This document shows, piece by piece, positions 1-64,000 of a stretch of 64,000 bases of DNA (the first letter of the stretch is position 1; each line of letters begins with the position of its first letter). Position numbers and translations under genes: made by a program. This stretch comes from Firmicutes bacterium HGW-Firmicutes-2. Lineage in GTDB: Bacteria; Bacillota; Clostridia; Lachnospirales; Vallitaleaceae. The stretch is taken from NCBI GenBank assembly GCA_002841495.1, contig PGZV01000003.1:62001-126000 (forward strand). Direction: 5' to 3'. The notes below the pieces were generated by a model. It was not told the origin of the DNA, did no database searches, and saw only the letters and a program-made list of their open reading frames with translations.

Positions 1-684
<684 letters not shown>

Positions 685-793
685 ATATTTCTCTCAATAC
701 TATTCTATACCCTTATTTTAATAGATTCAATATAAGTATATTCAATAACAGTATAATAATTTTAAACAAGTATTCCGTTATACTATTAAATAA

Positions 794-830
794 GATAAAA
801 GCTACCTCTATAATTGAGGTAGCTTTTATC
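794..830 (-). terminator. Rho-independent terminator after cutA
   Basis: A perfect 15-bp stem (794-808 with 816-830) and 7-base loop. The stem contains AAAAGCTACCTC and its complement, so it has A and T tracts on either side. It lies 43 bases after the cutA stop and before the lacZ promoter, separating the two transcription units. Confidence 0.85.
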
Positions 831-872
831 TTAAATTGATACTTCAACCTTATTTTGGTAAAAGTGTAAAAA

Positions 873-1190
873 CTATTTTGTAATGAAGTCGATCCAATGT
901 AGATACTCTTTTGAGCCGTTTTCGATTGGGATGACAATAATCTCAGGTAACTCATAGGAATGCAAGCCTTTAATGGTTCTTTCAACTTCCTCGTATAAAT
1001 GCTTCTTTGTCTTAATCATCAATCTTATTTCTTCATCGTGATGTAACTTATCATTATAATAATAGTGGCTGTACTCAGTTGATGAATGTATACAGGCTGC
1101 AAGTTTTTCTTCAAGCAATATTTTGGTAATGTAATCTGCTTCACGATAATCTCTAGATGTTGTCATAATGATAATATACCCATCTTCCAT
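873..1190 (-). CDS. cutA: CutA1-family divalent cation tolerance protein
   Basis: 105 residues, the usual size of the trimeric CutA1 family, a ferredoxin-like fold associated with copper and divalent cation tolerance though its exact biochemical role is unsettled. The hallmarks are the N-terminal TTSRDYREADYITKILLEE segment, LAACIH, a central EEIRLMIKT strand, and the C-terminal HSYELPEIIVIPI motif typical of the family (HPYExPEI). The start has a well-spaced AGGAGG. It is transcribed after the SleB-type hydrolase gene and before a strong terminator, probably as the last gene of a short unit. No signal peptide is present, so it is cytoplasmic. Confidence 0.92.
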   Translation of the reverse strand: MEDGYIIIMTTSRDYREADYITKILLEEKLAACIHSSTEYSHYYYNDKLHHDEEIRLMIKTKKHLYEEVERTIKGLHSYELPEIIVIPIENGSKEYLHWIDFITK

Positions 1191-1238
1191 AAGTGCCTCC
1201 TTAATCTTTGCTTTTGCTTATTGCCGTTATGCTCTATC

Positions 1239-2063
1239 TTAGTAATAGAAATATTGTCCATTTATAATTCTATATAAATCACTGGATTTTCTCGGAAAAG
1301 GTTTGTGATTAAAAAACAAACTTTGACCTATGTTATTATTGCCATCTAATGCATTTTTTGCTGCTGCCCAGCTCTCTAAATCCGGTTCTAAGGTTAAGAA
1401 ACTATCTCGATGTGCTGGTGGAAACTGCGTGGAATACTTCGTGTCAAAAATGACCTCTTTGATGGTCATTGGAAATCTACCACTTTTGACCCTATTAAGA
1501 ACAACATTAGCAACTGCAAGCTTGGCTTCATAGCCTATACTGTAGGCTTCCACTCGAACAATCCTTGCTAACCATAGGATATCTTCGTAATTATATTGGT
1601 TGGTCGCAAGAAGATCCTGAGATACCACTGCAGTAGGATTGTTAATCGCCACAGTACGAATCAGCGGATTATAATTAACATTAAATGCCAGTTCTTCTGC
1701 AATAATCCTTAGTGGCAACATCGTACGCTCATTAACAATAACCGGCGCAACACCCATTGTTTTTTCCACGCCATTCACCCAATAACTCATACTGTCTATC
1801 TTAAAGATCATAGATTTATCCCCTACAACAATGGTGACACTCCTATCTTCTTCATTCCAGACCACTTCCTCAGGGCCTAATGCTTCTACCACCGTTCGAA
1901 TCGGTACCATTGTACGGTCTTCTTCAATATAAGGGTTGCTATCCATTTTAATAATCATGTCATTTACGCGAATATCCAGTTTCATCATGGCCGCTTCAGT
2001 GTTGTATCCCATGCCAAGTAATATAAATAGTGCCATAATGGTCGCCATTATACATTTCTGCAT
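1239..2063 (-). CDS. Cell wall hydrolase, SleB type, with copper amine oxidase-like N-terminal domain
   Basis: 274 residues. An N-terminal hydrophobic segment (about residues 4-20) acts as signal peptide or anchor. A Cu_amine_oxidN1-type domain follows (about 25-140; note DRTMVPIRTVVEALG and ERTMLPLRIIAEELAF), a non-enzymatic wall-associated module. The C-terminal half is a SleB-type Hydrolase_2 domain with ILWLARIVRVEAYSIGYEAK, AVANVVLNRVKSGRFP and a final FFNHKP segment. SleB relatives cleave spore cortex or vegetative peptidoglycan; the Glu in RVEAYS fits the catalytic position. The start is placed at the ATG with GGAGTG eight bases upstream, discarding 21 upstream residues. The domain pairing is common in Clostridia. 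Confidence 0.88.
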   Translation of the reverse strand: MQKCIMATIMALFILLGMGYNTEAAMMKLDIRVNDMIIKMDSNPYIEEDRTMVPIRTVVEALGPEEVVWNEEDRSVTIVVGDKSMIFKIDSMSYWVNGVEKTMGVAPVIVNERTMLPLRIIAEELAFNVNYNPLIRTVAINNPTAVVSQDLLATNQYNYEDILWLARIVRVEAYSIGYEAKLAVANVVLNRVKSGRFPMTIKEVIFDTKYSTQFPPAHRDSFLTLEPDLESWAAAKNALDGNNNIGQSLFFNHKPFPRKSSDLYRIINGQYFYY

Positions 2064-2215
2064 TTTTTCACACTCCATTTCGTTTATGATGCCCTTTTTT
2101 ATTCCAATAAACCGGTAAAACATCAATTTTGATTTTAAACATAAAATGATTGTAGCATAAGGTCACTTTACTTGCAAGAAACGAATGACAATCCTTCAAT
2201 TTCATTATCTTTACC

Positions 2216-2803
2216 TTATTTTAAATGCTTGTATGCTTCGACAAATCTCTGGCATGCTGTAATTAGAATTAATCCCGAAAAAATCATAGCCAATACATCC
2301 ACATGGTTTGTAAAAATCATCATGAATGAAAATAGGATAAAGCCTTCCGTGCGTTCAGCCAATCCCGGTTGATAATAGAAGCTTTTTTCAGTTGCTTTCT
2401 CAGAAGCAGCACCAACAGTAAGGAATATGGTCATAGAGAGGATAATAGATGAAGCCAGTATAACAAAGACTATTGGTTCATTGGAGTAACGATAACCAAT
2501 AGATATGAGCAGCGAAATTTCTACTAAGCGATCGAAGGTAACATCCATAACAGAACCAAAAGGCGACATGGTATTCGTTTTTCTTGCTATGGTTCCGTCC
2601 ATCGCATCCAATAATCCGGATAGCCATAAAATCATTACAGCTAGTATGCTTGAAAGGCTCATGACCATCATGATTGCCGGAATCAAACCAATTACCAGGG
2701 CTAAAATTGTAACCTGGTTAGCTGATAGTCCTGCTTTAATAAATATCTGGGCACATTTACCAATAAAAGGCTGTATGATCCTTCGTGCTTTTGTATCTAA
2801 CAT
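2216..2803 (-). CDS. CDP-alcohol phosphatidyltransferase family membrane protein (YnjF-like)
   Basis: 195 residues with about five hydrophobic segments. The complete catalytic signature is visible: D66-x2-D69-G70-x2-A73-R74-x8-G83-x3-D87-x3-D91. Family enzymes transfer the phosphatidyl (or similar) group of a CDP-linked lipid to an alcohol; here the acceptor is unknown. The reading frame overlaps the 3' end of the ABC ATPase gene by 7 bases and has its own AAGGAG, so it is the last gene of the transporter operon. E. coli YnjF occupies the equivalent place after ynjD-ynjE, suggesting a shared pathway rather than a housekeeping PgsA role. PgsA or PssA function is the alternative but is less likely from context. 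Confidence 0.85.
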   Translation of the reverse strand: MLDTKARRIIQPFIGKCAQIFIKAGLSANQVTILALVIGLIPAIMMVMSLSSILAVMILWLSGLLDAMDGTIARKTNTMSPFGSVMDVTFDRLVEISLLISIGYRYSNEPIVFVILASSIILSMTIFLTVGAASEKATEKSFYYQPGLAERTEGFILFSFMMIFTNHVDVLAMIFSGLILITACQRFVEAYKHLK

Positions 2804-3849
2804 GTTGGTTTCTCCTTTTTTTCAATGGCCGTCTCGAAATAGACGGCATTCTTAAAGTCAAAATTAACCTTAACTGTATCCCCCGGTTTTAACGCCTTAT
2901 GCTGTAATGTTATATGATGTATAATCTGATGCTTACATGCTATTTCATAAGTGATTTTATCACCTAAGTATGTTCTGCTTATGATGACACCTAAAGCGCC
3001 ATCATAAGCTTCATTATCTATATGGATTTCTTCAGGTCTAAACACATAGGTTAACTTTAACCCTTCTTTATGATGGGTTCGAAATGCGCCTAATGCTGTA
3101 ATAAGTCGCCCATTTTCAACATAGCCTTCTATATAATTCCGCATTCCGAAAAAATCAGCAACCGCTCTTGACGCAGGTCTCTCATAGACCTTGTCCGGTG
3201 TATCAAACTGTTGAATGGTGCCATCTAACAAAACGGCAACTTTGTCCGCCATAGAGAGTGCCTCTTCTTTATCGTGTGTAACCATAATCATGGTAATCCC
3301 AAGCTTTTTCTGAAGATCTCTTACGAATTTTTGCATATTCTTTCTAAGTACAATATCCAACTTCGAAAAAGGCTCATCCAGCAACAGCACTCTTGGCTCT
3401 ATGGCCAACGCTCTTGCAATCGCTACTCTTTGCATTTGACCTCCGGAAATCTCATTGGGACGTTTGTTTTCATGCCCACCAAGTTCCAATAATGCAACCA
3501 GTTTTTTTACTTTTTCATCTATAAGTTTTTTGTGTATGCCACGCATTTTCAGACCAAAACCAATATTTTGATTGATGGTCATATGTGGAAAAAGTAATAG
3601 ACTCTGATCCACGAGAACCGCATTTCTTTTCTCAATGGGTACTTGATCAATACATTCTTCATCAAAATAGATATTACCCCGATCCATCTGAATAAGACCG
3701 GCTATACCGTGAAGTAATGTCGTTTTCCCTGATCCGCTAGGACCAAGTAAAACTACAAGCTCACCTTCTTCAACTTCCATGTCTATATTGTGAATGACTG
3801 GATTGTCATCATATGATTTGCTTAAACGATTGATCCTAATTTTGGACAT
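2797..3849 (-). CDS. ABC transporter ATP-binding protein (PotA/YnjD type)
   Basis: 350 residues. The nucleotide-binding domain carries Walker A GPSGSGKTT (about residue 36), signature ISGGQMQRVAIARA, Walker B VLLLDEP and switch His in MVTHDKEEAL; a TOBE-like region follows from about residue 240. It energises the two permeases encoded upstream for import of the ligand of the binding protein at 5523-6752. Start ATG has AGGTGG upstream. Order binding protein, permease, permease, ATPase, then CDP-alcohol transferase matches ynjB-C-D-(E)-F of E. coli except that YnjC is there a single fused permease. Spermidine, iron or thiamine uptake are alternatives that sequence alone cannot exclude. Confidence 0.88.
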   Translation of the reverse strand: MSKIRINRLSKSYDDNPVIHNIDMEVEEGELVVLLGPSGSGKTTLLHGIAGLIQMDRGNIYFDEECIDQVPIEKRNAVLVDQSLLLFPHMTINQNIGFGLKMRGIHKKLIDEKVKKLVALLELGGHENKRPNEISGGQMQRVAIARALAIEPRVLLLDEPFSKLDIVLRKNMQKFVRDLQKKLGITMIMVTHDKEEALSMADKVAVLLDGTIQQFDTPDKVYERPASRAVADFFGMRNYIEGYVENGRLITALGAFRTHHKEGLKLTYVFRPEEIHIDNEAYDGALGVIISRTYLGDKITYEIACKHQIIHHITLQHKALKPGDTVKVNFDFKNAVYFETAIEKKEKPTC

Positions 3850-3863
3850 TATACCACCTATTT

Positions 3864-4652
3864 CTACACATAATATTTGCTACTTTTTTGATAGAAGAAA
3901 CCAACGGATTTTTCTGATATATAAACAACTAAGGCAATGGATAATATAAAAATCACACTGAGTGCCGATGCCATGGTTCTATCACCTGACTGCACAAATG
4001 GGAATAAAAACATGGCATAGGTGACAACACGTCCACCGCCGATTAAAAACGTTATAAAGTATTGACTAAAAGAAATAATATAAATCATTGACCCTGCAAT
4101 AACCATACCTGGCATTATAAGAGGTAATGTTATGTATCTAAAGGTTTGAAAAGCAGAGGCGCCAAGCACTCTTGCTTGAGCTTCAACTTTGTCACCATTA
4201 AGTTCAAATATACTCAGTAAAATCTTAACACCGTAGGGTATACCCGGTACCACATGAATGAGAATTACACCTAAATAGGTATTGGCAAGACCCAGTTTTG
4301 TAAATGTCAAATGGATGCCCATAGCCACACTCAGCATGGGCACAATCACCGGCATTAAAATAAGAACTTTGACTAGGGATTTGCCTTTAAAGTCATAAAA
4401 AGCAATGGCTCTAGCTGCTGGGATACTTATGGTCAATGTTATCACTGTCACAATCACTGAAAGCAGAATGCTTTGAAGCAATATGCCAAAAGCTTTTGTA
4501 GTTGGATGAATCGCATAAAAGTAACCTCTAAGAGAAAAATTCCTAGGGAATAACTGTGGCCAAGGCCAACTACTGGTTACACTCCAAATCATCATGACAA
4601 CAAAAGGTATTAAGATCATGAGAAGCATCATGTATTTCATTAGTTTCCGCAT
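3864..4652 (-). CDS. ABC transporter permease, second subunit (YnjC C-half-like)
   Basis: 262 residues, six predicted membrane helices, with the BPD_transp_1 EAA loop visible as QARVLGASAFQTFRYITLPLI. It forms half of the membrane channel with the permease encoded just upstream. Two adjacent ATG codons occur; the second (ending at 4652) has the better distance from GGAGG and overlaps the upstream stop by one base (TGATG), so translation is probably coupled. The spacer to the ATPase gene is only 14 bases. The ligand is unknown. Confidence 0.85.
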   Translation of the reverse strand: MRKLMKYMMLLMILIPFVVMMIWSVTSSWPWPQLFPRNFSLRGYFYAIHPTTKAFGILLQSILLSVIVTVITLTISIPAARAIAFYDFKGKSLVKVLILMPVIVPMLSVAMGIHLTFTKLGLANTYLGVILIHVVPGIPYGVKILLSIFELNGDKVEAQARVLGASAFQTFRYITLPLIMPGMVIAGSMIYIISFSQYFITFLIGGGRVVTYAMFLFPFVQSGDRTMASALSVIFILSIALVVYISEKSVGFFYQKSSKYYV

Positions 4653-5542
4653 CATGCACCTCCATATTTCTTAAGTAGCCTAAAAGCTAAAACATATAAC
4701 CCTAAGGCAATGAAAGCAAAAAAGGCGATACACATATTAATGACCATAGCATTGGCACGGTTTGCTAATTCTATGTTCGCATAATAAATATAGGCAAGAA
4801 CAGGTAAGGCTTTGGGTGTTGAAGCACCCAGTAAATGAGGAATCTCATAAGCACCAAAGGAAAAAGCAAAAAGAATCATAAAACCCGATGCTATGGTTGG
4901 GAAAAGTTGAGGCAAGAGCACATGCCTAAAAACTTGTATATGACTGGCGCCCAGATTGGCTGCAACTTTGGCATACTTATCATCCAGATTTCTTAGAATG
5001 TCAATGGTTATAAAGGTAATAAAGGGTAACCCTTTCCATAAGTAGGCGAGCATAATACCGATGCCGCTACCATCAAAAATTAACGGAGGAAAATCTGACA
5101 TGTCATGGATCAAGCCTAATCCATAAAAAATCCTGGCCAATAAACCACTTTGAATAAATAAAATAAAAATCAACAACGCTGCTATGGTATGGGGTACTAA
5201 AATCGGTCCTTTATAGACATTGACCAAACCTTTTATATGCTTGCTTTTGGTATATATGATTAAATAGGATAAGAAAACACCTAATACCACCGATAACAAG
5301 GTGGATATAAAGGAAGTATAGAGACTAAATTGAAAAGAAGAGAGAAAATCCGTATTTCGAAATATATTCTTATAATAATCTAATGAAATCTCATAAAGCC
5401 CTAAGGCCGGAAAGTATCCGAGACTCTGTAATAGTCCGAACACCAATCCAGTTATAAATATACCGATAATAAAAATCATAACCGGCATAAGCATGATATA
5501 TGGTTTTAACTTTCTTCTAAAATTAGTTGCCCGGTATTTCAT
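4652..5542 (-). CDS. ABC transporter permease, first subunit (YnjC N-half-like)
   Basis: 296 residues with six predicted membrane helices. The conserved cytoplasmic EAA-type loop is seen as YAKVAANLGASHIQVFRHVLLPQL. It pairs with the following permease. Its start lies inside the last codons of the binding-protein gene (20-base overlap); I chose ATG over the preceding GTG. The nearest purine-rich site (GAGG) is 12 bases away, so initiation probably depends on translational coupling. Part of the YnjBCD-like importer. Confidence 0.84.
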   Translation of the reverse strand: MKYRATNFRRKLKPYIMLMPVMIFIIGIFITGLVFGLLQSLGYFPALGLYEISLDYYKNIFRNTDFLSSFQFSLYTSFISTLLSVVLGVFLSYLIIYTKSKHIKGLVNVYKGPILVPHTIAALLIFILFIQSGLLARIFYGLGLIHDMSDFPPLIFDGSGIGIMLAYLWKGLPFITFITIDILRNLDDKYAKVAANLGASHIQVFRHVLLPQLFPTIASGFMILFAFSFGAYEIPHLLGASTPKALPVLAYIYYANIELANRANAMVINMCIAFFAFIALGLYVLAFRLLKKYGGA

Positions 5543-6752
5543 CACGCCATATTTCCTCTATGATTGGTACAAGATCCGCTCTCATCTCAGGCAAACGTTT
5601 TACCAGTAATTCCTCTTGAGGAACAGTCCCTTGTCCAATATCAACGGCATCAAACAATGCCATCTGCGCTTCTGTCAGCTTCAATGGATCCGTTACAGGT
5701 AGATCGCCCCATACGGAAGGGTCGTATTTGGTTACTTGTATTTCCGGTGATAAAATATGATGGATTAAAACCATGGCCGCCGCTTTATTAGGGGCATTAA
5801 AAGGCATCGCCATAAAATGTGTGTTCCCGATGGTACCTTTGTCAAATAAGAAACCTTGAGCAGTTTCTGGAAATGAACCGTCAGCAATCTTTCCGGCTAC
5901 GTGGAAAGGTGTATAGGTCATGGTCATATAGACTTCTCCGTCTTCAAACATGTTATCAAGCTGTGCATCTTCCGCAGGATATGTTACACCTTCGCGCCAC
6001 AAGTAGGGCTTTAACTCTTTTAAGTAATCCAGTGCCGGCTGTATGGTCTCTTTTAGAGTTGCTTTATCTGCAACATGATCTAAAAAAACTTCATACCCTA
6101 CAATATCATAAATAATATTTCTTACAAAGGCACTACCAGTAAAATGACTTGCATCGATATACGTCAGTTTTCCCGGATGGGCTTTTGCAAGTTCTAATAG
6201 CTCTTGATGGCCTTTTGGCAACGTAGTCAACTTCCCTGTATCACCAATAAATACCATTTGTGCTTTACCATAAGGTGCTTCATAACCTTCAACCGGTTGA
6301 CCGAAATCATACAAAACATCCGGTGATGTTCCATCTAAATACGTATTGAAGTTCGGCAATTTTTCTGTAAAGGGTCCATACAGTAAGTCGTTGTTTTTTG
6401 CACTATAAAAGTTCTCACCATTAATCCAAAGTACATCTATTGTGCCTTTACTGTTCAACTGCTTTTCATTTAATAACTTAGGTAAGTACTCAGCCGGAAC
6501 CATGGGCACTCTCTCTAGTGTAACTTCGTATTGGTCCATAAGAGATTTTGCAACAGTTTCATCCAACCATTTATTAATATCTTCACTACCACCCCACCCA
6601 TAAAAGGTTACAGTAGTACCACGTGCCGCTTCCACAATTTCATCAAAAGTCATATCCGCAATATCTTTTTCCGTGACTACTTCTTTTTTACAACCTGCTA
6701 AAACACTTATAAACACTAACATTAAGACCAGTATAACACATATTTTTTTCAT
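5523..6752 (-). CDS. ABC transporter substrate-binding lipoprotein (YnjB-like)
   Basis: 409 residues with a lipoprotein signal peptide ending in the lipobox VLAGC (Cys20). The mature start contains TVTFYGWGGSEDINKWLD, which resembles the tryptophan-rich start of the YnjB family, within the broader SBP_bac_1/6-like fold. It captures an unknown solute outside the membrane for the two permeases that follow. GGAGG lies six bases before the ATG. A hairpin-bearing spacer separates it from the VTT protein gene upstream, but direction and content suggest a single functional module. No residue allows me to predict the ligand. Confidence 0.85.
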   Translation of the reverse strand: MKKICVILVLMLVFISVLAGCKKEVVTEKDIADMTFDEIVEAARGTTVTFYGWGGSEDINKWLDETVAKSLMDQYEVTLERVPMVPAEYLPKLLNEKQLNSKGTIDVLWINGENFYSAKNNDLLYGPFTEKLPNFNTYLDGTSPDVLYDFGQPVEGYEAPYGKAQMVFIGDTGKLTTLPKGHQELLELAKAHPGKLTYIDASHFTGSAFVRNIIYDIVGYEVFLDHVADKATLKETIQPALDYLKELKPYLWREGVTYPAEDAQLDNMFEDGEVYMTMTYTPFHVAGKIADGSFPETAQGFLFDKGTIGNTHFMAMPFNAPNKAAAMVLIHHILSPEIQVTKYDPSVWGDLPVTDPLKLTEAQMALFDAVDIGQGTVPQEELLVKRLPEMRADLVPIIEEIWRDEIPGN

Positions 6753-6880
6753 ATAATCCTCCCTTTTTATCTTTAACCATTTTTACATATTTTGAGTTTA
6801 TATGCAACCTTAACACGAAGACGCTTACAGCTATGTTTCATGTCTGAAATCTGCATATGAATTCCCTAGAAGAAGATAAA

Positions 6881-6918
6881 GAATCAGACCATTACCCTAA
6901 AAGATAATAATCTGATTC
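6881..6918 (-). terminator. Hairpin in the spacer between VTT gene and binding protein
   Basis: GAATCAGA (6881-6888) pairs with TCTGATTC (6911-6918) around a 22-base loop, 18 bases after the VTT gene stop. There is no strong U-tract, so it may be a weak terminator or an mRNA-processing/attenuation element that sets the transporter genes at a different level from the upstream redox genes. Confidence 0.4.
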
Positions 6919-6936
6919 TGTTCATCCCAACTATGA

Positions 6937-7614
6937 TTATTTAATGTCGCTCATATCAATGCCTTTTTTCTTAGCTAGAATCTTAGGAATCTGTGATACA
7001 CCAAACAATAGAATCCCTGCGATAATAAGTTGTATGAATAGCTTTGTGCTAATGCCGTTTACAGCAATTTCACCTGCCATATAAGCATAGATAAATGCTC
7101 CCGGCGCCATAGTAATAGCAGAAATAATCACATACATACCAAAATTAATATTGGTCACACCATAGGCATAGTTTTGAATATTATATGGAAATACAGGTAC
7201 CAGTCTTGTAAGAATTAAGAAATCCTTACCATTTTTCTCTACGCCTGCTTCAATTTTCTTGAAAATGGCATTCTCACCGAATTTATCTACAATAAAGCCT
7301 CTTGCAAGGTATCTAGCAACAAGGAAAGCTGCTGCTGCACCAATAGTTGCACCTGTCAAAGCCAGTATCGCACCTACAATCGGTCCAAATACAACACCAC
7401 CAGTGATTGTAATAACAGATGCCGGTAAAGAAAATACAGCTGCTGCAATGAAAATTAAGATATATACAAAGTAACCCCAGAAACCGGCACGTTCAATCAT
7501 GGCTCTAAATGCATCAAAATCAGAAACCATCTCTATTAAACCTGATTTCCAAATAGCAAAAAATGCAACTGCGAGTATAGCTACAATAAGTAGCGTCCTT
7601 ACTGTTTTATTCAT
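6937..7614 (-). CDS. TVP38/TMEM64-family (VTT domain) membrane protein, YdjX/YdjZ-like
   Basis: 225 residues. After an N-terminal helix (about 5-23) comes the VTT domain with SLPASVITITGGVVFGP, a small-residue helix ALTGATIGAAAAFLVARYLARGF and the conserved RLVPVFPYNIQNYAYGVT segment; about six membrane segments in total. Family members include DedA/SNARE-associated proteins; some are lipid scramblases or transporters, but no single function is set. The start was moved to the ATG ending at 7614 because AGGAGG precedes it; a longer frame would overlap the CCG gene. Two homologues, YdjX and YdjZ, lie in the comparable E. coli cluster. Confidence 0.88.
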   Translation of the reverse strand: MNKTVRTLLIVAILAVAFFAIWKSGLIEMVSDFDAFRAMIERAGFWGYFVYILIFIAAAVFSLPASVITITGGVVFGPIVGAILALTGATIGAAAAFLVARYLARGFIVDKFGENAIFKKIEAGVEKNGKDFLILTRLVPVFPYNIQNYAYGVTNINFGMYVIISAITMAPGAFIYAYMAGEIAVNGISTKLFIQLIIAGILLFGVSQIPKILAKKKGIDMSDIK

Positions 7615-7627
7615 GATGTGTTTCCTC

Positions 7628-8416
7628 CTATGATTTGAAAGCCTTATTGATGCCGGCTTTTGATTTGTATCGGTTAAGCCATGAATTGACCGGTTTAGAC
7701 AATACATCGACAGGTGCCATGTCACCTGCTTGTACCACAGGTCCCCAAACTAAATCTAGAATATGCCATGATTTTGCACCGCCTTGTAATAAAGAAGAAC
7801 GGCATGCTGAACAATAAACCACTACATTCTCAGAGTCCAGTGTTTCTACTCTTCGCTTCATAACCTTTTTAGCCACTTCAGGATTCGCCGGTACAACCAT
7901 ACCGCCAAAACCACAACATCTGGTTTTTTCAAAAGCGTATTCCGACTCAATGTATTTATAACCTAGTTCATCAAGAATCCATCTAATCCCGTCTTGCAAA
8001 GGTCGATCATTACGTGTTGAGCAGGAATCGTGAATGGTAAATACAATATCACTGTTTTTGGCTTTATCCTTCATGCCTTCAGGAAGACCAATTAATGGCA
8101 ACACTTCCCACAAGGAGTAAGTCGGTGTCTTGCTGGCCTCATCAAATGTTAGTTTACAACTTTGACAAGCCACGATCATCGTCTCTATGCCTACTTCATC
8201 CATATCCTGTTGAAGCTGGGCAAAACGTTCTTTGAATAGGTCATATTGTCCTACCGCTTTGGTCGGTTTACCACAGCACTTTTGTACCGCTGAGAATTTT
8301 GGAAAGACAGATTTTAAATACTCTGTTGTTTTAATGACAGCTTCCGGACTATAGGAGGGTAAGCTACATCCCGGCATAAAGCCATATCGTTTGCTCTTAT
8401 CTATTGTGATAGCCAT
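7628..8416 (-). CDS. CCG-domain (HdrB/GlpC-like) iron-sulfur protein
   Basis: 262 residues carrying two cysteine-rich CCG-type motifs. The first has MPGCSLPSY, KCCGKP and ACQSCK; the second DSCS, RCCGFGG and YCSACRSSL. Such domains bind non-cubane or 4Fe-4S clusters in heterodisulfide reductase B, GlpC and LutA/GlcF-like proteins and pass electrons to thiols, disulfides or quinones. Lacking membrane segments it is cytoplasmic. It starts 2 bases after the stop of the flavoprotein gene, which carries its GGAGG, so the two are very likely an electron-transfer pair. The electron acceptor is not evident. Confidence 0.87.
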   Translation of the reverse strand: MAITIDKSKRYGFMPGCSLPSYSPEAVIKTTEYLKSVFPKFSAVQKCCGKPTKAVGQYDLFKERFAQLQQDMDEVGIETMIVACQSCKLTFDEASKTPTYSLWEVLPLIGLPEGMKDKAKNSDIVFTIHDSCSTRNDRPLQDGIRWILDELGYKYIESEYAFEKTRCCGFGGMVVPANPEVAKKVMKRRVETLDSENVVVYCSACRSSLLQGGAKSWHILDLVWGPVVQAGDMAPVDVLSKPVNSWLNRYKSKAGINKAFKS

Positions 8417-8418
8417 AT

Positions 8419-10209
8419 TTATTTACCTCCACGCTTCTTGGTTGTGAACAGTTTTGAGAAGCCAAGCATTTGATGCATTTTGATTGCTTTGTGACCCGGT
8501 ATTGGAGATTCTCCGTGGTTGGCTGCAACATAGTCTTTTCTAGCACCTATGAAAATCTTCTTCATCGGTAACTCATGAGGACATACTATGGTACAGTTAT
8601 CGCAACCATTACAGGAATAGGCCATAAGAACATTCATATCACCATCTTTAGCTAGAGGCATCATAATTTCTTTCGGACATTCACCAAAATCATTCATCAT
8701 AATACATTCTTTCATACAAAGTTTACATTCACAAGACAAACATCTTGATGATTCTTTTAAGGCTTGTTCTTCTGTGAAACCTAAATCCGCCTGTTCAAAA
8801 TCTCTTATACGTTCACGAACTGGGCGCATATTCGTATGAAGTCGCTGTAAGTTCACTGTTCCATTTGGTAAAGGAATCTCAAGATTGGTGTCATAGATTT
8901 CTTCCAGTCTAAGATCTCGACCTTCTAAGAGATCAACGCCTTGTAAACTTCTATCAATACTAATAGCTGCTTTTCTACCAAGGGCCATGGCTTCAACCAC
9001 GATGTTACTACCACAGGCATCACCTGCTACAAAGATATTTTCAACACTTGTTGCTAATGTTGCTTTGTCTACAACAAATCGACCACCACGGGTCTGTTCT
9101 AACATACCGCCACTCACATCTTCCACCAATTGACCGGCCGCCATAACCACAGTATCTACTTCAATGAAACGCTCTTCATTATGGTAAGTTGGTGCAAAGT
9201 TGCCGGCTTCATCAAAAATAGTTTTAACACGTTTCATTTTTATGCCTGTTACTTTGTTGTCCTTGGATATTATTTCTACCGGACCCCATCCAGCGTTAAA
9301 GAGAATACCTTCTTTCAATGATTCATGTATTTCCTCTTCTGAAGCAGGCAGGTTATCAAAATCCTCTAAAGAGCATTGATGCACTTCTTCTACACCAATT
9401 CTAAGGGATGATCTGGCACAATCCATCGCAACATCACCGCCACCGATGACCATAACTTTTTTGCCCGCGCCTTTGAATGCTTGAGTTAGGCTGATTTCCA
9501 TTAGATACGCAGTCGCAGCAAAGACACCTTCCGACTTATGGCCAGGCATTGGAATGATATTCCCTTTATGTGCGCCATGTGCTAATAAAACGGCATCATA
9601 GTCATTCTTAAGCTGTTCAAAAGAGATGTTTTTACCAATCTCTACACCCATTTCAAACTTCACGCCTAATTTATCTAAATATGTATATTCATAATCAATA
9701 ATATCTCTTGGTAATCGATAAGCCGGTATACCCACACGCATCATACCACCTAATACTTTGAGCTTATCATAAATCGTAACATCATAGCCTAACTTGCTTA
9801 GATTAATCGCTGCTTGAGCTCCTGCAGGACCGGCACCGATTATAGCAACACTTTTACCGTTAGCCGTTTCTTTGGTCACATCCCATAATTTTTCATCGTC
9901 CGCCTGCTCTGCCGCAAACCTTTTTAGAGCCGCTATGGATAAGGGTTGATTGTACTCAACGCCTCGCCTACAATCCATTTCACATGGATGGGCACAGATT
10001 CTTCCCAGTGTATTAGGTAAAAATAGTTGTTCTCTAATGACTTTAACTGCTTCATCATATTTCTTTTCACCGATTAAGTTCACATACTTCTTAACATCTG
10101 TGTGCATCGGACAACGGCTTTGACAAAATGCCGATGCTTCGCCCATACACTCATCAATAATTTTTTCGGCATCTTGTAGAATGCTTTCGTTAAATTTAAC
10201 CTTATTCAA
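8419..10209 (-). CDS. GltD-like FAD/NAD(P) oxidoreductase with N- and C-terminal Fe-S domains
   Basis: 596 residues from a TTG start. N-terminal Fer4_20-like domain (CQSRCPMHTDV, CAHPCEMDCRRG), then FAD-binding GAGPAGAQAA (about residue 125), NAD(P)-binding VMVIGGGDVAMDCARSSLR and a second FAD motif VFVAGDACG. A C-terminal domain has two cysteine clusters, CLSCECKLCMKEC and CNGCDNCTIVCP. This layout matches the small-subunit family of glutamate synthase/NfnB with an added ferredoxin domain and suggests NAD(P)H-linked electron transfer to the CCG protein. The TTG was chosen because a canonical GGAGG lies 8 bases upstream; in-frame ATGs 51-60 bases earlier lack a site. No GltB partner is adjacent, so glutamate synthesis is unlikely. 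Confidence 0.88.
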   Translation of the reverse strand: MNKVKFNESILQDAEKIIDECMGEASAFCQSRCPMHTDVKKYVNLIGEKKYDEAVKVIREQLFLPNTLGRICAHPCEMDCRRGVEYNQPLSIAALKRFAAEQADDEKLWDVTKETANGKSVAIIGAGPAGAQAAINLSKLGYDVTIYDKLKVLGGMMRVGIPAYRLPRDIIDYEYTYLDKLGVKFEMGVEIGKNISFEQLKNDYDAVLLAHGAHKGNIIPMPGHKSEGVFAATAYLMEISLTQAFKGAGKKVMVIGGGDVAMDCARSSLRIGVEEVHQCSLEDFDNLPASEEEIHESLKEGILFNAGWGPVEIISKDNKVTGIKMKRVKTIFDEAGNFAPTYHNEERFIEVDTVVMAAGQLVEDVSGGMLEQTRGGRFVVDKATLATSVENIFVAGDACGSNIVVEAMALGRKAAISIDRSLQGVDLLEGRDLRLEEIYDTNLEIPLPNGTVNLQRLHTNMRPVRERIRDFEQADLGFTEEQALKESSRCLSCECKLCMKECIMMNDFGECPKEIMMPLAKDGDMNVLMAYSCNGCDNCTIVCPHELPMKKIFIGARKDYVAANHGESPIPGHKAIKMHQMLGFSKLFTTKKRGGK

Positions 10210-10269
10210 TTCCTTGACCTCCAGTATAATTGTTGGTGTTGGTGTTTTGAGTTTGAGTGTCATTATCAA

Positions 10270-10363
10270 ATTAGTCTAATATCAAATTATCCGGCAATAC
10301 CTTGTTTTCAAGATGTTGCCGGATGTTTTATACATTATTCTATTAAAATACTTTTAGACTAAT
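10270..10363 (-). other. Nested hairpins between rhodanese and flavoprotein genes
   Basis: ATCCGGCAA (10289-10297) pairs perfectly with TTGCCGGAT (10316-10324), and the stem can be extended inward. An outer pair, ATTAGTCTAA (10270-10279) with TTAGACTAAT (10354-10363), encloses it and covers the rhodanese stop codon. No U-tract follows, so this is more likely a stabilising or processing element than a terminator. Confidence 0.5.
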
Positions 10364-11340
10364 TATTCTGCGCCGTTTTCAATTCTAGCAAGTTCATTGC
10401 CGTTTTCGTAAACTTCATAGCTATACTCTATCCATGAACCGTCATAATTCTTAATATTTTCATAGCCTAAAGCTTGACTTAACACCAATAAACTATGAGC
10501 ACTTCTAACGCCTGATTGACAATAAGAAATGACGCTTTTGCCTTCAAGCCCACCATAGATTTCTTTTAATTCATCTAAAGTTTTTAAAGTTGTATCTTCT
10601 GCAACAGCTGTCGTCCATGGAATGAAAACTGCACCTTCAATTTTACCAGGACCAAATGCACCATCCAGTGTTTTTTCGCCACTTTCCTCATCCGCTGCTC
10701 TCGTATCAAGAATCTCAACTTCATTATCAAGGGCTACTATAACGTCATCAAGTGTCGCTAAGAAATCTGTATTTGGATTTGGTGCTTTATAAGTAGTTGC
10801 TTCTACTGTCGGGTTACTTCCGCCTGTTGGATAACCTGCGCCAGCCCATGCATTAAGGCCGCCATCTAAGTATCTAACATCTTCATGACCCAAGCTTTTC
10901 ATTTGGAACCAAAGTCTTGCGGCATCATGATGATTGTTTGATGCATAGGTTACGATAATTGAATCTTCCGTCACACCCATAGAGGACAAAAATGCTTCCA
11001 TTTTCGCAACATCCGCACTCATACCACCATATGGATAAGCACCCTCGTCTGCTGAATAAGCACCACGCCAGAAGCTAAAAGATCCTGTAATCTGAGCATC
11101 CGCATTTTTGGGGTCAAGAGCACCTAGTACAACAACATCTCCGCCATCTTCCATAAGTTCTTTTAATTGAAAAGGTGTAATAAATGCATTCGGATTCGCG
11201 TATTGTTCAATTTTTTGACCTTGCTCTGATGAGTCAACTGCCACTTTTTGAACACCGAACATCATTTTCCAGCCCACAAATGCACCAACTGCTAATACTG
11301 CTACAACTACCAATGAAATGATTACTTTTTTATTCTTCAC
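10363..11340 (-). CDS. Membrane-anchored tandem rhodanese (sulfurtransferase), YnjE-like
   Basis: 325 residues from a GTG start with AGGAGG seven bases upstream. Residues 6-25 form an uncleaved helix or signal peptide, placing the enzyme outside the membrane. Two rhodanese domains follow. The first (about 50-170) has VTYASNNHHDAARLWF where the catalytic Cys should be, so it is inactive. The second has the active loop CQSGVRS with Cys274. Rhodaneses carry a persulfide and move sulfane sulfur. It is the first gene of the cluster leading to the Fe-S flavoprotein, CCG protein, VTT protein and YnjBCD-like importer; E. coli YnjE is the comparable exported, multi-domain sulfurtransferase. Confidence 0.88.
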   Translation of the reverse strand: MKNKKVIISLVVVAVLAVGAFVGWKMMFGVQKVAVDSSEQGQKIEQYANPNAFITPFQLKELMEDGGDVVVLGALDPKNADAQITGSFSFWRGAYSADEGAYPYGGMSADVAKMEAFLSSMGVTEDSIIVTYASNNHHDAARLWFQMKSLGHEDVRYLDGGLNAWAGAGYPTGGSNPTVEATTYKAPNPNTDFLATLDDVIVALDNEVEILDTRAADEESGEKTLDGAFGPGKIEGAVFIPWTTAVAEDTTLKTLDELKEIYGGLEGKSVISYCQSGVRSAHSLLVLSQALGYENIKNYDGSWIEYSYEVYENGNELARIENGAE

Positions 11341-11685
11341 AACTATTCCTCCTGATTTTTGTGTGTCTAAGACATTTGCCTTACCACAACTAATTTATTA
11401 ATAAAGACATGAAGAAGTCCCCTAAACAACTTCAGCCAAATTAATCATGAAATTACTACCTCGCTTACGCTTTGTTCAAAATTTCACAATCTTTATCGCT
11501 TGAAAAATGTTTTATCGTCTATGCAAAAAAATAAAACCACGATCCTATCTATCTCTCAGACTATCTGCTAACTCTCTATTCTCTGCAGCGTCTTGACAAA
11601 CATTATGGTTTTATGTATTGTAAATAAACATTAAGTTAATTTTACTTCACACTGAACACAATGTCAAGGTAAAATTGCATCATAG

Positions 11686-11724
11686 TGTAAGAATCGGTGC
11701 TCCCAAAATGTAAGAATCGGTGCT
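11686..11724. repeat. 16-bp direct repeat, period 23
   Basis: TGTAAGAATCGGTGCT occurs at 11686-11701 and again, exactly, at 11709-11724. It lies 195 bases before the transposase start; it could be a protein-binding site pair or part of an insertion sequence end. No third copy was noticed in the window. Confidence 0.7.
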
Positions 11725-11819
11725 TGCTATATTTTCTACTCTGAAATTGTGTGTGAAATTGTGTTGTTTTCGATTTACTTCAGCTAAATCTTTGTAATTA
11801 TGGTATAATATGATTGTGG

Positions 11820-11854
11820 TCAAAGTTCAACTATATAGTTTTGGCATTTTAAAC
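11820..11854 (+). repeat. Right-half fragment of the MITE-like repeat
   Basis: The segment with CAAAGTTCAACTATATAG and TTGGCATTTTAAAC closely matches the right ends of the elements at 26443-26557 and 31036-31152. The left half is absent, so it is either a decayed copy or was cut by the insertion event nearby. Confidence 0.6.
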
Positions 11855-11918
11855 TTAATGTATATATTTGAGGATTTTTTAGATTTATTTGTTAAAATTA
11901 TAACTATCGGAGGCTATA

Positions 11919-13031
11919 ATGGAAACATTTGAACAGATTAACCGACATGCTTTAATGCAACTTATCGAAAAACTCCCTTACAAGGATTTCAAGCATGCTG
12001 TTTTGCTTTTTTCAAAAATGGAAAAGTTGGATTTCAATGAAGAACTCAGCCTTATTACCGCTATTGACTTTCAACGACGATTGGAGCGATTAGGTGTTAA
12101 TGACACCTGTCCTTCTTGTGGCTCAGACCAATATACCATTCATGCCATACGAAAAGAAATTAAGCGATATAGATGTAAAGACTGTGGTAAAACCTACACC
12201 CTCTTTAGTGGTACGGTACTCGAAAAAACGAAATGGCATTGGGACATCTGGGTTCGCTTTCTGGAGCTTACCATACATGGCTACTCCTTAAAGGATATTC
12301 AGTCTACCCTTGAAACTGAGTTTGACTGTACCAATATCAACCATAAAACAGTATTCCTTTGGCGTCATAAACTGATTTATGTACTTGCTCAAATGTCTAA
12401 AATCAAATTAACCAATTATGTCCATATGGATGGTATCACCATTCGTGAGTCACAAAAAGGGTCTCGAGCTTTGGTGAATTATAAGAATTTAAAACTTGAA
12501 CGAAAACCAAGAACCGGACGGCTTTCCATAAAAAAAGAAGCCTCTGATGTCGCTTACACAACCATCGCAACCGCTGTTGACAGCTCCGGTCATTGTATTT
12601 GCAATGTTATCGGTATGGGTGATGGCGAGCCGGAAGATATTTTTAATGCATTGAAGCACTACTTAGAAGATGATAGTAATACTATTTCGCCATCTTCTAA
12701 TAAGCAGAAAACACAAAATACTATGACTGAGCCTTGTGAAAAAGCCCTATTAGCCTTTGATTATTTTAAAGAGCTTAATGTTACTGGCATGTCATCTTCG
12801 GATATGTCTCTTAAGCTTCATGCTGACATTCAAAAATTCATATGTCAAGATATGGCCAATGTTTCAACCAAATATTTGGAAGATTATCTTGGTTTTTTTA
12901 CTTATATGCGAAACTGGCGTATTGACCATGGACGATGTCCTTTATCAAAAAATGATATCGAAAGTATCTTCATTGACATCATCAAATCCGGAATTAACTA
13001 TTCCAAGAAAAGAAGCTTCGCTTCGTTATGA
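11919..13031 (+). mobile_element. Zinc-ribbon DDE transposase, IS1595-like
   Basis: 370 residues, plus strand. A zinc ribbon (CPSCGSDQ and RCKDCGKTY, about residues 65-90) is followed by LFSGTVLEKTKWHW, a typical IS1595/IS1-type region. Then come a candidate first catalytic Asp in VHMDG, an acidic AYTTIATAVDSSGH strand and a C-terminal STKYLEDYLGFFTYMRNW segment characteristic of this transposase group. GGAGG precedes the ATG by five bases. The last residues (KKRSFASL) are encoded inside the 125-bp repeat that follows, so the original C-terminus was probably replaced. Inverted ends were not found; the element may be immobile. Confidence 0.8.
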
Positions 13032-13253
13032 GCTCTGCTCATATTTCTGAACGCTTCGACTGGAAAGGTCTTTGACGTATTCTGCTATGCTTTAAAGCTG
13101 AATGCTAGAGTATGACTTTCCTTGAGAACAAGAAAAGAAGCTTCGCTTCGTTATGAGCTCTGCTCATATTTCTGAACGGTTCGACTGGAAAGGTCTTTGA
13201 CGTATTCTGCTATGCTTTAAAGCTGAATGCTAGAGTATGACTTTCCTTGAGAA
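13004..13253. repeat. Tandem duplication of a 125-bp hairpin-rich repeat
   Basis: Two head-to-tail copies, 13004-13128 and 13129-13253, differ at one noticed position (ACGCTTCG versus ACGGTTCG). Each contains CTTCGCTTCG, a GGAAAGGTC/GACTTTCC pair and an imperfect inner palindrome around GCTTTAAAGC. Related single copies are at 22867-22966 and 31229-31300. The first copy supplies the stop codon of the transposase. Confidence 0.9.
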
Positions 13254-13295
13254 GGATAAACAAAAAAAGCCTAAATAGGCTTTTTTTGTTTATCC
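13254..13295 (-). terminator. Bidirectional terminator overlapping the end of tcdA
   Basis: A perfect 19-bp stem (13254-13272 with 13277-13295) and a four-base loop, with A7/T7 runs inside the arms. It overlaps the last codons and stop of tcdA, so the C-terminal residues DKQKKPI are encoded in the stem. It also closes the transposase side. Confidence 0.88.
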
Positions 13296-14038
13296 TTTAT
13301 TAAGTCTTTTACAACCTCTGATGCTATAATCATACCTGCAACAGATGGAACAAAAGAAACGCTTCCAGGGATGGACCGCCTCTGATCACAGGTCCTGTCC
13401 TTGTTCGGACAAATACAGTCTGTCGTACAATCACTACCAATATCTATCGGTTTAACAGGTATTTCTTTTGAATAAACAACCTTAAGCTTTTTGGCACCTC
13501 TTTTTCGCAACTCTTTTCTCATGACTTTCGCAAGAGGACATACACTGGTTTTATAAATATCGGACACTTCAAGCATGGTAGGGTTAAGTTTATTACCAGT
13601 TCCCATAGAAGCCATCAAAGGTATATTTTGTTCTTGACATCGTAAAACCAGATCTATTTTAGCGCTCACCATATCAATGGCATCCACCACATAATCCGCG
13701 TCTTTTGGAATAATCCGATCTGCTGATTCCTTATTGTACAAATAGGGATGGGTTTCTACAATCGCCTTTGGATTGATGGATAAGATTCTGGACTTCATAA
13801 CCTCTACTTTTGCCATTCCGACGGTTTGCCTTGTGGCTTGCACCTGACGGTTAATATTGGTCAAACATACCTCATCATCATCACAAAGAACAAAGTACCC
13901 AACTCCTGAGCGGGCAAGGCCTTCTGCAACATAAGAGCCAACGCCGCCAATCCCCAGTATCACCACTTTACTTTGCTTTAGTTTTTCTAATCCTTCTGTA
14001 CCAATGACCATTTCAGTTCTTGAAAATGCATGTAACAT
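13271..14038 (-). CDS. tcdA: tRNA threonylcarbamoyladenosine dehydratase (TcdA/YgdL, ThiF-MoeB family)
   Basis: 255 residues. Rossmann motif GIGGVGSYVAEGLARSG (about 27-43) binds ATP; the E1-like adenylation core continues with DDDEVCLTNINRQ and YVVDAIDMVSAKIDL. The C-terminus has the TcdA-type cysteine region CTTDCICPN and GSVSFVPSVAGMIIASEVV. TcdA cyclises t6A37 of tRNA to ct6A using ATP, usually with a CsdAE or CsdL partner not seen here. The start was chosen at the ATG ending at 14038, which has AGGAG seven bases upstream; nine upstream residues are discarded. It is a single gene flanked by a strong terminator. Confidence 0.92.
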   Translation of the reverse strand: MLHAFSRTEMVIGTEGLEKLKQSKVVILGIGGVGSYVAEGLARSGVGYFVLCDDDEVCLTNINRQVQATRQTVGMAKVEVMKSRILSINPKAIVETHPYLYNKESADRIIPKDADYVVDAIDMVSAKIDLVLRCQEQNIPLMASMGTGNKLNPTMLEVSDIYKTSVCPLAKVMRKELRKRGAKKLKVVYSKEIPVKPIDIGSDCTTDCICPNKDRTCDQRRSIPGSVSFVPSVAGMIIASEVVKDLIKDKQKKPI

Positions 14039-14137
14039 ATCTTTACTCCTAATCACTATTGACAATTTATCCTATCATAATGTAACAGAATTCCCACCAT
14101 TTGTCACATGAATTTTTGCTTGTTTAATGGCTATACA

Positions 14138-15901
14138 CTACACCATGCTTCTTTTTGTCAACCGTACTTCTACCGATGTGCCTTCATTTTTCTTGGATTC
14201 AATATATAGACCGCATCGTTCATTATAGGTAAGCAATAACCTGGCATGAATGTTTCGTAGACCAAATCCTTTTTCATGATCTTCCAACAATATGGTTTTC
14301 ACCGTTTCATCTGACATACCTACACCATTGTCCTTGATGGTAATCCTGATTTGATCCTTATCTTCGTCACAACTAATGGTGATGATACCTTCTTTGTCTT
14401 TCTTATATAAGATACCATGGACCACTGCATTTTCAACGATCGGTTGCAATGTTATTTTGGGAATCAAATACTTTTGTAGGTCTATGGGACAATAGACCCG
14501 ATAATCTATAGGTTTTTCAAGGCGATGATTCTGTATTTCCATATATAGACCAACATGGGTTAATTCATCCTTAATGGAGATCAAGCTTTCCCCTCGTGAT
14601 AAACTAAGTTTGTAAAATGTGGAGAGTGCCTTTGTGATTTTTCTGATCTCTTCTCCTTTATTTTCATAACTCATCCAGTTTATCATGTCCATGGTGTTAT
14701 AAAGAAAATGTGGGTTAATCTGGGCATGCAATAATTCAAGTTCAGTACTTTTCATACTAAGGCCAAGCTGATATTGACTTTTTGCCAGGTTCTCAATCCG
14801 CTTCACCATAAAATTGTAGGAACCAGCCAGTTCGCTCAGTTCATCACTGGGCTTATCATCGAAATTAATCTCATCATATATATTTTCTGTAACCAATTTC
14901 ATTTTTCCGGACAATACTGAAAGTCTTTTTGTAATCTGATTGGCAAAAAATATTGAAAAAATAATCGCCGCAGGTAAAATCAACAATAAGAAAATGTACA
15001 TTAACCTTACCAACCCGGCTACTTCTTCATAAATCTTCGTTTTTGGTATAATGGTTATGATGGTCCAATCCGTATCCGGTATAAGTCTTGTTTTAACATA
15101 ACATGGTTCATCATTAATTAAAAGAACTTCCCACTGGGTTTTATCTATCATCCATTCAACTTCTTGTAAGGAGAGTTGGTAGTTGCCTAACATCTCCATG
15201 TTGGTTGAACTGACAATCCTATCATCTCGATTACGGATATAGGTCAATGACCCATGAATAGCATTGGCATAGGTCAATATTGAACCTATGGTCGACCCGG
15301 CAAAATCAATTCTAAGGTAACCAATCACTTGCACATAATTCGTCGACCCGGTTATTCTTCTTGCTAGGGACAGAATCGGTTCTTCTATAGCATTGGGATT
15401 CGTGTAAAATAAGGGCGGTACCATAAAAACCCTTGAACCGGCACCCGGTAATTGACTGTACCAGTGTTGCTTCATGGCATAATCGATTGAATTGACTTCT
15501 TCTTCCATGTCATCATGAGGCAACTGGGGATTAATATAGACCACAATGTCTTTTATGTCTTGATCCTCCTCATAGGATTTGATCCGTTCTTTTAGATCAT
15601 AATGATCTTCTAACAGTTGTCTGTTTTGTGTGGTTGTAACATCGCGCTCCAGTATTTCTTTGACTCTACTATCAACAGCTATCTGATCTGATATTTTTAT
15701 GATTTTATCAATCTTATAAGCAACGTAATCGGTCCCTTGATCAAATGACTGTGTGGCTGAGTAAATAATCTTTTGTTCCAGTAACGCAGAAACTTCTCTA
15801 AAGAACAACTGGCTAAATAAGAGTAAAGGTAACGCAATCAGCACGATATAACTGATGAGTAATTGATTTTTCAAATTAACGCTCCTAAACATTTTCAGCA
15901 T
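14138..15901 (-). CDS. Sensor histidine kinase, YesM type
   Basis: 587 residues. A TM helix (about 13-33), an extracellular dCACHE-like sensory region to about residue 290, TM2 (about 291-315), HAMP, then the His_kinase domain with LLHAQINPHFLYNTMDMINWM carrying the phosphorylated His, and an HATPase_c domain (VENAVVHGIL, IKDNGVGM, GFGLRNIHARLLL). YesM-type kinases sense extracellular sugars, often through a binding protein. It follows the response-regulator gene by 10 bases. The cognate partners are the regulator at 15912-17501 and probably the anchored binding protein at 17522-18997. Confidence 0.93.
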   Translation of the reverse strand: MLKMFRSVNLKNQLLISYIVLIALPLLLFSQLFFREVSALLEQKIIYSATQSFDQGTDYVAYKIDKIIKISDQIAVDSRVKEILERDVTTTQNRQLLEDHYDLKERIKSYEEDQDIKDIVVYINPQLPHDDMEEEVNSIDYAMKQHWYSQLPGAGSRVFMVPPLFYTNPNAIEEPILSLARRITGSTNYVQVIGYLRIDFAGSTIGSILTYANAIHGSLTYIRNRDDRIVSSTNMEMLGNYQLSLQEVEWMIDKTQWEVLLINDEPCYVKTRLIPDTDWTIITIIPKTKIYEEVAGLVRLMYIFLLLILPAAIIFSIFFANQITKRLSVLSGKMKLVTENIYDEINFDDKPSDELSELAGSYNFMVKRIENLAKSQYQLGLSMKSTELELLHAQINPHFLYNTMDMINWMSYENKGEEIRKITKALSTFYKLSLSRGESLISIKDELTHVGLYMEIQNHRLEKPIDYRVYCPIDLQKYLIPKITLQPIVENAVVHGILYKKDKEGIITISCDEDKDQIRITIKDNGVGMSDETVKTILLEDHEKGFGLRNIHARLLLTYNERCGLYIESKKNEGTSVEVRLTKRSMV

Positions 15902-15911
15902 AGCCGGTCCC

Positions 15912-17501
15912 CTATATCATAAATTTTTTTCTATATTCTGTTGCTGTACAGCCCACTTCTTTTTTAAAGATTCTTGAAAAATAGTCCGGGTCAAAATAGC
16001 CGACAGCTATGGCTATTTGTGCTATTGTATAATGATGGTGGCCTTCTTCTTTGAGCATTTCTTTCGCCTTACTCAGTCTAAACTGGGTCAGATACTTGTT
16101 AATGTTCATACCAAATGTCTTCTTAAAAATAACATTTAGGTAGGAGCTGGTAACGCCAAAAGCCTGCGCCATCGTTTCAATGGTCATATTGCTATCCTTA
16201 TAATTATTCTTAATATATCTTTCTGCAAATCGTGTTAGATTGTTTTTCTCACTTTGAGCATCTTTCTGATGAAAAAACTCATGAATACTTTGACACAAGT
16301 AAGTGTCTAGAGCCGTTAGGCTTGTCAAGGGATTCAAATCATTTAATATCATGTCACTTTCTTGAGGGTTCCCTGATTTTGAAAAACTTAGTATCTCTAA
16401 TCGATGACGGTAATAGATTTCTTTGACCGAGTTAATTGGCGTATCCTGATGCCTTAGAAGTTTCTCATATAAATGTTTGGCATACAGAATGGCTTCGGTC
16501 TTGCTCTCTTTTTCCAATAACTTTGAAAAAATCTCCAAACCCTTTAACTCAAAGTTTATTACTTTACTTTCTCCGGATTTCTTATACATTTCAATCATCT
16601 CACCTGATTTGAAGAATAATTTTTCGTTGGTGATTACCGCACTTGTATAAGAATCATAGACCTCATTGATTTGTCCCACCACCTTGCCAATACTTATGTT
16701 CGGCTTACAAAAATCCGTTAAAAATAGGTATAGATTTTTGGCCATCGACATGAGTTTTTTTTCAGTCAATAGAACCTTATGGCCTTCTTTACACCAACAG
16801 TTCAGAACGACTTGATCTTGCTTATAGTGCCAGACATAGCCTGTATCAAGTGCTTCGCTTGCTCTCACTAAAAAAGTGTCTATTCTGTTTTTCACTTCCT
16901 CCTGTTCATATGAATCTAAATGCTCTTTATAAATATATTTAATCAATATGGTAGCAAAGGAACTACTAGGATCAATTTTCAATCCCAGATGATCAAATCG
17001 TTCCAATAATTCTGTTTCTTTGATTTTGTGACTAATCATCAAAGTTGACAATTGTCGCATCATCACATGTTGGTTGTTCTCTCTTAGTACATCTACTTCT
17101 TCCCTAAGTGATAACATGTTGCTATACTGCTTCAAGTCACTCACTGCATTTCTGATGGCTGCTTTTAATTCCTCTATGTCTAAAGGTTTTTCAATATAGT
17201 TAATGGCCCCAAGCTTTATGGCATTTCTATAATAATCCAGCTCCGTATAGGCACTCATAAAGATGAGACGACACTGTGGCAGTACCTTGCGTACTTCAAA
17301 TGCAAACCCAATACCATCCATCCTTGGCATTTTTATATCTGATAGGATGATATCCGGCTTAAAAATCATTGCTTTTTCCAACCCATGGACGCCGTCATCC
17401 GCTTCTTCAACTTCTGTTATCCCCAACCCCTTAAAGTCAACTTGGTTACGAATGCCTTTTCTTGTTCTATATTCATCGTCTACAATCATTATTTTAAACA
17501 T
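15912..17501 (-). CDS. AraC-type response regulator, YesN type
   Basis: 529 residues. The receiver domain has the acidic pair D8-D9, phospho-acceptor D55 in LSDIKMPRMDG and a conserved Lys in YIEKPLD. A long central region (about 130-420) without a recognised motif precedes a C-terminal AraC/XylS DNA-binding domain with two helix-turn-helix units (MTIETMAQAFGVTSSYLNVIFKK and AIAVGYFDPDYFSRIFKKEVG). It probably activates the adjacent sugar transporter operon. Two ATGs are in tandem; the second, seven bases from GAGG, is used here. Confidence 0.92.
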   Translation of the reverse strand: MFKIMIVDDEYRTRKGIRNQVDFKGLGITEVEEADDGVHGLEKAMIFKPDIILSDIKMPRMDGIGFAFEVRKVLPQCRLIFMSAYTELDYYRNAIKLGAINYIEKPLDIEELKAAIRNAVSDLKQYSNMLSLREEVDVLRENNQHVMMRQLSTLMISHKIKETELLERFDHLGLKIDPSSSFATILIKYIYKEHLDSYEQEEVKNRIDTFLVRASEALDTGYVWHYKQDQVVLNCWCKEGHKVLLTEKKLMSMAKNLYLFLTDFCKPNISIGKVVGQINEVYDSYTSAVITNEKLFFKSGEMIEMYKKSGESKVINFELKGLEIFSKLLEKESKTEAILYAKHLYEKLLRHQDTPINSVKEIYYRHRLEILSFSKSGNPQESDMILNDLNPLTSLTALDTYLCQSIHEFFHQKDAQSEKNNLTRFAERYIKNNYKDSNMTIETMAQAFGVTSSYLNVIFKKTFGMNINKYLTQFRLSKAKEMLKEEGHHHYTIAQIAIAVGYFDPDYFSRIFKKEVGCTATEYRKKFMI

Positions 17502-17521
17502 CATCCTACCTCATTTTACTT

Positions 17522-18997
17522 TTAGTCGTCACCTAACAGTTGCTCTATATAGATGCCAAAATCTTCATCCATCAACTCCTCTTTGTAAGTTTTTAACGGA
17601 TTTTTACTATAGAGTTCACCTATAAGCGCAGGAAACAGAAGGGTCTGTGTTTTCTTTTTATAGAGATTGTGTGCTTTTGGATTATAGTCTTGGACTATTT
17701 TAATTTCGTAGGGGTTCTCTGTTGCAAAAGGTGCGATACCATTAATTCTAAATCGGTAACCTAAAGCAAACTCATTGCTCATAAACCAGACCGGTATGTT
17801 ATAGATCGGATAACGTACACTATTAGTAAGGGGTATATATTCGCCATTCCCATTAATGGCATAATGATCATCTAGAACACCATAATTAAGTAGTCTAAAA
17901 AGCTTTTCATTATAACGCAATAATTCTATAAATTCTAATGATTTGGCAGCATTAACCGAGCCATTTTTTACGGCTATGCCCATTTGTGACGCCTGTGTAA
18001 AAAAATTCGCCTTCTGATTTAAGGTGACAATATGTGGTGCATATTCCGGTTTTTCCAGATGCAGATATCGGACAAGATTCTCAGCTCTATAAACAGACGT
18101 GATGATGGCTGCTACTTCTCCTTTTATAAATAAAATTTCTTCTGACTGACTCCGTAAATAACTATCACCCTTAATGAACCCTAGTTTTTTCCATTCTTCC
18201 ATCCGCATTCTGTAATCATCTAGTCCTGCTTCATCCACCAGCCAACTGACACCGATTTCATTCGCACCTAAGTACATGAGATAGTCATCATAGAGTACCT
18301 TTTCTTTTTCCTGTAAGTAAAACATCTCAAGGGCTAATAAAGCATCCCCGCCAAAATCAAAAGGGACAAGAGGTAATTCTTGGTTCGTGACGCCCTTTAA
18401 ATAGCTTTCAAGGTCTTCTAAGGTCATGACTTGTGTTAAGCCTACTTCTCCTAATAAATCGCCTCTAAGGACGATCACTTTATGATTATTCAAAAAACCT
18501 GTAGAAGGTATCATATATAGGCGCTCTTTCACTTCTAGTGCCTTTAATAATCCATCACCCATTTCTTCAAATGTTTTAGGCATGGTTTTGACAATCATAT
18601 CTTCTGTAAGGTTCATATACGCTTTTTTTGATACATAATCCAAGTAGCCCATTGGCAATACTTGGATCATATCAAAGTCCGCACCGCCGGCAAATAACCT
18701 TGGGTATGTTAAGGCCATTTCTTTTGGGTGAATATAACGCATCTCCAAATGAGCCCCGATGGTTTCTTCAAGTAGTTTATTGACTTCCTCCATCACTTTA
18801 GGGCTATCCGGATACGCTTCTCCGATGACCACCATTTTTAAATCAACCGGTTTTTCTTCTGCTTTTTCTTCTTCATCGATGATTCCTATTTCTCTACCAC
18901 TATTTTTAACAGATTCCATCTGTAACTGATACATCATCCCCATAATAAGTAAAATCAATAGGACAATAACGATTGAACTCATATTCTTCTTCAACAT
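17522..18997 (-). CDS. Membrane-anchored extracellular solute-binding protein (sensor partner)
   Basis: 491 residues. Residues 8-24 form a hydrophobic anchor without a lipobox Cys, so the protein is probably tethered by an uncleaved helix. The rest resembles type 1 sugar-binding proteins (DLKMVVIGEAYPDS, FAGGADFDMIQVLPMGYLD) with a C-terminal segment similar to the DUF3502-type region. It lies 20 bases before the response regulator and has an AGGTGATA Shine-Dalgarno. The lack of neighbouring type 1 permeases and its place next to a YesMN pair suggest it presents a sugar to the kinase rather than feeding a transporter. Family membership is moderately sure; role is inferred. Confidence 0.75.
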   Translation of the reverse strand: MLKKNMSSIVIVLLILLIMGMMYQLQMESVKNSGREIGIIDEEEKAEEKPVDLKMVVIGEAYPDSPKVMEEVNKLLEETIGAHLEMRYIHPKEMALTYPRLFAGGADFDMIQVLPMGYLDYVSKKAYMNLTEDMIVKTMPKTFEEMGDGLLKALEVKERLYMIPSTGFLNNHKVIVLRGDLLGEVGLTQVMTLEDLESYLKGVTNQELPLVPFDFGGDALLALEMFYLQEKEKVLYDDYLMYLGANEIGVSWLVDEAGLDDYRMRMEEWKKLGFIKGDSYLRSQSEEILFIKGEVAAIITSVYRAENLVRYLHLEKPEYAPHIVTLNQKANFFTQASQMGIAVKNGSVNAAKSLEFIELLRYNEKLFRLLNYGVLDDHYAINGNGEYIPLTNSVRYPIYNIPVWFMSNEFALGYRFRINGIAPFATENPYEIKIVQDYNPKAHNLYKKKTQTLLFPALIGELYSKNPLKTYKEELMDEDFGIYIEQLLGDD

Positions 18998-19057
18998 TGT
19001 ATCACCTCGATAACCTTTGATATCCTATCATCACTACTCTTACTATTATAATCAATA

Positions 19058-19102
19058 AACACAAATTGGCAAAGCCAATCCTTGACTTTGCTAATCTGTG
19101 TT
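19058..19102 (-). terminator. Hairpin between sugar-binding protein and sensor operon
   Basis: AACACAAATTGGCAAAG (19058-19074) pairs, with a few mismatches, with CTTTGCTAATCTGTGTT (19086-19102). It follows the binding-protein stop and has only a short U-rich tail (TTTATTG), so it may partially terminate the transporter transcript ahead of the sensor genes. Confidence 0.55.
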
Positions 19103-19130
19103 AATAATTTAATGATACTTATTTAAGATA

Positions 19131-20093
19131 CTATTTAATATCTGCTAGATTTTCTAACGTTGCTACTGTAACGCCGGTATCAATATCCCTAACAGAGACT
19201 TGTCCACCTGAAACGACTGTACTGGCAGCTTTTATGCCTTCATATCCCATTACATAAGGGTTTTGAACCATGCTGGCTTTAATAGCACCTTTTTCAATCA
19301 ACGCTTTTACATCAGCTGAAAAATCAAAACCGACAACATGTATGCTATCCGATTTACCTGCTTGATCCACAGCATTTCCAACGCCGACGGTTGAGCCTTC
19401 ATTACATGCATAGATACCCACTAAATCAGGATATTGGGTCATGTAGTCTGTCGCATAGTTAAGCGCTTTTTGTTTGTCACCATCTGAGTATTGTACACCC
19501 ACAATCTCAATGTCCGGATACTGGCTTTCAATTCGATCTCTAAATGCATTTTCTCTTGTCATGGTTGTGCCTGCACCTGCTTGAGCATTAATAATTGCTA
19601 TTTTCCCTGTTTTTCCAATGAGCTCCGCCAGATTGTCAGCTGCAAGCTCTGCTGCTGCTGCATTGTCTGTTGACAAAAATGCATCATAGTTTTCCGTACT
19701 GACACCGGAATCTACCAGTATAACCGGTATGCCTGCTTCTTTAGCTTTTTCAACCACCGGCTTCAAAGCCTCTTTATCTAATGCTGCCAATAAAATGGCA
19801 TCGGATTTGTTAACAATGGCATTTTCAACCAACTGTGCTTGTACAGTCGCATCAACTTTGGTCTGTGGCGCATCAAAAACGACTTTGATATTCCCCAGTT
19901 CAGCAGCTGCAGCTTCAGCGCCATTTTTTACTTTAAGCCAGTGCTCATCCATTGAATCCATTGTAATCAGTGTCATGGTATAGGTTTCGCCATCGCCTCC
20001 GGCTGCTACATCGCTTTCCGGTGCCTCTTTAGCACATCCGGCAAAAGAAATAACCAATACCCCTAACAGTAACATTGCTAATAACTTTTTCAT
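19131..20093 (-). CDS. Sugar ABC transporter substrate-binding lipoprotein (RbsB type)
   Basis: 320 residues, lipoprotein signal with lipobox FAGC (Cys19 region). The mature protein is a Peripla_BP_4/type I periplasmic-binding fold: DEHWLKVKNGAEAAA, AQLVENAIVNKSDAILLAA, GIPVILVDSG, IYACNEGSTVGVGNAV and VVGFDFSADVKALIEKG. It binds a pentose, hexose or related ligand and delivers it to the permease and double ATPase encoded upstream. AGGAGG is placed eight bases before the ATG. The ligand cannot be assigned; ribose, xylose and galactose-type proteins all share this fold. Confidence 0.9.
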   Translation of the reverse strand: MKKLLAMLLLGVLVISFAGCAKEAPESDVAAGGDGETYTMTLITMDSMDEHWLKVKNGAEAAAAELGNIKVVFDAPQTKVDATVQAQLVENAIVNKSDAILLAALDKEALKPVVEKAKEAGIPVILVDSGVSTENYDAFLSTDNAAAAELAADNLAELIGKTGKIAIINAQAGAGTTMTRENAFRDRIESQYPDIEIVGVQYSDGDKQKALNYATDYMTQYPDLVGIYACNEGSTVGVGNAVDQAGKSDSIHVVGFDFSADVKALIEKGAIKASMVQNPYVMGYEGIKAASTVVSGGQVSVRDIDTGVTVATLENLADIK

Positions 20094-20247
20094 ATAAAAC
20101 CCTCCTGTTATTTTTGGTGAATCGTCTTTACGACCATTCATTTATTCTAATGGGTAATCCCAGTAGATTCAATTACATCATTCCAACATCTATACTAAAT
20201 TTCTCCAAAAACACGATCAATATAAAGATTATGTTGATGCTTTCATT

Positions 20248-21213
20248 TTATTTACTATGTCTCAATTTATCAAAAAATACCGCGGCAATAATGACAACCC
20301 CAATTACAATCTGTTGAATGAATGGAGAGACACCCATCAGGTTCAAACCGTTTCTAAGAACACCTATAATAAACGCACCTACTACTGTACCGAAAATAGC
20401 ACCTTCACCACCCATTGTACTGGCACCACCGATGACTGAAGAAGCTACCGCATCCAGCTCATACCCCATACCGGCCGTAGGTGGTGCTGATATGATTCTT
20501 GCTGCCATTACCAACCCTGCAACTCCGGCTAAAATACCACTGAACATATAGACTTTAATCAGTGTCTTATGGGCATTCACGCCTGATAACCTAGCTGCTT
20601 CAAAATTGCTCCCAAGTGCATAGGTGTAGCGTCCGGTACGTGTCTTACTTAGGATAAAGCCAAAAATGATTGCAAAAATAACCATGATAAAAATCGGATT
20701 GGGTATGCCAAACGATTTTGCGATACCTATGTTGTTAAAAGCTTCCGGCAAACCGCTAATGGGTATGCCCTGTGTCATTGTTAGGGTAATCCCACGTACC
20801 GTTGTCATGGTGCCCAGTGTAACGATAAAGGGGGGTAGTTTACCATAAGCTATCATAACACCGTTTAATATACCAACACCTGCCGTAACGGCTAAGCCTA
20901 ATAACATCGCCAATGGAATGGGCATACCTGCCTTCATAAAAATTGCTGTTGTAACACCTGCAAGTGCAATATTGGAGCCTATAGACAAATCAATACCACC
21001 TGTTATTAAAACATAGGTCTGCCCCATAGCAATTAGAAGTATGGGCGTTGTCTGAACCGCAACGTTTAAAAGATTGGCCGTGGTCAAGAAATTCTCATTA
21101 TTTACACTAAATATAATCATGAGTATGATTAAACCGCTAATGGTTGAAAAAAACTGTTTTGCTTTGCTGTCAAATAGACTCTTCGACTTTATTTTACCTA
21201 CTAATTCACTCAT
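20248..21213 (-). CDS. Sugar ABC transporter permease (RbsC type)
   Basis: 321 residues, eight to ten membrane helices, BPD_transp_2 family. Family segments include ILLIAMGQTYVLITGGIDLSIGSN, PPFIVTLGTMTTVRGI and SSVIGGASTMGGEGAIFGTVVGA. The start is at the ATG ending at 21213, four bases beyond the stop of the ATPase gene; its GGAGG is formed by the ATPase's last codons, so translation is coupled. A longer frame that overlaps the ATPase gene is rejected. The 154-base gap before the binding-protein gene holds no gene. Confidence 0.92.
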   Translation of the reverse strand: MSELVGKIKSKSLFDSKAKQFFSTISGLIILMIIFSVNNENFLTTANLLNVAVQTTPILLIAMGQTYVLITGGIDLSIGSNIALAGVTTAIFMKAGMPIPLAMLLGLAVTAGVGILNGVMIAYGKLPPFIVTLGTMTTVRGITLTMTQGIPISGLPEAFNNIGIAKSFGIPNPIFIMVIFAIIFGFILSKTRTGRYTYALGSNFEAARLSGVNAHKTLIKVYMFSGILAGVAGLVMAARIISAPPTAGMGYELDAVASSVIGGASTMGGEGAIFGTVVGAFIIGVLRNGLNLMGVSPFIQQIVIGVVIIAAVFFDKLRHSK

Positions 21214-21217
21214 CCAA

Positions 21218-22717
21218 CTATTCCTCCAAGGCGTCGTATTGTGTTGCAAAATGAAGTATCTCTTCTTGATTCGTATCCAAGGTTCTTAAGTCCGCTTTTA
21301 GTCTTCCATTACACATCACCAGAACTCGATCTGATAATCCTAAAACTTCTGGCAGTTCAGACGACACATAAATGACAGCAATACCATCTTCTTTAAGTTT
21401 ATTCATCAAATGATAGATTTCTATTTTGGCGGCCACATCAATGCCTCTGGTCGGCTCATCAAAAATGATCACTTTGGCATCTCTAACCAACCATTTTCCT
21501 ACAACAATTTTTTGTTGATTACCGCCACTTAGATTTTTAACCTTTTGGTGAATAGAAGGTGTTCGAATGTTCAGTTTTTCAACCATCTCTTTTGTCATCA
21601 TTGCTTCTTTTTTTTCATCGGTCATGAAACGTCCTGTTGTAAAATCCAAATTTGGTAAGGCCATATTCTCATTAACCGTCATTTTAATACTAAGACCGTC
21701 TTTTTTTCTATCTTCCGGTACACAATACAAACCGTTCTTAATGGCATCTCTAGGTGATTTGATTTTTATGAGTTGGTTCTCAATTCGAACTTCACCAGAG
21801 GAAATGGGGTCCGCTCCAAAAATTGCTCTTACCAGTTCCGTCCTACCTGCACCCATGAGACCGGCAATAGCAACAATCTCACCCTGTCTCACCCTAAAAC
21901 TAACATCTTTTACGCCTGTCGGTGTGGTTACATGCTCAACTTCAAAGATAATATCACCTATATGGCTTTCTACCCTTGGAAATTTGTCTTTAATTGATCG
22001 GCCTACCATATGTTTAATGACTTCTTGTAATAGGGTTACATCATAATCCATAGTTGTTATATATTGTCCATCTCTGAGTATGGTCACACGATCTACAATA
22101 TGCGCCAATTCTTCCAAGCGATGTGAGATGTAAATAATACCTTTATTTCTTTTTTTTAGCTGATGTATAATGCCAAAGAGCTCCTCAATTTCTTTTTCAG
22201 TCAAAGCACTGGTAGGCTCGTCCATAATAATAATCTCTGCATCGATGGATAAAGCCTTACAAATCTCTACCATCTGCTGTTTGGAAACTTGTAAACTACT
22301 AACAAGATCCGTTGGTTTTATATCTAGATTCAAAGAGTCCAGTATAACCTGTGTTTTAAGATTAATGTCTTTTTCATCTAAAAAACCGAATTTTGTTGTC
22401 TCTCTTGTTAAAAAAATGTTTTCCGCCACCGTAAGATGTTTACATAAATTAAGTTCTTGATGAATGATTGATATGCCCCTAGCTTCTGCTTCTTTTGGTG
22501 TTTCAAAAGAAACTTCTTCATTATTCACCAATATGGTCCCTCCGTCCTTTTGATAAACACCGGACAGTATTTTCATCAAAGTGGACTTGCCTGCACCGTT
22601 TTCTCCCAATAAGCCAAGTACCTCGCCATGTTTCAAGGTTAATGCCACATGGTCCAACGCTTTAACACCGGGAAATTCTTTTTCTATGTCTTTTAATTCA
22701 ACCAAATAAGATTCCAT
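21218..22717 (-). CDS. Sugar ABC transporter double ATPase (RbsA type)
   Basis: 499 residues with two tandem ABC domains. First: Walker A GLLGENGAGKST (about 35-46), Walker B IIIMDEPTSAL, switch His in YISHRLEEL. Second: degenerate Walker A GLMGAGRTEL (about 282), signature LSGGNQQKIVVGKWL and VIIFDEPTRGID. A catalytically weak site is normal for RbsA/MglA/XylG proteins. First gene of the transporter operon, preceded by GAGG; likely controlled by the YesMN pair encoded downstream. The upstream spacer contains a repeat and a terminator of the previous gene. Confidence 0.93.
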   Translation of the reverse strand: MESYLVELKDIEKEFPGVKALDHVALTLKHGEVLGLLGENGAGKSTLMKILSGVYQKDGGTILVNNEEVSFETPKEAEARGISIIHQELNLCKHLTVAENIFLTRETTKFGFLDEKDINLKTQVILDSLNLDIKPTDLVSSLQVSKQQMVEICKALSIDAEIIIMDEPTSALTEKEIEELFGIIHQLKKRNKGIIYISHRLEELAHIVDRVTILRDGQYITTMDYDVTLLQEVIKHMVGRSIKDKFPRVESHIGDIIFEVEHVTTPTGVKDVSFRVRQGEIVAIAGLMGAGRTELVRAIFGADPISSGEVRIENQLIKIKSPRDAIKNGLYCVPEDRKKDGLSIKMTVNENMALPNLDFTTGRFMTDEKKEAMMTKEMVEKLNIRTPSIHQKVKNLSGGNQQKIVVGKWLVRDAKVIIFDEPTRGIDVAAKIEIYHLMNKLKEDGIAVIYVSSELPEVLGLSDRVLVMCNGRLKADLRTLDTNQEEILHFATQYDALEE

Positions 22718-22866
22718 TTATTATCTACCTCTTTATCTTAACTTGATTATAGTTTATCAAATCATGACGGTTAAAGAACTGGACATTCTCTAAATAAACT
22801 GGATTTATTCCAACTCGGTATTTGATTTGTCCGAATGTTTCAGTGAACGCCAACTCATTTAAGCCT

Positions 22867-22966
22867 GAACAAGAACAAAGAGGCTACGCCTCGCTTTGCA
22901 AAGCAAATTGTTCCGGCAGGAAAGATTTCCTTGATAGTTAACATAGCATAGATTTTCCTGGAGAAC
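22867..22966. repeat. Dispersed hairpin repeat, single copy
   Basis: Begins GAACAAGAACAAAGAGGC and ends TTTTCCTGGAGAAC. It contains AGGCTACGCCT, a GCTTTGCAAAGC palindrome, and CAGGAAA pairing with TTTTCCTG. Its start and end resemble the 125-bp tandem copies at 13004-13253 and the copy at 31229-31300. Confidence 0.7.
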
Positions 22967-22974
22967 AGAAAAAT

Positions 22975-23005
22975 AGAGAGTAACCATTATGGTGGTCATC
23001 TCTCT
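22975..23005 (-). terminator. Terminator after the HD-GYP gene
   Basis: AGAGAG...ACCA (22975-22986) pairs with TGGT..CTCTCT (22993-23005) with a small bulge. On the minus strand it is followed by ATTTTT, 19 bases after the stop codon. Confidence 0.75.
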
Positions 23006-23023
23006 ACTTATACTCATATAAAA

Positions 23024-24547
23024 TTATAATAGTGTAATAAATACATCAACGAGCTTTGGGTTAAATTGAGTGCCACGGCCTTTTATTAGTATTTCTATAG
23101 CCGCTTCTTTACTCATACCGTCTCGGTAAGGACGGTCGGAGGTTAAGGCATCAAACACATCTGCAATCGCTATAATCTGCGCAATCAGAGGTATGGCATC
23201 GCCTTTCAACTGCAACGGATAGCCTGTTCCATCATACCATTCATGATGATAACGTACACCATCTTTAATCCTCTCATTAAAATCTGTGTCTTTTATGATT
23301 TTATAGCCTTCTTCAGGATGTTTTTTAATAATCTCATATTCTTCATTTGTTAAACGACCCGGTTTATTTAGAATATGATATGGTATGGCTATTTTACCAA
23401 TATCATGGAGCTTACCCGCCACTTCCACTGCATCTGTATCTTCATAATCGATTGCTATAGCCAGAGAAAGTGCGTAATCCGATACCAAATTATTATGCTT
23501 GTGTGTATATGAATCGTTAATCTCCATTGCATTGGCAATAATCTCAATCATTTGTATATACTTACTATCAATTTTTTCCATATTATTTTCAATTTCAGAG
23601 GACATTCTATTAATGGATTCTGATAGTAGGGTAATCTCAGGTAGATACTTACTTTCATGAATTTTTAGTTTACTTTTATAATCACCATTTGAGATCTTAT
23701 GGACACTTTCAATTGTAACTTCCAGGCTTTTTGATATTTTCTTAAATATTTTAAGTTCTGCCACAATAACAAAGGCAACTAATAGTATAACAATAATAAA
23801 AATGTGCTTCCTTTGATTCCTAAACAAGGATTGATAAATGGGAACATTCGCATCGATGTTAAAATAAATTTTTTGATTGCCATATCTAAAAGGCTTACTC
23901 CAAGATATGATGCTATAATTTTCACTTATTTGACTATGATAAATTGGGGACTTTGCAACATCAATCTTTGAAATCGTATTTTCTCCGATTGCTGATTTCA
24001 TCTTTTTAATTTGTGTCTGATCCAAAGTTCTTCCTGCGCCATAGACACCTTCCGGGTTTTCTCGTTCATTATCCATGATCGGAACTAACTTAATCAAAAC
24101 AACATAACCCTCATGCCATACCAGCAAATCATTCTGGGTGTTTTCTTCTAAAGTTAACTTAAAAGCAGATGAATTTCTAACAACATCCATCAGATCTGTC
24201 CCGTAACTTCTCATATAACTTTGATTTTCATTACTGATAAAAATCAAATCAATATTCATAGTTTCGCTGTCTGTTATATATTTGGTAGCATTTTCCTCCA
24301 TCCATAATTCATCCTCCGCGTCAAGCGCAACAATTAAATCTGTCCATACGGCATTGGTCTCTATAACATCTTGTAAGCTTTGCCCTTGTTCTGATATAAA
24401 ATACTCAACCTGTCTGGACTTATCTGCTATATACTCATCTACTAAAGCATCCCAAGCATGGTTATTAATAATCGCAATGCCCATACCCATGGCAATAATT
24501 GCGACCATACTAATCAATATAATGACATGCTTCATCGTTTTATACAT
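23024..24547 (-). CDS. Membrane receptor with CHASE4-like, HAMP and HD-GYP domains (c-di-GMP phosphodiesterase)
   Basis: 507 residues. TM1 (about 7-27), an extracellular sensor region of CHASE4 type (about 30-245; NAVWTDLIVALDAED, YGAGRTLDQTQI), TM2 (about 250-270), HAMP (to about 325), then HD-GYP. The metal and catalytic motifs are intact: HKHNN, GKLHDIGKIAIP, HPEEGYKII, HHEWYDGTGYP and IIAIADVFDALTSDRPYR. HD-GYP enzymes hydrolyse cyclic di-GMP to pGpG or GMP. No GGDEF domain is attached. It is a single gene with terminators on both sides; the signal it senses is unknown. Confidence 0.92.
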   Translation of the reverse strand: MYKTMKHVIILISMVAIIAMGMGIAIINNHAWDALVDEYIADKSRQVEYFISEQGQSLQDVIETNAVWTDLIVALDAEDELWMEENATKYITDSETMNIDLIFISNENQSYMRSYGTDLMDVVRNSSAFKLTLEENTQNDLLVWHEGYVVLIKLVPIMDNERENPEGVYGAGRTLDQTQIKKMKSAIGENTISKIDVAKSPIYHSQISENYSIISWSKPFRYGNQKIYFNIDANVPIYQSLFRNQRKHIFIIVILLVAFVIVAELKIFKKISKSLEVTIESVHKISNGDYKSKLKIHESKYLPEITLLSESINRMSSEIENNMEKIDSKYIQMIEIIANAMEINDSYTHKHNNLVSDYALSLAIAIDYEDTDAVEVAGKLHDIGKIAIPYHILNKPGRLTNEEYEIIKKHPEEGYKIIKDTDFNERIKDGVRYHHEWYDGTGYPLQLKGDAIPLIAQIIAIADVFDALTSDRPYRDGMSKEAAIEILIKGRGTQFNPKLVDVFITLL

Positions 24548-24674
24548 CTTGCACCTCGAATCAATCCTATTAAATGGTTCAATCTATCTATTTTTAGTCT
24601 TATGTACTATGCTAATATCATACCATATTACCATTAATTTGTAAGCCAATTTTTAGACCCATTATTAATAAAGC

Positions 24675-24707
24675 AAAAAGCCTGCTTAGAATTCAAGCAG
24701 GCTTTTT
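24675..24707 (-). terminator. Terminator after oppA
   Basis: Perfect 13-bp stem AAAAAGCCTGCTT / AAGCAGGCTTTTT (24675-24687 with 24695-24707) and 7-base loop, 21 bases after the oppA stop. Symmetrical A and T runs allow action in both directions. Confidence 0.9.
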
Positions 24708-24727
24708 ATGGTTCTATTTGATCTATC

Positions 24728-26380
24728 TTATTCTACTAAAGTAGCGCCACTGAAATCAACTGTACCAAGTACAGAACGATCCCATCCTTGTAATTTTTCT
24801 GACACTAACATAACATCTGTGTAGTGATAGATAGGAATTACAGGCATATCTGCAACAAACATTTCTTGTGCTTCATAAAGTACATCAAAATGCTCTTTAC
24901 CTCTTGTTACCGCAGCTTTAGAAAGTAATGCATCATATTCGGCGTTGCTGTACTTAGGATCGTTATAAGCGTTTCCGGTTGTGAAAATACTTAAAAGTCC
25001 CATAGGATCCATAAAGTCTGTTAACCAACCACCACGTGCGAGTTCAAAGTCGCCCACTTTACGTGTGTCTTGGAATACAGCCCACTCTTGGTTTTCAAGC
25101 TTAGTATTAACACCAAGATTGGTTTTGAACATCTCTTGTATCAACTCAGCAACGGTTTGATGACCTTCTGAAGTGTTGTATAAAATAGTGAATTCCGGGA
25201 AACCTTCTCCATTTGGATAGCCAGCTTCAGCAAGTAACGCTTGTGCTTCAGCTACTTTACTACCATCTGTTGGAACACCGTAAGAACCGGCAGTCTCAAA
25301 GAAGTCATTTCCATCTGCATCCAAGAACCCTGGTGGTACAAAACCAGCCGCCGGAACTTGACCTGCTGCTAATGTTTCAACAATCATTTCTCTATCAATG
25401 GCTAAAGCAAATGCTTTTCTAACACGAACGTCTTGCCACATATCTAGGTTCAGGTTGAAGTTGTAATAATATGTTCCAAGTAATGGGAACACATAGAAGT
25501 TTGGATCTTCAGCTATTAGACGTGGTGTCTCTGCTGTTGGTACTGTAGGAATAAAGTGTAATTCACCATTTTGATACGCTTGGTAAGATGTTGCTTCTTC
25601 ATCAATGAATACACCTTTAATACCGTCAAGCATGACACTTTCAGCATTCCAATATTCCGGGTTTTTAACTAAAGTTAAACCTTCACCAATTTTGTATGAT
25701 GTTAAAACAAACGGTCCGTTTGATACTGCAAGTGCAGGATCTTTTGCCCATGCACCGTCAGCTGCCGCTTCAACAGATGATTGTTTAACAGGCATAAAGT
25801 GGTAGAAAGATAATAAACTTACGATATAATCAGTAGGGTTATTAAGCTTTACTTCTAATGTATAGTCGTCTGTTGCTGTAACACCTACGTCATCAAGTGA
25901 GCCTTCGCCGTTAACGACGTCCATTGCACCTACAACATTGGTATACTCCCAAATCCATGAGTACTCAGATGCTGTTGCCGGGTCCATACCACGTTTCCAT
26001 GAGTAAACAAAATCATGGGCAGTAAGTGGTGATCCGTCTGACCAGTTAGATTCTCTTAAATTGAAAGTCACCGTTAAACCATCTTCTGAAACATCCCATG
26101 ATTCTGCAATACCTGGGTATATTTCACCGCTTTTTTCTCTAACTAAAGCTTCAAAAGTTTGGTTGATAACGTCTCCACCATCACTCGCTCCGTTTAAAGT
26201 TGGGTCGATGGTTTTTGGATCTGCACCAACGTTCCAATTAAGGATCTTTTCAGCGCCTGTTTCTGTAACTTCCGGTGTTTCAGTTGTACCTGGTGTACTT
26301 GGTGTTTCTTTCTTGCCACATGCTGCTAGCAATGAAACCGATAACGCAAGTACTAGTAGTAATGATAATAATTTTTTCAT
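24728..26380 (-). CDS. oppA: Oligopeptide ABC transporter substrate-binding lipoprotein
   Basis: 550 residues. Lipoprotein signal with lipobox LLAAC. The SBP_bac_5 domain is clear: NWNVGADPKTIDPTLN, IYPGIAESWDVSEDGLTVTFNLRE, WSDGSPLTAHDFVYSWKR, VRKAFALAIDREMIVETL and a final FMDPMGLLSIFTT. OppA captures oligopeptides outside the cell. AAGGAGG precedes the ATG. Unusually for the family it is the last gene, after oppB-C-D-F, separated from oppF by 253 bases that contain a MITE-like repeat, so it may also have its own promoter. Confidence 0.93.
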   Translation of the reverse strand: MKKLLSLLLVLALSVSLLAACGKKETPSTPGTTETPEVTETGAEKILNWNVGADPKTIDPTLNGASDGGDVINQTFEALVREKSGEIYPGIAESWDVSEDGLTVTFNLRESNWSDGSPLTAHDFVYSWKRGMDPATASEYSWIWEYTNVVGAMDVVNGEGSLDDVGVTATDDYTLEVKLNNPTDYIVSLLSFYHFMPVKQSSVEAAADGAWAKDPALAVSNGPFVLTSYKIGEGLTLVKNPEYWNAESVMLDGIKGVFIDEEATSYQAYQNGELHFIPTVPTAETPRLIAEDPNFYVFPLLGTYYYNFNLNLDMWQDVRVRKAFALAIDREMIVETLAAGQVPAAGFVPPGFLDADGNDFFETAGSYGVPTDGSKVAEAQALLAEAGYPNGEGFPEFTILYNTSEGHQTVAELIQEMFKTNLGVNTKLENQEWAVFQDTRKVGDFELARGGWLTDFMDPMGLLSIFTTGNAYNDPKYSNAEYDALLSKAAVTRGKEHFDVLYEAQEMFVADMPVIPIYHYTDVMLVSEKLQGWDRSVLGTVDFSGATLVE

Positions 26381-26412
26381 GTTCTTCCTCCTTTTATTGT
26401 TTTCTATATTTG

Positions 26413-26440
26413 ATTAAAGTGTCAGTTTGACATTTTAACC
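26413..26440. repeat. Abutted inverted ends of the MITE-like repeat (possible excision footprint)
   Basis: ATTAAAGTGTCA (26413-26424) is followed after one to two bases by TTTGACATTTTAACC, a near-palindrome made only of the two terminal repeats of the element at 26443-26557, without its interior. It may be a remnant of a second, mostly deleted element. Confidence 0.55.
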
Positions 26441-26442
26441 TT

Positions 26443-26557
26443 GGTGAAAGTGTCAAGCTTAAGTTTCTCTAATACATAAAATATATAGATTACGTTGATA
26501 CATTCATAACTATATATTCTATGTAAAGTTCAACTATATAAGTTTGACATTTTAACC
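26443..26557. repeat. MITE-like element, copy 1 (115 bp)
   Basis: Ends GGTGAAAGTGTCAA and TTGACATTTTAACC form a 12/14 terminal inverted repeat. An inner pair, TATATAGATTACG and CATAACTATATA, forms a second hairpin. It is homologous along its length to 31036-31152. TATATT occurs at 26405-26410 and 26558-26563, flanking this copy plus the adjoining end-to-end remnant. No coding capacity. Confidence 0.75.
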
Positions 26558-26633
26558 TATATTAATTGTTATGCACTTCATAACAAACAATATCAGTAAA
26601 ATTTTTTTCACACTTCTACATTATACCACATCT

Positions 26634-27626
26634 TTAGAGATTGTTAATCTTTTTTACCAAATGACAGGCAACAAAGTGGTCCGGTAAGACTTCCACAAGC
26701 TCAGGTGTCACTTCATCACAGATTTCCTCACAATAACGGCATCTGGAACTAAAGCGGCAACCTACTTTGGGATCAATCGGACTTCTAACATCCCCTTCTA
26801 ACACAATTCGGCCCTCTTTTTTAGCACGTGGATCCGGAATCGGTATGGAGGACAACAACGCTTTGGTATAAGGATGTAATGGCTTTTCATACAACTCATT
26901 GCTTTCGGCAATTTCCATCATATGACCTAAATACATTACGCCTATACGATCTGAAATATGCTTAACCATAGACAAATCATGTGCAATAAACAAATAGGTT
27001 AAACCTAGCTCTTTTTGTAGATCCTCGAGCATATTTACCACTTGCGCCTGTATGGAAACATCTAGGGCAGAAATCGGTTCATCACAAATAATCAAATCCG
27101 GTTCAATGGCTATGGCTCTTGCGATACCGATTCTTTGTCGTTGCCCACCTGAGAACTCATGAGGATAACGACTGGCATGTTCTTTTTTAAGTCCAACGCG
27201 TGTCAGCAAGTCATGAATACGTTCCAGTCTTGCCTCACCCTTAATATTTGTATGTATGTCAAGGCCTTCTCCAATAATATCGGCAATGGTCATACGTGTG
27301 TTCAAGGATGCATAAGGGTCTTGGAAAATCATTTGAATGCGTTTTCGATATTTAAGCATCTCTTTTGGTGAGATATTGGTAATATCTTCACCATCATAGA
27401 TAATCTTTCCACCCGTTGGCTCATACAATCTTACAATAGCTCTGCCTGTTGTGGATTTACCGCAACCGGATTCTCCTACCAATCCAAATGTCTCACCTTT
27501 ATGTATCACAAAAGAAATACCATCCACTGCTTTTAAATATTTACGTTTACTTTCAATCATACTGTGTTTGACGGTGAAATATTTCTTAAGTCCTTTTATC
27601 TCTAATAATACTTTCCTATCCGGCAT
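26634..27626 (-). CDS. oppF: Oligopeptide ABC transporter ATP-binding protein OppF
   Basis: 330 residues. Walker [18 protein letters not shown] (about 46), Q-loop [11 protein letters not shown], signature [16 protein letters not shown], Walker [15 protein letters not shown], switch His in [10 protein letters not shown]. The C-terminal oligo_HPY region ends with a cysteine group [14 protein letters not shown] that in this family can hold a 4Fe-4S cluster. Its start overlaps the end of oppD by 11 bases. OppF normally works as a heterodimer with OppD; here OppD is broken, so the state of the transporter is uncertain. Confidence 0.93.
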
Positions 27627-28580
27627 CTATATCACATCCTTTTATATAACCTTCAACTTCCGGTGCATCTACATGAATTAACCAACATGCTGATGTGTGT
27701 CCATCACTGATTTTATACGTCGGTGCCATTTCTTCTTTACATATTTCCATCGCATGTGGGCATCTGTATGAGAAAGGACAGCCTTTAGGTGGATTCAGTA
27801 GATCCGGTGGTGAACCCGGTATCGGAACCAGTCTCTCTTTTGCAGCTGCATCCATACGGGGTACCGAGTTCATTAAGCCTCTTGTATAAGGATGTTGAGG
27901 ACTATGAAAAATCTCATCTACAGTGCCTTTTTCCATAATCATACCACCATACATAACAATCATATGCTTACAGGTTTGGCTAATTTTTTCATAATCTCCA
28001 GTATTTGCGCTTGAATCGTTACATCTAGTGCTGTTGTAGGTTCATCTGCTATTAAAAGTTTTGGATTACATGATAATGCCGTTGCAATCATGGCTCTTTG
28101 ACGCATACCACCTGAAAACTCATGAGGATAAGCGTTGATTCTTTTCTCAGGTTCAGGAATACCAACCATACGTAGTTTATCTATTGCAATCTCAAGTGCC
28201 TTTTTCTTAGATACTTTTTGATGCCTTCTTATGACTTCAACCATCAGATTTCTAATTGTAAATACCGGATTTAGAGAGGTCATCGGATCTTGGAAGATCA
28301 TAGAAATCTCTTTACCACGAATTTTACACATTTCTTCATTGCTTTTAGTGGAAATAACTTCGCCATTAAAGATGATTTCTCCACCCTTAATCTTTCCCGG
28401 ATGGTCGATGAGTCCCATTATGGATAGCGCTGTTACACTCTTTCCACTACCGGATTCACCAACGATACCAAGAATATCCCCTTTTTCCATAGTAAAACTA
28501 TTCCCACGTACAGCTTGCACTTCACCCATATGGGTGTAAAAGGATGTACTTAGATTTTTAACTTCTAGAATTTTACTCAT
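27616..28580 (-). pseudogene. oppD: oppD, disrupted by a small deletion and frameshift
   Basis: Two reading frames together encode an OppD-type ATPase. 27960-28580 gives the first 206 residues with Walker [21 protein letters not shown], signature [15 protein letters not shown] and Walker [14 protein letters not shown], then [11 protein letters not shown] followed by six off-frame residues and a TGA. 27616-27963 gives the rest, from IVMYGGMIMEKGTVDEIF to the C-terminal oligo_HPY region with CPFSYRCP. The approximately 19 residues that normally join them, including the switch-loop Thr-His-Asp, are missing, and the deletion length is not a multiple of three. The remaining link in the second frame reads [13 protein letters not shown]. 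Either a real inactivating mutation or an assembly error. The ATGA overlap could allow separate translation of the second piece, but ATP hydrolysis would be impaired. Confidence 0.85.
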
Positions 28581-28589
28581 TTTATTAAC

Positions 28590-29795
28590 CTATCCTTTCC
28601 TTAGTCGTGGATCAAGTGCATCTCGTAATCCATCCCCTAAGAAATTAAATGCAAGAATGATAATTGCAATCGTAAGAGCAGGGAAGAACAATTGATAAGG
28701 GTATGTCAAAAGCCCTGTAAGGGAATTGTTAGCTAGTGTTCCAAGAGACGCTTGAGGTGCCGATACACCAAGACCAATGAAACTTAAAAATGCCTCTGTA
28801 AATACTGCACTTGGAATCATCATGGTCATAGAAACGATAATAGGACCCATGGCATTTGGAATCAAGTGTCTAAATATAATTTTGTACCTAGGCACACCTA
28901 TGACACTGGCTGCCAATACAAATTCCTGTTCCTTTAGTGCCAACATCTGACCACGTACCAACCTAGCCATAGACACCCAGTAAACCGTACTCAGTGCAAT
29001 AACAATATTGGTCAGACCGTCATTGTCTTTGAAGGTAACCATCAAGAGAATAACATATAAAATCAAAGGCACTGAATTAATGATATCCACAATACGCATC
29101 ATAAACTCATCCACCTTACCACCTTCAAAACCGGAAATACTACCATATACCACGCCAATCAGAAGGTTTACGAGGGTTGCAATGAATGCAATCATGAGTG
29201 ATATTCGCGTACCATACATAACGCGGGTTAAAATATCACGGCCTAAGTCATCTGTTCCAAAAGGAAAAGTTCGGTTGAAGACTTTATCATTTGGCTGAGT
29301 ATACACAACGCCGTCATACTCAATCGTAAAATTATAATCATATCCTTGCTTGGAAGGCAGCAAATTATAGGAAAAATCAAGAATAACTTCTTCATAATTA
29401 TCTTCTGTACCATACTTATAAATATAAATCTTGTTAATCATATCTCTTTGATTTTTGTCCGGTTCAAGTCGGTCATAGACTTCACCGTTATCCGTTACCA
29501 AGAATATATTATAGTCATTGGATAAATGAAAGTTTAGATTCTCATCCACATTAAAAATCTCTAGCCTCGGTGGTAAATTCTTAAACTTGTTCAATTGATC
29601 TGAATAAGAATATTTTGTCAAACTTGGTCCAAATAGACCAAATAGTAGGACAAAAATAATTGTAAAAGCGCCGATCATCGCAAGTTTGTTTTTTTTCAGC
29701 CTACGCCAAGCATCTTGCCAGTATGTTAAACTTGGGCGTGCTGTTTCCATGTCTTCTGTATTGTCTTTGATAAATACAAATCTTTCGTCTGCCAT
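28590..29795 (-). CDS. oppC: Oligopeptide ABC transporter permease OppC
   Basis: 401 residues, longer than the usual 300 because of an extracellular insert (about 75-185) between the first helix and the core, seen in some Firmicutes OppC proteins. The N-terminal OppC_N segment has WQDAWRRLKKNKLAMIGA. The core contains TFPFGTDDLGRDILTRVMYGTRISL and the EAA loop VLAASVIGVPRYKIIFRHLIPNAMGP. It pairs with OppB. Start follows the oppB stop by two bases with GGAAGG inside the oppB end, consistent with coupled translation. Confidence 0.92.
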   Translation of the reverse strand: MADERFVFIKDNTEDMETARPSLTYWQDAWRRLKKNKLAMIGAFTIIFVLLFGLFGPSLTKYSYSDQLNKFKNLPPRLEIFNVDENLNFHLSNDYNIFLVTDNGEVYDRLEPDKNQRDMINKIYIYKYGTEDNYEEVILDFSYNLLPSKQGYDYNFTIEYDGVVYTQPNDKVFNRTFPFGTDDLGRDILTRVMYGTRISLMIAFIATLVNLLIGVVYGSISGFEGGKVDEFMMRIVDIINSVPLILYVILLMVTFKDNDGLTNIVIALSTVYWVSMARLVRGQMLALKEQEFVLAASVIGVPRYKIIFRHLIPNAMGPIIVSMTMMIPSAVFTEAFLSFIGLGVSAPQASLGTLANNSLTGLLTYPYQLFFPALTIAIIILAFNFLGDGLRDALDPRLRKG

Positions 29796-29797
29796 GA

Positions 29798-30724
29798 TTA
29801 TTTTTCCTTCCCAAGTTTTATTCTAGGGTCAATAAACCCATATGCAATGTCGACAAATAATACCATGATGATATAAAAGGCTGCATAAAAAACGGTAATT
29901 CCGGTAATTGTCGTATAGTCTCGATTACCAACACTTTCCACAAAATATCGACCCATGCCCGGAACTGCAAATATTTTTTCAATAACGAAGGAACCGGTTA
30001 AAATAGTCGCGACCATCGGGCCAATATAGGTTACAACCGGAATCAATGCATTTTTGATTGCATGTTTATAGATAACTTTGAACTCGCTCAGTCCGTTGGC
30101 TCTGGCTGTACGAATATAGTCTTGTCTTAAAACTTCAAGCATACTGGATCTTGTAAGTCTTGCAACAAAAGATAATGAATAACCGGATAATGCCAGTACC
30201 GGTCCGATATAACCAAGGGGTGACGTAATACCGAAACTAGGTAAAATGCCTAATTTGCCTGCAAAAAAATAGATAATCAAGGTCGCCATAACAAAACTGG
30301 GAACGGTAACGCCTAGTGTTGCCATAAACATAACCAGATAGTCAATAGGTTTATTTTGTTTTAGGGCAGAAACAATGCCAAGTGGAATGCCAAAAAGTAC
30401 TATGAGTATCGTCGCATACAACCCGATTTTGGCCGATGCGGGAAAACCGGAAATAATCAAATCATTAACGGTGGTTCCTATCTTTGAATAAGATGGCCCA
30501 AGATCAAAAGTGACCAAACCTTTTAAATAATCAAAATACTGTTCATAAATTGGAGCGTCCAAATTATACTTTTCGTTAAGTGTTCTTAATATTTCAGCCG
30601 GTACAGGTCGTTCCCTAGTAAAAGGACCTCCTGGTATAGAATGCATCATCACAAATGTTAGTGTCGTGATAATCAAGAGGGTAATCAACGCTGAGAAAAT
30701 TCGTTTTGCGTAATAACCTTTCAT
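29798..30724 (-). CDS. oppB: Oligopeptide ABC transporter permease OppB
   Basis: 308 residues, six helices. N-terminal YYAKRIFSALITLLIITTLTFVMMH is typical, followed by SIPGGPF and the EAA loop YIRTARANGLSEFKVIYKHAIKNALIP. First gene of the opp operon. The start was moved to the ATG ending at 30724, which has AAAGGAG seven bases upstream; the longer frame adds a non-homologous 26-residue lead. Promoter elements upstream were not clear. Confidence 0.93.
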   Translation of the reverse strand: MKGYYAKRIFSALITLLIITTLTFVMMHSIPGGPFTRERPVPAEILRTLNEKYNLDAPIYEQYFDYLKGLVTFDLGPSYSKIGTTVNDLIISGFPASAKIGLYATILIVLFGIPLGIVSALKQNKPIDYLVMFMATLGVTVPSFVMATLIIYFFAGKLGILPSFGITSPLGYIGPVLALSGYSLSFVARLTRSSMLEVLRQDYIRTARANGLSEFKVIYKHAIKNALIPVVTYIGPMVATILTGSFVIEKIFAVPGMGRYFVESVGNRDYTTITGITVFYAAFYIIMVLFVDIAYGFIDPRIKLGKEK

Positions 30725-31035
30725 TTTAAAGCTCCTTTCGACATTTATGATTCTTATACGAACCGACACATTCATGCGGTTGATAACTATAATCTTCTCC
30801 AACTTAAAGGTTCATAAAATTAACCCTATTTCACCTTAATTCTAGTAGATTATAAAATAATTTTATTGTACAGAATCCTTGATTTACTAGGATAGTATAT
30901 AATAAATCAAAACCGATGTAAAGCGTTTTCCCTTAAAAGACATTTGTTTTTCCCTGACATTAAAAAATTTTTACTACCTTATAAATTATTCTTCGATTTT
31001 ATAGATTTACATGACCTTTCGTCGTTTTTATGGCT

Positions 31036-31152
31036 GGTTAAAGTGCCATAACTAAGTTTTTCAAAATTCCATAAAAATATAGGTTACGTTGACACACGCG
31101 TAACTATATAGTGTATGTAAAAGTTTAACTATATACTTTTGACATTTTAACC
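31036..31152. repeat. MITE-like element, copy 2 (117 bp) with 6-bp target duplication
   Basis: Ends GGTTAAAGTGCCA and TTGACATTTTAACC are inverted repeats. An inner hairpin pairs TATAGGTTACG with CGTAACTATA. The element is directly flanked by ATGGCT at 31030-31035 and ATGGCT at 31153-31158, as expected for target-site duplication. Homologous to 26443-26557. Confidence 0.8.
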
Positions 31153-31228
31153 ATGGCTGTATGGAAAAAGTATCATACTGTCTCATTGACAAATTTGCCA
31201 TCTATCTATAGAATCAAGGCAAAGAGAC

Positions 31229-31300
31229 AAGTAGACTTTCCTAGAGAAGAAGAAAGAGGCTCTGTCTCATTTTGCTTGGAAATTGTTCACTGTGGGAAAA
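31229..31300. repeat. Dispersed hairpin repeat, end-to-start junction copy
   Basis: AGACTTTCCTAGAGAA matches the end of the repeats at 13004-13253, and the directly following GAAGAAAGAGGC...AAATTGTTC matches the start of the copy at 22867-22966. This suggests a tandem array reduced to its junction. It lies immediately before the helicase ribosome binding site. Confidence 0.6.
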
Positions 31301-31314
31301 ATAGGAGAAAAATA

Positions 31315-32451
31315 ATGGCTACATTTAATGAATTGAATATAAGTGATACTTTTATATCAGGACTTAAACAAGAAAATATCGTGGAACCAACTGACATACA
31401 AAACAAAACCATAGGCATTATTTTGGAAAATAAGGATTTAATTGCAGAGGCCATCACCGGAAGCGGTAAAACTCTCGCCTACTTATTGCCCGCCTTCCAA
31501 CGTATTCATACAGATTCTAAAGACTTGCATACTTTAATATTAGCACCTACCCACGAACTGGTTATCCAAATTAATAACGTTATTAAGACGTTGGCTCAAA
31601 ATTCTAACCATCCCTTAAGGTCAACTTCCATCATGGGCGAGGTTAATATTAAGCGTCAAATAGATTACTTAAAAGAAAAACCCCATATTATTGTTGGAAC
31701 ACCCGGACGCGTTCTGGAGTTAATTCAGCTCAAAAAAATAAAAGCCCACCAAATCAAGACCTTAGTAATCGATGAAGCAGATAAATTGTTAAGTGACAGT
31801 AATATCCAAACAGTCAAAAGCATTATTAAAACCACATTACGAGATCGTCAATTACTAGCTTTTTCTGCTTCCATCAGTGAAAAAGCCTTAACATCTGCTG
31901 TGTCTTTAATGAAAAGTCCTGCCATCGTTGATATTGCGCCTGAGAAGGTTAATCCAGCTATTGAACATTGTTTCCTTATTGCCCCACAGCGAGAAAAAAT
32001 CGACATGCTAAGAAAACTCATACATGCGGTAAAACCATCAAAAGCTATTGTCTTCCTAAATAAAAATGAGGCAATTATTGATGTTATGGAAAAGCTTAAT
32101 TATCATAAAATAGATGCTGTTGGTATTTACGGAAATGCCACAAAACAAGAGCGCAAAAAAGCCATCGATCAATTTAAGAGCGGTCAATCCACAGTACTTG
32201 TGGCGTCAGATCTTGTCGCGCGCGGTCTTGACCTCCAAAATCTCTCCCATGTTATCAATATGGATATTCCTGTTGATCTAAATGAGTATATTCATCGTGT
32301 CGGTCGTACCGGACGTGCCGGAGAAAATGGTGTGGCGATTTCCATCATAACTCTTAGTCAGTTACAAGACATCAAAAAAATAGAAAAAATTAATCATATA
32401 GATATTCAATCCAAAGTGATTAAAAACGGGCAACTCATAGATTATAAGTAA
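31315..32451 (+). CDS. DEAD-box RNA helicase
   Basis: 378 residues, a compact helicase without a long C-terminal tail. Motifs in order: F/Q-motif region PTDIQNKTI, motif I AITGSGKT, Ia LILAPTHEL, TPGR, motif II VIDEADKLL, motif III SAS, then IVFLNKNEA, VASDLVARGLDLQNLSHVIN and HRVGRTGRAG. It unwinds short RNA duplexes with ATP; CshA/DeaD-like roles in ribosome assembly or RNA decay are usual. The start is at the ATG with AGGAG upstream; an upstream in-frame ATG lies in repeat sequence. Convergent with ftsX, 22 bases away. Confidence 0.93.
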   Translation: MATFNELNISDTFISGLKQENIVEPTDIQNKTIGIILENKDLIAEAITGSGKTLAYLLPAFQRIHTDSKDLHTLILAPTHELVIQINNVIKTLAQNSNHPLRSTSIMGEVNIKRQIDYLKEKPHIIVGTPGRVLELIQLKKIKAHQIKTLVIDEADKLLSDSNIQTVKSIIKTTLRDRQLLAFSASISEKALTSAVSLMKSPAIVDIAPEKVNPAIEHCFLIAPQREKIDMLRKLIHAVKPSKAIVFLNKNEAIIDVMEKLNYHKIDAVGIYGNATKQERKKAIDQFKSGQSTVLVASDLVARGLDLQNLSHVINMDIPVDLNEYIHRVGRTGRAGENGVAISIITLSQLQDIKKIEKINHIDIQSKVIKNGQLIDYK

Positions 32452-32473
32452 TCAGCTGATCCCATCTTCAAAT

Positions 32474-33364
32474 CTACTCTTTATACCTTGAAGAACTGAC
32501 ACCAAAAGCACTACCAAAGAAGCCTAAAACTAAACTTAAACCTAAGATTACAATAATCAGATTTTGCATCACTATCCCTTGATTCGGCATAGGAATAAAA
32601 GGCAGAGGGCCTGATACCTGTATATAAATCTCATTGATCACAAAATGGCTTAGAACGAGGGACAATAAACCACCAATAAGTGTCATGCTTATACCTTCTA
32701 TATAAAATGGAAGTGCTATGAAGTATTTGGGTGCACCCAACAGCTCAAGGGTATTGATTTGTTCTCTATGATGATAGATGCCTTGTCTGATAATATGAGA
32801 CATAATCACCAACGTTGTTATACCAACAGCTGTTAAAGCCAAATAACTGACCAAATTAAGAACATCTGACATATGGCTCAATCGATCCAACACCTCTTTA
32901 TTGTCCCTAACCAAATCAACATAGGCCATTTGACTGATTTGATCTACTATAGATTCGATTTCAGTGAGTTCTATACCCACTTCCAAAAAGGCGTCAAAGG
33001 GGTTGTCCTCAAAAAAGGAAAGTACTTGAGCATCATCACCTAATACTTTTTCCATACGCCCATAAGCCTCATCTTCATTGACAAGATTGACCGACTCCAC
33101 ACCGCGCACATTGGTGATTGAATTGGTCAAATCTATGATTTTTGATTCTGTTAAGCCTTCCTGAAAATAAACGCTGATTTCTGATTCACCTTTGATGGCT
33201 TCTGTTACTGAGCTACTGATGTTCCAGCCAGCAATAATCAAAGTCAATACAAAAAATATGAGACCTGTACTGAGTAATGAAAAAATATTGGATATTAAGT
33301 TCAAACGAAATATGTCTATAGATTCTTTAATAAAATAACGAAAGTTGTAAATAAAAGTTTTCAA
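32474..33364 (-). CDS. ftsX: Cell division ABC transporter-like permease FtsX
   Basis: 296 residues from a probable TTG start. Four membrane helices (about 20-43, 168-190, 215-240 and 265-288) with a large extracellular loop (about 50-160; EISVYFQEGL, VRGVESVNLV) as in all FtsX. FtsX does not transport; with FtsE it relays ATP hydrolysis to a peptidoglycan hydrolase or its activator outside the cell. The TTG overlaps the ftsE stop by four bases (no ATG occurs nearby), so translation is coupled. Confidence 0.92.
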   Translation of the reverse strand: MKTFIYNFRYFIKESIDIFRLNLISNIFSLLSTGLIFFVLTLIIAGWNISSSVTEAIKGESEISVYFQEGLTESKIIDLTNSITNVRGVESVNLVNEDEAYGRMEKVLGDDAQVLSFFEDNPFDAFLEVGIELTEIESIVDQISQMAYVDLVRDNKEVLDRLSHMSDVLNLVSYLALTAVGITTLVIMSHIIRQGIYHHREQINTLELLGAPKYFIALPFYIEGISMTLIGGLLSLVLSHFVINEIYIQVSGPLPFIPMPNQGIVMQNLIIVILGLSLVLGFFGSAFGVSSSRYKE

Positions 33365-34038
33365 TAGGATTTGCCTTGCCTTTCAATATTCACCCTGCCT
33401 CGATCCATATGAATGTAAGTGGCATGAGCATGACCTTCAATTAAATGAGTTGCATGGGTGGTCATAATAACCGCAGTCTCTTTCGTTCTAAAAGATCCTA
33501 ATAGTTCCAACATCTTAATTGCATTATTCCGATCCAGATTACCGGTAGGTTCATCTGCCAATATAAGAGAAGGTTTTCTGGCAACAGCTCTTGCAATCGC
33601 TACCCTTTGACATTCCCCCCAAGAAAGGTTGTCCACCTTAATATTTAATTTGTCCTCAAGTCCTACTTTAATCAATACCAATCGTGCTTCTTCTTCAATT
33701 TGACTTGGTGTCATGCCGATAAATCGCATCCCAAGCTTCACATTATCCATGGAAGTTTTCCCTTTGATTAATCTAAACTCTTGAAAAATCGGACCGATTT
33801 TATGTCGAATCTTATGAATGCTTTTGCTATTACCTTTTTTTATCGGCTCTCCTAATATATTTAAAGTACCACCTGTAGGATACTCACTTCCAATAAGTAA
33901 CTTAAGTAGACTGGTTTTACCTGATCCGCTTGCGCCGGTAATATAGACCAGTTCTCCTGCTCCAATAGTTATGTCAAAGGGTTTAACCGCTACTGTGCCG
34001 TCGTTATAAATCAATTCTAAATCATGTGCCTCTATCAT
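33361..34038 (-). CDS. ftsE: Cell division ATPase FtsE with altered signature motif
   Basis: 225 residues. Walker A GASGSGKTSL (about 35), Q-loop PIFQEFRLIKGKTSMDNV, Walker B LILADEPTGNLD and switch His in MTTHATHL. The ABC signature reads LSWGECQRVAIARA where LSGGEQQR is expected: the first Gly is Trp and a Gln is Cys. The coding sequence TCT TGG GGG GAA TGT is unambiguous. Other motifs are intact, so activity may be retained or reduced. It is preceded by AGAAGGAG and lies between the coiled-coil protein and ftsX, the usual order for a three-component FtsEX system. Confidence 0.92.
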   Translation of the reverse strand: MIEAHDLELIYNDGTVAVKPFDITIGAGELVYITGASGSGKTSLLKLLIGSEYPTGGTLNILGEPIKKGNSKSIHKIRHKIGPIFQEFRLIKGKTSMDNVKLGMRFIGMTPSQIEEEARLVLIKVGLEDKLNIKVDNLSWGECQRVAIARAVARKPSLILADEPTGNLDRNNAIKMLELLGSFRTKETAVIMTTHATHLIEGHAHATYIHMDRGRVNIERQGKSY

Positions 34039-34049
34039 TTTTTCTCCTT

Positions 34050-35159
34050 CTAAAACAAATTAAGTTGTACCGATAGAATTAAGTCATTCTCTTTAGACTT
34101 TGCCGTTTTGATCTTATTGTTGCCAATAATCGGTTTTAGATTCAACCTTAATCCACCGTCTTCAAAAAGTTCATTCATCGACTTCATATCAAGTGGCATA
34201 TCATAAAAGGTCCCTTCCACCGGAATGAACACCAGTTCAGTACCTTCTACGACTTGAAAATTCCCATCCACACTTAAAAATTTACTCGGTACTGATAATC
34301 GAATAAAACCTTCCTCAAACTCAAATTCCAGCTCAGGAATATCCGGATTTTGTAAAATGGCATCGTTAAATACTTTTTCTGATATTATAGCGTCAAAACC
34401 GGTTATCGATAACCTAAGCTTCATAGCATCTTCAGGTAGACTGCCGCTTTCAGCTAATCTAGAAAACCCCTCACTGGCTTGTACAAACATAGGTTTAAGT
34501 ATTTTCCACGCTGTGCTAATTTCATCCAGAATGTTCTCAAAAAATGCTCTTTTATCTAACAGATCTGTTAAATAGGCTTCTTTTTCTATCTTCGTCCGTT
34601 TGATTTCTTCTACAACCTTCTGAAGTCTTGTCTGTTCCTCTTCTAAATTCAAAAGTTGTTCTGCCAGTGTTTCTTTTTCTATAGCTAGGCGTTGTTGTAC
34701 TTCCTCCAAATGATTGAGCAATACACCTGTATCTTGAGTTAAGTCTCTTAGCATATTCAGTCTTCTTAAAAAATCAGCCAAATGGTCGGAGTCAAGCAAG
34801 ATTTCCAAAAATGTTCCGGCCCCTCTTTTTTGATACGCTTTTAAAATATGTTCGAGAATGTCCCTGTTTTCATTAAATGCAACTTCTTCATCCGCAATTC
34901 TTTTTTCTAATGTTTGGATTTCATTATTATATCTGTTAATATCCGTTGATAGCGTCACTTCATCATCCTCAAGCTGCATGATTTCTAGCTCAATCCTGTA
35001 CAAATCCGACAAAATCATGGCTTCTTCCTCATTGATTTGGAGGATTTGATTTTCAGCTTCTGTCGCCACATCTAAAGTATCCGTGGCATATGACCATGAA
35101 TAAACAGACAGAACCACTATCAACAGAACGCCAATCATTCTAAAAGGGGTTTTTATCAT
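34050..35159 (-). CDS. Coiled-coil FtsEX partner protein (EnvC/PcsB-like N-terminus, no peptidase domain)
   Basis: 369 residues. N-terminal signal or anchor (about 8-25, ending SYA), then a long coiled coil (about 35-215) with heptad-rich segments such as LYRIELEIMQLEDDEV and LEEVQQRLAIEKETL. The middle has GAGTFLEILLDSDHLADFLRRLNMLRDL, the type of hinge found in PcsB/EnvC/RipC. The C-terminal part (about 215-369) shows no LytM, CHAP or NlpC/P60 motif. It probably docks on FtsX and activates a separate hydrolase. Start placed at the ATG with GGAG upstream, dropping nine residues. Homology is inferred from architecture and context, not from motif identity. Confidence 0.75.
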   Translation of the reverse strand: MIKTPFRMIGVLLIVVLSVYSWSYATDTLDVATEAENQILQINEEEAMILSDLYRIELEIMQLEDDEVTLSTDINRYNNEIQTLEKRIADEEVAFNENRDILEHILKAYQKRGAGTFLEILLDSDHLADFLRRLNMLRDLTQDTGVLLNHLEEVQQRLAIEKETLAEQLLNLEEEQTRLQKVVEEIKRTKIEKEAYLTDLLDKRAFFENILDEISTAWKILKPMFVQASEGFSRLAESGSLPEDAMKLRLSITGFDAIISEKVFNDAILQNPDIPELEFEFEEGFIRLSVPSKFLSVDGNFQVVEGTELVFIPVEGTFYDMPLDMKSMNELFEDGGLRLNLKPIIGNNKIKTAKSKENDLILSVQLNLF

Positions 35160-35257
35160 ATATTTCCACTCCAATTCTTTATACACTATAAAGCCCCATT
35201 CCTGTTAACATCAACAAAAATGAGGCTATGAAACGAAAAGCATCCAGTAACATATAA

Positions 35258-35413
35258 TTAGACCTTGTTGTTTGAGCCTCCGGCCTTCTGATTAAGCTTA
35301 CCTTTTTGGCTAGATCCGATTTTTTTATTCGGTATCATTTTTTGTTGGTTATTTTGTGTTGCCTTCTTCTGTTCTAATATTTTTTTCATCATTTCTTGAT
35401 TTTTCTCTGACAT
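35258..35413 (-). CDS. Small basic protein of 51 residues, unknown function
   Basis: Starts MSEKNQEMMKKILEQKK, preceded by AAGGAG five bases from the ATG, and stops at TAA (35258-35260). The protein is rich in Lys, Gln and Asn, with Gly-Ser at the end (KAGGSNNKV), and has no membrane segment. It lies upstream of the coiled-coil/ftsEX genes on the same strand and divergent from the ATP-grasp cassette. The helical N-terminus and basic, disordered tail resemble nucleic-acid-binding or structural microproteins, but I recognise no family. The clear ribosome binding site is the main support. Confidence 0.6.
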   Translation of the reverse strand: MSEKNQEMMKKILEQKKATQNNQQKMIPNKKIGSSQKGKLNQKAGGSNNKV

Positions 35414-35506
35414 GTGTACTCCTTATAATCTAAATTCATATAAACATATTCATTGCTGTAAATGTTATTATATCATTAATTATATTTTTAATCACCATTT
35501 TTTATT

Positions 35507-35534
35507 TTGATAACCGGATTGAATCATGTATAAT
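35507..35534 (+). promoter_or_regulatory. Promoter of the ATP-grasp cassette
   Basis: TTGATA (35507-35512), a 16-base spacer and a perfect TATAAT (35529-35534), giving an untranslated leader of about 90 bases before the ATG at 35631. A second possible -35, TTGACT at 35544, has no well-spaced -10. Confidence 0.55.
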
Positions 35535-35630
35535 GAAAATATATTGACTTTTTTAATAGATATATTATACGGATTGAGCACTACAAACATACAGAAGAAA
35601 GGTAAAGTGGCAACACTTTAAGGGTCAACC

Positions 35631-36533
35631 ATGAAAGGTTGGATTATCTACAAAGTATCTAAAGAAGAGTTAAACGAAACACACTATGAAGTCAATCGTT
35701 TTCTTGAAGAAGCAGCAAAAATGGACATCGATATTGAAGTCTATTGTCCTGATCAAATTGATATTATCGTCACACGAGAGGACGAAAAAAGTATATATGT
35801 GAATGGTGCTATTACCGATTTACCCGACTTTGTACTTCCAAGAATGGGATCCGGTACGACATATTTTGCCTTAGCTCTTATTCGGCATATTGAAAGACTG
35901 GGCATTCCATGTATTAACACTTCGCTAAGCATCGAAACGGTTAAAGACAAACTTTTTTCTCATCAGATTTTGGCGCAACGCAACCTTCCGGTTCCAAAAA
36001 CCATGCTTCTTAAATTTCCGGTTGAAATTCCGCTTATTAAGCGTCTTTTTTCTTTTCCGATTGTTATAAAAACCTTATCTGGTTCTTTAGGTAAAGGTGT
36101 TTTTATGGCTGAAAACGAAGACGCTTTTACAAACATCACCCGCATCATAGAAATTGCCAATCCACAGCTTAATATTATTTTGCAAGAAATGATGACCGAT
36201 AGTCGTGGCCGAGATTTGCGTGTTTTTGTGGTTGGCGGCCGTATAATCGGATGTATGCACCGTCAAGCCGGTGATAATGATTTCCGTGCCAATTATTCTG
36301 CCGGTGGTTCCGTGACACCTTATGCATTAACGCCTGCCATAGAATGGTTGGCTCTTGAGGCTACAAAGGTTTTAGGACTTGACATTTCCGGTGTGGATTT
36401 ACTTTTTGATGGGGACCATTTCAAGATTTGTGAAGTCAACTCCTCACCTATGTTCAAAGGTATGGAATCTTGCGTCAATGTCAATGTACCACATGAAATA
36501 TATGAATATATAAAAACACGCTTACATGGATAA
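35631..36533 (+). CDS. RimK-family ATP-grasp ligase
   Basis: 300 residues. A pre-ATP-grasp region (LPDFVLPRMGSGTTYFALALIRHIE, CINTSLSIETVKDKLFSHQIL) is followed by the ATP-grasp core: FPIVIKTLSGSLGKGVF (ATP-binding Lys and glycine loop), LQEMM, RDLRVFVVGGRII and, at the end, DLLFDGDHFKICEVNSSPMFKG with the metal-binding Glu and Asn. This matches RimK/LysX-type enzymes that join an amino acid, often glutamate, to a carboxylate. Substrate unknown. It starts a two-gene unit with a second ATP-grasp-like protein 12 bases downstream. Confidence 0.88.
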   Translation: MKGWIIYKVSKEELNETHYEVNRFLEEAAKMDIDIEVYCPDQIDIIVTREDEKSIYVNGAITDLPDFVLPRMGSGTTYFALALIRHIERLGIPCINTSLSIETVKDKLFSHQILAQRNLPVPKTMLLKFPVEIPLIKRLFSFPIVIKTLSGSLGKGVFMAENEDAFTNITRIIEIANPQLNIILQEMMTDSRGRDLRVFVVGGRIIGCMHRQAGDNDFRANYSAGGSVTPYALTPAIEWLALEATKVLGLDISGVDLLFDGDHFKICEVNSSPMFKGMESCVNVNVPHEIYEYIKTRLHG

Positions 36534-36545
36534 TCAGGAGGCTAT

Positions 36546-37988
36546 ATGAAAATTAACTTTGAAGAACCTGCTCTTCTCATCCGACCGGGTACTTTTATTC
36601 AGGAAAATCATTATTATCATAAGGTCGTCAATGCTCAAATCAGTCAGCAAGTACTCTTTTTTCTTAATATGGATACAGACAGAATCATAGAACGTTACTG
36701 CCATCTAAATCCAAGAGTGGACAGTGATGGACTCACAAGACTTCTTAATTATCGCCCTAATCATATACAGTGGTCCGGTACGGATCTTTTTCATGTGACC
36801 ACAGCTAATGGAAAAAGGCAAATGGTCGTCATCGAAACCAATTCATCCCCTTCAGGTCAAAAATCCATGCCTTTATTGTTTGATCAAGAAGAAATGGGGG
36901 GCTATCAACGACTCATCGAAACATCTTTTTTACCTCTCGTCAAAGAGAAACGAGTGGTCAGTGGTCACTATGCCATTATCTATGATAAAAACGAAATGGA
37001 GGCTTCCGGATATGCTGCAGCACTTGCTCAAATAACCGGTGAAGATGTCTATTTAGCCTCTTTCTATGATGGTGACCCAAACCCCAGTGTCAGATTTGTA
37101 GATGAAGTCATGGAGGTACGTGACCAAGATGGCAACTGGTTTCCAATTAAAGCTGCTATACGTTATGTGACCCAAACCCCTTGGAACCGTATTCCAGTTA
37201 AATCCAAAACACTCATATATAACCCAATTATCGCTTGCCTTGCTGGTGGTCGAAACAAGAGAATGGCGGCCAAAGCTTATGATTTCTATAACGGAGATCT
37301 TAAAAATTATGGTCTTAAAATAAATACCCCTGAAACCATCAAAGATGTAAAGTTGCATGAGATTCCTTTATGGGTAGATCGATTCGGTGGACATGCTGTT
37401 ATTAAAAATCCATATAGCAATGCCGGCCAAGGCGTTTTTACCATTACTTGTAAGCAAGAACTGGATCATTTTATGGCTTTAAGCCATCCCTATGAAGACT
37501 TTATTGTACAAAGTCTTATTGGTAATTATCATTGGAGTACCAATGGTAGTGATGGTCTTTATTACCATGTAGGTATGGTTCCTAATAAAAAGAAAGAAAT
37601 CTATGTAGCTGATCTAAGGTTTATGATTGCTTCTACGCCAAATGGCTACCGTCCTATAGCTATGTATGCCAGAAGGGCTGAAAGTCCCTTAACAACCAAT
37701 CTCGAGCCATCTGAAGACTCCTGGCAAATGCTTGGTACGAATCTATCCATTAAAATGGTGGATGGATGGGCCAGCGAAACCGGTCGACTAAAATTGGTGG
37801 ATCAAAAAGATTTCAACCAGTTAGGTCTAAGTCTTGACAGTCTAATAGAAGGCTACATACAGTCTGTATTGTCCACAATCGCCATCGATAAATTGGCAGC
37901 AGAACTTGTCAACACCAAAAAGCAATTACGAAGAAAACTCTTCATGGCCATCAACGGTGACCCCATACTCATGGACGAAATCATTTAG
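36546..37988 (+). CDS. Large ATP-grasp-like protein of unknown function
   Basis: 480 residues, AGGAGG upstream. The N-terminal half has ALLIRPGTFIQENHYYHKVV and VVIETNSSPSGQKSMPLL; the latter is like the Asn-Ser-Ser-Pro metal loop of ATP-grasp proteins, though here it is N-terminal. The C-terminal half has GHAVIKNPYSNAGQGVF, an ATP-grasp Lys and glycine loop, and IYVADLRFMIASTPNGYRP. I therefore read it as a divergent or circularly rearranged ATP-grasp ligase, distantly like carboxylate-amine ligases. No signal peptide or membrane segment. Tight linkage to a RimK-type ligase suggests both act on the same product. The family is not one I can name. Confidence 0.6.
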   Translation: MKINFEEPALLIRPGTFIQENHYYHKVVNAQISQQVLFFLNMDTDRIIERYCHLNPRVDSDGLTRLLNYRPNHIQWSGTDLFHVTTANGKRQMVVIETNSSPSGQKSMPLLFDQEEMGGYQRLIETSFLPLVKEKRVVSGHYAIIYDKNEMEASGYAAALAQITGEDVYLASFYDGDPNPSVRFVDEVMEVRDQDGNWFPIKAAIRYVTQTPWNRIPVKSKTLIYNPIIACLAGGRNKRMAAKAYDFYNGDLKNYGLKINTPETIKDVKLHEIPLWVDRFGGHAVIKNPYSNAGQGVFTITCKQELDHFMALSHPYEDFIVQSLIGNYHWSTNGSDGLYYHVGMVPNKKKEIYVADLRFMIASTPNGYRPIAMYARRAESPLTTNLEPSEDSWQMLGTNLSIKMVDGWASETGRLKLVDQKDFNQLGLSLDSLIEGYIQSVLSTIAIDKLAAELVNTKKQLRRKLFMAINGDPILMDEII

Positions 37989-38021
37989 TTCCGAATGCTT
38001 CAACGGAATCTATGTATAAAC

Positions 38022-38053
38022 AAAAAAGTCATCCCCCCCGGAATGACTTTTTT
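38022..38053. terminator. Terminator between converging ATP-grasp cassette and glycerol genes
   Basis: AAAAAAGTCATCC and GGAATGACTTTTTTT form a stem with one bulged base around a C-rich loop. It works for the plus-strand cassette (T7 tail) and, with the A-run, also for the minus-strand DUF1667 gene, whose stop is 10 bases away. Confidence 0.8.
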
Positions 38054-38062
38054 TGCGCTAAC

Positions 38063-38437
38063 TTATGAATGCTTTTTATCCATACTTCTTGTTGCTACCA
38101 CATTAACACCAGTATCTAATAAGTTCTCTATAATAACCTGCCTTACTTTAACGGGTGCTTCAACAACAACTTTATTAATTTCATCCATGGCTTTGAAAAT
38201 CAGACCTTTTGGAATCTCTTCTTCCGTAAATACAGGTAATCGATTCAAGAAGCCGTTTTTGATAGCTACAGTTGTACACAATGATCTGGTTGGATGTGTT
38301 AACTCTGCCTTAGCATACTCAGGCCCACGCTTACATGCGTTACCTGTTACTATAAATTCATCTCCGTTTTGTTCAACTTCCATTAAACATCCAACGGGAC
38401 ATGCAATACATACTAATTCAATTTTGTTCTCTAACAT
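38063..38437 (-). CDS. DUF1667 iron-sulfur protein of the glycerol-3-phosphate dehydrogenase complex
   Basis: 124 residues. The N-terminus has CIACPVGCLMEV and then GNACKRGPEYA, four cysteines in a ferredoxin/molybdopterin-like arrangement that could hold an Fe-S cluster. The remainder matches the DUF1667 pattern (EELTHPTRSLCTTVAIKNG-like region). It immediately follows the FAD oxidoreductase gene (1-base gap). The start is taken at the ATG nine bases from GGAGG; an ATG three codons earlier touches that site. In many Firmicutes such proteins accompany GlpA- and GlpB-like flavoproteins, and I infer an electron-transfer role. Confidence 0.85.
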   Translation of the reverse strand: MLENKIELVCIACPVGCLMEVEQNGDEFIVTGNACKRGPEYAKAELTHPTRSLCTTVAIKNGFLNRLPVFTEEEIPKGLIFKAMDEINKVVVEAPVKVRQVIIENLLDTGVNVVATRSMDKKHS

Positions 38438-38438
38438 C

Positions 38439-39701
38439 TTATGCATCCTCCCCTACAATAGAAAATACCAGTTCGCCTTCAGCTTTAGCCAAATCGGAAG
38501 GTTTAAGTTTGACTTGTTCCATTTCTCCCGGCGCCAAATGACGTCGTTTGATTGACTTAATCACTGTATCTCCTGATTTTACTTCCAAACGCATATTGGA
38601 GTATACATTATTTACACGCATAAACATAACCAATTCATCTTTAACATTGTCTACTAATATTTTACTAGGTACAACATAGGTGATACCAAAGCCTGTGTTG
38701 GCTTCTACAACCTTACCTTCTGTCGCCTTTTCGTTCTTGATATATTTTGCTGCATTTAAGCCTGCACGACGACTTTCTTGAGTAACAAAGTCAACAAGAT
38801 CATGTACATGAACAACATTACCGCAAGCAAAAATACCTTCAACACTGGTTTCCATGGACTCATTAACAAATGGTCCAGATGTAACCGGATTAAGCTTAAT
38901 TCCTGCTTTTTTGGAAAGTTCATTCTCAGGAATCAGTCCTACAGAAAGTAATAATGTATCCACTTCATACTCTTTTTCAGTCCCTGGCACTGGTCTGAAG
39001 TTCTCATCTACTTGAGCAACAATGACCTTCTCAAGACGATCTTTACCTTCTATCTTAACGATGGTATGGCTGAGTAATAATGGAATATTATAGTCATCTA
39101 AACATTGTACGATATTACGTTTTAAACCACCGGAAAATGGCATCAATTCTGCAACACCAAGAACTTCAGCGCCTTCAAGGACCATACGTCTAGCCATAAT
39201 AAGTCCGATATCACCTGAACCTAGTATGAATACCTTTTTACCTGGCATAAAGCCTTCCATGTTGGTATATCTTTGTGCTGTTCCTGCTGAATACACACCG
39301 GAAGGTCTATAGCCAGGGATGTTGATAGCGCCTCTTGTACGTTCTCTACATCCCATAGCCATAATAACAGCTTTCGCTTGGAAGGTCTGATAACCTGTCT
39401 TAGGGTTAATCACATGTACAACTTTTTCAGGTGTAACATCCAGTACCATTGTATCTACAACATAATTTATGTTCATAGATTTGGCTTCTTCAATAAATCG
39501 CTCTGCATATTCAGGACCTGTTAATTGCTCCTTGAATATGTGTAGCCCAAAACCGTTATGGATACATTGTTGTAGTATGCCACCTACTTCACGGTCTCTT
39601 TCTATGATCAAAATACTATCAACACCATTTTTCTTTGCCTCTATAGCGGCAGCTAAACCAGCCGGTCCACCACCGACAACAATCAAATCATAATTTTGCA
39701 T
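38439..39701 (-). CDS. FAD/NAD-dependent oxidoreductase, second subunit of glycerol-3-phosphate dehydrogenase system
   Basis: 420 residues. N-terminal FAD-binding DLIVVGGGPAGLAAAIEAKKNG, then VIMAMGCRERTRGAI, a second nucleotide-binding motif KVFILGSGDIGLIMARRM and the C-terminal SVEGIFACGNVVHVHDLVD. It belongs to the pyridine nucleotide-disulfide oxidoreductase family without a redox-active CxxC. It lies 16 bases after the GlpA-like gene and just before DUF1667, so the three probably form one enzyme that passes electrons from glycerol 3-phosphate to NAD or another carrier. GAGAGG precedes the start. Confidence 0.87.
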   Translation of the reverse strand: MQNYDLIVVGGGPAGLAAAIEAKKNGVDSILIIERDREVGGILQQCIHNGFGLHIFKEQLTGPEYAERFIEEAKSMNINYVVDTMVLDVTPEKVVHVINPKTGYQTFQAKAVIMAMGCRERTRGAINIPGYRPSGVYSAGTAQRYTNMEGFMPGKKVFILGSGDIGLIMARRMVLEGAEVLGVAELMPFSGGLKRNIVQCLDDYNIPLLLSHTIVKIEGKDRLEKVIVAQVDENFRPVPGTEKEYEVDTLLLSVGLIPENELSKKAGIKLNPVTSGPFVNESMETSVEGIFACGNVVHVHDLVDFVTQESRRAGLNAAKYIKNEKATEGKVVEANTGFGITYVVPSKILVDNVKDELVMFMRVNNVYSNMRLEVKSGDTVIKSIKRRHLAPGEMEQVKLKPSDLAKAEGELVFSIVGEDA

Positions 39702-39717
39702 AGTTTCGTCCTCTCTT

Positions 39718-41160
39718 TTATTCTTCTACGTTTTTTGTTCTGCCGGTTAATATGTATGCCTTAGGTGAATCATAGCTAACCTGATTCATGGATTTACCAA
39801 GTTCTCTAGATAGAATCTCAATAACACGTGGCTCACAAAAACCACCTTGACAACGCCCCATACCTGCTCTTGTACGTTTCTTAACAGATTTAACAGTCGT
39901 TGCACCTACATTACGATGAATCGCATCCATGATTTCGCCTTCTGTAACCGTTTCACATCTACAAATAACACGACCATAAAGAGGATTATCTTTAACTAAG
40001 GCTGCTTTTTCTTCAAAGTCCAACTCCTCAAAACGAATGAAAGGACGACGCACAGGATTAAAAGTTGGGTTTGGCTCAAAACCGCCGTTTCTTTCTTTGA
40101 TCTCGTCAGCAATAAACACCGCTACAGCTGGGGCCGCTGAAAGACCTGGTGATTCAAAACCGCCTACATTGAAGAAGCCTTTTACATCCGGTGTTTCACC
40201 AAGTACAAAGTCATGGGTTGTCGAAGTCGCTCTAATGCCTGAAAAAGAACGAATAACTTTTCTGTTATCAATTTTACTGGTTGTTAGTGCAGCAGCCTCA
40301 CGAATCATAGCAAGCTCGGGTGCTGTTGTGCTAACATCTTCTTTATCATCTACAAATACTGAGTCCGGTCCTATCAATAAATTACCATGAACCGTTGGGG
40401 CAACCAAAATACCTTTACCTACATCTGATGGACATTGAAAAAGAACCGTGTTTACAAGGTTGCCAATATCCTTATCCATGATGAAGTATTGACCTTTTCT
40501 TGCTTGTATCTCAAAAGTTGGTGCTGCAATCATATTATTGACTTTATCCGAAAAAACACCGGCTGCATTGACGACGTATTTAGTTTGGAAATCTTGTTGA
40601 TCTGTCTTTACTGTAAAGACATCGCCGTCTTTGCTAATGGCTTCTACTACAGTGTTTAAGTATAACTCTGCACCATTATCCATAGCATTTTCCATACAGG
40701 CTATCGCCACTTCCCATGAAGAAATAATACCAGCTGTTGGTGCGTATAACGCTCCAAAAATAGTATCATTAATATTAGGTTCCATTTCAAGAACTTCTTC
40801 TTTAGTTAATATTTTTTGATCCGGTACGCCGTTTTCTATACCTCTTTCATAAAGGAGCTCAATGGTTGCTAGGTCAGCTTCTGAGAAAGCAAGTACAAGT
40901 GAACCAACTCTTTTAAAAGGAATATCTAGTTCCTCAGTAAGTTGTGTGTACATTGCATTACCTTTTGCATTGAATTTCCCTTTGTTCTTGTAAGGTTCTG
41001 CATCGTATCCGGCATGAATAATGGCACTGTTTGCCATGGTTGTTTCATTTGCAACATCGTTTTCTTTGTCAATAACAGCTATTTTCAGCTTGTACCTAGA
41101 CAACTCTCTTGCAATAGATGTGCCCGCTACGCCGGCACCGATTATTACTACATCATACAT
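39718..41160 (-). CDS. glpA: Glycerol-3-phosphate dehydrogenase, GlpA-like with BFD [2Fe-2S] domain
   Basis: 480 residues. FAD motif DVVIIGAGVAGTSIARELSRY (DAO family), substrate-domain segments such as ANSAIIHAGYDAEPYKNKG, RKGQYFIMDK and FSGIRATSTTHDF, and a C-terminal BFD-like domain with CRCETVTEGEI and GMGRCQGGFCEPRV providing four cysteines for a [2Fe-2S] cluster. It oxidises glycerol 3-phosphate to dihydroxyacetone phosphate. AAGGAGG precedes the ATG. A strong terminator lies between it and the glycerol kinase gene, a plausible target for GlpP antitermination. Confidence 0.88.
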   Translation of the reverse strand: MYDVVIIGAGVAGTSIARELSRYKLKIAVIDKENDVANETTMANSAIIHAGYDAEPYKNKGKFNAKGNAMYTQLTEELDIPFKRVGSLVLAFSEADLATIELLYERGIENGVPDQKILTKEEVLEMEPNINDTIFGALYAPTAGIISSWEVAIACMENAMDNGAELYLNTVVEAISKDGDVFTVKTDQQDFQTKYVVNAAGVFSDKVNNMIAAPTFEIQARKGQYFIMDKDIGNLVNTVLFQCPSDVGKGILVAPTVHGNLLIGPDSVFVDDKEDVSTTAPELAMIREAAALTTSKIDNRKVIRSFSGIRATSTTHDFVLGETPDVKGFFNVGGFESPGLSAAPAVAVFIADEIKERNGGFEPNPTFNPVRRPFIRFEELDFEEKAALVKDNPLYGRVICRCETVTEGEIMDAIHRNVGATTVKSVKKRTRAGMGRCQGGFCEPRVIEILSRELGKSMNQVSYDSPKAYILTGRTKNVEE

Positions 41161-41265
41161 TTTATTGCCTCCTTAAAGTGTTTTAAATATGTTATTCATC
41201 TATTGTAATTATTTGATCTGAAAAACCTAGCCTTCAGTTTATCACATCAAATAATTTATAAAAAA

Positions 41266-41304
41266 GGCCGCACATATCCAGTAAGTCTGAAAAGATGTAC
41301 GGCC
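41266..41304 (-). terminator. Terminator / possible GlpP antitermination site between glpK and glpA
   Basis: GGCCGTACAT and ATGTGCGGCC (minus-strand sense; 41295-41304 with 41266-41275) pair with one G-U, followed by TTTTTTAT. It ends 105 bases before the glpA-like start. It can be a simple glpK terminator or a regulated leader terminator. Confidence 0.85.
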
Positions 41305-41363
41305 TCTCAATATGATGCCATTTATTACTTTTTAATTATCTCTTTATACCGTTACGTTTTTTC

Positions 41364-42848
<1,485 letters not shown>

Positions 42849-42968
42849 CTAAATACCTCCATATTATATTGTTATACCTTCTTTACAGTTACCCGTAATT
42901 TTTTCTGTAATTCTATATCATTCTTTAAGTCATTCTTTTATTGTTAATTGACAACTTTGTTTTGTTAC

Positions 42969-43307
42969 TTATCCCATACAAGATAGTAAGAAACCACCCA
43001 AAAGTCCGCCAACGATTGCAAATACTAAGTTTACAAAGCCTTTTCCTGCATCTGCTTTGTCCACGATGATATTAGCTGTGAACAAACCAAAACCAGCTGC
43101 ATAAGCCATATCGATCCATGCTGCGCCTGTTTGATAGATTAATCCAACGCCATGATTTAATGACCATGCTGTACCTACTATAAAGCCAGCTGCCAACCAG
43201 CCACCAATTGGTCCAAAGTTTCCAACTAATTCGCCCCAAATAATTCTGATTAAAAAGGCAAATATAAATCCTCCTGAAAATGTAGCTAATCCTAATTGTA
43301 GAGTCAT
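42969..43307 (-). CDS. Small membrane protein, probable glycerol transporter subunit
   Basis: 112 residues with about three to four hydrophobic segments and glycine-rich patches (GPIGGWLAAGFIVGTAWSLNHG, AAWIDMAYAAGFGLFTA). It resembles the small membrane proteins annotated in Firmicutes as Lin0368-family putative glycerol transporter subunits, always next to glycerol metabolism genes. It forms a pair with the homologous 117-residue protein encoded 12 bases upstream, and precedes glpK. No GlpF-type aquaporin is present, so this pair is the likely glycerol entry route. AGGAGG precedes the ATG. Confidence 0.7.
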   Translation of the reverse strand: MTLQLGLATFSGGFIFAFLIRIIWGELVGNFGPIGGWLAAGFIVGTAWSLNHGVGLIYQTGAAWIDMAYAAGFGLFTANIIVDKADAGKGFVNLVFAIVGGLLGGFLLSCMG

Positions 43308-43319
43308 TTGTCTTCCCTC

Positions 43320-43673
43320 CTAATCTTTCTTGAGTGCTGAATTTTGAAGTAAACCGCCAACTGTTGCACCTGTGATACCACCAAGAATAACGATGATCAT
43401 TGTTGGTAGAGAATCAACAACTACTTGGAATGTTCCTGCTTCGAATGCGCCACGTGCAGTACCTGCAACACCAATACCAACTGCCATGTCAACCCAAGCG
43501 CCGTCGTTGTTATGAACACCAATGAAGTGATTCATAAACCACATTGTTGAAATGATAGCAAATCCAGCAAACCAACCGCCACCAATTCCGTAAGCTCCTG
43601 CAAAAGCGCCCCAAACGCTCATTACAAACATACCGGCAATTGCTGCTCCTAAAATTGTACCTAAATGTTTCAT
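43320..43673 (-). CDS. Small membrane protein, probable glycerol transporter subunit (paralogue)
   Basis: 117 residues, about four hydrophobic segments. GIGGGWFAGFAIISTMWFMNHFIG and GAWVDMAVGIGVAGTARG align with the corresponding parts of the downstream 112-residue protein, so the two are paralogues from a duplication. Start set at the ATG seven bases after GGGAGG; a longer frame would add 19 residues with no membrane character. First gene after a leader with a terminator-like hairpin. Confidence 0.7.
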   Translation of the reverse strand: MKHLGTILGAAIAGMFVMSVWGAFAGAYGIGGGWFAGFAIISTMWFMNHFIGVHNNDGAWVDMAVGIGVAGTARGAFEAGTFQVVVDSLPTMIIVILGGITGATVGGLLQNSALKKD

Positions 43674-43729
43674 GTTTTTACCTCCCAAGATAAAATTAAG
43701 TTTTGTGTTGACCAGGTCCTTCGTTATCA

Positions 43730-43806
43730 TGCACCATTTTAACTTGACCGGTAATGATGCACAAAAAAAGAAAGCATAGTTGATACATTAAGAATGTGAA
43801 AATCAA
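43730..43806 (-). promoter_or_regulatory. Leader of glycerol operon with terminator-like structure
   Basis: Between glpP and the transporter genes. A bulged stem, TTGAT/ATCAA plus ACATT/AATGT (43780-43806), is followed after six bases by a T-tract (43763-43773). A second hairpin, TGCATCATT with AATGGTGCA (43753-43761 with 43730-43738), follows. It either ends the glpP transcript or is the GlpP-responsive leader. The rest of the 332-base spacer 43674-44005 shows nothing else. Confidence 0.45.
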
Positions 43807-44005
43807 TACTAATTTCCAAATTCTTGATCCACACGGCTCTCAAACTCTCGACCTAATCGTTATTAACTTATATGACAACTATACATTATTAACAAAGCAT
43901 TTGTCAAGTTCATTTTTTCTTAATGCACATTGACGAAAAGAGAATGACTATCGACATCTTCGTTAAATAATTAACTTAATTTTGCTGTTATTTTGGGTGT
44001 TTTTA

Positions 44006-44575
44006 TTAGCTATACCATATTTTTTCACTACTGGTCGAAATAGATGTAGCACCTGCCTTAAGTCCTTCAAGAACTTCCTGTTTGTGTTCAATTAAACCAC
44101 CCACAATAATAGGCACAGATAACTCTTTACTCATAACCGCGGTGATCTTAGGAATAATTCCTGGCATGATTTCTACTGCATCCGGTTTCATGCCTTTGAT
44201 CGTAGCAATGCCGGCATTAATTGACTTAGAGTCTAACATAAACAGACGTTGAATGACCAACATGTCCATCTCTTTTGCTTTCTTTGTAAGACTTGATTTG
44301 GTGGTTACGATACCTGTCGGATTAATTTCGGATTGAATATAACGGAGTGCATAATTGTCATGAGAGAAACCATGAATCAGGTCAATATGGATGAAAACCT
44401 TTTTGTCGTTTGCTTTGGCGTAATTGACATCATCTTTCAATGTCATGATATCACCATAAAGCATAAAAATCACATTACATGGCGATTTGATGGCCTTTTC
44501 CATATGTTCTCTTGAACTGACCGCTGCGATAATCGGATTGTCGATTAAAATATCATTCATTTGCGATTTAGACAT
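44006..44575 (-). CDS. glpP: Glycerol uptake operon antiterminator GlpP
   Basis: 189 residues, typical GlpP size. Motifs: NPIIAAVSSREHMEKAI, CNVIFMLYGDI, KVFIHIDLIHGFS, GIVTTKSSLTKKAKE, AVEIMPGIIPKI and PIIVGGLIEHKQEV, a TIM-barrel-like protein that binds glycerol 3-phosphate. In Bacillus it binds leader RNA of glp operons and prevents termination. Here it is the first gene of the minus-strand glycerol region and probably controls the leader at 43730-43806 and the terminator before the glpA-like gene. GGAGG precedes the ATG. Confidence 0.94.
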   Translation of the reverse strand: MSKSQMNDILIDNPIIAAVSSREHMEKAIKSPCNVIFMLYGDIMTLKDDVNYAKANDKKVFIHIDLIHGFSHDNYALRYIQSEINPTGIVTTKSSLTKKAKEMDMLVIQRLFMLDSKSINAGIATIKGMKPDAVEIMPGIIPKITAVMSKELSVPIIVGGLIEHKQEVLEGLKAGATSISTSSEKIWYS

Positions 44576-44966
44576 TTTTTTTCCTCCAAGTGTTTTTTAA
44601 CTTACCGTTGCTAAATGTACTATAAAAGTACCTAAAAGTCAAGTAATACCAGTAACCGCGCAGTCTTCTGAAACATAATCATTCAATCCACATTGTATAC
44701 AATAAACGATAGCCAGCAATTGCTTCGTTATATTTTTATCAATCAATTTTCAGATATTTTATATTTTATTACCTATTTTTTATTTATATTACGTTTATTC
44801 TGATGTTTTTTTTTAGTTTATTTCAGTAAATTTGTAAATCATTTCCTAAAATAGACAAAATCCCAACATTTTTGACTAAAAATGCAGAATTTAATAGGAT
44901 TTTCCTAAACAGTCCTATCATTTGAAGTGTAAGATACAGAAAAAAGTAGGCCCATTGGCCTACTTT
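44576..44966. other. Intergenic region upstream of glpP
   Basis: 391 AT-rich bases without a gene. It holds a candidate glpP promoter (44614-44642) near its left end and the terminator of the PfpI-family gene (44941-44968) at the right. The 300 bases between them show no repeat or open frame worth reporting. Confidence 0.6.
44614..44642 (-). promoter_or_regulatory. Candidate glpP promoter
   Basis: On the minus strand TTGACT (44637-44642) and TACATT (44614-44619) are 17 bases apart, about 40 bases before the glpP start codon. The -10 is weak (four of six). Confidence 0.4.
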
Positions 44967-44968
44967 TT
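44941..44968 (-). terminator. Terminator overlapping the PfpI-family gene stop
   Basis: AAAAAGTAGGCC and GGCCTACTTTTT form a perfect 12-bp stem with a 4-base loop; the stop codon of the gene lies at its edge. Confidence 0.88.
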
Positions 44969-45491
44969 ATTGTTCTGATAAAACTTTTATAAAATCGCGC
45001 ATATAATCCGGTAAATCAGGTGGCCTTCTAGCCGAAACAAGATGACCATCCACCACACTTGGTTCATCCAGCCATATTGCACCTGCATTCATCATATCGT
45101 GTTTAATACCCGGTGTACTTGTTACTTTTTTTCCTTTTAATATATCCGCAGATATGAGTACCCAACCTGCATGACAGATTTCGCCAATGACTTTCTTTTC
45201 TTGATCCATGCGTTTGGTTATGGTCAAAACCGCATCGAATCGACGTAATTTATCCGGTGCCCATCCTCCCGGCACCAGTAGAGCGTCAAATTCCATGCCC
45301 ATAGCCTCATCAAAATCCATATCCGCTGTGGCCGGTACACCATATTTACCGATATATGTCTCACCTTTCTTTTCACCAGCCAGAAACACCTCTGCACCTT
45401 CTTCTCTTAGACGGTATATCGGATACCATAATTCAAGGTCTTCAAAATCCGTATGTACAAATGCTAAAACTTTTTTGTTCTTCAGCTTCAT
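44967..45491 (-). CDS. DJ-1/PfpI family protein
   Basis: 174 residues. The family core is complete: KVLAFVHTDFEDLELWYPIYRLREEG with the conserved acidic residue, a central FDALLVPGGWAPDKLR, and the nucleophile elbow VIGEICHAGWVLI with the catalytic-type Cys. DJ-1/PfpI members include glyoxalase III, deglycase-like and chaperone-like proteins; the precise role is not given by sequence. Single gene with its own terminator. AAAGGA precedes the ATG. Confidence 0.9.
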   Translation of the reverse strand: MKLKNKKVLAFVHTDFEDLELWYPIYRLREEGAEVFLAGEKKGETYIGKYGVPATADMDFDEAMGMEFDALLVPGGWAPDKLRRFDAVLTITKRMDQEKKVIGEICHAGWVLISADILKGKKVTSTPGIKHDMMNAGAIWLDEPSVVDGHLVSARRPPDLPDYMRDFIKVLSEQ

Positions 45492-45544
45492 TTTTTAATC
45501 CTTTCTTATTAATTATATTATGATTATTATGAATCATATGCCAA

Positions 45545-46711
45545 CTACATATGTTTTTCCACGAGTAAGTTATATATTTTTTCTGCATTCTCAGCATAGC
45601 TTTCCTTGGAAAGTGAACTTACAATCTCTAAACCACGGTTACGCATGGTGACTGTTTTATCCGGATGGTTGATGGCGTCAGCAATTTGATACCTCAATTC
45701 TGCTTCAGTCTTAAACAACCGTCCTGATTCACCTTCCATGACAATACCTTGTACATTCGTATCGTCATAGACAATCACACCAAGGTTTGAAGCCATCGCT
45801 TCAATAATTGTTAACCCTTGAGTTTCCGTATAGGACGCACTTATGAATATATTTGCCATCTTATAATACTGCCCAATCTCTTCATAAGGTACTCTTCCTA
45901 CAAATACCACATGTTCATGAAGATCTAGCTCCTCACATTGCTTTAATAATTGGCTCAGATATGGTCCGTCTCCAACAATTACCAATTTAAGTTGCTTATG
46001 GACCTTTATGAGTTCGGGCATTTGATCTAACAAGAATTCAAGATTCTTTTCTTTGCTGATACGACCCAAAGATAGTAACACAAAATCCGTTTCTTCAATA
46101 TGATGGGATTTCCTAAGTGCCAGTATTTTCGAATCATCTGCTTCAATCTTACCAAACTTGTCAATATCGATACCTGTGGGTAAGATATGAATATCGTTTT
46201 TGATCCCATACCGCCTAAGAGATACCAAGGTTTTATCTGTTGGTGCAATAATACAGCTGTATTTCTTCGTATAAATTTTACAACTCTTGGCGACCATCTT
46301 CTTGACCACCCTTTGTCCATACTTCAAATTATAAATATAATGGGTATAATCTTCATACATGGTATGATAAGTATGAACCAAGGGTATGTCTAGTACCCTA
46401 GCCATGTATTTCCCAAGTAAACCCACCGAAAACTCAGTATGGGTATGTACCAAATCCAACTTTAATGCTTTAATCATTTTAATTAAAGGTACATTAAAAG
46501 GAATACCTAATCTAAACTCATTCATCCTTATAATCGGTATGGACTTGATCCGAATAACATTTTCTCGCTCTTCTATATGATGAGGTACTTTAACGGTTAT
46601 GATGGTTACGTTATGTCCTCTTTTTTCAAGTTCTTCTTGTAACATCATGACCGAAGTCACTACACCATTAATCTGTGGATAATAGCAATCTGTAAAAATA
46701 CCAATATTCAT
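45545..46711 (-). CDS. GT4-family glycosyltransferase, probably diacylglycerol glucosyltransferase type
   Basis: 388 residues, GT-B fold. N-terminal MNIGIFTDCYYPQINGVVTSV is typical of glycolipid synthases related to alpha-monoglucosyldiacylglycerol synthase. Further motifs: VHTHTEFSVGLLGKYMAR, HTYHTMYEDYTHYI, ILPTGIDIDKF, LSLGRISKEKNLEFLL, and the donor-binding EX7E in SYTETQGLTIIEAMAS. It probably glycosylates a membrane lipid at the cytoplasmic face. GAGGTGG precedes the ATG. It seems to be a single gene. Confidence 0.87.
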   Translation of the reverse strand: MNIGIFTDCYYPQINGVVTSVMMLQEELEKRGHNVTIITVKVPHHIEERENVIRIKSIPIIRMNEFRLGIPFNVPLIKMIKALKLDLVHTHTEFSVGLLGKYMARVLDIPLVHTYHTMYEDYTHYIYNLKYGQRVVKKMVAKSCKIYTKKYSCIIAPTDKTLVSLRRYGIKNDIHILPTGIDIDKFGKIEADDSKILALRKSHHIEETDFVLLSLGRISKEKNLEFLLDQMPELIKVHKQLKLVIVGDGPYLSQLLKQCEELDLHEHVVFVGRVPYEEIGQYYKMANIFISASYTETQGLTIIEAMASNLGVIVYDDTNVQGIVMEGESGRLFKTEAELRYQIADAINHPDKTVTMRNRGLEIVSSLSKESYAENAEKIYNLLVEKHM

Positions 46712-46824
46712 TTGACCACCTCAACCAACGTTCATACGTTTTCTATAATTCTAAAATTTAAGTCCTAACCAAATCAGTATAACAGACTAATATTAAATAA
46801 CCGTTAAGACTTTCTTAGGTTTTC

Positions 46825-47943
46825 TTAAAAGGATTTCGCTTCAAACTCAAATTTATAGTGGTCCAATTTCAATGTGTCTCTAATCTCAATCAGTTCTTTT
46901 TGTACCGCTTCATTTACAGGAACACCTTTGTCTTTTCTAAACAAACCATGGTTGTATTCTTTTTCACCTGCTGTGAATATGGCTTCTTCACCCGGAGCTT
47001 TAATAGAACCTCTCAGTTCCCTTAGGATGTCACCGGTTGTTTTCTTAAAACTCTCAAGACCCATAAAGGCTTCTGTATCAATGGCTATAAAGAAATGGCC
47101 CAAATGATAGGGTACTTTCTCGCCATTTTCACCAATACCTGTTAGCATTCTAAGGAAGTTACCTTGTTGCAGTGCCGCAGACAATACTTCAACCACTGTC
47201 GCATAACCATAGCCTTTGTACCCTGCTAACGTCTCACCTATACCGCCAAGAGGTGCCAATGCCGCATTCCCACTAACCAAATCTTCAAGAATCTGTTCAG
47301 AATCCGTCATTGCTTTACCATCTCTTCCAATAACCATACCTTCCGGTGTTTCTTTCCCCACTCGGGCAAAATATTCAATTTTACCCCTTTGAGTAATCGA
47401 TGTTGCGCAATCCAATATAAATGGAAATGGCTCATCTGTTGGCAGACCAAAGGTCAATGGGTTTGTCCCCAACATATTTTCTACACCAAATGTAGGCGCT
47501 ATTGATGGTCTTGCATTGGTTCCCGTAATACCTATGCATCCGGCTTCTGTCGCCATTTCTGCATAATAGCCTGCAATACCGTAATGTGTTGAATTCCTTA
47601 CAGCCACCATACCCATACCGTATTTTTTTGCTTTTTCTATAGCCATGGTCATCGCCTTATAACCAATCACTTGGCCCATACCATCATGGCCGTCTACAAC
47701 TGCTGTAGTAGCCGTTTCTCTTATCACTTCAAAGTCTGTTATCGGTTTTTGAATACCGGCCTTTATTCGATCCAAATATATAGGTTTAAATCGATTGACA
47801 CCGTGAGAGTCGATACCCTTTCGATCTGAAGCTATTAAAACATCTGTACAGATAGCGGCATCCTCTTTTGGCACACCATAGCCTATGAAAACTTCTTTTA
47901 CAAACCCGGTAATGGTTTCCCAATCCACGTAAATTTGTTCCAT
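46825..47943 (-). CDS. Ldh-family NAD(P)-dependent malate/lactate/ureidoglycolate-type dehydrogenase
   Basis: 372 residues. Family signatures: ASDRKGIDSHGVNR (active-site His), VVDGHDGMGQVIG, GMGMVAVRNSTHYGIAGYYAEMA, GTNPLTFGLP and GYKGYGYATVVEVLSAAL. Members of this PF02615 family oxidise 2-hydroxy acids such as malate, sulfolactate or ureidoglycolate and are distinct from classical LDH. The substrate cannot be set from context, since neighbours are unrelated. GGGAGG precedes the ATG. Confidence 0.92.
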   Translation of the reverse strand: MEQIYVDWETITGFVKEVFIGYGVPKEDAAICTDVLIASDRKGIDSHGVNRFKPIYLDRIKAGIQKPITDFEVIRETATTAVVDGHDGMGQVIGYKAMTMAIEKAKKYGMGMVAVRNSTHYGIAGYYAEMATEAGCIGITGTNARPSIAPTFGVENMLGTNPLTFGLPTDEPFPFILDCATSITQRGKIEYFARVGKETPEGMVIGRDGKAMTDSEQILEDLVSGNAALAPLGGIGETLAGYKGYGYATVVEVLSAALQQGNFLRMLTGIGENGEKVPYHLGHFFIAIDTEAFMGLESFKKTTGDILRELRGSIKAPGEEAIFTAGEKEYNHGLFRKDKGVPVNEAVQKELIEIRDTLKLDHYKFEFEAKSF

Positions 47944-48066
47944 TGTACATTCCTCCCTAAATTCAACGATCCATTAATTATACATTTCTGCGTCAAGTAC
48001 ACTTTATTATAACATGTTTCAACATTGTTTGAACAATTATGCTGACTCAAGTGGCTACTTACAATC

Positions 48067-48486
48067 TTATTTTTTTCCGAAATTATCCAGTCCTATTTTA
48101 GCTTCTTCAGGTAAAGTTTTAAGTAAGCAAAGATGAAGGGTGACTGCTGCGCCTATGAATACTAACATAATCTTTACATAGAAAATTGGTACTATATATA
48201 TGGAAAATCCTAAAGAACCCCATAAAAAGAGTAATGCCATTATTCTGGTTCTCTTTTTAATCGCCTTATATTCCACATAATTATGGATATAGCTACCAAA
48301 AGTCTTATGATTCATAATCCAATGGTGCATTTTCTTAGAACTTCTCAAATAACAATAAGACGCCAAAAGTAAAAAAGGTGTGGTTGGTAATAAAGGTAGA
48401 AAAATACCTAGAATTCCCAAAAACACGGATATTGTACCTATCGTTAGTAAAAAATATTTTTTTGTTGTTTCGTAGATTTTATTCAT
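48067..48486 (-). CDS. YbaN/DUF454 family inner membrane protein
   Basis: 139 residues with two long N- and C-terminal hydrophobic stretches. The family core ILGIFLPLLPTTPFLLLASYCYLRSSKKMHHWIMNHKTFG-type region is clear: the PLLPTTPFLLLA motif followed by SYCYLRSS and a basic helix. Function unknown in all known members. It follows the 115-residue hypothetical gene by 30 bases. Confidence 0.92.
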   Translation of the reverse strand: MNKIYETTKKYFLLTIGTISVFLGILGIFLPLLPTTPFLLLASYCYLRSSKKMHHWIMNHKTFGSYIHNYVEYKAIKKRTRIMALLFLWGSLGFSIYIVPIFYVKIMLVFIGAAVTLHLCLLKTLPEEAKIGLDNFGKK

Positions 48487-48516
48487 GCCATCGCCTCTAA
48501 CTTTTATCCTTCTAGA

Positions 48517-48864
48517 CTAGGAAGTATACAACCTCGTCAATTCCAGCACCAAGTTGCCATCTTTTTTTTCTACAATCGCCGAGTCCACCATAGCACAAAT
48601 TAAAGTGATTTCATCATCTTCGTCCGTTTCTCCTGCTAATTGCCAGTAATATTCTTCTATTTCTCTCTGTCGTTGGCTATTCAGTCGCTTTGAGAGCTGT
48701 TCAATATACGCATCATCAAAATTTGTATGATAATCTACAATTTTAATGATACATTTCTCCTTTGTTATTACAATCTTAAAATCCAACTCATTGGTATCTT
48801 CTTTTAGGAATAATGTGGTAAGCTCATCCACCATACGGCTTATTTTTTTCACTTCATGTCTCAT
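48517..48864 (-). CDS. Hypothetical protein of 115 residues linked to DUF1576 gene
   Basis: Starts MRHEVKKISRMVDELTTLFL. No membrane segment; the protein is acidic, with EIEEYYWQLAGETDEDDEI in the middle and alternating strand-helix character. I do not recognise the family. It starts 5 bases after the stop of the DUF1576 membrane protein and has AAGGAG, so the two are co-translated partners, perhaps a cytoplasmic regulatory subunit. Real gene status rests on ribosome binding site, spacing and amphipathic composition. Confidence 0.75.
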   Translation of the reverse strand: MRHEVKKISRMVDELTTLFLKEDTNELDFKIVITKEKCIIKIVDYHTNFDDAYIEQLSKRLNSQRQREIEEYYWQLAGETDEDDEITLICAMVDSAIVEKKDGNLVLELTRLYTS

Positions 48865-48869
48865 AACAG

Positions 48870-50141
48870 TTATTCTCCTTTTTTGAATGCATCGATAATT
48901 GGTATTAAGAACCCAGCAACCAACCCACCTGCAAAACCATTGTTGTATAAATTAATGCCACCATGGATGACACCTACATTCGTAACGAGGGTAAGATGTA
49001 ATACACCTGCTAATATACCTATGATGGGTCCGAATGATCCGGCTATAGGTGCTATGGTTGTAGAAAAGAGTACAGAAATAATAAAGCCCGTACTCGTAAA
49101 GTCATAACCAAAAATAAAACCACCGAATAAAACACCTATTACAATGGGCAAACAGTTTTTGGGATGTTTACCAAAGGCCCCAAAACCAACAATTGTCAAT
49201 ATGCCAGCAATGACCGGTCCATTGACGATGCCACCTAGTGAAAGAACCAAGCTGGTACTGAGTATACCCATTATACCCATATTCATGAATGTTATACCAT
49301 ACCCAACAAGTTCTGTAAAATCTGTTATGGTTCGTCCTCTGTACTTGAGAATGTTCTTATATTCTTTAAAACCTCGATCATTAATCTTATAACCCATAAC
49401 AATAAGATATGTAAAAAGCAAGTACAGCATAACGATTATGGTTATATGTTGGTTTGTGTCTAATATATTCACAGGCGTTATATTAATCTTAAAGTTTCTT
49501 AGCAAGCTTGTAAATACCGTTCCCACGATGCCTGCCGTAAATCCGATATTATAGAGATTATAGCCATCATGAAATTTTAACATATGTGAGGATAAAGGTA
49601 CAATGATAAAACCAATCAGTGTCCCAATTAGTATACCCATAAAATAATTAAACCCTCGATCAAAATAACCTCCAAATGTAATCTCACTAACAATTGGTGC
49701 TAGAGCTGTACTAAACATAATGATGAGTATAATATTTTTCATTGCAATGCCTTGCCAACGTGCATAAAGATAGCCACCTAAATATATAGGTAAGATATTG
49801 AGAATATTTTTCCCAAAAAAAGAAAAACCAATTACTGTAAAAATTGCAGCAATCAGTAACCCATTAATCCTCATCTCAAAACGCCTTAATAAATATATGT
49901 TAAATAAACCCACCAATGCTGCATTGATAAATGTAGCACCTACCCCGCCAACTTTCAAGAAATCCGTTAAGAGTGTTGTCGGAGAATAAAAAATAGCTAT
50001 AAGTCCTTCCGATAAGACCTCCTGATTTGCTAAACCATAGGCAATACCAAAAACCATAAAGACCAATGGAAAAACGCTCAGAATAAGTTGCTTACCTTCC
50101 TTCTGTAATTCTTTTTCTTCGTATGTATTGGAATAGATCAT
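48870..50141 (-). CDS. DUF1576 family polytopic membrane protein
   Basis: 423 residues with about twelve hydrophobic segments and an internal duplication: GGVGATFINAALVGLFNIYLL in the first half resembles the ITFMNMGIMGILSTSLVLSLGG region of the second, and NLYNIGFTAGIVG resembles NLYNNGFAGGLVAG. These are features of DUF1576 proteins, presumed transporters of unknown substrate. The start is the ATG seven bases from GGAGG (GGAGGTGACAAG). It is divergent from the GntR-ABC cassette. Confidence 0.8.
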   Translation of the reverse strand: MIYSNTYEEKELQKEGKQLILSVFPLVFMVFGIAYGLANQEVLSEGLIAIFYSPTTLLTDFLKVGGVGATFINAALVGLFNIYLLRRFEMRINGLLIAAIFTVIGFSFFGKNILNILPIYLGGYLYARWQGIAMKNIILIIMFSTALAPIVSEITFGGYFDRGFNYFMGILIGTLIGFIIVPLSSHMLKFHDGYNLYNIGFTAGIVGTVFTSLLRNFKINITPVNILDTNQHITIIVMLYLLFTYLIVMGYKINDRGFKEYKNILKYRGRTITDFTELVGYGITFMNMGIMGILSTSLVLSLGGIVNGPVIAGILTIVGFGAFGKHPKNCLPIVIGVLFGGFIFGYDFTSTGFIISVLFSTTIAPIAGSFGPIIGILAGVLHLTLVTNVGVIHGGINLYNNGFAGGLVAGFLIPIIDAFKKGE

Positions 50142-50235
50142 CTTGTCACCTCCAGGAAGTTGTCTTTGATTTTTTCCATTATAAAGTAAGCCGCCAGATT
50201 GCACAAGGCTTTATGCCTCAATTACAAAAAAAGTA

Positions 50236-50264
50236 TTGACAAAAATAAATAATGGTTATATAGT
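50236..50264 (+). promoter_or_regulatory. Promoter of the GntR-ABC cassette
   Basis: TTGACA (50236-50241), 17-base spacer, TATAGT (50259-50264). Perfect -35. The -10 overlaps the left arm of the putative operator. Confidence 0.75.
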
Positions 50265-50289
50265 TAGTTACATAAGTAGTTAACCAACT
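50262..50289 (+). promoter_or_regulatory. Putative operator for the YtrA-like regulator
   Basis: AGTTAGTTA (50262-50270) and TTAACCAACT (50280-50289) are inverted repeats matching at eight of ten positions. Placed from the -10 box downstream, this fits autorepression by the GntR-family protein encoded 20 bases further on. Confidence 0.6.
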
Positions 50290-50308
50290 AAGAAAGGATG
50301 TATGTCTG

Positions 50309-50680
50309 ATGAACATTGATTTCGGCAGTCAAATTCCTATATACCTTCAGATTTCACAATCCATTGAAGACGATATCATACGTGATATATTTGAAGAAGA
50401 GACACAGATACCTTCAACGACAGAGGTCTCATTAAATTATAATATTAATCCTGCAACCATTGCAAAAGGTTTTAACCTCCTCGTTGATGAGGGCATTCTT
50501 TATAAAAGGAGAGGCGTCGGTATGTTTGTAGCAAAAGATGCAAAAAAAACACTCATTAAAAAACAAAAAGACCATTTTTACGATAAGTATGTTGTGCATC
50601 TCTTACATGAAGCTGACAAGCTGGGCATCCATATCGAAGATATCGTAAAAATGCTGACAGGAGGTCCGGAATATGAATAA
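50309..50680 (+). CDS. GntR-family transcriptional regulator, YtrA type
   Basis: 123 residues, the short YtrA subfamily. Winged helix-turn-helix with GSQIPIYLQISQSIEDDI, TQIPSTTEVSLNYNINPATIAKGFNLLVDEGIL and KRRGVGMFV, then a short C-terminal helix for dimerisation. No ligand-binding domain. It overlaps the ABC ATPase gene by 8 bases. YtrA-type repressors usually control their own ABC operon and respond to cell-envelope antibiotics; that response is inferred here. Confidence 0.92.
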   Translation: MNIDFGSQIPIYLQISQSIEDDIIRDIFEEETQIPSTTEVSLNYNINPATIAKGFNLLVDEGILYKRRGVGMFVAKDAKKTLIKKQKDHFYDKYVVHLLHEADKLGIHIEDIVKMLTGGPEYE

Positions 50681-51569
50681 CATTGAGCTAAAAAGCATCA
50701 CTAAGAATTATAAAGCCACTTGTGCCTTAAAAGATATCTCCCTTATTTTTGAAGAAAAAAGAATCTATGGCCTATTGGGACGTAATGGCGCAGGAAAAAC
50801 CACTTTACTTAATTTAATGACCAATCGCATTTTTCCGACCCATGGTCACATAACTCTATCCGATCAACCCATTACCGAAAACGATGCCCTCCTCGAGCGT
50901 ATTTTTTATATGACAGAAAGAAATCTTTACCCAGAGAGTATGAAAATTCATGAAGTATTTCGTTGGACCAAGACATTTTATGGGAATTTTGACCTCAACT
51001 ACGCCAATGGGTTGTGTAAAAAATTCGACTTGAATCCTAACAAAAAAATCAAGGCACTATCCACCGGTTACAATACCGTTGCTAAATTGATTGTCGCTTT
51101 GGCTTCTAATGCTGAATTGCTGATTTTTGACGAACCTATATTAGGCTTAGATGCCCATCATAGAACACTTTTTTATAAGGAACTCCTTGCCCAGTATATC
51201 AAAACGCCAAAAACCATTATTCTTTCAACACATATTATTGAAGAAATTGCTGATTTACTTGAGTGGGTCGTCATCCTTGGCAACCAAACAGTGCTCATTA
51301 ATGAAAGTGTATCTTCCTTACTTGAGCGTGCTTATACCGTTACAGGCAAATCTTCAGATGTAGAAGCTTTTATCCAAAACAAAAACTTCATTGGCTTAGA
51401 ATATTTAGGTAACTATTGTAAAGCCACCCTTCTTGAAACACCTAACACAGAAACGCTTGAAACAATTCATCAAATAGGTCTTGAAAAATCCAAAGTCGGT
51501 TTGCAGGAACTTTTCATAAAACTAACGGATATAGGAGGTGTTTTACATGAAATCCCTAAAATTGGCTAA
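50673..51569 (+). CDS. ABC transporter ATP-binding protein (YtrB-like)
   Basis: 298 residues. Walker A GLLGRNGAGKTTLLNLM, a variant signature ALSTGYNTVAKLIVALA where LSGGQ is expected (STGYN/SKGM-type is common in this subfamily), Walker B LLIFDEPILGLD and switch His in LSTHIIEEI. It pairs with the membrane protein encoded next; together they likely form an exporter or a detoxification module induced through the GntR regulator. AGGAGG precedes the ATG. Confidence 0.9.
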   Translation: MNNIELKSITKNYKATCALKDISLIFEEKRIYGLLGRNGAGKTTLLNLMTNRIFPTHGHITLSDQPITENDALLERIFYMTERNLYPESMKIHEVFRWTKTFYGNFDLNYANGLCKKFDLNPNKKIKALSTGYNTVAKLIVALASNAELLIFDEPILGLDAHHRTLFYKELLAQYIKTPKTIILSTHIIEEIADLLEWVVILGNQTVLINESVSSLLERAYTVTGKSSDVEAFIQNKNFIGLEYLGNYCKATLLETPNTETLETIHQIGLEKSKVGLQELFIKLTDIGGVLHEIPKIG

Positions 51570-52311
51570 TTTTCATATACAAATGATGCTGCCCTCCGCA
51601 ATGATCTACTATATGGTCTTCATTACGATTATAACTTTCTTAGCTGCAAGCAATTCAGGCAGTGGTCAGAATTTCTCTTCGTCAGGACTTGAATTATCCA
51701 CCGCTATATTTCTTTTTGTCATGGGCTTAAATGCATTTAGAGAAAACTTTAATTTCTCTCAAGCCAATAATTTATCAAGGAAGACATTTTGGAGCGGTTT
51801 ACTCATGTCTATTCTACCAATAGCTTTCCTGATGTCCATTATTGATCTCATCATAAACCGGATTTACAATATTTTTGTTCCATCACCTACGAACTTTGAT
51901 ATGATTTATGGTACCTACCGTGATACTGGCATGTTTGATTGGAACGCTATGCAATATATTTGGGTACAAAATAATTCCTATTTCACACTTATTTCTACTG
52001 TTATTTGGCAATTTGCTGTTTATGTTCTTTTCTTTATATTGGGAGTTGTTATTACCATGATTTACTTCAGAAGCAGTAATCTTCTTAAAATCATTGTATC
52101 CTTGACACCTGTCGCATTACTTGTACTCCTTAGGAATATGATTGGCTTATTGCCAAGTACTTGGATTCGTGGTCTGGGATATTTCATTCCCACTGCCTTC
52201 GGCTGGCATTCTAGAAACCCTTATATGGCTATATTCACGTTCCTCCTTTTGAGTCTATTTCTGACCGGATGCTTTTATATACTACTAAGGAGAGCAGAGG
52301 CAAAAGAATAA
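51547..52311 (+). CDS. ABC transporter membrane subunit
   Basis: 254 residues with six probable helices (for example MIYYMVFITIITFLAA and FLLLSLFLTGCFYILL). No motif beyond hydrophobicity places it in a named family, but position directly after the ATPase, with a 23-base overlap, makes it the permease. AGGAGG lies eight bases before the chosen ATG, so three residues upstream are dropped. Confidence 0.82.
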   Translation: MKSLKLANFHIQMMLPSAMIYYMVFITIITFLAASNSGSGQNFSSSGLELSTAIFLFVMGLNAFRENFNFSQANNLSRKTFWSGLLMSILPIAFLMSIIDLIINRIYNIFVPSPTNFDMIYGTYRDTGMFDWNAMQYIWVQNNSYFTLISTVIWQFAVYVLFFILGVVITMIYFRSSNLLKIIVSLTPVALLVLLRNMIGLLPSTWIRGLGYFIPTAFGWHSRNPYMAIFTFLLLSLFLTGCFYILLRRAEAKE

Positions 52312-52346
52312 AATCTTGATAAAAACATTAGGCTATAAAATTAACA

Positions 52347-52397
52347 AAGCCATTTTGGAAGTTGACCTATATAGGATCAACTTCCAAATGGCTTTTT
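52347..52397. terminator. Bidirectional terminator after the GntR-ABC cassette
   Basis: AAGCCATTTTGGAAGTTGA pairs with TCAACTTCCAAATGGCTT around an 11-base loop, followed by TTTTT. It lies between converging genes (stop at 52311 and stop at 52425). Confidence 0.85.
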
Positions 52398-52424
52398 CGT
52401 GACTATTAGGTTTACAACAACATT

Positions 52425-53198
52425 TTATAATACTTTACATTTTTCATTTAAAGTATTATAATCCTTTTTTTTCACATTGGTACTACCCATCACAACAATA
52501 TCACCAAAAACATCTAAAAACTCCGAATCAACAATCTGTCTTCTCACTTCACAAACATCATATTCGACTCTGATAATCTCAGCCTGAACTTCATGGGTAA
52601 AGTCAATCATCACATAACCCGCTCTATTGTCTCCATCTTTTGGTCTACCTACACTGCCTGTATTAATTAATGTTTTTTCACCCACTATTTTGATATAAGG
52701 AAAATGGGTATGTCCAAACATAATGATATCCGCATCCACTTCTTCTATAATGGATTTTTGAATCTCCAAGCTTTCTTCAAATACGTACTCAACAATGGAA
52801 AAAGGACTGCCATGTACCAACAATACTCTATGTCCATTGATATCTATAAGGATTCTATCTTCCAATTCTCTTAAAAAGGCTTTGTTATCTTCTGTGGTTA
52901 ATTTTAATGACACTGAAAGAGAGTTCTCCATCCAGTCTTTTTCTCGCTTAGAGTGTAATTTGCAACCACAAGTCGGTAAATAGAAGCCAACCGCTTCGTC
53001 ATAATTACCGAGTATGGTCCTAATCTTATGGGTTTTAATGCGTTCTATCACTTCATTTGGACGTGGTCCATAACCCACCAAATCTCCTAAACATAATACA
53101 TGAGACATTGGAATGTTGCGAGATCTGATATCTTCAAGTACCGCTTTTAGTGCCATATCATTCCCATGTATATCGGATATAAAAGCATATTTTTCCAT
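52425..53198 (-). CDS. Calcineurin-like metallophosphoesterase
   Basis: 257 residues. All five metallophosphoesterase motifs are visible: ISDIHGNDMAL, GDLVGYGPRP, GNYDEAV, LVHGSP and FGHTHFPY, plus NTGSVGRP. These bind two metal ions and cleave phosphomonoesters or diesters; the closest general type is the YfcE/PRPP-like group of cytoplasmic phosphoesterases. It follows the ArsR-type gene by 14 bases and, further upstream, the pst operon. AGGTGATC precedes the ATG. Confidence 0.92.
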   Translation of the reverse strand: MEKYAFISDIHGNDMALKAVLEDIRSRNIPMSHVLCLGDLVGYGPRPNEVIERIKTHKIRTILGNYDEAVGFYLPTCGCKLHSKREKDWMENSLSVSLKLTTEDNKAFLRELEDRILIDINGHRVLLVHGSPFSIVEYVFEESLEIQKSIIEEVDADIIMFGHTHFPYIKIVGEKTLINTGSVGRPKDGDNRAGYVMIDFTHEVQAEIIRVEYDVCEVRRQIVDSEFLDVFGDIVVMGSTNVKKKDYNTLNEKCKVL

Positions 53199-53212
53199 AT
53201 GCGATCACCTAC

Positions 53213-53539
53213 CTAATATTTTAAACAATTATATTGTTCTTGAGTTTGTTTCGTTATACATTCATCTGCCAGCTCAAGAATTTTTTTGATTTTCTCGTCC
53301 TTAATAGAATAGATGACGAACTTACCATTTTGGATAGTGTCTACCAGATTGGTATCTCTTAGGCATTTCAAATGATTTGAGATCTTCGATTGACTAAAAC
53401 CGGTTTCTTCAACCAATTCCGAGACCGTTTTATCACCTTCACTTAATAGTCCAAATATAACCATACGGCTATAATCAGAAAATCCACTAAAGAATTTATT
53501 CATCATTCGGTATTTCATGATTTCATTTTTATCCAACAT
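53213..53539 (-). CDS. ArsR-family HTH transcriptional regulator
   Basis: 108 residues. Winged helix: YSRMVIFGLLSEGDKTVSELVEETGFSQSKISNHLKCLRDTNLV, then GKFVIYSIKD. A metal-binding CxC of classical ArsR is absent; only C-terminal CITKQTQEQYNC has two widely spaced Cys. The ATG at 53539 is preferred over an upstream GTG because AGGTGG lies eight bases before it. A TATAAT box (53586-53591) and an inverted repeat beside it suggest its own autoregulated promoter. Confidence 0.9.
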   Translation of the reverse strand: MLDKNEIMKYRMMNKFFSGFSDYSRMVIFGLLSEGDKTVSELVEETGFSQSKISNHLKCLRDTNLVDTIQNGKFVIYSIKDEKIKKILELADECITKQTQEQYNCLKY

Positions 53540-53585
53540 ATCCTCATCCACCTATATTCAAATATATTTTGACGACTCCTATCTT

Positions 53586-53609
53586 ATTATAGCATAACCT
53601 ACCTATGCT
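53586..53609 (-). promoter_or_regulatory. -10 box and inverted repeat before the ArsR-type gene
   Basis: On the minus strand AGCATA (53604-53609) and TATGCT (53591-53596) form an inverted repeat immediately followed by TATAAT (53586-53591). ArsR proteins typically bind such repeats over the promoter. The -35 was not clear. Confidence 0.4.
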
Positions 53610-53630
53610 TTCATCCTTTTACCTACATCA

Positions 53631-54383
53631 TCAACCAAATTTTCCGCTTATATAACGTTCTGTTCTGTTATCTTTCGCATTAGAGAAAATCTCTCCGGTT
53701 TCTCCCATCTCAATCACTTCACCATTTAAGAAAAAAGCTGTTTTGTCACTAATTCTTGCAGCTTGATGCATCGAATGGGTGACGATTATGATGGTATAAT
53801 GCTCTTTTAATTGCACCAACAAGTCCTCTATCTTCATGGTGGATATTGGGTCAAGAGCAGAAGTCGGCTCATCAAAAAGTAGTATATCCGGCTTCATAGA
53901 CAAGCATCTTGCGATACAGAGTCGTTGTTGTTGTCCTCCTGACAACTCAAATCCTGATTTATTCAAGTCTTCTTTAACTTCTTCCCATAATGCTGCTTGC
54001 TTAAGGCTAGATTCTACCAATTCTTTTTGCAAATGTTTTTTCTTAAGGCCATGTCTTTTGGGTCCATAAATGACGTTTTCAAAAATTGACTTCGGCAAAG
54101 GATTTGGCTTTTGAAAAACCATACCAACCTTCATCCTAAGTTCAACAACATCTATATCTTTATCTACAATGTTCATACCGTCATAGATGATACTGCCATC
54201 TACACTTGTATTCTTAATAAAATCATTCATGCGATTAAACGCTCTTAAAAAAGTTGATTTACCGCAACCTGAAGGTCCAATCAAAGCTGTAATCTCATTG
54301 GGTTCTATGGTCATATTAACATCTTTTAGAGCTTGAACATCACCGTAATAAAAATTCAAGTCTTCTACGATAATTTTCGACAT
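53631..54383 (-). CDS. pstB: Phosphate ABC transporter ATP-binding protein PstB
   Basis: 250 residues, standard PstB size. Walker A GPSGCGKSTFLRAFNRMND (PstB-specific), MVFQKPNPLPKSIFENV, signature LSGGQQQRLCIARCL, Walker B LLFDEPTSALDP and MHQAARISDKTAFFLNGEV. It energises PstCA for high-affinity phosphate uptake. The ATG is used; an adjacent upstream GTG is less likely. No phoU gene follows, contrary to the usual layout. Confidence 0.97.
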   Translation of the reverse strand: MSKIIVEDLNFYYGDVQALKDVNMTIEPNEITALIGPSGCGKSTFLRAFNRMNDFIKNTSVDGSIIYDGMNIVDKDIDVVELRMKVGMVFQKPNPLPKSIFENVIYGPKRHGLKKKHLQKELVESSLKQAALWEEVKEDLNKSGFELSGGQQQRLCIARCLSMKPDILLFDEPTSALDPISTMKIEDLLVQLKEHYTIIIVTHSMHQAARISDKTAFFLNGEVIEMGETGEIFSNAKDNRTERYISGKFG

Positions 54384-54398
54384 CACTATACCTACTCT

Positions 54399-55283
54399 CT
54401 AATCAATTCTATTTTGATATTTATTTCTAATAACTATGGCTATGGCGTTGGACGTCAATAAGAAAATCAGCAGTAAAAGGATACCTGCAGCAGCAATCTT
54501 CTGAAACTCCGCCTGCGGTCTTGATGTCCAGTTGAAGATCTGAATCGGTAAAGTTGTATACGCATCAAAAACACTTTTGGGTGCAAAATTAATATAGCCG
54601 GCTGCACCCACTAATATGAGAGGTGCTGCTTCACCCATAGCTCTTGAGACGCCTAAGATAGAGCCCGTCAATATACCGGGTATCGAAAAAGGTAGCACAA
54701 CACCTGTTATGGTTTGCCATTTCGTCATGCCGACAGCGTAGGATGCCTCTTTCAAATTAGTGGGTACACTTTTGATTGCTTCTTGGGACGAAACAATAAT
54801 TACAGGTAATATTAACAAAGTCAACGTTAATGCACCGGATAAAATACTTCTTTGAAATGCTAGGAATCTGACAAATACTGCAAGACCTAGCATACCGTAG
54901 ACAATTGAAGGAATACCTGCCAAATTACTAATATTCAGCTGAATAAATCGGTTGATATGATTGGCTTTATCTGAGTATTCTTCCAAGTATAATGCGGTGC
55001 CCACACCAAGTGGTATGGAAAATAAAGCGGTTAAACCTATGGTCCAAATGCTACCTAATAGAGCCGAATAAATCCCTGCATTCTCAGCTTTTCTCGAAGG
55101 CATGCTGGTAATAAAATCCCAGTTAAACCAACCCCAACTATCACGAATAATCGTATACAGTAATATAGCCAAGACAAAAACAGAAAACATGGTCATCACT
55201 AACAAAATTATGTAAAATAAACGGTTTAGCATAACTTTGGGTTTTGTATTGTAATTGTGCAATTGATCATGATAATCTTTCAT
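54399..55283 (-). CDS. pstA: Phosphate ABC transporter permease PstA
   Basis: 294 residues, six helices. SIPLGVGTALYLEEYSDK, GIPSIVYGMLGLAVF, and EAA loop KEASYAVGMTKWQTITGVVLPFSIPGILTGSILGVSRAMGEAAP are characteristic. It overlaps the pstC stop by four bases (ATGA) and has AAGGAG within the pstC end. Forms the channel with PstC. Confidence 0.96.
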   Translation of the reverse strand: MKDYHDQLHNYNTKPKVMLNRLFYIILLVMTMFSVFVLAILLYTIIRDSWGWFNWDFITSMPSRKAENAGIYSALLGSIWTIGLTALFSIPLGVGTALYLEEYSDKANHINRFIQLNISNLAGIPSIVYGMLGLAVFVRFLAFQRSILSGALTLTLLILPVIIVSSQEAIKSVPTNLKEASYAVGMTKWQTITGVVLPFSIPGILTGSILGVSRAMGEAAPLILVGAAGYINFAPKSVFDAYTTLPIQIFNWTSRPQAEFQKIAAAGILLLLIFLLTSNAIAIVIRNKYQNRID

Positions 55284-56182
55284 CCTAATTTCTCCTTCTG
55301 TTTTTTCACAATCCATCGTGCCAGAATATTTAATGACAAGGTCATAAAAAACAAGAGCCCACCAATGGCAAATAACGTCTGATATTCAATGGTACCATGC
55401 TGTATATCACCTAAACTGATATTCACCATAAAACCGGTCATTGTTTGAATACTGTTTAGAGGGTTAAGAGTGAAGGTCGGACTCTGTCCTGCTGCTATAG
55501 CAACAATCATGGTTTCACCAATGGCTCTGGATATCGCTAATATAAATGCTGAGCCTATACCGGATATTGCCGCCGGTAAAACTACTTTTAGTACCACATC
55601 CAGTTGTGTCGATCCAAGTGCATAAGCACCTTTTCTAAGTGAATCCGGAACTGCCATCATCGCATCCTCACTTAAAGAGGCTACCATCGGAATAATCATG
55701 ATACCAACGGCTATACTGGCACTTAGTGCATTGAATATTTGTGTTTGAGGTAAAAAAACCCTAATTAAGGGTGTGATCACTGTTAAAGCAAAAAAACCAT
55801 ATACAATAGATGGAATCCCTGCTAAGATTTCTAGAATAGGTTTAAGAATTTTTCTGACTTTTTTGGGTGCGTATTCACTTAAATAAATAGCACTACCAAG
55901 GCCAAATGGAATTGCAATCAGACTCGCACCTATTGCAATCATCAATGTACCTGTTAGTAAAGGCAAAACACCAAAATTCTGCGGTCGTAATGTGGGTGAC
56001 CACTTCGTCGAAGTAAAAAACTCCACTATGGAAACTTCTTTAAAAAATATAAAAGATTCTGAGAACAAAATATACACAACAATAGCTGTGGTTAAAACGG
56101 ATATACTAGAAAACAAAAAAACTGTTCTCTTTGCAATGTTTTCAATATGTAGCGCTCTTTTTCTAGTCTTAGATGGTTCCAT
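55280..56182 (-). CDS. pstC: Phosphate ABC transporter permease PstC
   Basis: 300 residues, six helices. PFGLGSAIYLSEYAP, GIPSIVYGFFALTVI, and RKGAYALGSTQLDVVLKVVLPAAISGIGSAFILAISRAIGETM are typical PstC segments. TGGAGG lies before the ATG. A terminator-like hairpin between pstS and this gene probably lowers expression of the membrane subunits relative to the binding protein. Confidence 0.96.
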   Translation of the reverse strand: MEPSKTRKRALHIENIAKRTVFLFSSISVLTTAIVVYILFSESFIFFKEVSIVEFFTSTKWSPTLRPQNFGVLPLLTGTLMIAIGASLIAIPFGLGSAIYLSEYAPKKVRKILKPILEILAGIPSIVYGFFALTVITPLIRVFLPQTQIFNALSASIAVGIMIIPMVASLSEDAMMAVPDSLRKGAYALGSTQLDVVLKVVLPAAISGIGSAFILAISRAIGETMIVAIAAGQSPTFTLNPLNSIQTMTGFMVNISLGDIQHGTIEYQTLFAIGGLLFFMTLSLNILARWIVKKQKEKLG

Positions 56183-56268
56183 GATCTTACCTCCACTTCA
56201 ATACTATGCATCATATATTCTCTTTTTTATTAGAAAAGTAGTAATTCTCTAAATAAATGTGAAAGTGA

Positions 56269-56301
56269 ATAAACGTCTCCAAATATCTTGGAGACGTTTA
56301 T
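56269..56301 (-). terminator. Hairpin between pstS and pstC
   Basis: ATAAACGTCTCCAA pairs with TTGGAGACGTTTAT (56269-56282 with 56288-56301), 14 bp, 5-base loop. No long U-tract, so it is likely an attenuator or mRNA-stabilising structure that favours pstS expression. Confidence 0.75.
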
Positions 56302-56314
56302 CACTCCATTATAA

Positions 56315-57295
56315 CTACTGGATCGAATCAAGTCCTTTTTGATATACATCATCCGGAAGTGCTACGTAACCGACTTCACTTGCCATAGCGCCTGCATTTT
56401 CAATATAAAACTTTAAGAATATTTTAACCTCTTCTTTTGCTAAAGAAGCTTTATTCACATATACAAACAAAGGTCTGGATAAAGGCGTATATTCACCACT
56501 CTTAATCGTGTCAAAAGTCGGTACAACCGGTCCACTTCCACCATCAATAGGAACGATTTTTAATACATCTTGATTTTCTTCATAGTAAGCATATCCGAAG
56601 AAACCTAGAGCATTTTTATCTCCTGCGATACCTTGTACAAGAACATTATCATCTTCACTACCTATAAAATCAGGTCTAATAGCACCACTTTCACCATTTA
56701 TCTCCTCAGTGAAGTAATCAAATGTTCCTGAATCCGTGCCCGGTGCATATAGCTTAATTACTTCATCAGGCCACTCTGCTCGAACGTCTTTCCATGTACT
56801 GACAGTACTATCCGGATTCCAAATCATTTCTAGCTCTTCTACACTTAAGTAATCAACCCAATCATTTTCAGGATTAACAAGGACACTAAGGCCGTCATAG
56901 GCTATTTCTATTTCGATAAATTCAATACCTGCTGCTGCTGCCGCTTCTGCTTCTTCTTTTTTGATTGGTCTTGATGCATTACTTATATCCGTTTCATTTG
57001 CGATGAATTTTTTAAACCCACCACCTGATCCCGAAATACCAACAGGTACGCGAATGTTCGGATAGCTTACTAGAAATTCTTCTGCAACCGCTTCAGTAAT
57101 CGGAAAAACTGTTGATGAACCGTCAATCCTGATTTCACCTACTAAGTCGCCTTGTGACATTTCATCTGAACCTTGTGATTCTTGAGTTGATTGAGCTTCG
57201 GTACTCTCATTCATAGCTGGTGTATCTGTTTTTCCACAACCTGCTACAATTAATACAAGTGATAACAGTAATAATACTAAAGCATTCTTTTTCAT
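56315..57295 (-). CDS. pstS: Phosphate-binding lipoprotein PstS
   Basis: 326 residues. Lipoprotein signal with lipobox IVAGC. The phosphate-binding fold shows [60 protein letters not shown] and [17 protein letters not shown]; the Ser/Thr loops contact phosphate. It is preceded by a small membrane-protein gene and a PHO-type promoter. GGAGG is nine bases before the ATG; the longer frame is rejected. Confidence 0.97.
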
Positions 57296-57325
57296 ATTGG
57301 TTCTCCTCCGTATTTTTGTTGGGAT

Positions 57326-57352
57326 GATTTGCTGGCACAAGGCCAGCAAATC
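57326..57352 (-). other. Hairpin in the pstS leader
   Basis: GATTTGCTGGC and GCCAGCAAATC form a perfect 11-bp stem with a 5-base loop, 30 bases before the pstS start and after the small gene. Likely an mRNA stabiliser or processing site; it is not followed by a U-tract. Confidence 0.65.
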
Positions 57353-57423
57353 TGGAACACGTCATCATAAATATTTTTTGATTTCGATGTCTTTATTGTA
57401 TCATGATATCCTGATATGTAAAG

Positions 57424-57582
57424 TTAACCTTTTGTAAAGTCACTTGTCATCAGATCCATGAGTTCATGTCCTTTTTTAACAGCGCGTTGATAATTAAAAT
57501 AACCGATTAATCCTAAATATAAAACAGTCACCGATAATAATAATAATCTTGAGAGAAATAATAACACTAAATGGGTATACAT
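57424..57582 (-). CDS. Small single-pass membrane protein upstream of pstS
   Basis: 52 residues, MYTHLVLLFLSRLLLLSVTV at the start, one hydrophobic helix (about 4-27) and a charged tail (RAVKKGHELMDLMTSDFTKG). The chosen ATG has GAGGTG six bases upstream; a longer frame is out of register with any ribosome binding site. It lies between the PHO-box promoter and pstS, so it is expressed with phosphate uptake genes. No family recognised. It could modulate PstSCAB or a sensor kinase. Confidence 0.6.
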   Translation of the reverse strand: MYTHLVLLFLSRLLLLSVTVLYLGLIGYFNYQRAVKKGHELMDLMTSDFTKG

Positions 57583-57631
57583 AGGACTCACCTCGTTTTT
57601 ACATATCATGTTATGTTGATGTGTTAATATC

Positions 57632-57686
57632 ATTTTATACCTATTAGAATGTCATGTCAAAGTCTTTCATGTAAAATCTATGTAAA
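57632..57686 (-). promoter_or_regulatory. Promoter of pst operon with two PHO-box-like repeats
   Basis: Minus strand: TTTACA at 57681-57686 and again at 57670-57675, 11 bases apart as in PhoP sites of Firmicutes, then -35 TTGACA (57655-57660), a 17-base spacer and -10 TAAAAT (57632-57637). This is a strong promoter with upstream activator sites, consistent with induction under phosphate limitation. Confidence 0.75.
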
Positions 57687-57715
57687 TAGAGGTGAATGAT
57701 TTTTATGAAAGAACA

Positions 57716-57758
57716 AAAAAAGAACCGACTCGGATGTGACTCCAATCGGTTCTTTTTT
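57716..57758 (-). terminator. Terminator at the end of the fructose PTS operon
   Basis: AAAAAAGAACCGA pairs with TCGGTTCTTTTTT around a 17-base loop, 12 bases after the HPr stop codon. It isolates the PTS operon from the pst promoter. Confidence 0.9.
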
Positions 57759-57769
57759 CATCTTGGGTT

Positions 57770-58021
57770 TTATTTGTTGAAGAATGCCTTAAGATTTTTG
57801 GCTACATCGTTTTCATCTGCACCATTAACAATAATTTTTATCTTATCGCCATGAGCTGCGCCAAGGGTCAATATGCCTAGAATACTTTTGGGGTTTACTT
57901 CTAGGTCATCTTTTATAATCTTAATATCTGCCAATGCTTTCTGACATACTTTAACCAGTTCGGCCGCCGGTCTAGCGTGTAAGCCTTCTTCAAAGCCTAC
58001 TGTTGTTGTAAATTCAACCAT
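57770..58021 (-). CDS. ptsH: Phosphocarrier protein HPr
   Basis: 83 residues. Active-site His15 in GLHARPAAEL, which takes phosphate from enzyme I, and regulatory Ser46 in NPKSILGIL, the target of HPr kinase/phosphorylase in Firmicutes. It therefore can act both in sugar transport and in carbon catabolite control. Starts 2 bases after the EIIBC stop with GAGGTG overlapping that stop, so it is co-translated as the last gene of the operon. Confidence 0.95.
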   Translation of the reverse strand: MVEFTTTVGFEEGLHARPAAELVKVCQKALADIKIIKDDLEVNPKSILGILTLGAAHGDKIKIIVNGADENDVAKNLKAFFNK

Positions 58022-58023
58022 GT

Positions 58024-59394
58024 TTACACCTCTATTTTTTTCTTAAGCATACCTGTAAGGATTGCTGTTACTGCTGTTCCTGCAAGGATTGCTACGATAT
58101 ACATTGCTACGTTTTCAACAGCAAAAAACACGAACAGTCCACCGTGAGGTACCGATAATGTTGCATTAAATGCCATAGATAAAGCGCCGGTTACAGCTGC
58201 ACCTGCCATGATGGAAGGAATAACACGAAGTGGGTCTGCTGCTGCAAAAGGAATCGCGCCTTCTGTAATAAAACTAGCGCCAAGTACTGCGGCTGCTTTT
58301 CCAGCTTCTTTTTCTGCTAAGGTGAATTTATCTTTGAAGATAAATGTTGCTAATGCCAGTCCAAGTGGTGGCACCATACCTGCTCCCATAACAGCTGCCA
58401 TGATAGCTGAACCTGTTCCGGCAACCAACGTACCTGTACCAAAGGCATACGCTGCTTTGTTAACCGGACCACCCATATCAAAAGCCATCATTAAGCCGAT
58501 AATTAATCCTAAAAGAACGGCATTCGTACCTGACATACCTGTTAAGAAATTATTCATTGCCGTATTAATGGCCGCAACAGGTGTTCCTATAATATAGAAG
58601 AATGACAAACCGACAATTAAAGAACCAAATACAGGTATGATCAATACCGGCATAATACCTTGAAGTGTCTTAGGTAATTTAATATATTTCTTAATCAAAT
58701 TAACGACATAACCGGCCATAAAACCGGCAACGATAGCGCCAAGGAAACCTGCGTTAAGTTGGACAGCTACAGAACCACCAATCATACCTACAGCTAAACC
58801 TGGTCGGTCAGCGATGGAATACGCAATATAACCGGCTAGTACAGGAATCATAAGTGCAAATCCTGCCCCACCACCGATGTTCATTAAATAAGCTGCTAAA
58901 GTACCTTCTTGTTGAAATGCATCATAACCAAACATAAAACTAAGTGCAATAGCAATACCGCCCGCTACAACGAATGGTATCATAAAAGATACACCATTCA
59001 TTAAATGTTTATAAGCACCCTTGCTTTCATCTTTTCTTTTTGCCTTGATACCTGCAACGTCGTCTACAAGATCGTTACCTGATGCTTTGTAAATAGGTGC
59101 TTTAAGTGCATCCTCAATTAATTTGTTTGCGTCCTTAAGTGCATCACTTACGCCTACAGATACCAGTTTTTTCCCAGAAAACCGATCCATAGGTACGGAT
59201 GTGTCACACGCTAAGATTATGGCATCTGCTGCTGCAATGTCTTCACTGGTTAATTCATTTTCGACACCTACAGAACCCCTTGTTTCCACTTTGATTTCAT
59301 AACCTTTTTTCTTTGCTGCTTCTTCAATGGCCTCTGCTGCCATATACGTGTGTGCGATACCCGTTGGACATGCTGTTACTGCTAAAATCCTCAT
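58024..59394 (-). CDS. fruA: PTS fructose transporter subunit EIIBC
   Basis: 456 residues. The IIB domain has phospho-Cys9 in AVTACPTGIAHTYMAAEA and EVKVETRGSVGVENELT-like sequence; after a linker the IIC domain (about 125-456) spans about eight to ten helices (VVAGGIAIALSFMFG, GFLGAIVAGFMAGYVV, AFDMGGPVNKAAYAFG, FITEGAIPFAAADP). It imports fructose as fructose 1-phosphate. EIIA is encoded separately at 61175-61621. Two ATGs are in frame; the second is spaced seven bases from AGGAGG and is used. Confidence 0.94.
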   Translation of the reverse strand: MRILAVTACPTGIAHTYMAAEAIEEAAKKKGYEIKVETRGSVGVENELTSEDIAAADAIILACDTSVPMDRFSGKKLVSVGVSDALKDANKLIEDALKAPIYKASGNDLVDDVAGIKAKRKDESKGAYKHLMNGVSFMIPFVVAGGIAIALSFMFGYDAFQQEGTLAAYLMNIGGGAGFALMIPVLAGYIAYSIADRPGLAVGMIGGSVAVQLNAGFLGAIVAGFMAGYVVNLIKKYIKLPKTLQGIMPVLIIPVFGSLIVGLSFFYIIGTPVAAINTAMNNFLTGMSGTNAVLLGLIIGLMMAFDMGGPVNKAAYAFGTGTLVAGTGSAIMAAVMGAGMVPPLGLALATFIFKDKFTLAEKEAGKAAAVLGASFITEGAIPFAAADPLRVIPSIMAGAAVTGALSMAFNATLSVPHGGLFVFFAVENVAMYIVAILAGTAVTAILTGMLKKKIEV

Positions 59395-59425
59395 TTTCAT
59401 TCCTCCTATACAATTTTTGTTAAAG

Positions 59426-60376
59426 CTATAGCCTTGAAATGGCGACTTCTTTCGCTCTCACCGTCAAAGTTAATGCCTCAATGGGCATATGACTTTGAGT
59501 GCTGATGGCGATAGAACTTGATGCCACTCCATATGACAGTGCCTTTATCAAACAATCAAGCTCATCACAATCTTGATGTGTTTTCAATCCGTAGATGAAT
59601 CCTGCCAGCATTGCATCACCTGCGCCGACTGTACTCACCACCTTAAGTGGCAAAATGCCTGCCGATAGTGCGTACCTTTCACTGACCAGAATACTACCTT
59701 CTTCGCCCATGGACACCAGTACATAATTGACGCCATAATCATCAATTACTTTTTTACATGCATGGACAATACTTTCCTTACTCTCAAGCTTCATATCAAG
59801 CGCCGCTTCCAATTCATGGATATTCGGCTTAATCAAATAAGGTGAACCTTTAAGACTTTCTAACAAAATTCTGTCATCGGCATCAATGATTACCTTTGTA
59901 ACGCCTTTTAGTTTCTCTGCAATTTCCCGGTAATACCTATTAGGTATGCCTTCCGGAAGACTGCCACTAAGTACCACATACTCGCTGTTTTCCCCTGCCT
60001 CTAGGATTTTTGCTGTCATGGCTTCCCGTTCATCGTCTGTAACCTTAAAACCAATTTCGTTGATATCCGTAGTTCTATAATTCTGGTCCGGTTCAACAAT
60101 CTTAACATTGGTTCGAGTACTGCCACTGACCAGTATTGCATCAATCGGGATGCCATCTGCCTCTGCATGATTTTTAATACCTTCAAAATTATCTCGTCCG
60201 GCAAAGCATATGGCTTTTGTTGCCTCATTAAGACTCGATATGATTCTTGCTACATTAATGCTTTTACCTCCAAGGGTTACGACTTGCCTTTGAGCTCTAT
60301 GCACTTGACCCACTGTTAATCCCCTGATTTCGATAATCTTATCAATTGCCGGGTTAAGCGTCACCGTCGTAATCAT
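59426..60376 (-). CDS. fruK: 1-phosphofructokinase
   Basis: 316 residues, PfkB/ribokinase family. N-terminal MITTVTLNPAIDKIIEI and GGKSINVARIISSL (sugar phosphate site), VVLSGSLPEGIP and the catalytic-anion hole STVGAGDAMLAGF. It converts fructose 1-phosphate to fructose 1,6-bisphosphate. The start lies inside the fruR end (23-base overlap) and is the ATG nine bases after AGGAGG; the longer frame is discarded. Confidence 0.95.
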   Translation of the reverse strand: MITTVTLNPAIDKIIEIRGLTVGQVHRAQRQVVTLGGKSINVARIISSLNEATKAICFAGRDNFEGIKNHAEADGIPIDAILVSGSTRTNVKIVEPDQNYRTTDINEIGFKVTDDEREAMTAKILEAGENSEYVVLSGSLPEGIPNRYYREIAEKLKGVTKVIIDADDRILLESLKGSPYLIKPNIHELEAALDMKLESKESIVHACKKVIDDYGVNYVLVSMGEEGSILVSERYALSAGILPLKVVSTVGAGDAMLAGFIYGLKTHQDCDELDCLIKALSYGVASSSIAISTQSHMPIEALTLTVRAKEVAISRL

Positions 60377-61166
60377 ACATGCCCGCCTCCTTCTTTGTTG
60401 CTTCAACCAATAAGACACCTTCAAGCTTAAACTTCTCTTTGATTTCATCCTCATCAAGAGATGACGTGATGATGGTATCGACTGAGCTGACCGGTAATAT
60501 TTCACACAGTGCCACTTTGTTGAATTTACTGGCATCTGCAAGAATATACCTTTCTCTACCTTTTTCCAATATTGCCCGCTTCATTTCCGCTTCTTCAAAA
60601 TCCGGTGTTGTTAATCCATACTCTAGACTTATAGCATTAACACCAATAAATACCTTGTTCAAGCGGAATCTACGTATTGTATCAATGGCCAACTGCCCTA
60701 CAACTGCAAGGGTATTGTTTCTAATTCTACCCCCAAGAATAAACTGCTCTGCCTTTGGGTTGCCGGCTATGAACTGAGTAAAATGGGGCGCATTGGTAAA
60801 GACATTGATTTTGATTCTACTTCTACCAATTAGTTTGGCAAGCTCTATGGTTGTTGTTCCGCCATCTAAGAAAATACTGTCATTCTCTCTCAAATAAGAA
60901 AAAGCCACTTTTGCAATTTGTTTTTTTTCATATAGATAGACACCTTCTTTTTCATTATAAGTGTCTTCTTTTTCAATGGGTACATTGGACTGAATAATGG
61001 CACCGCCATGGACCCTCTCCAGTTTTTCTTCATCCTCAAGTACCGTCAAATCTCTACGAATCGTCGCTTCCGAAGCCATAAGTTGATCACATAGGTTTTT
61101 TACGGTTGCACTTTTATTGGCGTATAGAATCTCAATAATCTTCTGTCTTCTTTCTTCAGGCATCAT
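60354..61166 (-). CDS. fruR: DeoR-family transcriptional regulator of fructose operon
   Basis: 270 residues. DeoR HTH near the start (MMPEERRQKIIEILYANKSATVKNLCDQL then EATIRRDLTVLEDEEKLERVHGGA), followed by the sugar-phosphate sensor domain with DSIFLDGGTTTIELAKLI, LGGRIRN, FIGVNAISLEYGLTTPDFEEAEMK and YILADASKFN. It probably represses the operon until fructose 1-phosphate accumulates. AGGTGATC lies before the tandem ATGs. Confidence 0.92.
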   Translation of the reverse strand: MMPEERRQKIIEILYANKSATVKNLCDQLMASEATIRRDLTVLEDEEKLERVHGGAIIQSNVPIEKEDTYNEKEGVYLYEKKQIAKVAFSYLRENDSIFLDGGTTTIELAKLIGRSRIKINVFTNAPHFTQFIAGNPKAEQFILGGRIRNNTLAVVGQLAIDTIRRFRLNKVFIGVNAISLEYGLTTPDFEEAEMKRAILEKGRERYILADASKFNKVALCEILPVSSVDTIITSSLDEDEIKEKFKLEGVLLVEATKKEAGMYDYDGDA

Positions 61167-61174
61167 AAGATCAC

Positions 61175-61621
61175 CTATAACAGTTCATTTTTCTTCAACA
61201 CATCAATAATAGCTTGAGCATTTGTCGCTTCTGTCAGTTCACTTCGAAATTCTTCTTTCATTAGCCTTCTAGATAGTTTTGCCAATATCTGCAAATGGGT
61301 ACTGCCTGCTTCTTTTTCAGGTACACCAATCATGAATACATGATCAACAGGTTCTCCATCAAGCGCATTCCAATCCACTTTCTCTACACGACCATACATT
61401 AAGAATGGTTCCGTTACCGCATCTGTTTTTCCATGGGGTATAGCTACATGAAAACCAACAGCAGTGGAATATTCTTCTTCTCGCTTTAATACGGCTGCTA
61501 CATACTGGGCTTTGTCAGCAATCCTTCCGACAGAAAGCGCAACCTCCGCCAATTCCTCTATAACACCTTCTTTTGTTTTTTGTTGCACAGGTATAACAAT
61601 CAATTCTTCATTTATTAACAT
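61175..61621 (-). CDS. PTS fructose EIIA component
   Basis: 148 residues, a stand-alone EIIA of the fructose/mannitol family. Phospho-His63 in VGFHVAIPHGKTDAV, plus VFMIGVPEKEAGSTHLQILAKLSRRL. It takes phosphate from HPr and passes it to Cys9 of the IIB domain of FruA. AGGAGG precedes the ATG; fruR follows after 8 bases. Confidence 0.94.
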   Translation of the reverse strand: MLINEELIVIPVQQKTKEGVIEELAEVALSVGRIADKAQYVAAVLKREEEYSTAVGFHVAIPHGKTDAVTEPFLMYGRVEKVDWNALDGEPVDHVFMIGVPEKEAGSTHLQILAKLSRRLMKEEFRSELTEATNAQAIIDVLKKNELL

Positions 61622-61631
61622 AATCTTCCTC

Positions 61632-63284
61632 CTAGCTTTTTATAGTTTGTTGTGCATATATCTTAAGTTCTTCATAGTTTGAGCTGATAATAACTTCCTT
61701 TACATAAGGAATCATAGACGGGCTTACTGATAATTCATCGACGCCAAGTCCTATAAGAATTTTGGCTGCTTCAACATCACTGGCCATTTCACCACATATA
61801 CCAACTTTGACACCTTTTGGCTTACATCCTTGAACCACATGATTAATCATACGTATAATGCTGATATTAAAAGCATCGTATAAATACGCCACTTCCGGAT
61901 TCAATCGATCGACGGCTAAAGTATATTGACATAAATCGTTGGTACCAATCGATACAAAATCCACATGTTCTGACAATAAATCAATGGCAAATACCGCGGA
62001 TGGTATTTCAATCATAATACCTACCGGAATATTTTCATTATAAGCTTGGTTTTCCGCTTCCAAGGATTTCTTTGCTTCTTCAAGACATTTTTTTGCTTCT
62101 ATTAATTCTTCAAGTGAACCAATCATAGGAAACATGATTTTAATCGGATAGGCTACACTAAGTTTTAGTATCGCTCTCAGTTGTGTTTTGAAGATTTCCT
62201 TGTTTTTAAGACAAAACCGGATGGCCCTAAGACCTAAAAATGGGTTTTCTTCTTTTGGAAACGTGAAGTAAGGCAATGTTTTATCCCCACCAATGTCTAA
62301 TGTTCGAATAATCACTTCCCCATTGACATTTTTTGCTATACTTTCATAGGTCGTATACTGTTCTTCTTCCGTCGGCCAATCCTTGCTGTTCATATAAACC
62401 AATTCTGTTCTAAGAAGTCCGACACCAAAACCACCATGTTCTACAATGGATAGTGCTTCTTCTGCCGAACCAACATTACCAAAAAGCTCAATATGTCTAT
62501 AATCTTTAGTTATGGCTTCCACTTTTACCAATTCTTTTAAACGTTTCTGATGTAAAGCTTCTTCTCTGACTTTTTCTCTATAAATCTCTCGTTCAGCATC
62601 TGTTGGATCAACGAGTATTTTTATCGTTACTGTATCAAGAACCACTGATTTGCCGTTTAGGATCGGATCTTCTTTGTAACCCACAATGGTTGGTATACCT
62701 TTTGCTTTTGCCACTATGGCGCTGTGGCTGGTTATACTGCCTTCACTTAAAACAATACCCTTAACCCAATTGTTTAAATGTATGGTTTCAGATGGGCTTA
62801 GATCTTTTGCAAATAAAATTGTATCTTCATTGATGTTGTCTAGGGGATTGTCGGATAGCCCTAATATGTTTTTTATTAAACCTTCCATGACATCTTCTAT
62901 GTCTCTCGCACGTTCCCTGATATAAAGATCTTCAAGTGCACTTAGCATCCCAACATAAAAGTTTTTTGCTTCATCTATGGATGCTACTAGATTCATCTTT
63001 TTTTCAACAATATTTTTGCGAATACGACTGGTTAATTCAGGATCGTTTAAAATCTCGATATGTGCAGAAAAAATCTGGCTTTCAGAGGCACCAATGGTCT
63101 CTTCCACATGCTTCATATGTGCTTCTAATGATGTCTTTTGATTGCCGATGGCAATATTAAGTTTATCAAGTGTACTTTCTATCTCGTTTTCTCCAATCAT
63201 CTCTTCTGGTATGATGATGGACTCAATCTCATAATTGAAAGCTTTACCTATGCCTACACCTTTAAATACTGATACTCCTATCAC
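61632..63284 (-). CDS. ptsI: PTS enzyme I (phosphoenolpyruvate-protein phosphotransferase)
   Basis: 550 residues. N-terminal GVSVFKGVGIGKAF, HPr-binding helices, phospho-His in VLSEGSITSHSAIVAKAKGIPTIVG, then the PEP-binding barrel with GFGVGLLRTELVYMNS, IRTLDIGGDKTLPYF, FLGLRAIRFCL, IMIEIPSAV, SIGTNDLCQY and VGICGEMASD (catalytic Cys). It transfers phosphate from PEP to HPr. First gene of the operon. A GTG start eight bases after AAAGGA is chosen; the ATG three codons earlier adjoins that site. Confidence 0.95.
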   Translation of the reverse strand: MIGVSVFKGVGIGKAFNYEIESIIIPEEMIGENEIESTLDKLNIAIGNQKTSLEAHMKHVEETIGASESQIFSAHIEILNDPELTSRIRKNIVEKKMNLVASIDEAKNFYVGMLSALEDLYIRERARDIEDVMEGLIKNILGLSDNPLDNINEDTILFAKDLSPSETIHLNNWVKGIVLSEGSITSHSAIVAKAKGIPTIVGYKEDPILNGKSVVLDTVTIKILVDPTDAEREIYREKVREEALHQKRLKELVKVEAITKDYRHIELFGNVGSAEEALSIVEHGGFGVGLLRTELVYMNSKDWPTEEEQYTTYESIAKNVNGEVIIRTLDIGGDKTLPYFTFPKEENPFLGLRAIRFCLKNKEIFKTQLRAILKLSVAYPIKIMFPMIGSLEELIEAKKCLEEAKKSLEAENQAYNENIPVGIMIEIPSAVFAIDLLSEHVDFVSIGTNDLCQYTLAVDRLNPEVAYLYDAFNISIIRMINHVVQGCKPKGVKVGICGEMASDVEAAKILIGLGVDELSVSPSMIPYVKEVIISSNYEELKIYAQQTIKS

Positions 63285-63313
63285 AGCAAACATCCTTTCT
63301 ATTAATTGACTTC

Positions 63314-63342
63314 ATCATAACATCTCGCTCAAAAACAATCAA
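63314..63342 (-). promoter_or_regulatory. Promoter of the fructose PTS operon
   Basis: Minus strand: TTGATT (63337-63342), 17-base spacer, TATGAT (63314-63319), with about 28 bases to the GTG start of ptsI. No catabolite-response element was recognised with certainty. Confidence 0.6.
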
Positions 63343-63420
63343 TATCAGTCATGCATTTTTGGCGATTTGACTGTTTTATACCTTTTTACTTAGTAAATCT
63401 GTGCTTTAAGGTAATCATAC

Positions 63421-63469
63421 AAACAAAAAACAATCATATTCACTCATCAAATATGATTGTTTTTTGTTT
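63421..63469 (-). terminator. Terminator of the PEP-binding protein gene
   Basis: Perfect 19-bp stem (63421-63439 with 63451-63469; AAACAAAAAACAATCATAT and complement) with an 11-base loop, 36 bases after the stop codon. Confidence 0.9.
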
Positions 63470-63504
63470 ATATGGACATTTAATAAAAAATAATGTTATA
63501 AGTC

Positions 63505-64000
63505 TTACAAACAGATCAGCTGTTGTGATACAATATCTGAATACAGTTCCAAAGGCTCCATATGTGCAACATGAATCACATCTTCCCATTTTTCAGAATT
63601 GCTTAATACCGTTGAAAGTTGATTTTCTTTGGTTATAACTTGATCCATATTAAGTAGAACTTCATCATTACCCTCGAATAAAGCAATATAAAATATTCCG
63701 GTCTCAACGATATCTTGAAAGAAATGGCTACCGTAAGACAGTTCAGGCATAAAACCTGCTTCAATGGATGCCATCTCACAAACAACAGACATATGACAAA
63801 GTTCTTGAAAGTTAAGAGGAACACCAAGGGATGGTGTGGTTGTTCCAAATCTACCGGGTCCCATAAGCATAGCCGATTTACCTTTTAAAGCTTTATTGAT
63901 TTGGCCGATTTGTCTTGCTAATTCATATTTTTTTTGCTCTGTTAATTCAAGATAGGCTTTAGGCTTAATGTAAACTACATATTCTATGGGCAAGTGAACA
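63505..64000 (-). CDS. PEP/pyruvate-binding domain protein, C-terminal part (runs off window)
   Basis: About 165 residues of the carboxyl end. MLMGPGRFGTTTPSLGVPL, CEMASIEAGFMPELSYGSHFFQDIVE and FYIALFEGND are typical of the C-terminal region of PEP/pyruvate-binding (PPDK_N-related) proteins in Clostridia. The frame is open through 64000, so the apparent start at a TTG near 63993 is an artefact of the edge. The ATP-binding and phospho-His regions are outside the window, so enzyme activity cannot be assigned. Confidence 0.75.
   Translation of the reverse strand, partial: VHLPIEYVVYIKPKAYLELTEQKKYELARQIGQINKALKGKSAMLMGPGRFGTTTPSLGVPLNFQELCHMSVVCEMASIEAGFMPELSYGSHFFQDIVETGIFYIALFEGNDEVLLNMDQVITKENQLSTVLSNSEKWEDVIHVAHMEPLELYSDIVSQQLICL

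Follow-up and report, generated by a model that had tools for sequence, protein, structure and literature searches.

The window, a 64,000-nucleotide stretch of contig PGZV01000003.1 of Firmicutes bacterium HGW-Firmicutes-2, carries nine genes on its minus strand between positions 2216 and 11340 (Table 1). The initial annotation had placed here, in this order, genes for a rhodanese, a GltD-like Fe-S flavoprotein, a CCG-domain protein, a VTT protein, a binding lipoprotein, two permeases, an ATPase and a CDP-alcohol transferase. The open reading frame listing and translations show all nine frames open, and the Pfam domains agree, confirming that a cluster of this composition is real. The listing starts the VTT gene at a GTG at 7725; this start was moved to 7614 because the resulting 225-residue form aligns with Escherichia coli YdjX from residue 1.

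Table 1. Features of the nine-gene cluster and their main database or pairwise matches
Feature	Positions	Strand	Basis
CDP-alcohol phosphotransferase, YnjF type	2216..2803	-	CDP-OH_P_transf 3e-16
Importer ATPase with TOBE, YnjD-like	2797..3849	-	ABC_tran + TOBE_2; YnjD 34%, E 3e-34
Permease, counterpart of YnjC C-half	3864..4655	-	BPD_transp_1; YnjC 370-508, E 2e-6
Permease, counterpart of YnjC N-half	4652..5545	-	BPD_transp_1; YnjC 36-237, E 4e-7
Lipoprotein solute-binding protein (SBP), YnjB family	5523..6752	-	NF008633 457 bits, cut-off 203; Pfam SBP_bac_8
Terminator-like hairpin	6880..6919	-	Between VTT and SBP genes; 18-pair stem, T-rich tail
VTT/DedA membrane protein, YdjX relative	6937..7614	-	VTT_dom 2e-26
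HdrB-like protein, two CCG domains	7628..8416	-	Pfam CCG, E 7e-19
GltD-like Fe-S flavoprotein	8419..10269	-	Pfam Fer4_20, Pyr_redox_2, Fer4_17
Tandem rhodanese, membrane-anchored, YnjE-like	10363..11340	-	Pfam Rhodanese in two stretches, 7e-21

Most junctions are as tight as had been described (-23 to +14 bp), the exceptions being the rhodanese/GltD gap (93 bp) and the VTT/SBP gap (184 bp), the widest in the cluster. By coordinates, 2 bp separate the GltD-like and CCG genes, 13 bp the CCG and VTT genes and 14 bp the second permease and ATPase genes; overlaps of 23, 4 and 7 bp join SBP to permease, permease to permease and ATPase to CDP gene, respectively. The 184-bp gap folds more stably than every one of 200 shuffled versions (z -3.77), and the stem within it is AT-rich, with 4 G-C pairs among 18. 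Since the scan overall yielded fewer terminator-like sites than shuffled sequence did (3 versus 6.0), the terminator call rests on this single long stem. Given the stem and its T-rich tail, two transcription units are possible, and the hairpin may part the redox and VTT genes from the importer and CDP genes. No sugar-catabolic genes were seen by eye adjoining the cluster.

The solute-binding protein has a LAGC lipobox (by eye), is 37% identical to E. coli YnjB (E 7e-72) and yields a predicted model with a mean pLDDT of 93.3. The YnjB model is its only NCBIfam match (E up to 0.001) and lies above cut-off. Its fold matches do not favor one solute class, as they include proteins that bind polyamines, iron, sugars, sugar phosphates and glycerophosphodiesters, and the best structure-profile match is an unnamed SBP of C. 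perfringens (2e-8). Weak profile matches to the PotD- and SpuE-type structures of polyamine binders (8e-5) could suggest an ordinary polyamine importer with neighbors assembled by chance; however, besides the sole match to YnjB, the ATPase scores below the PotA cut-offs (303 of 482 bits on PRK09452, 285.5 of 355.6 on TIGR01187) and the neighborhood recurs across classes, so that this reading is extremely improbable.

The CDP-alcohol phosphotransferase (25% identity to YnjF, E 2e-17) retains the complete catalytic motif (D66, D69, G70, A73, R74, G83, D87 and D91), which, with its four aspartates, is present in 67/67 family members. It falls below the cut-offs of the models for archaetidylinositol-phosphate synthase (102.4 bits, cut-off 180) and phosphatidylinositol-phosphate synthase (64 bits, cut-off 170), and its predicted model matches PIP synthase, AF2299 and DIPPS structures with Z about 20. 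PgsA and spermidine importers had been named at the outset as families to which the enzyme and the binding protein might instead belong: the enzyme scores far below the PgsA (PGP synthase) cut-off (31.8 bits, cut-off 109), and the binding protein is of the YnjB family.

The rhodanese shares 26% identity with YnjE (E 7e-14). By eye, it has an N-terminal membrane anchor and a CQSGVR loop in its second domain; it scores below the NCBIfam cut-offs for ExtH and 3-mercaptopyruvate sulfurtransferase. The GltD-like flavoprotein, which is below cut-off on both PRK12771 and NF045663, carries C-terminal ferredoxin motifs (CxxCxxxC at residue 515, CxxCxxCxxxC at 553) and is a likely NAD(P)H-linked electron donor. 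HdrB-type CCG proteins contain two C...CCG...CxxC cysteine motifs; both C...CCG parts are found in the window's CCG protein, and ten motif cysteines are invariant in 34/34 members of its family. This protein, which matches positions 419-638 of NF045663 with 202 bits (cut-off 530), probably serves disulfide chemistry as an Fe-S subunit.

Over 222 residues, the VTT protein shares 44% identity with YdjX (E 9e-72); its identity to YdjZ is 26%. COG0398 DedA proteins are TMEM41B-like putative phospholipid scramblases. Passages in two papers group YdjX with this branch (PMC7818093, PMC3836016); a third paper, which does not name YdjX in this context, reports fusions with pyridine-nucleotide-disulfide oxidoreductase and ties the subfamily to aerobic metabolism (PMC10127716). 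By analogy, the window's VTT protein is a putative lipid scramblase.

Pairwise best matches between the nine window proteins and the nine proteins of the E. coli ydjXYZ-ynjABCDEF cluster recover YnjB, YdjX, YnjD, YnjE, YnjF and both halves of YnjC, the two permeases matching opposite halves as the initial annotation had proposed. Judged by these sequence matches, the nine-gene Firmicute cluster is a true relative of the E. coli ynjBCDEF group. The annotation had presented it as the Gram-positive counterpart of the whole set; this stands for ydjX-ynjBCDEF but not for YdjY, YnjA or a second VTT protein, as none of the nine proteins matches the ferredoxin-like lipoprotein YdjY or YnjA at an E-value under 1 and only one VTT gene is present. 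YdjY occurs in 7/89 YnjB loci. To our knowledge, the E. coli group has no settled function, and a literature search by gene names found no paper that treats what the group as a whole does. Papers treating YnjE alone exist (for example, PMC10215317, PMC12989499), and a passage in PMC3688515 gives ydjXYZ-ynjABCD and ynjE as directly FNR-activated.

Conservation of the neighborhood was surveyed in 398 evenly drawn Firmicute genomes, with YnjB scored by cut-off, in 70 picked genomes (35 with YnjB and 35 others, a non-random sample that follows taxonomy) and in sets of 111 loci, 89 loci and 64 loci flanked on each side by 6 kb or more. YnjB exceeds its cut-off in 30/398 genomes and the YnjF-type enzyme occurs in 23, of which 21 are YnjB-positive (p 8e-26, genomes taken as independent); the two others hold decayed clusters (L181, L182). 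Strong YnjF-like profile matches occur in 27/70 picked genomes, one in each (plus two much weaker ones in G259). Twenty-five of these genomes are YnjB-positive, and in 24 of the 25 the coordinates put the match no more than about 4 kb from YnjB, where a simple length estimate expects only 0.2 of 27 to fall as near as 10 kb to any one gene. The remaining match (G265) ends a broken contig bearing other cluster genes, and in G399 and G401, first scored YnjB-negative, the YnjF-like gene lies beside importer permeases on short contigs. Among 67 loci with both YnjB and CDP genes (before redundancy removal), the two are co-directional and contiguous in 51; in L064 the CDP gene lies between two permeases. 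The co-occurrence predicted by the initial annotation does recur in other classes and phyla.

The CDP enzyme has an alternative. Among the 30 YnjB-positive genomes, 21 have the CDP enzyme, 8 an unusual nucleoside hydrolase and none both, and one has only a kinase/nucleotidyltransferase/glycosyltransferase set. The hydrolase and the CDP enzyme occur in 31 and 60 of the 111 loci, and in 19 and 34 of the 64 well-flanked loci, never together. These enzymes are therefore mutually exclusive alternatives, newly found here. The exclusive swap, in which the hydrolase often comes with a kinase/nucleotidyltransferase/glycosyltransferase set, narrows the solute to something that both chemistries could handle, with sugars and ribosides as first candidate YnjB ligands, and the label switches at least seven times on the YnjB tree (changes forced by starred branches), which argues for a shared solute class. 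One genome, G362 (L055), combines the CDP enzyme with the kinase/DUF2064/GT2 set. VTT and redox genes accompany the presumed conjugating enzymes: VTT is present in 53/63 loci with CDP, GT2 or DUF2064 genes versus 6/26 without, and redox genes in 54/63 versus 6/26. An MprF-flippase-like gene occurs in 6/89 loci, all carrying CDP. In some lineages a MerA-like partner takes the place of the HdrB-like pair; as such partners are also present in G401 and in 4/5 spirochaete loci, oxygen becomes a less convincing reason for that exchange.

Salvage of ribosides or nucleosides for carbon, with the importer feeding the hydrolase or other enzymes and the window's CDP enzyme acting on a different substrate, would also account for the hydrolase. 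The enzyme conserves residues at positions that we take to bind metal and ribose in its family, and its subfamily occurs in six genomes without YnjB. Sugar-catabolic neighbors accompany it in L082/L174 (DhaK-like, sugar-isomerase-like, LacD-type aldolase and epimerase-DhaL genes) and in L075 (isomerase-like, epimerase-like and ADP-ribosylglycohydrolase genes and, by eye, transketolase halves). Hydrolase without CDP, GT2 or DUF2064 is found in 11/89 loci, and in 8/64 with good flanks, and six of these eight also miss VTT (L100 and L158 are hydrolase-only examples); some YnjB importers may therefore be purely catabolic, and solutes may differ. However, the window's cluster has no such sugar-catabolic neighbor (by eye), and the exclusive replacement by the CDP enzyme would need another cause. 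For the window, carbon salvage is quite unlikely.

Also unlikely is a system for sulfur or selenium in which an imported organosulfur compound supplies sulfane sulfur to the rhodanese and the HdrB-like pair, leaving the CDP enzyme as a side branch. Rhodanese occurs in 34/89 loci and HdrB-like CCG protein in 29/89, and E. coli YnjE is annotated as a molybdopterin synthase sulfurtransferase. YeeE/YedE-like pairs are found in 8/89 loci, five of them with a LysR-type regulator, a representative of which comes near a selenium-associated model (233 of 250 bits), and a TauE/SafE gene adjoins the binding-protein gene in L139. SelD is over cut-off in 33/35 YnjB-positive versus 18/35 other picked genomes (34/37 versus 17/33 once two of the others proved cluster-bearing), but this sample is non-random and tracks taxonomy. 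Moreover, the importer has a CDP gene beside it in more loci (46/89) than it has rhodanese, and 12/89 loci combine PNDR, VTT and CDP with neither rhodanese nor CCG. Three cluster-bearing genomes lack SelD over cut-off (G169, G268 and G401), and in the first two the YnjB locus includes both VTT and CDP genes; selenium, whose handling the initial annotation had suggested, is thus not required for the cluster.

The GT2 and DUF2064 genes, with MerA-like proteins and VTT nearby, raise the handling of arsenosugar-like or other metalloid-sugar compounds, as TIGR04282 and TIGR04283 are named for arsenosugar biosynthesis and representatives exceed the NCBIfam cut-offs (GT2 of L155, 219 versus 182; DUF2064 of L097, 177 versus 134). 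TIGR04283 occurs in 6/35 YnjB-positive versus 0/35 other genomes of the 70-genome set; outside it, G133 has a GT2 relative without YnjB. This reading is highly improbable, however, because ArsS is over cut-off in 0/70 genomes (35 YnjB-positive, the window's own included) and no arsenic gene was seen by eye in the window's cluster.

The explanation that we consider best, plausible though tentative, combines solute import, lipid attachment, scrambling by the VTT protein and sulfur or disulfide chemistry. We infer inward transport: the YnjB lipoprotein and ABC importer would take up a small solute rich in hydroxyl groups, resembling a sugar, riboside or nucleoside, which the CDP-alcohol phosphotransferase would join to the phosphatidyl group of CDP-diacylglycerol, giving an unusual phospholipid that the VTT protein may shift between membrane leaflets. 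Reactions of sulfane sulfur or disulfides within this pathway would fall to the rhodanese at the membrane and to the GltD/HdrB-like pair, linked to NAD(P)H. Elsewhere, three enzymes (kinase, CofC-like nucleotidyltransferase and family-2 glycosyltransferase) may take over the lipid step, in most cases joined by a nucleoside hydrolase to open the solute first, and in some lineages a MerA-like flavoprotein would replace the HdrB-like pair. In favor of this explanation are the tie of the YnjF-type enzyme to YnjB, the exclusive and repeatedly switched alternatives, the sugar-catabolic neighbors in L082/L174 and L075, the company that VTT, redox and MprF-flippase-like genes keep with the presumed conjugating enzymes, the conserved catalytic motif of the CDP enzyme and the FNR activation in E. 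coli. Against it weigh the mixed fold matches of YnjB, the acceptor pocket of the CDP enzyme, which keeps one of two phosphate-binding arginines, the hydrolase-only loci, the hydrolases in genomes without YnjB, G362, L176, the spread of MerA-like partners and the possible split at the hairpin. The single pathway envisaged by the initial annotation, which is partly supported overall, is plausible but modular: L176 has the rhodanese/VTT/CCG set without importer, and the lipid step is often swapped. It is possible, though rather doubtful, that this represents a widespread undescribed route by which scavenged sugar- or nucleoside-type solutes become lipid head groups through two interchangeable chemistries, either direct phosphatidyl transfer of the YnjF type or the hydrolase, kinase, nucleotidyltransferase and glycosyltransferase series, with VTT moving the product and an HdrB- or MerA-like sulfur module. 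If true, it would be a new head-group scavenging pathway and would show on what substrates bacterial VTT proteins of the TMEM41B-like kind may act, and the swap of the CDP enzyme gives a testable hint on what the FNR-activated E. coli group handles.

Compared with the E. coli set, whose YnjB, YnjC, YnjD, YnjE, YnjF and YdjX it shares, the window differs in its split YnjC, its additional GltD/HdrB-like pair and its gene order; in E. coli, ynjF lies on the opposite strand. YdjY, YnjA and a second VTT gene (YdjZ) have no counterpart among the nine. The GltD-like and CCG proteins match the N- and C-parts of NF045663 (pyridine nucleotide-disulfide oxidoreductase/dicluster-binding protein), but are encoded by two separate genes, both under the cut-off of 530. 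The VTT domain, near YdjX, resembles COG0398 DedA proteins; the pairing of VTT with pyridine-nucleotide-disulfide oxidoreductase seen in their fusions recurs in many YnjB loci, whereas the partner in the window is the GltD/HdrB-like pair. Passages in PMC4634129 and PMC6506517 identify R155 and R195 of the Mt enzyme as phosphate-binding arginines of PIP synthase. The window's CDP enzyme shares the fold and the catalytic motif with PIP and AIP synthases, but scores below their cut-offs; in the acceptor pocket of its family, the R195 equivalent is kept in 67/67 members and the R155 equivalent in 0/67, and most members carry a motif of their own, KSFYYQxGLxERTE.

The cluster comprises nine open genes, as the initial annotation had observed, and all of them read through. 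Their products are a tandem rhodanese, a GltD-like Fe-S flavoprotein, a protein with two HdrB-like (CCG) domains, a YdjX-related DedA-type membrane protein (VTT), a solute-binding lipoprotein, two permeases, an ATPase and a CDP-alcohol phosphotransferase (CDP enzyme). The VTT and binding-protein genes stand 184 bp apart, and a long terminator-like hairpin in this gap makes it possible that the cluster forms two transcription units, one of rhodanese-GltD-CCG-VTT and one of binding protein-permeases-ATPase-CDP. Over the whole window, terminator-like sites were not enriched relative to shuffled sequences, promoter-like sites numbered 32 versus 35.5 in shuffles, Rfam yielded nothing above the gathering score and a tRNA search found none. 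On the opposite strand, upstream of rhodanese, lies a transposase-like ORF that we take to be IS1595-like. Elsewhere in the window, an OppD-like ATPase gene looks interrupted in this assembly: it ends after 206 codons, and further stops in the same frame follow over the remaining stretch.

Coordinates of the cluster and of other features in the window and in two related loci
Feature	Sequence	Positions	Strand
Nine-gene cluster	window	2216-11340	-
Transposase-like ORF	window	11919-13031	+
OppD-like ATPase gene	window	27621-28580	-
MerA-like flavoprotein with a DUF1499 domain fused at its C terminus, next to VTT	locus L126	7331-9217	
Rhodanese-VTT-VTT-CCG-DUF2064-APH-GT2-IUNH set	locus L176 (genome G133)	9146-17226	

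YnjB scores above the model cut-off of 203 bits in 30 of 398 Firmicute genomes drawn evenly. The profile for the YnjF-type enzyme (A3) matched 23 genomes, 21 of which have YnjB (Fisher p 8e-26 if the genomes are treated as independent), and the expected co-occurrence of the two families holds; all p values given here overstate independence, since loci and genomes share kinship. The two A3 genomes without YnjB, G060 and G239, contain decayed cluster fragments: short CDP and binding-protein gene fragments in the former (locus L182) and short CDP, VTT, CCG and rhodanese gene fragments in the latter (L181), each beside ATPase/permease genes. A set of 70 genomes, picked from the draw and the window's kin, held 35 with YnjB (30 of them from the draw) and 35 scored negative, the latter a non-random choice made by hand. 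A3 matched 27 of the 70, with one strong match per genome, and 25 of these have YnjB; in G399 and G401, both scored negative, the matches adjoin permeases on short contigs.

Gene neighborhoods were compared by clustering the ORFs around 119 YnjB-family loci (the window, E. coli, 37 fetched stretches and 80 named contigs), two of which (L084 and L085) have binding proteins under the cut-off. The named contigs are the best 80 of 565 confirmed relatives, so this sample leans to close relatives; these 80 come from Bacilli, Clostridia, Tissierellia, Erysipelotrichia, Negativicutes, Spirochaetia, Synergistia, Desulfovibrionia and Coriobacteriia. For locus counts we called the ORFs ourselves and took BLAST clusters lying no more than 9 kb from the binding protein; contig ends conceal genes. 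Removal of redundancy left 111 loci at 95% identity of binding proteins and 89 at 80%, 64 of the latter flanked by 6 kb or more on either side. A PucR-type regulator family occurs in four YnjB loci (L050, L057, L065 and L111). Petrocella sp. FN5 (L140/L081) has a second, divergent YnjBCD importer, with no partner families in the 6.8 kb covered downstream; the upstream coverage is 0.7 kb.

Four further families, named from their representatives, recur around YnjB: a nucleoside hydrolase (IUNH; PF01156), a kinase with the presumed catalytic loop of the APH type (APH-like kinase), a CofC-like protein (DUF2064/TIGR04282) and a family-2 glycosyltransferase (GT2; TIGR04283). CDP was found in 60 and IUNH in 31 of the 111 loci, taken in part from the best 80 of 565 relatives, and never were both present (p 2.6e-14); the 64 well-flanked loci gave 34, 19 and none, respectively. 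Any of the four families occurs in 36 of the 111 loci, only two of which also have CDP: L055, with kinase, DUF2064 and GT2, and L067, with a GT2 cluster member in a genome lacking a TIGR04283 match at E 1e-40. Two more hydrolases belong to loci without CDP: that of G148 (L075) escaped locus clustering and was found by profile search, and that of G404 lies farther off than the locus count reached. At the genome level, the profile for the variant nucleoside hydrolase (A4) matched 14 of the 398 genomes, none of them among the 23 CDP genomes, and eight of the 14 have YnjB (p 9e-7). The 30 YnjB genomes thus divide into 21 with CDP, eight with IUNH, none with both, and one, G043 (L062), with the kinase/DUF2064/glycosyltransferase set only; G362 (L055) has this set together with CDP. 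This count includes G083, whose hydrolase and YnjB genes are on different contigs (no partner genes are seen in L183), and G177, whose hydrolase is about 9 kb from YnjB and has one in-frame stop.

In a quickly built tree of 96 binding proteins, whose flagged long branches include that of E. coli, the CDP label needs to change 10 times, seven of these changes being forced by starred branches, versus 24.5 in shuffles. The label is clustered on the tree, yet related binding proteins have repeatedly changed module. Mutually exclusive presence and repeated switching are read as two chemistries that work on one imported solute class, inside which the solutes may differ. This modular swap is a new and testable result of the analysis. 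Against a strict link between IUNH and YnjB stand six genomes that have the hydrolase subfamily but no YnjB above the cut-off. G133 has the full rhodanese-to-IUNH set and lacks the YnjBCD importer; an ECF-like transporter, recognized by eye, lies about 3 kb away on the same strand. The rhodanese gene adjoins IUNH in two other YnjB-negative genomes (L177 and L180, the latter also with a distant DUF2064 relative), and none of these close partners accompanies IUNH in the stretches examined in L175, L178 and L179.

All 67 family members of the CDP enzyme have the complete catalytic motif, and the structural model of the enzyme (mean pLDDT 88.8) aligns with inositol-type CDP-alcohol phosphotransferases at Z about 20 and rmsd 2.2-2.6, with lower Z for cholinephosphotransferases (13-16), PGP synthase (14) and PS synthase (12). 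According to two reports, two arginines, R155 and R195, hold the phosphate of inositol phosphate (PMC4634129, PMC6506517). The equivalent of R195 in PIP synthase is kept in all 67 members, whereas that of R155 is found in none; the position equivalent to R94 is Arg in 62. With one of the two phosphate arginines gone, inositol phosphate was rejected as acceptor. Because the catalytic motif and inositol-type fold are combined with R195 kept and R155 lost, the enzyme is predicted to transfer a phosphatidyl group to an acceptor of polyol type, but it is not a PIP synthase.

Among the 89 loci, VTT genes accompany 53 of the 63 with CDP, GT2 or DUF2064 versus 6 of the 26 others; the corresponding figures are 54 and 6 for redox genes and 30 and 4 for rhodanese. 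An MprF-flippase-like gene occurs in six of the 89, every one with CDP. The DedA subfamily COG0398 has been proposed to comprise phospholipid scramblases, with pyridine-nucleotide-disulfide oxidoreductases as commonest fusion partner, in PMC10127716, and YdjX and YdjZ are placed in its TMEM41B/Slr0305 branch in PMC7818093 and PMC3836016. We infer a solute-bearing lipid as the product.

Both cysteine motifs of the HdrB-type pattern are present in 34 of 34 CCG proteins. In 25 loci, core genes run contiguously with the gene for a MerA-like flavoprotein (PNDR) that has an invariant CxxxxC pair; when any member within 9 kb is counted, contiguous or not, just one of the 18 PNDR loci among the 89 also has CCG (p 0.005). 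Among the best 80 of 565 relatives, PNDR occurs in 23 of 31 Bacilli and 4 of 5 Spirochaetia loci and CCG in 10 of 27 Clostridia and 3 of 4 Tissierellia loci, and 14 of the 27 Clostridia loci have no redox gene. PNDR as a stable replacement for an oxygen-labile enzyme would fit the contrast between Bacilli and Clostridia, but fits the spirochaetes and G401 less clearly. The flavoprotein C-termini in other Planococcus loci resemble, by eye, the DUF1499 part of the L126 fusion, and DUF1499 is a separate gene in L149. In spirochaete-type loci (L147, L150-L152 and L162), DUF547 or DUF3047 genes lie in the vicinity of VTT, flavoprotein and CDP.

Two loci whose YnjB exceeds the cut-off sit among sugar catabolism genes, which points to a sugar or riboside as the imported solute. 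L082/L174 encodes a DhaK-like protein, a LacD-type aldolase over its cut-off, an epimerase-DhaL fusion, IUNH and an isomerase-like protein scoring 119 of 700 bits on the sulfoquinovose isomerase model. L075 has an isomerase-like and an epimerase-like protein that fall in the clusters of those in L082/L174, together with transketolase halves (by eye), aldehyde ferredoxin oxidoreductase, ADP-ribosylglycohydrolase and an IUNH adjoining the importer. IUNH retains the residues that presumably bind metal and ribose, with Trp-Asp where the family usually has His-Asp. Selenocysteine was considered for the hydrolase of G124 (L068), which has an in-frame TGA; as this falls at a conserved Trp position, a nonsense change is likelier. 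In the fold comparison of YnjB, binders of maltose, glycerophosphocholine, sulfoquinovosyl-glycerol, dinucleotide and other ligands tie among the best 50 of 1000 aligned chains (Z 26.6-28.6, rmsd about 3), and polyamine, iron and glucose-6-phosphate binders rank high in Foldseek. The initial annotation had proposed handling of sulfane sulfur or selenium; selenium is not required and was rejected as the common factor, cluster genomes G169, G268 and G401 having no SelD over the cut-off. Arsenosugar handling was rejected, ArsS being found in 0 of 70 genomes.

The proposed correspondence with E. coli ydjXYZ-ynjABCDEF is right in outline. With 457 bits, the binding protein lies well over the 203-bit YnjB cut-off, and it matched no other NCBIfam family at E 0.001. 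Compared with the nine K-12 proteins, identity is 44% over the whole length for VTT and YdjX, 37% for the binding protein and YnjB, 34% for the ATPase and YnjD, 26% (E 7e-14) for the rhodanese and YnjE, and 25% (E 2e-17) for the CDP enzyme and YnjF. The two permeases match opposite halves of YnjC, in agreement with the suggested split. None of the nine cluster proteins corresponds to YdjY or YnjA, and the window cluster has one VTT gene versus two in E. coli. The GltD/CCG redox pair, which had been included in the correspondence, is present in the window as an addition relative to the E. coli set, a group listed as directly FNR-activated in PMC3688515.
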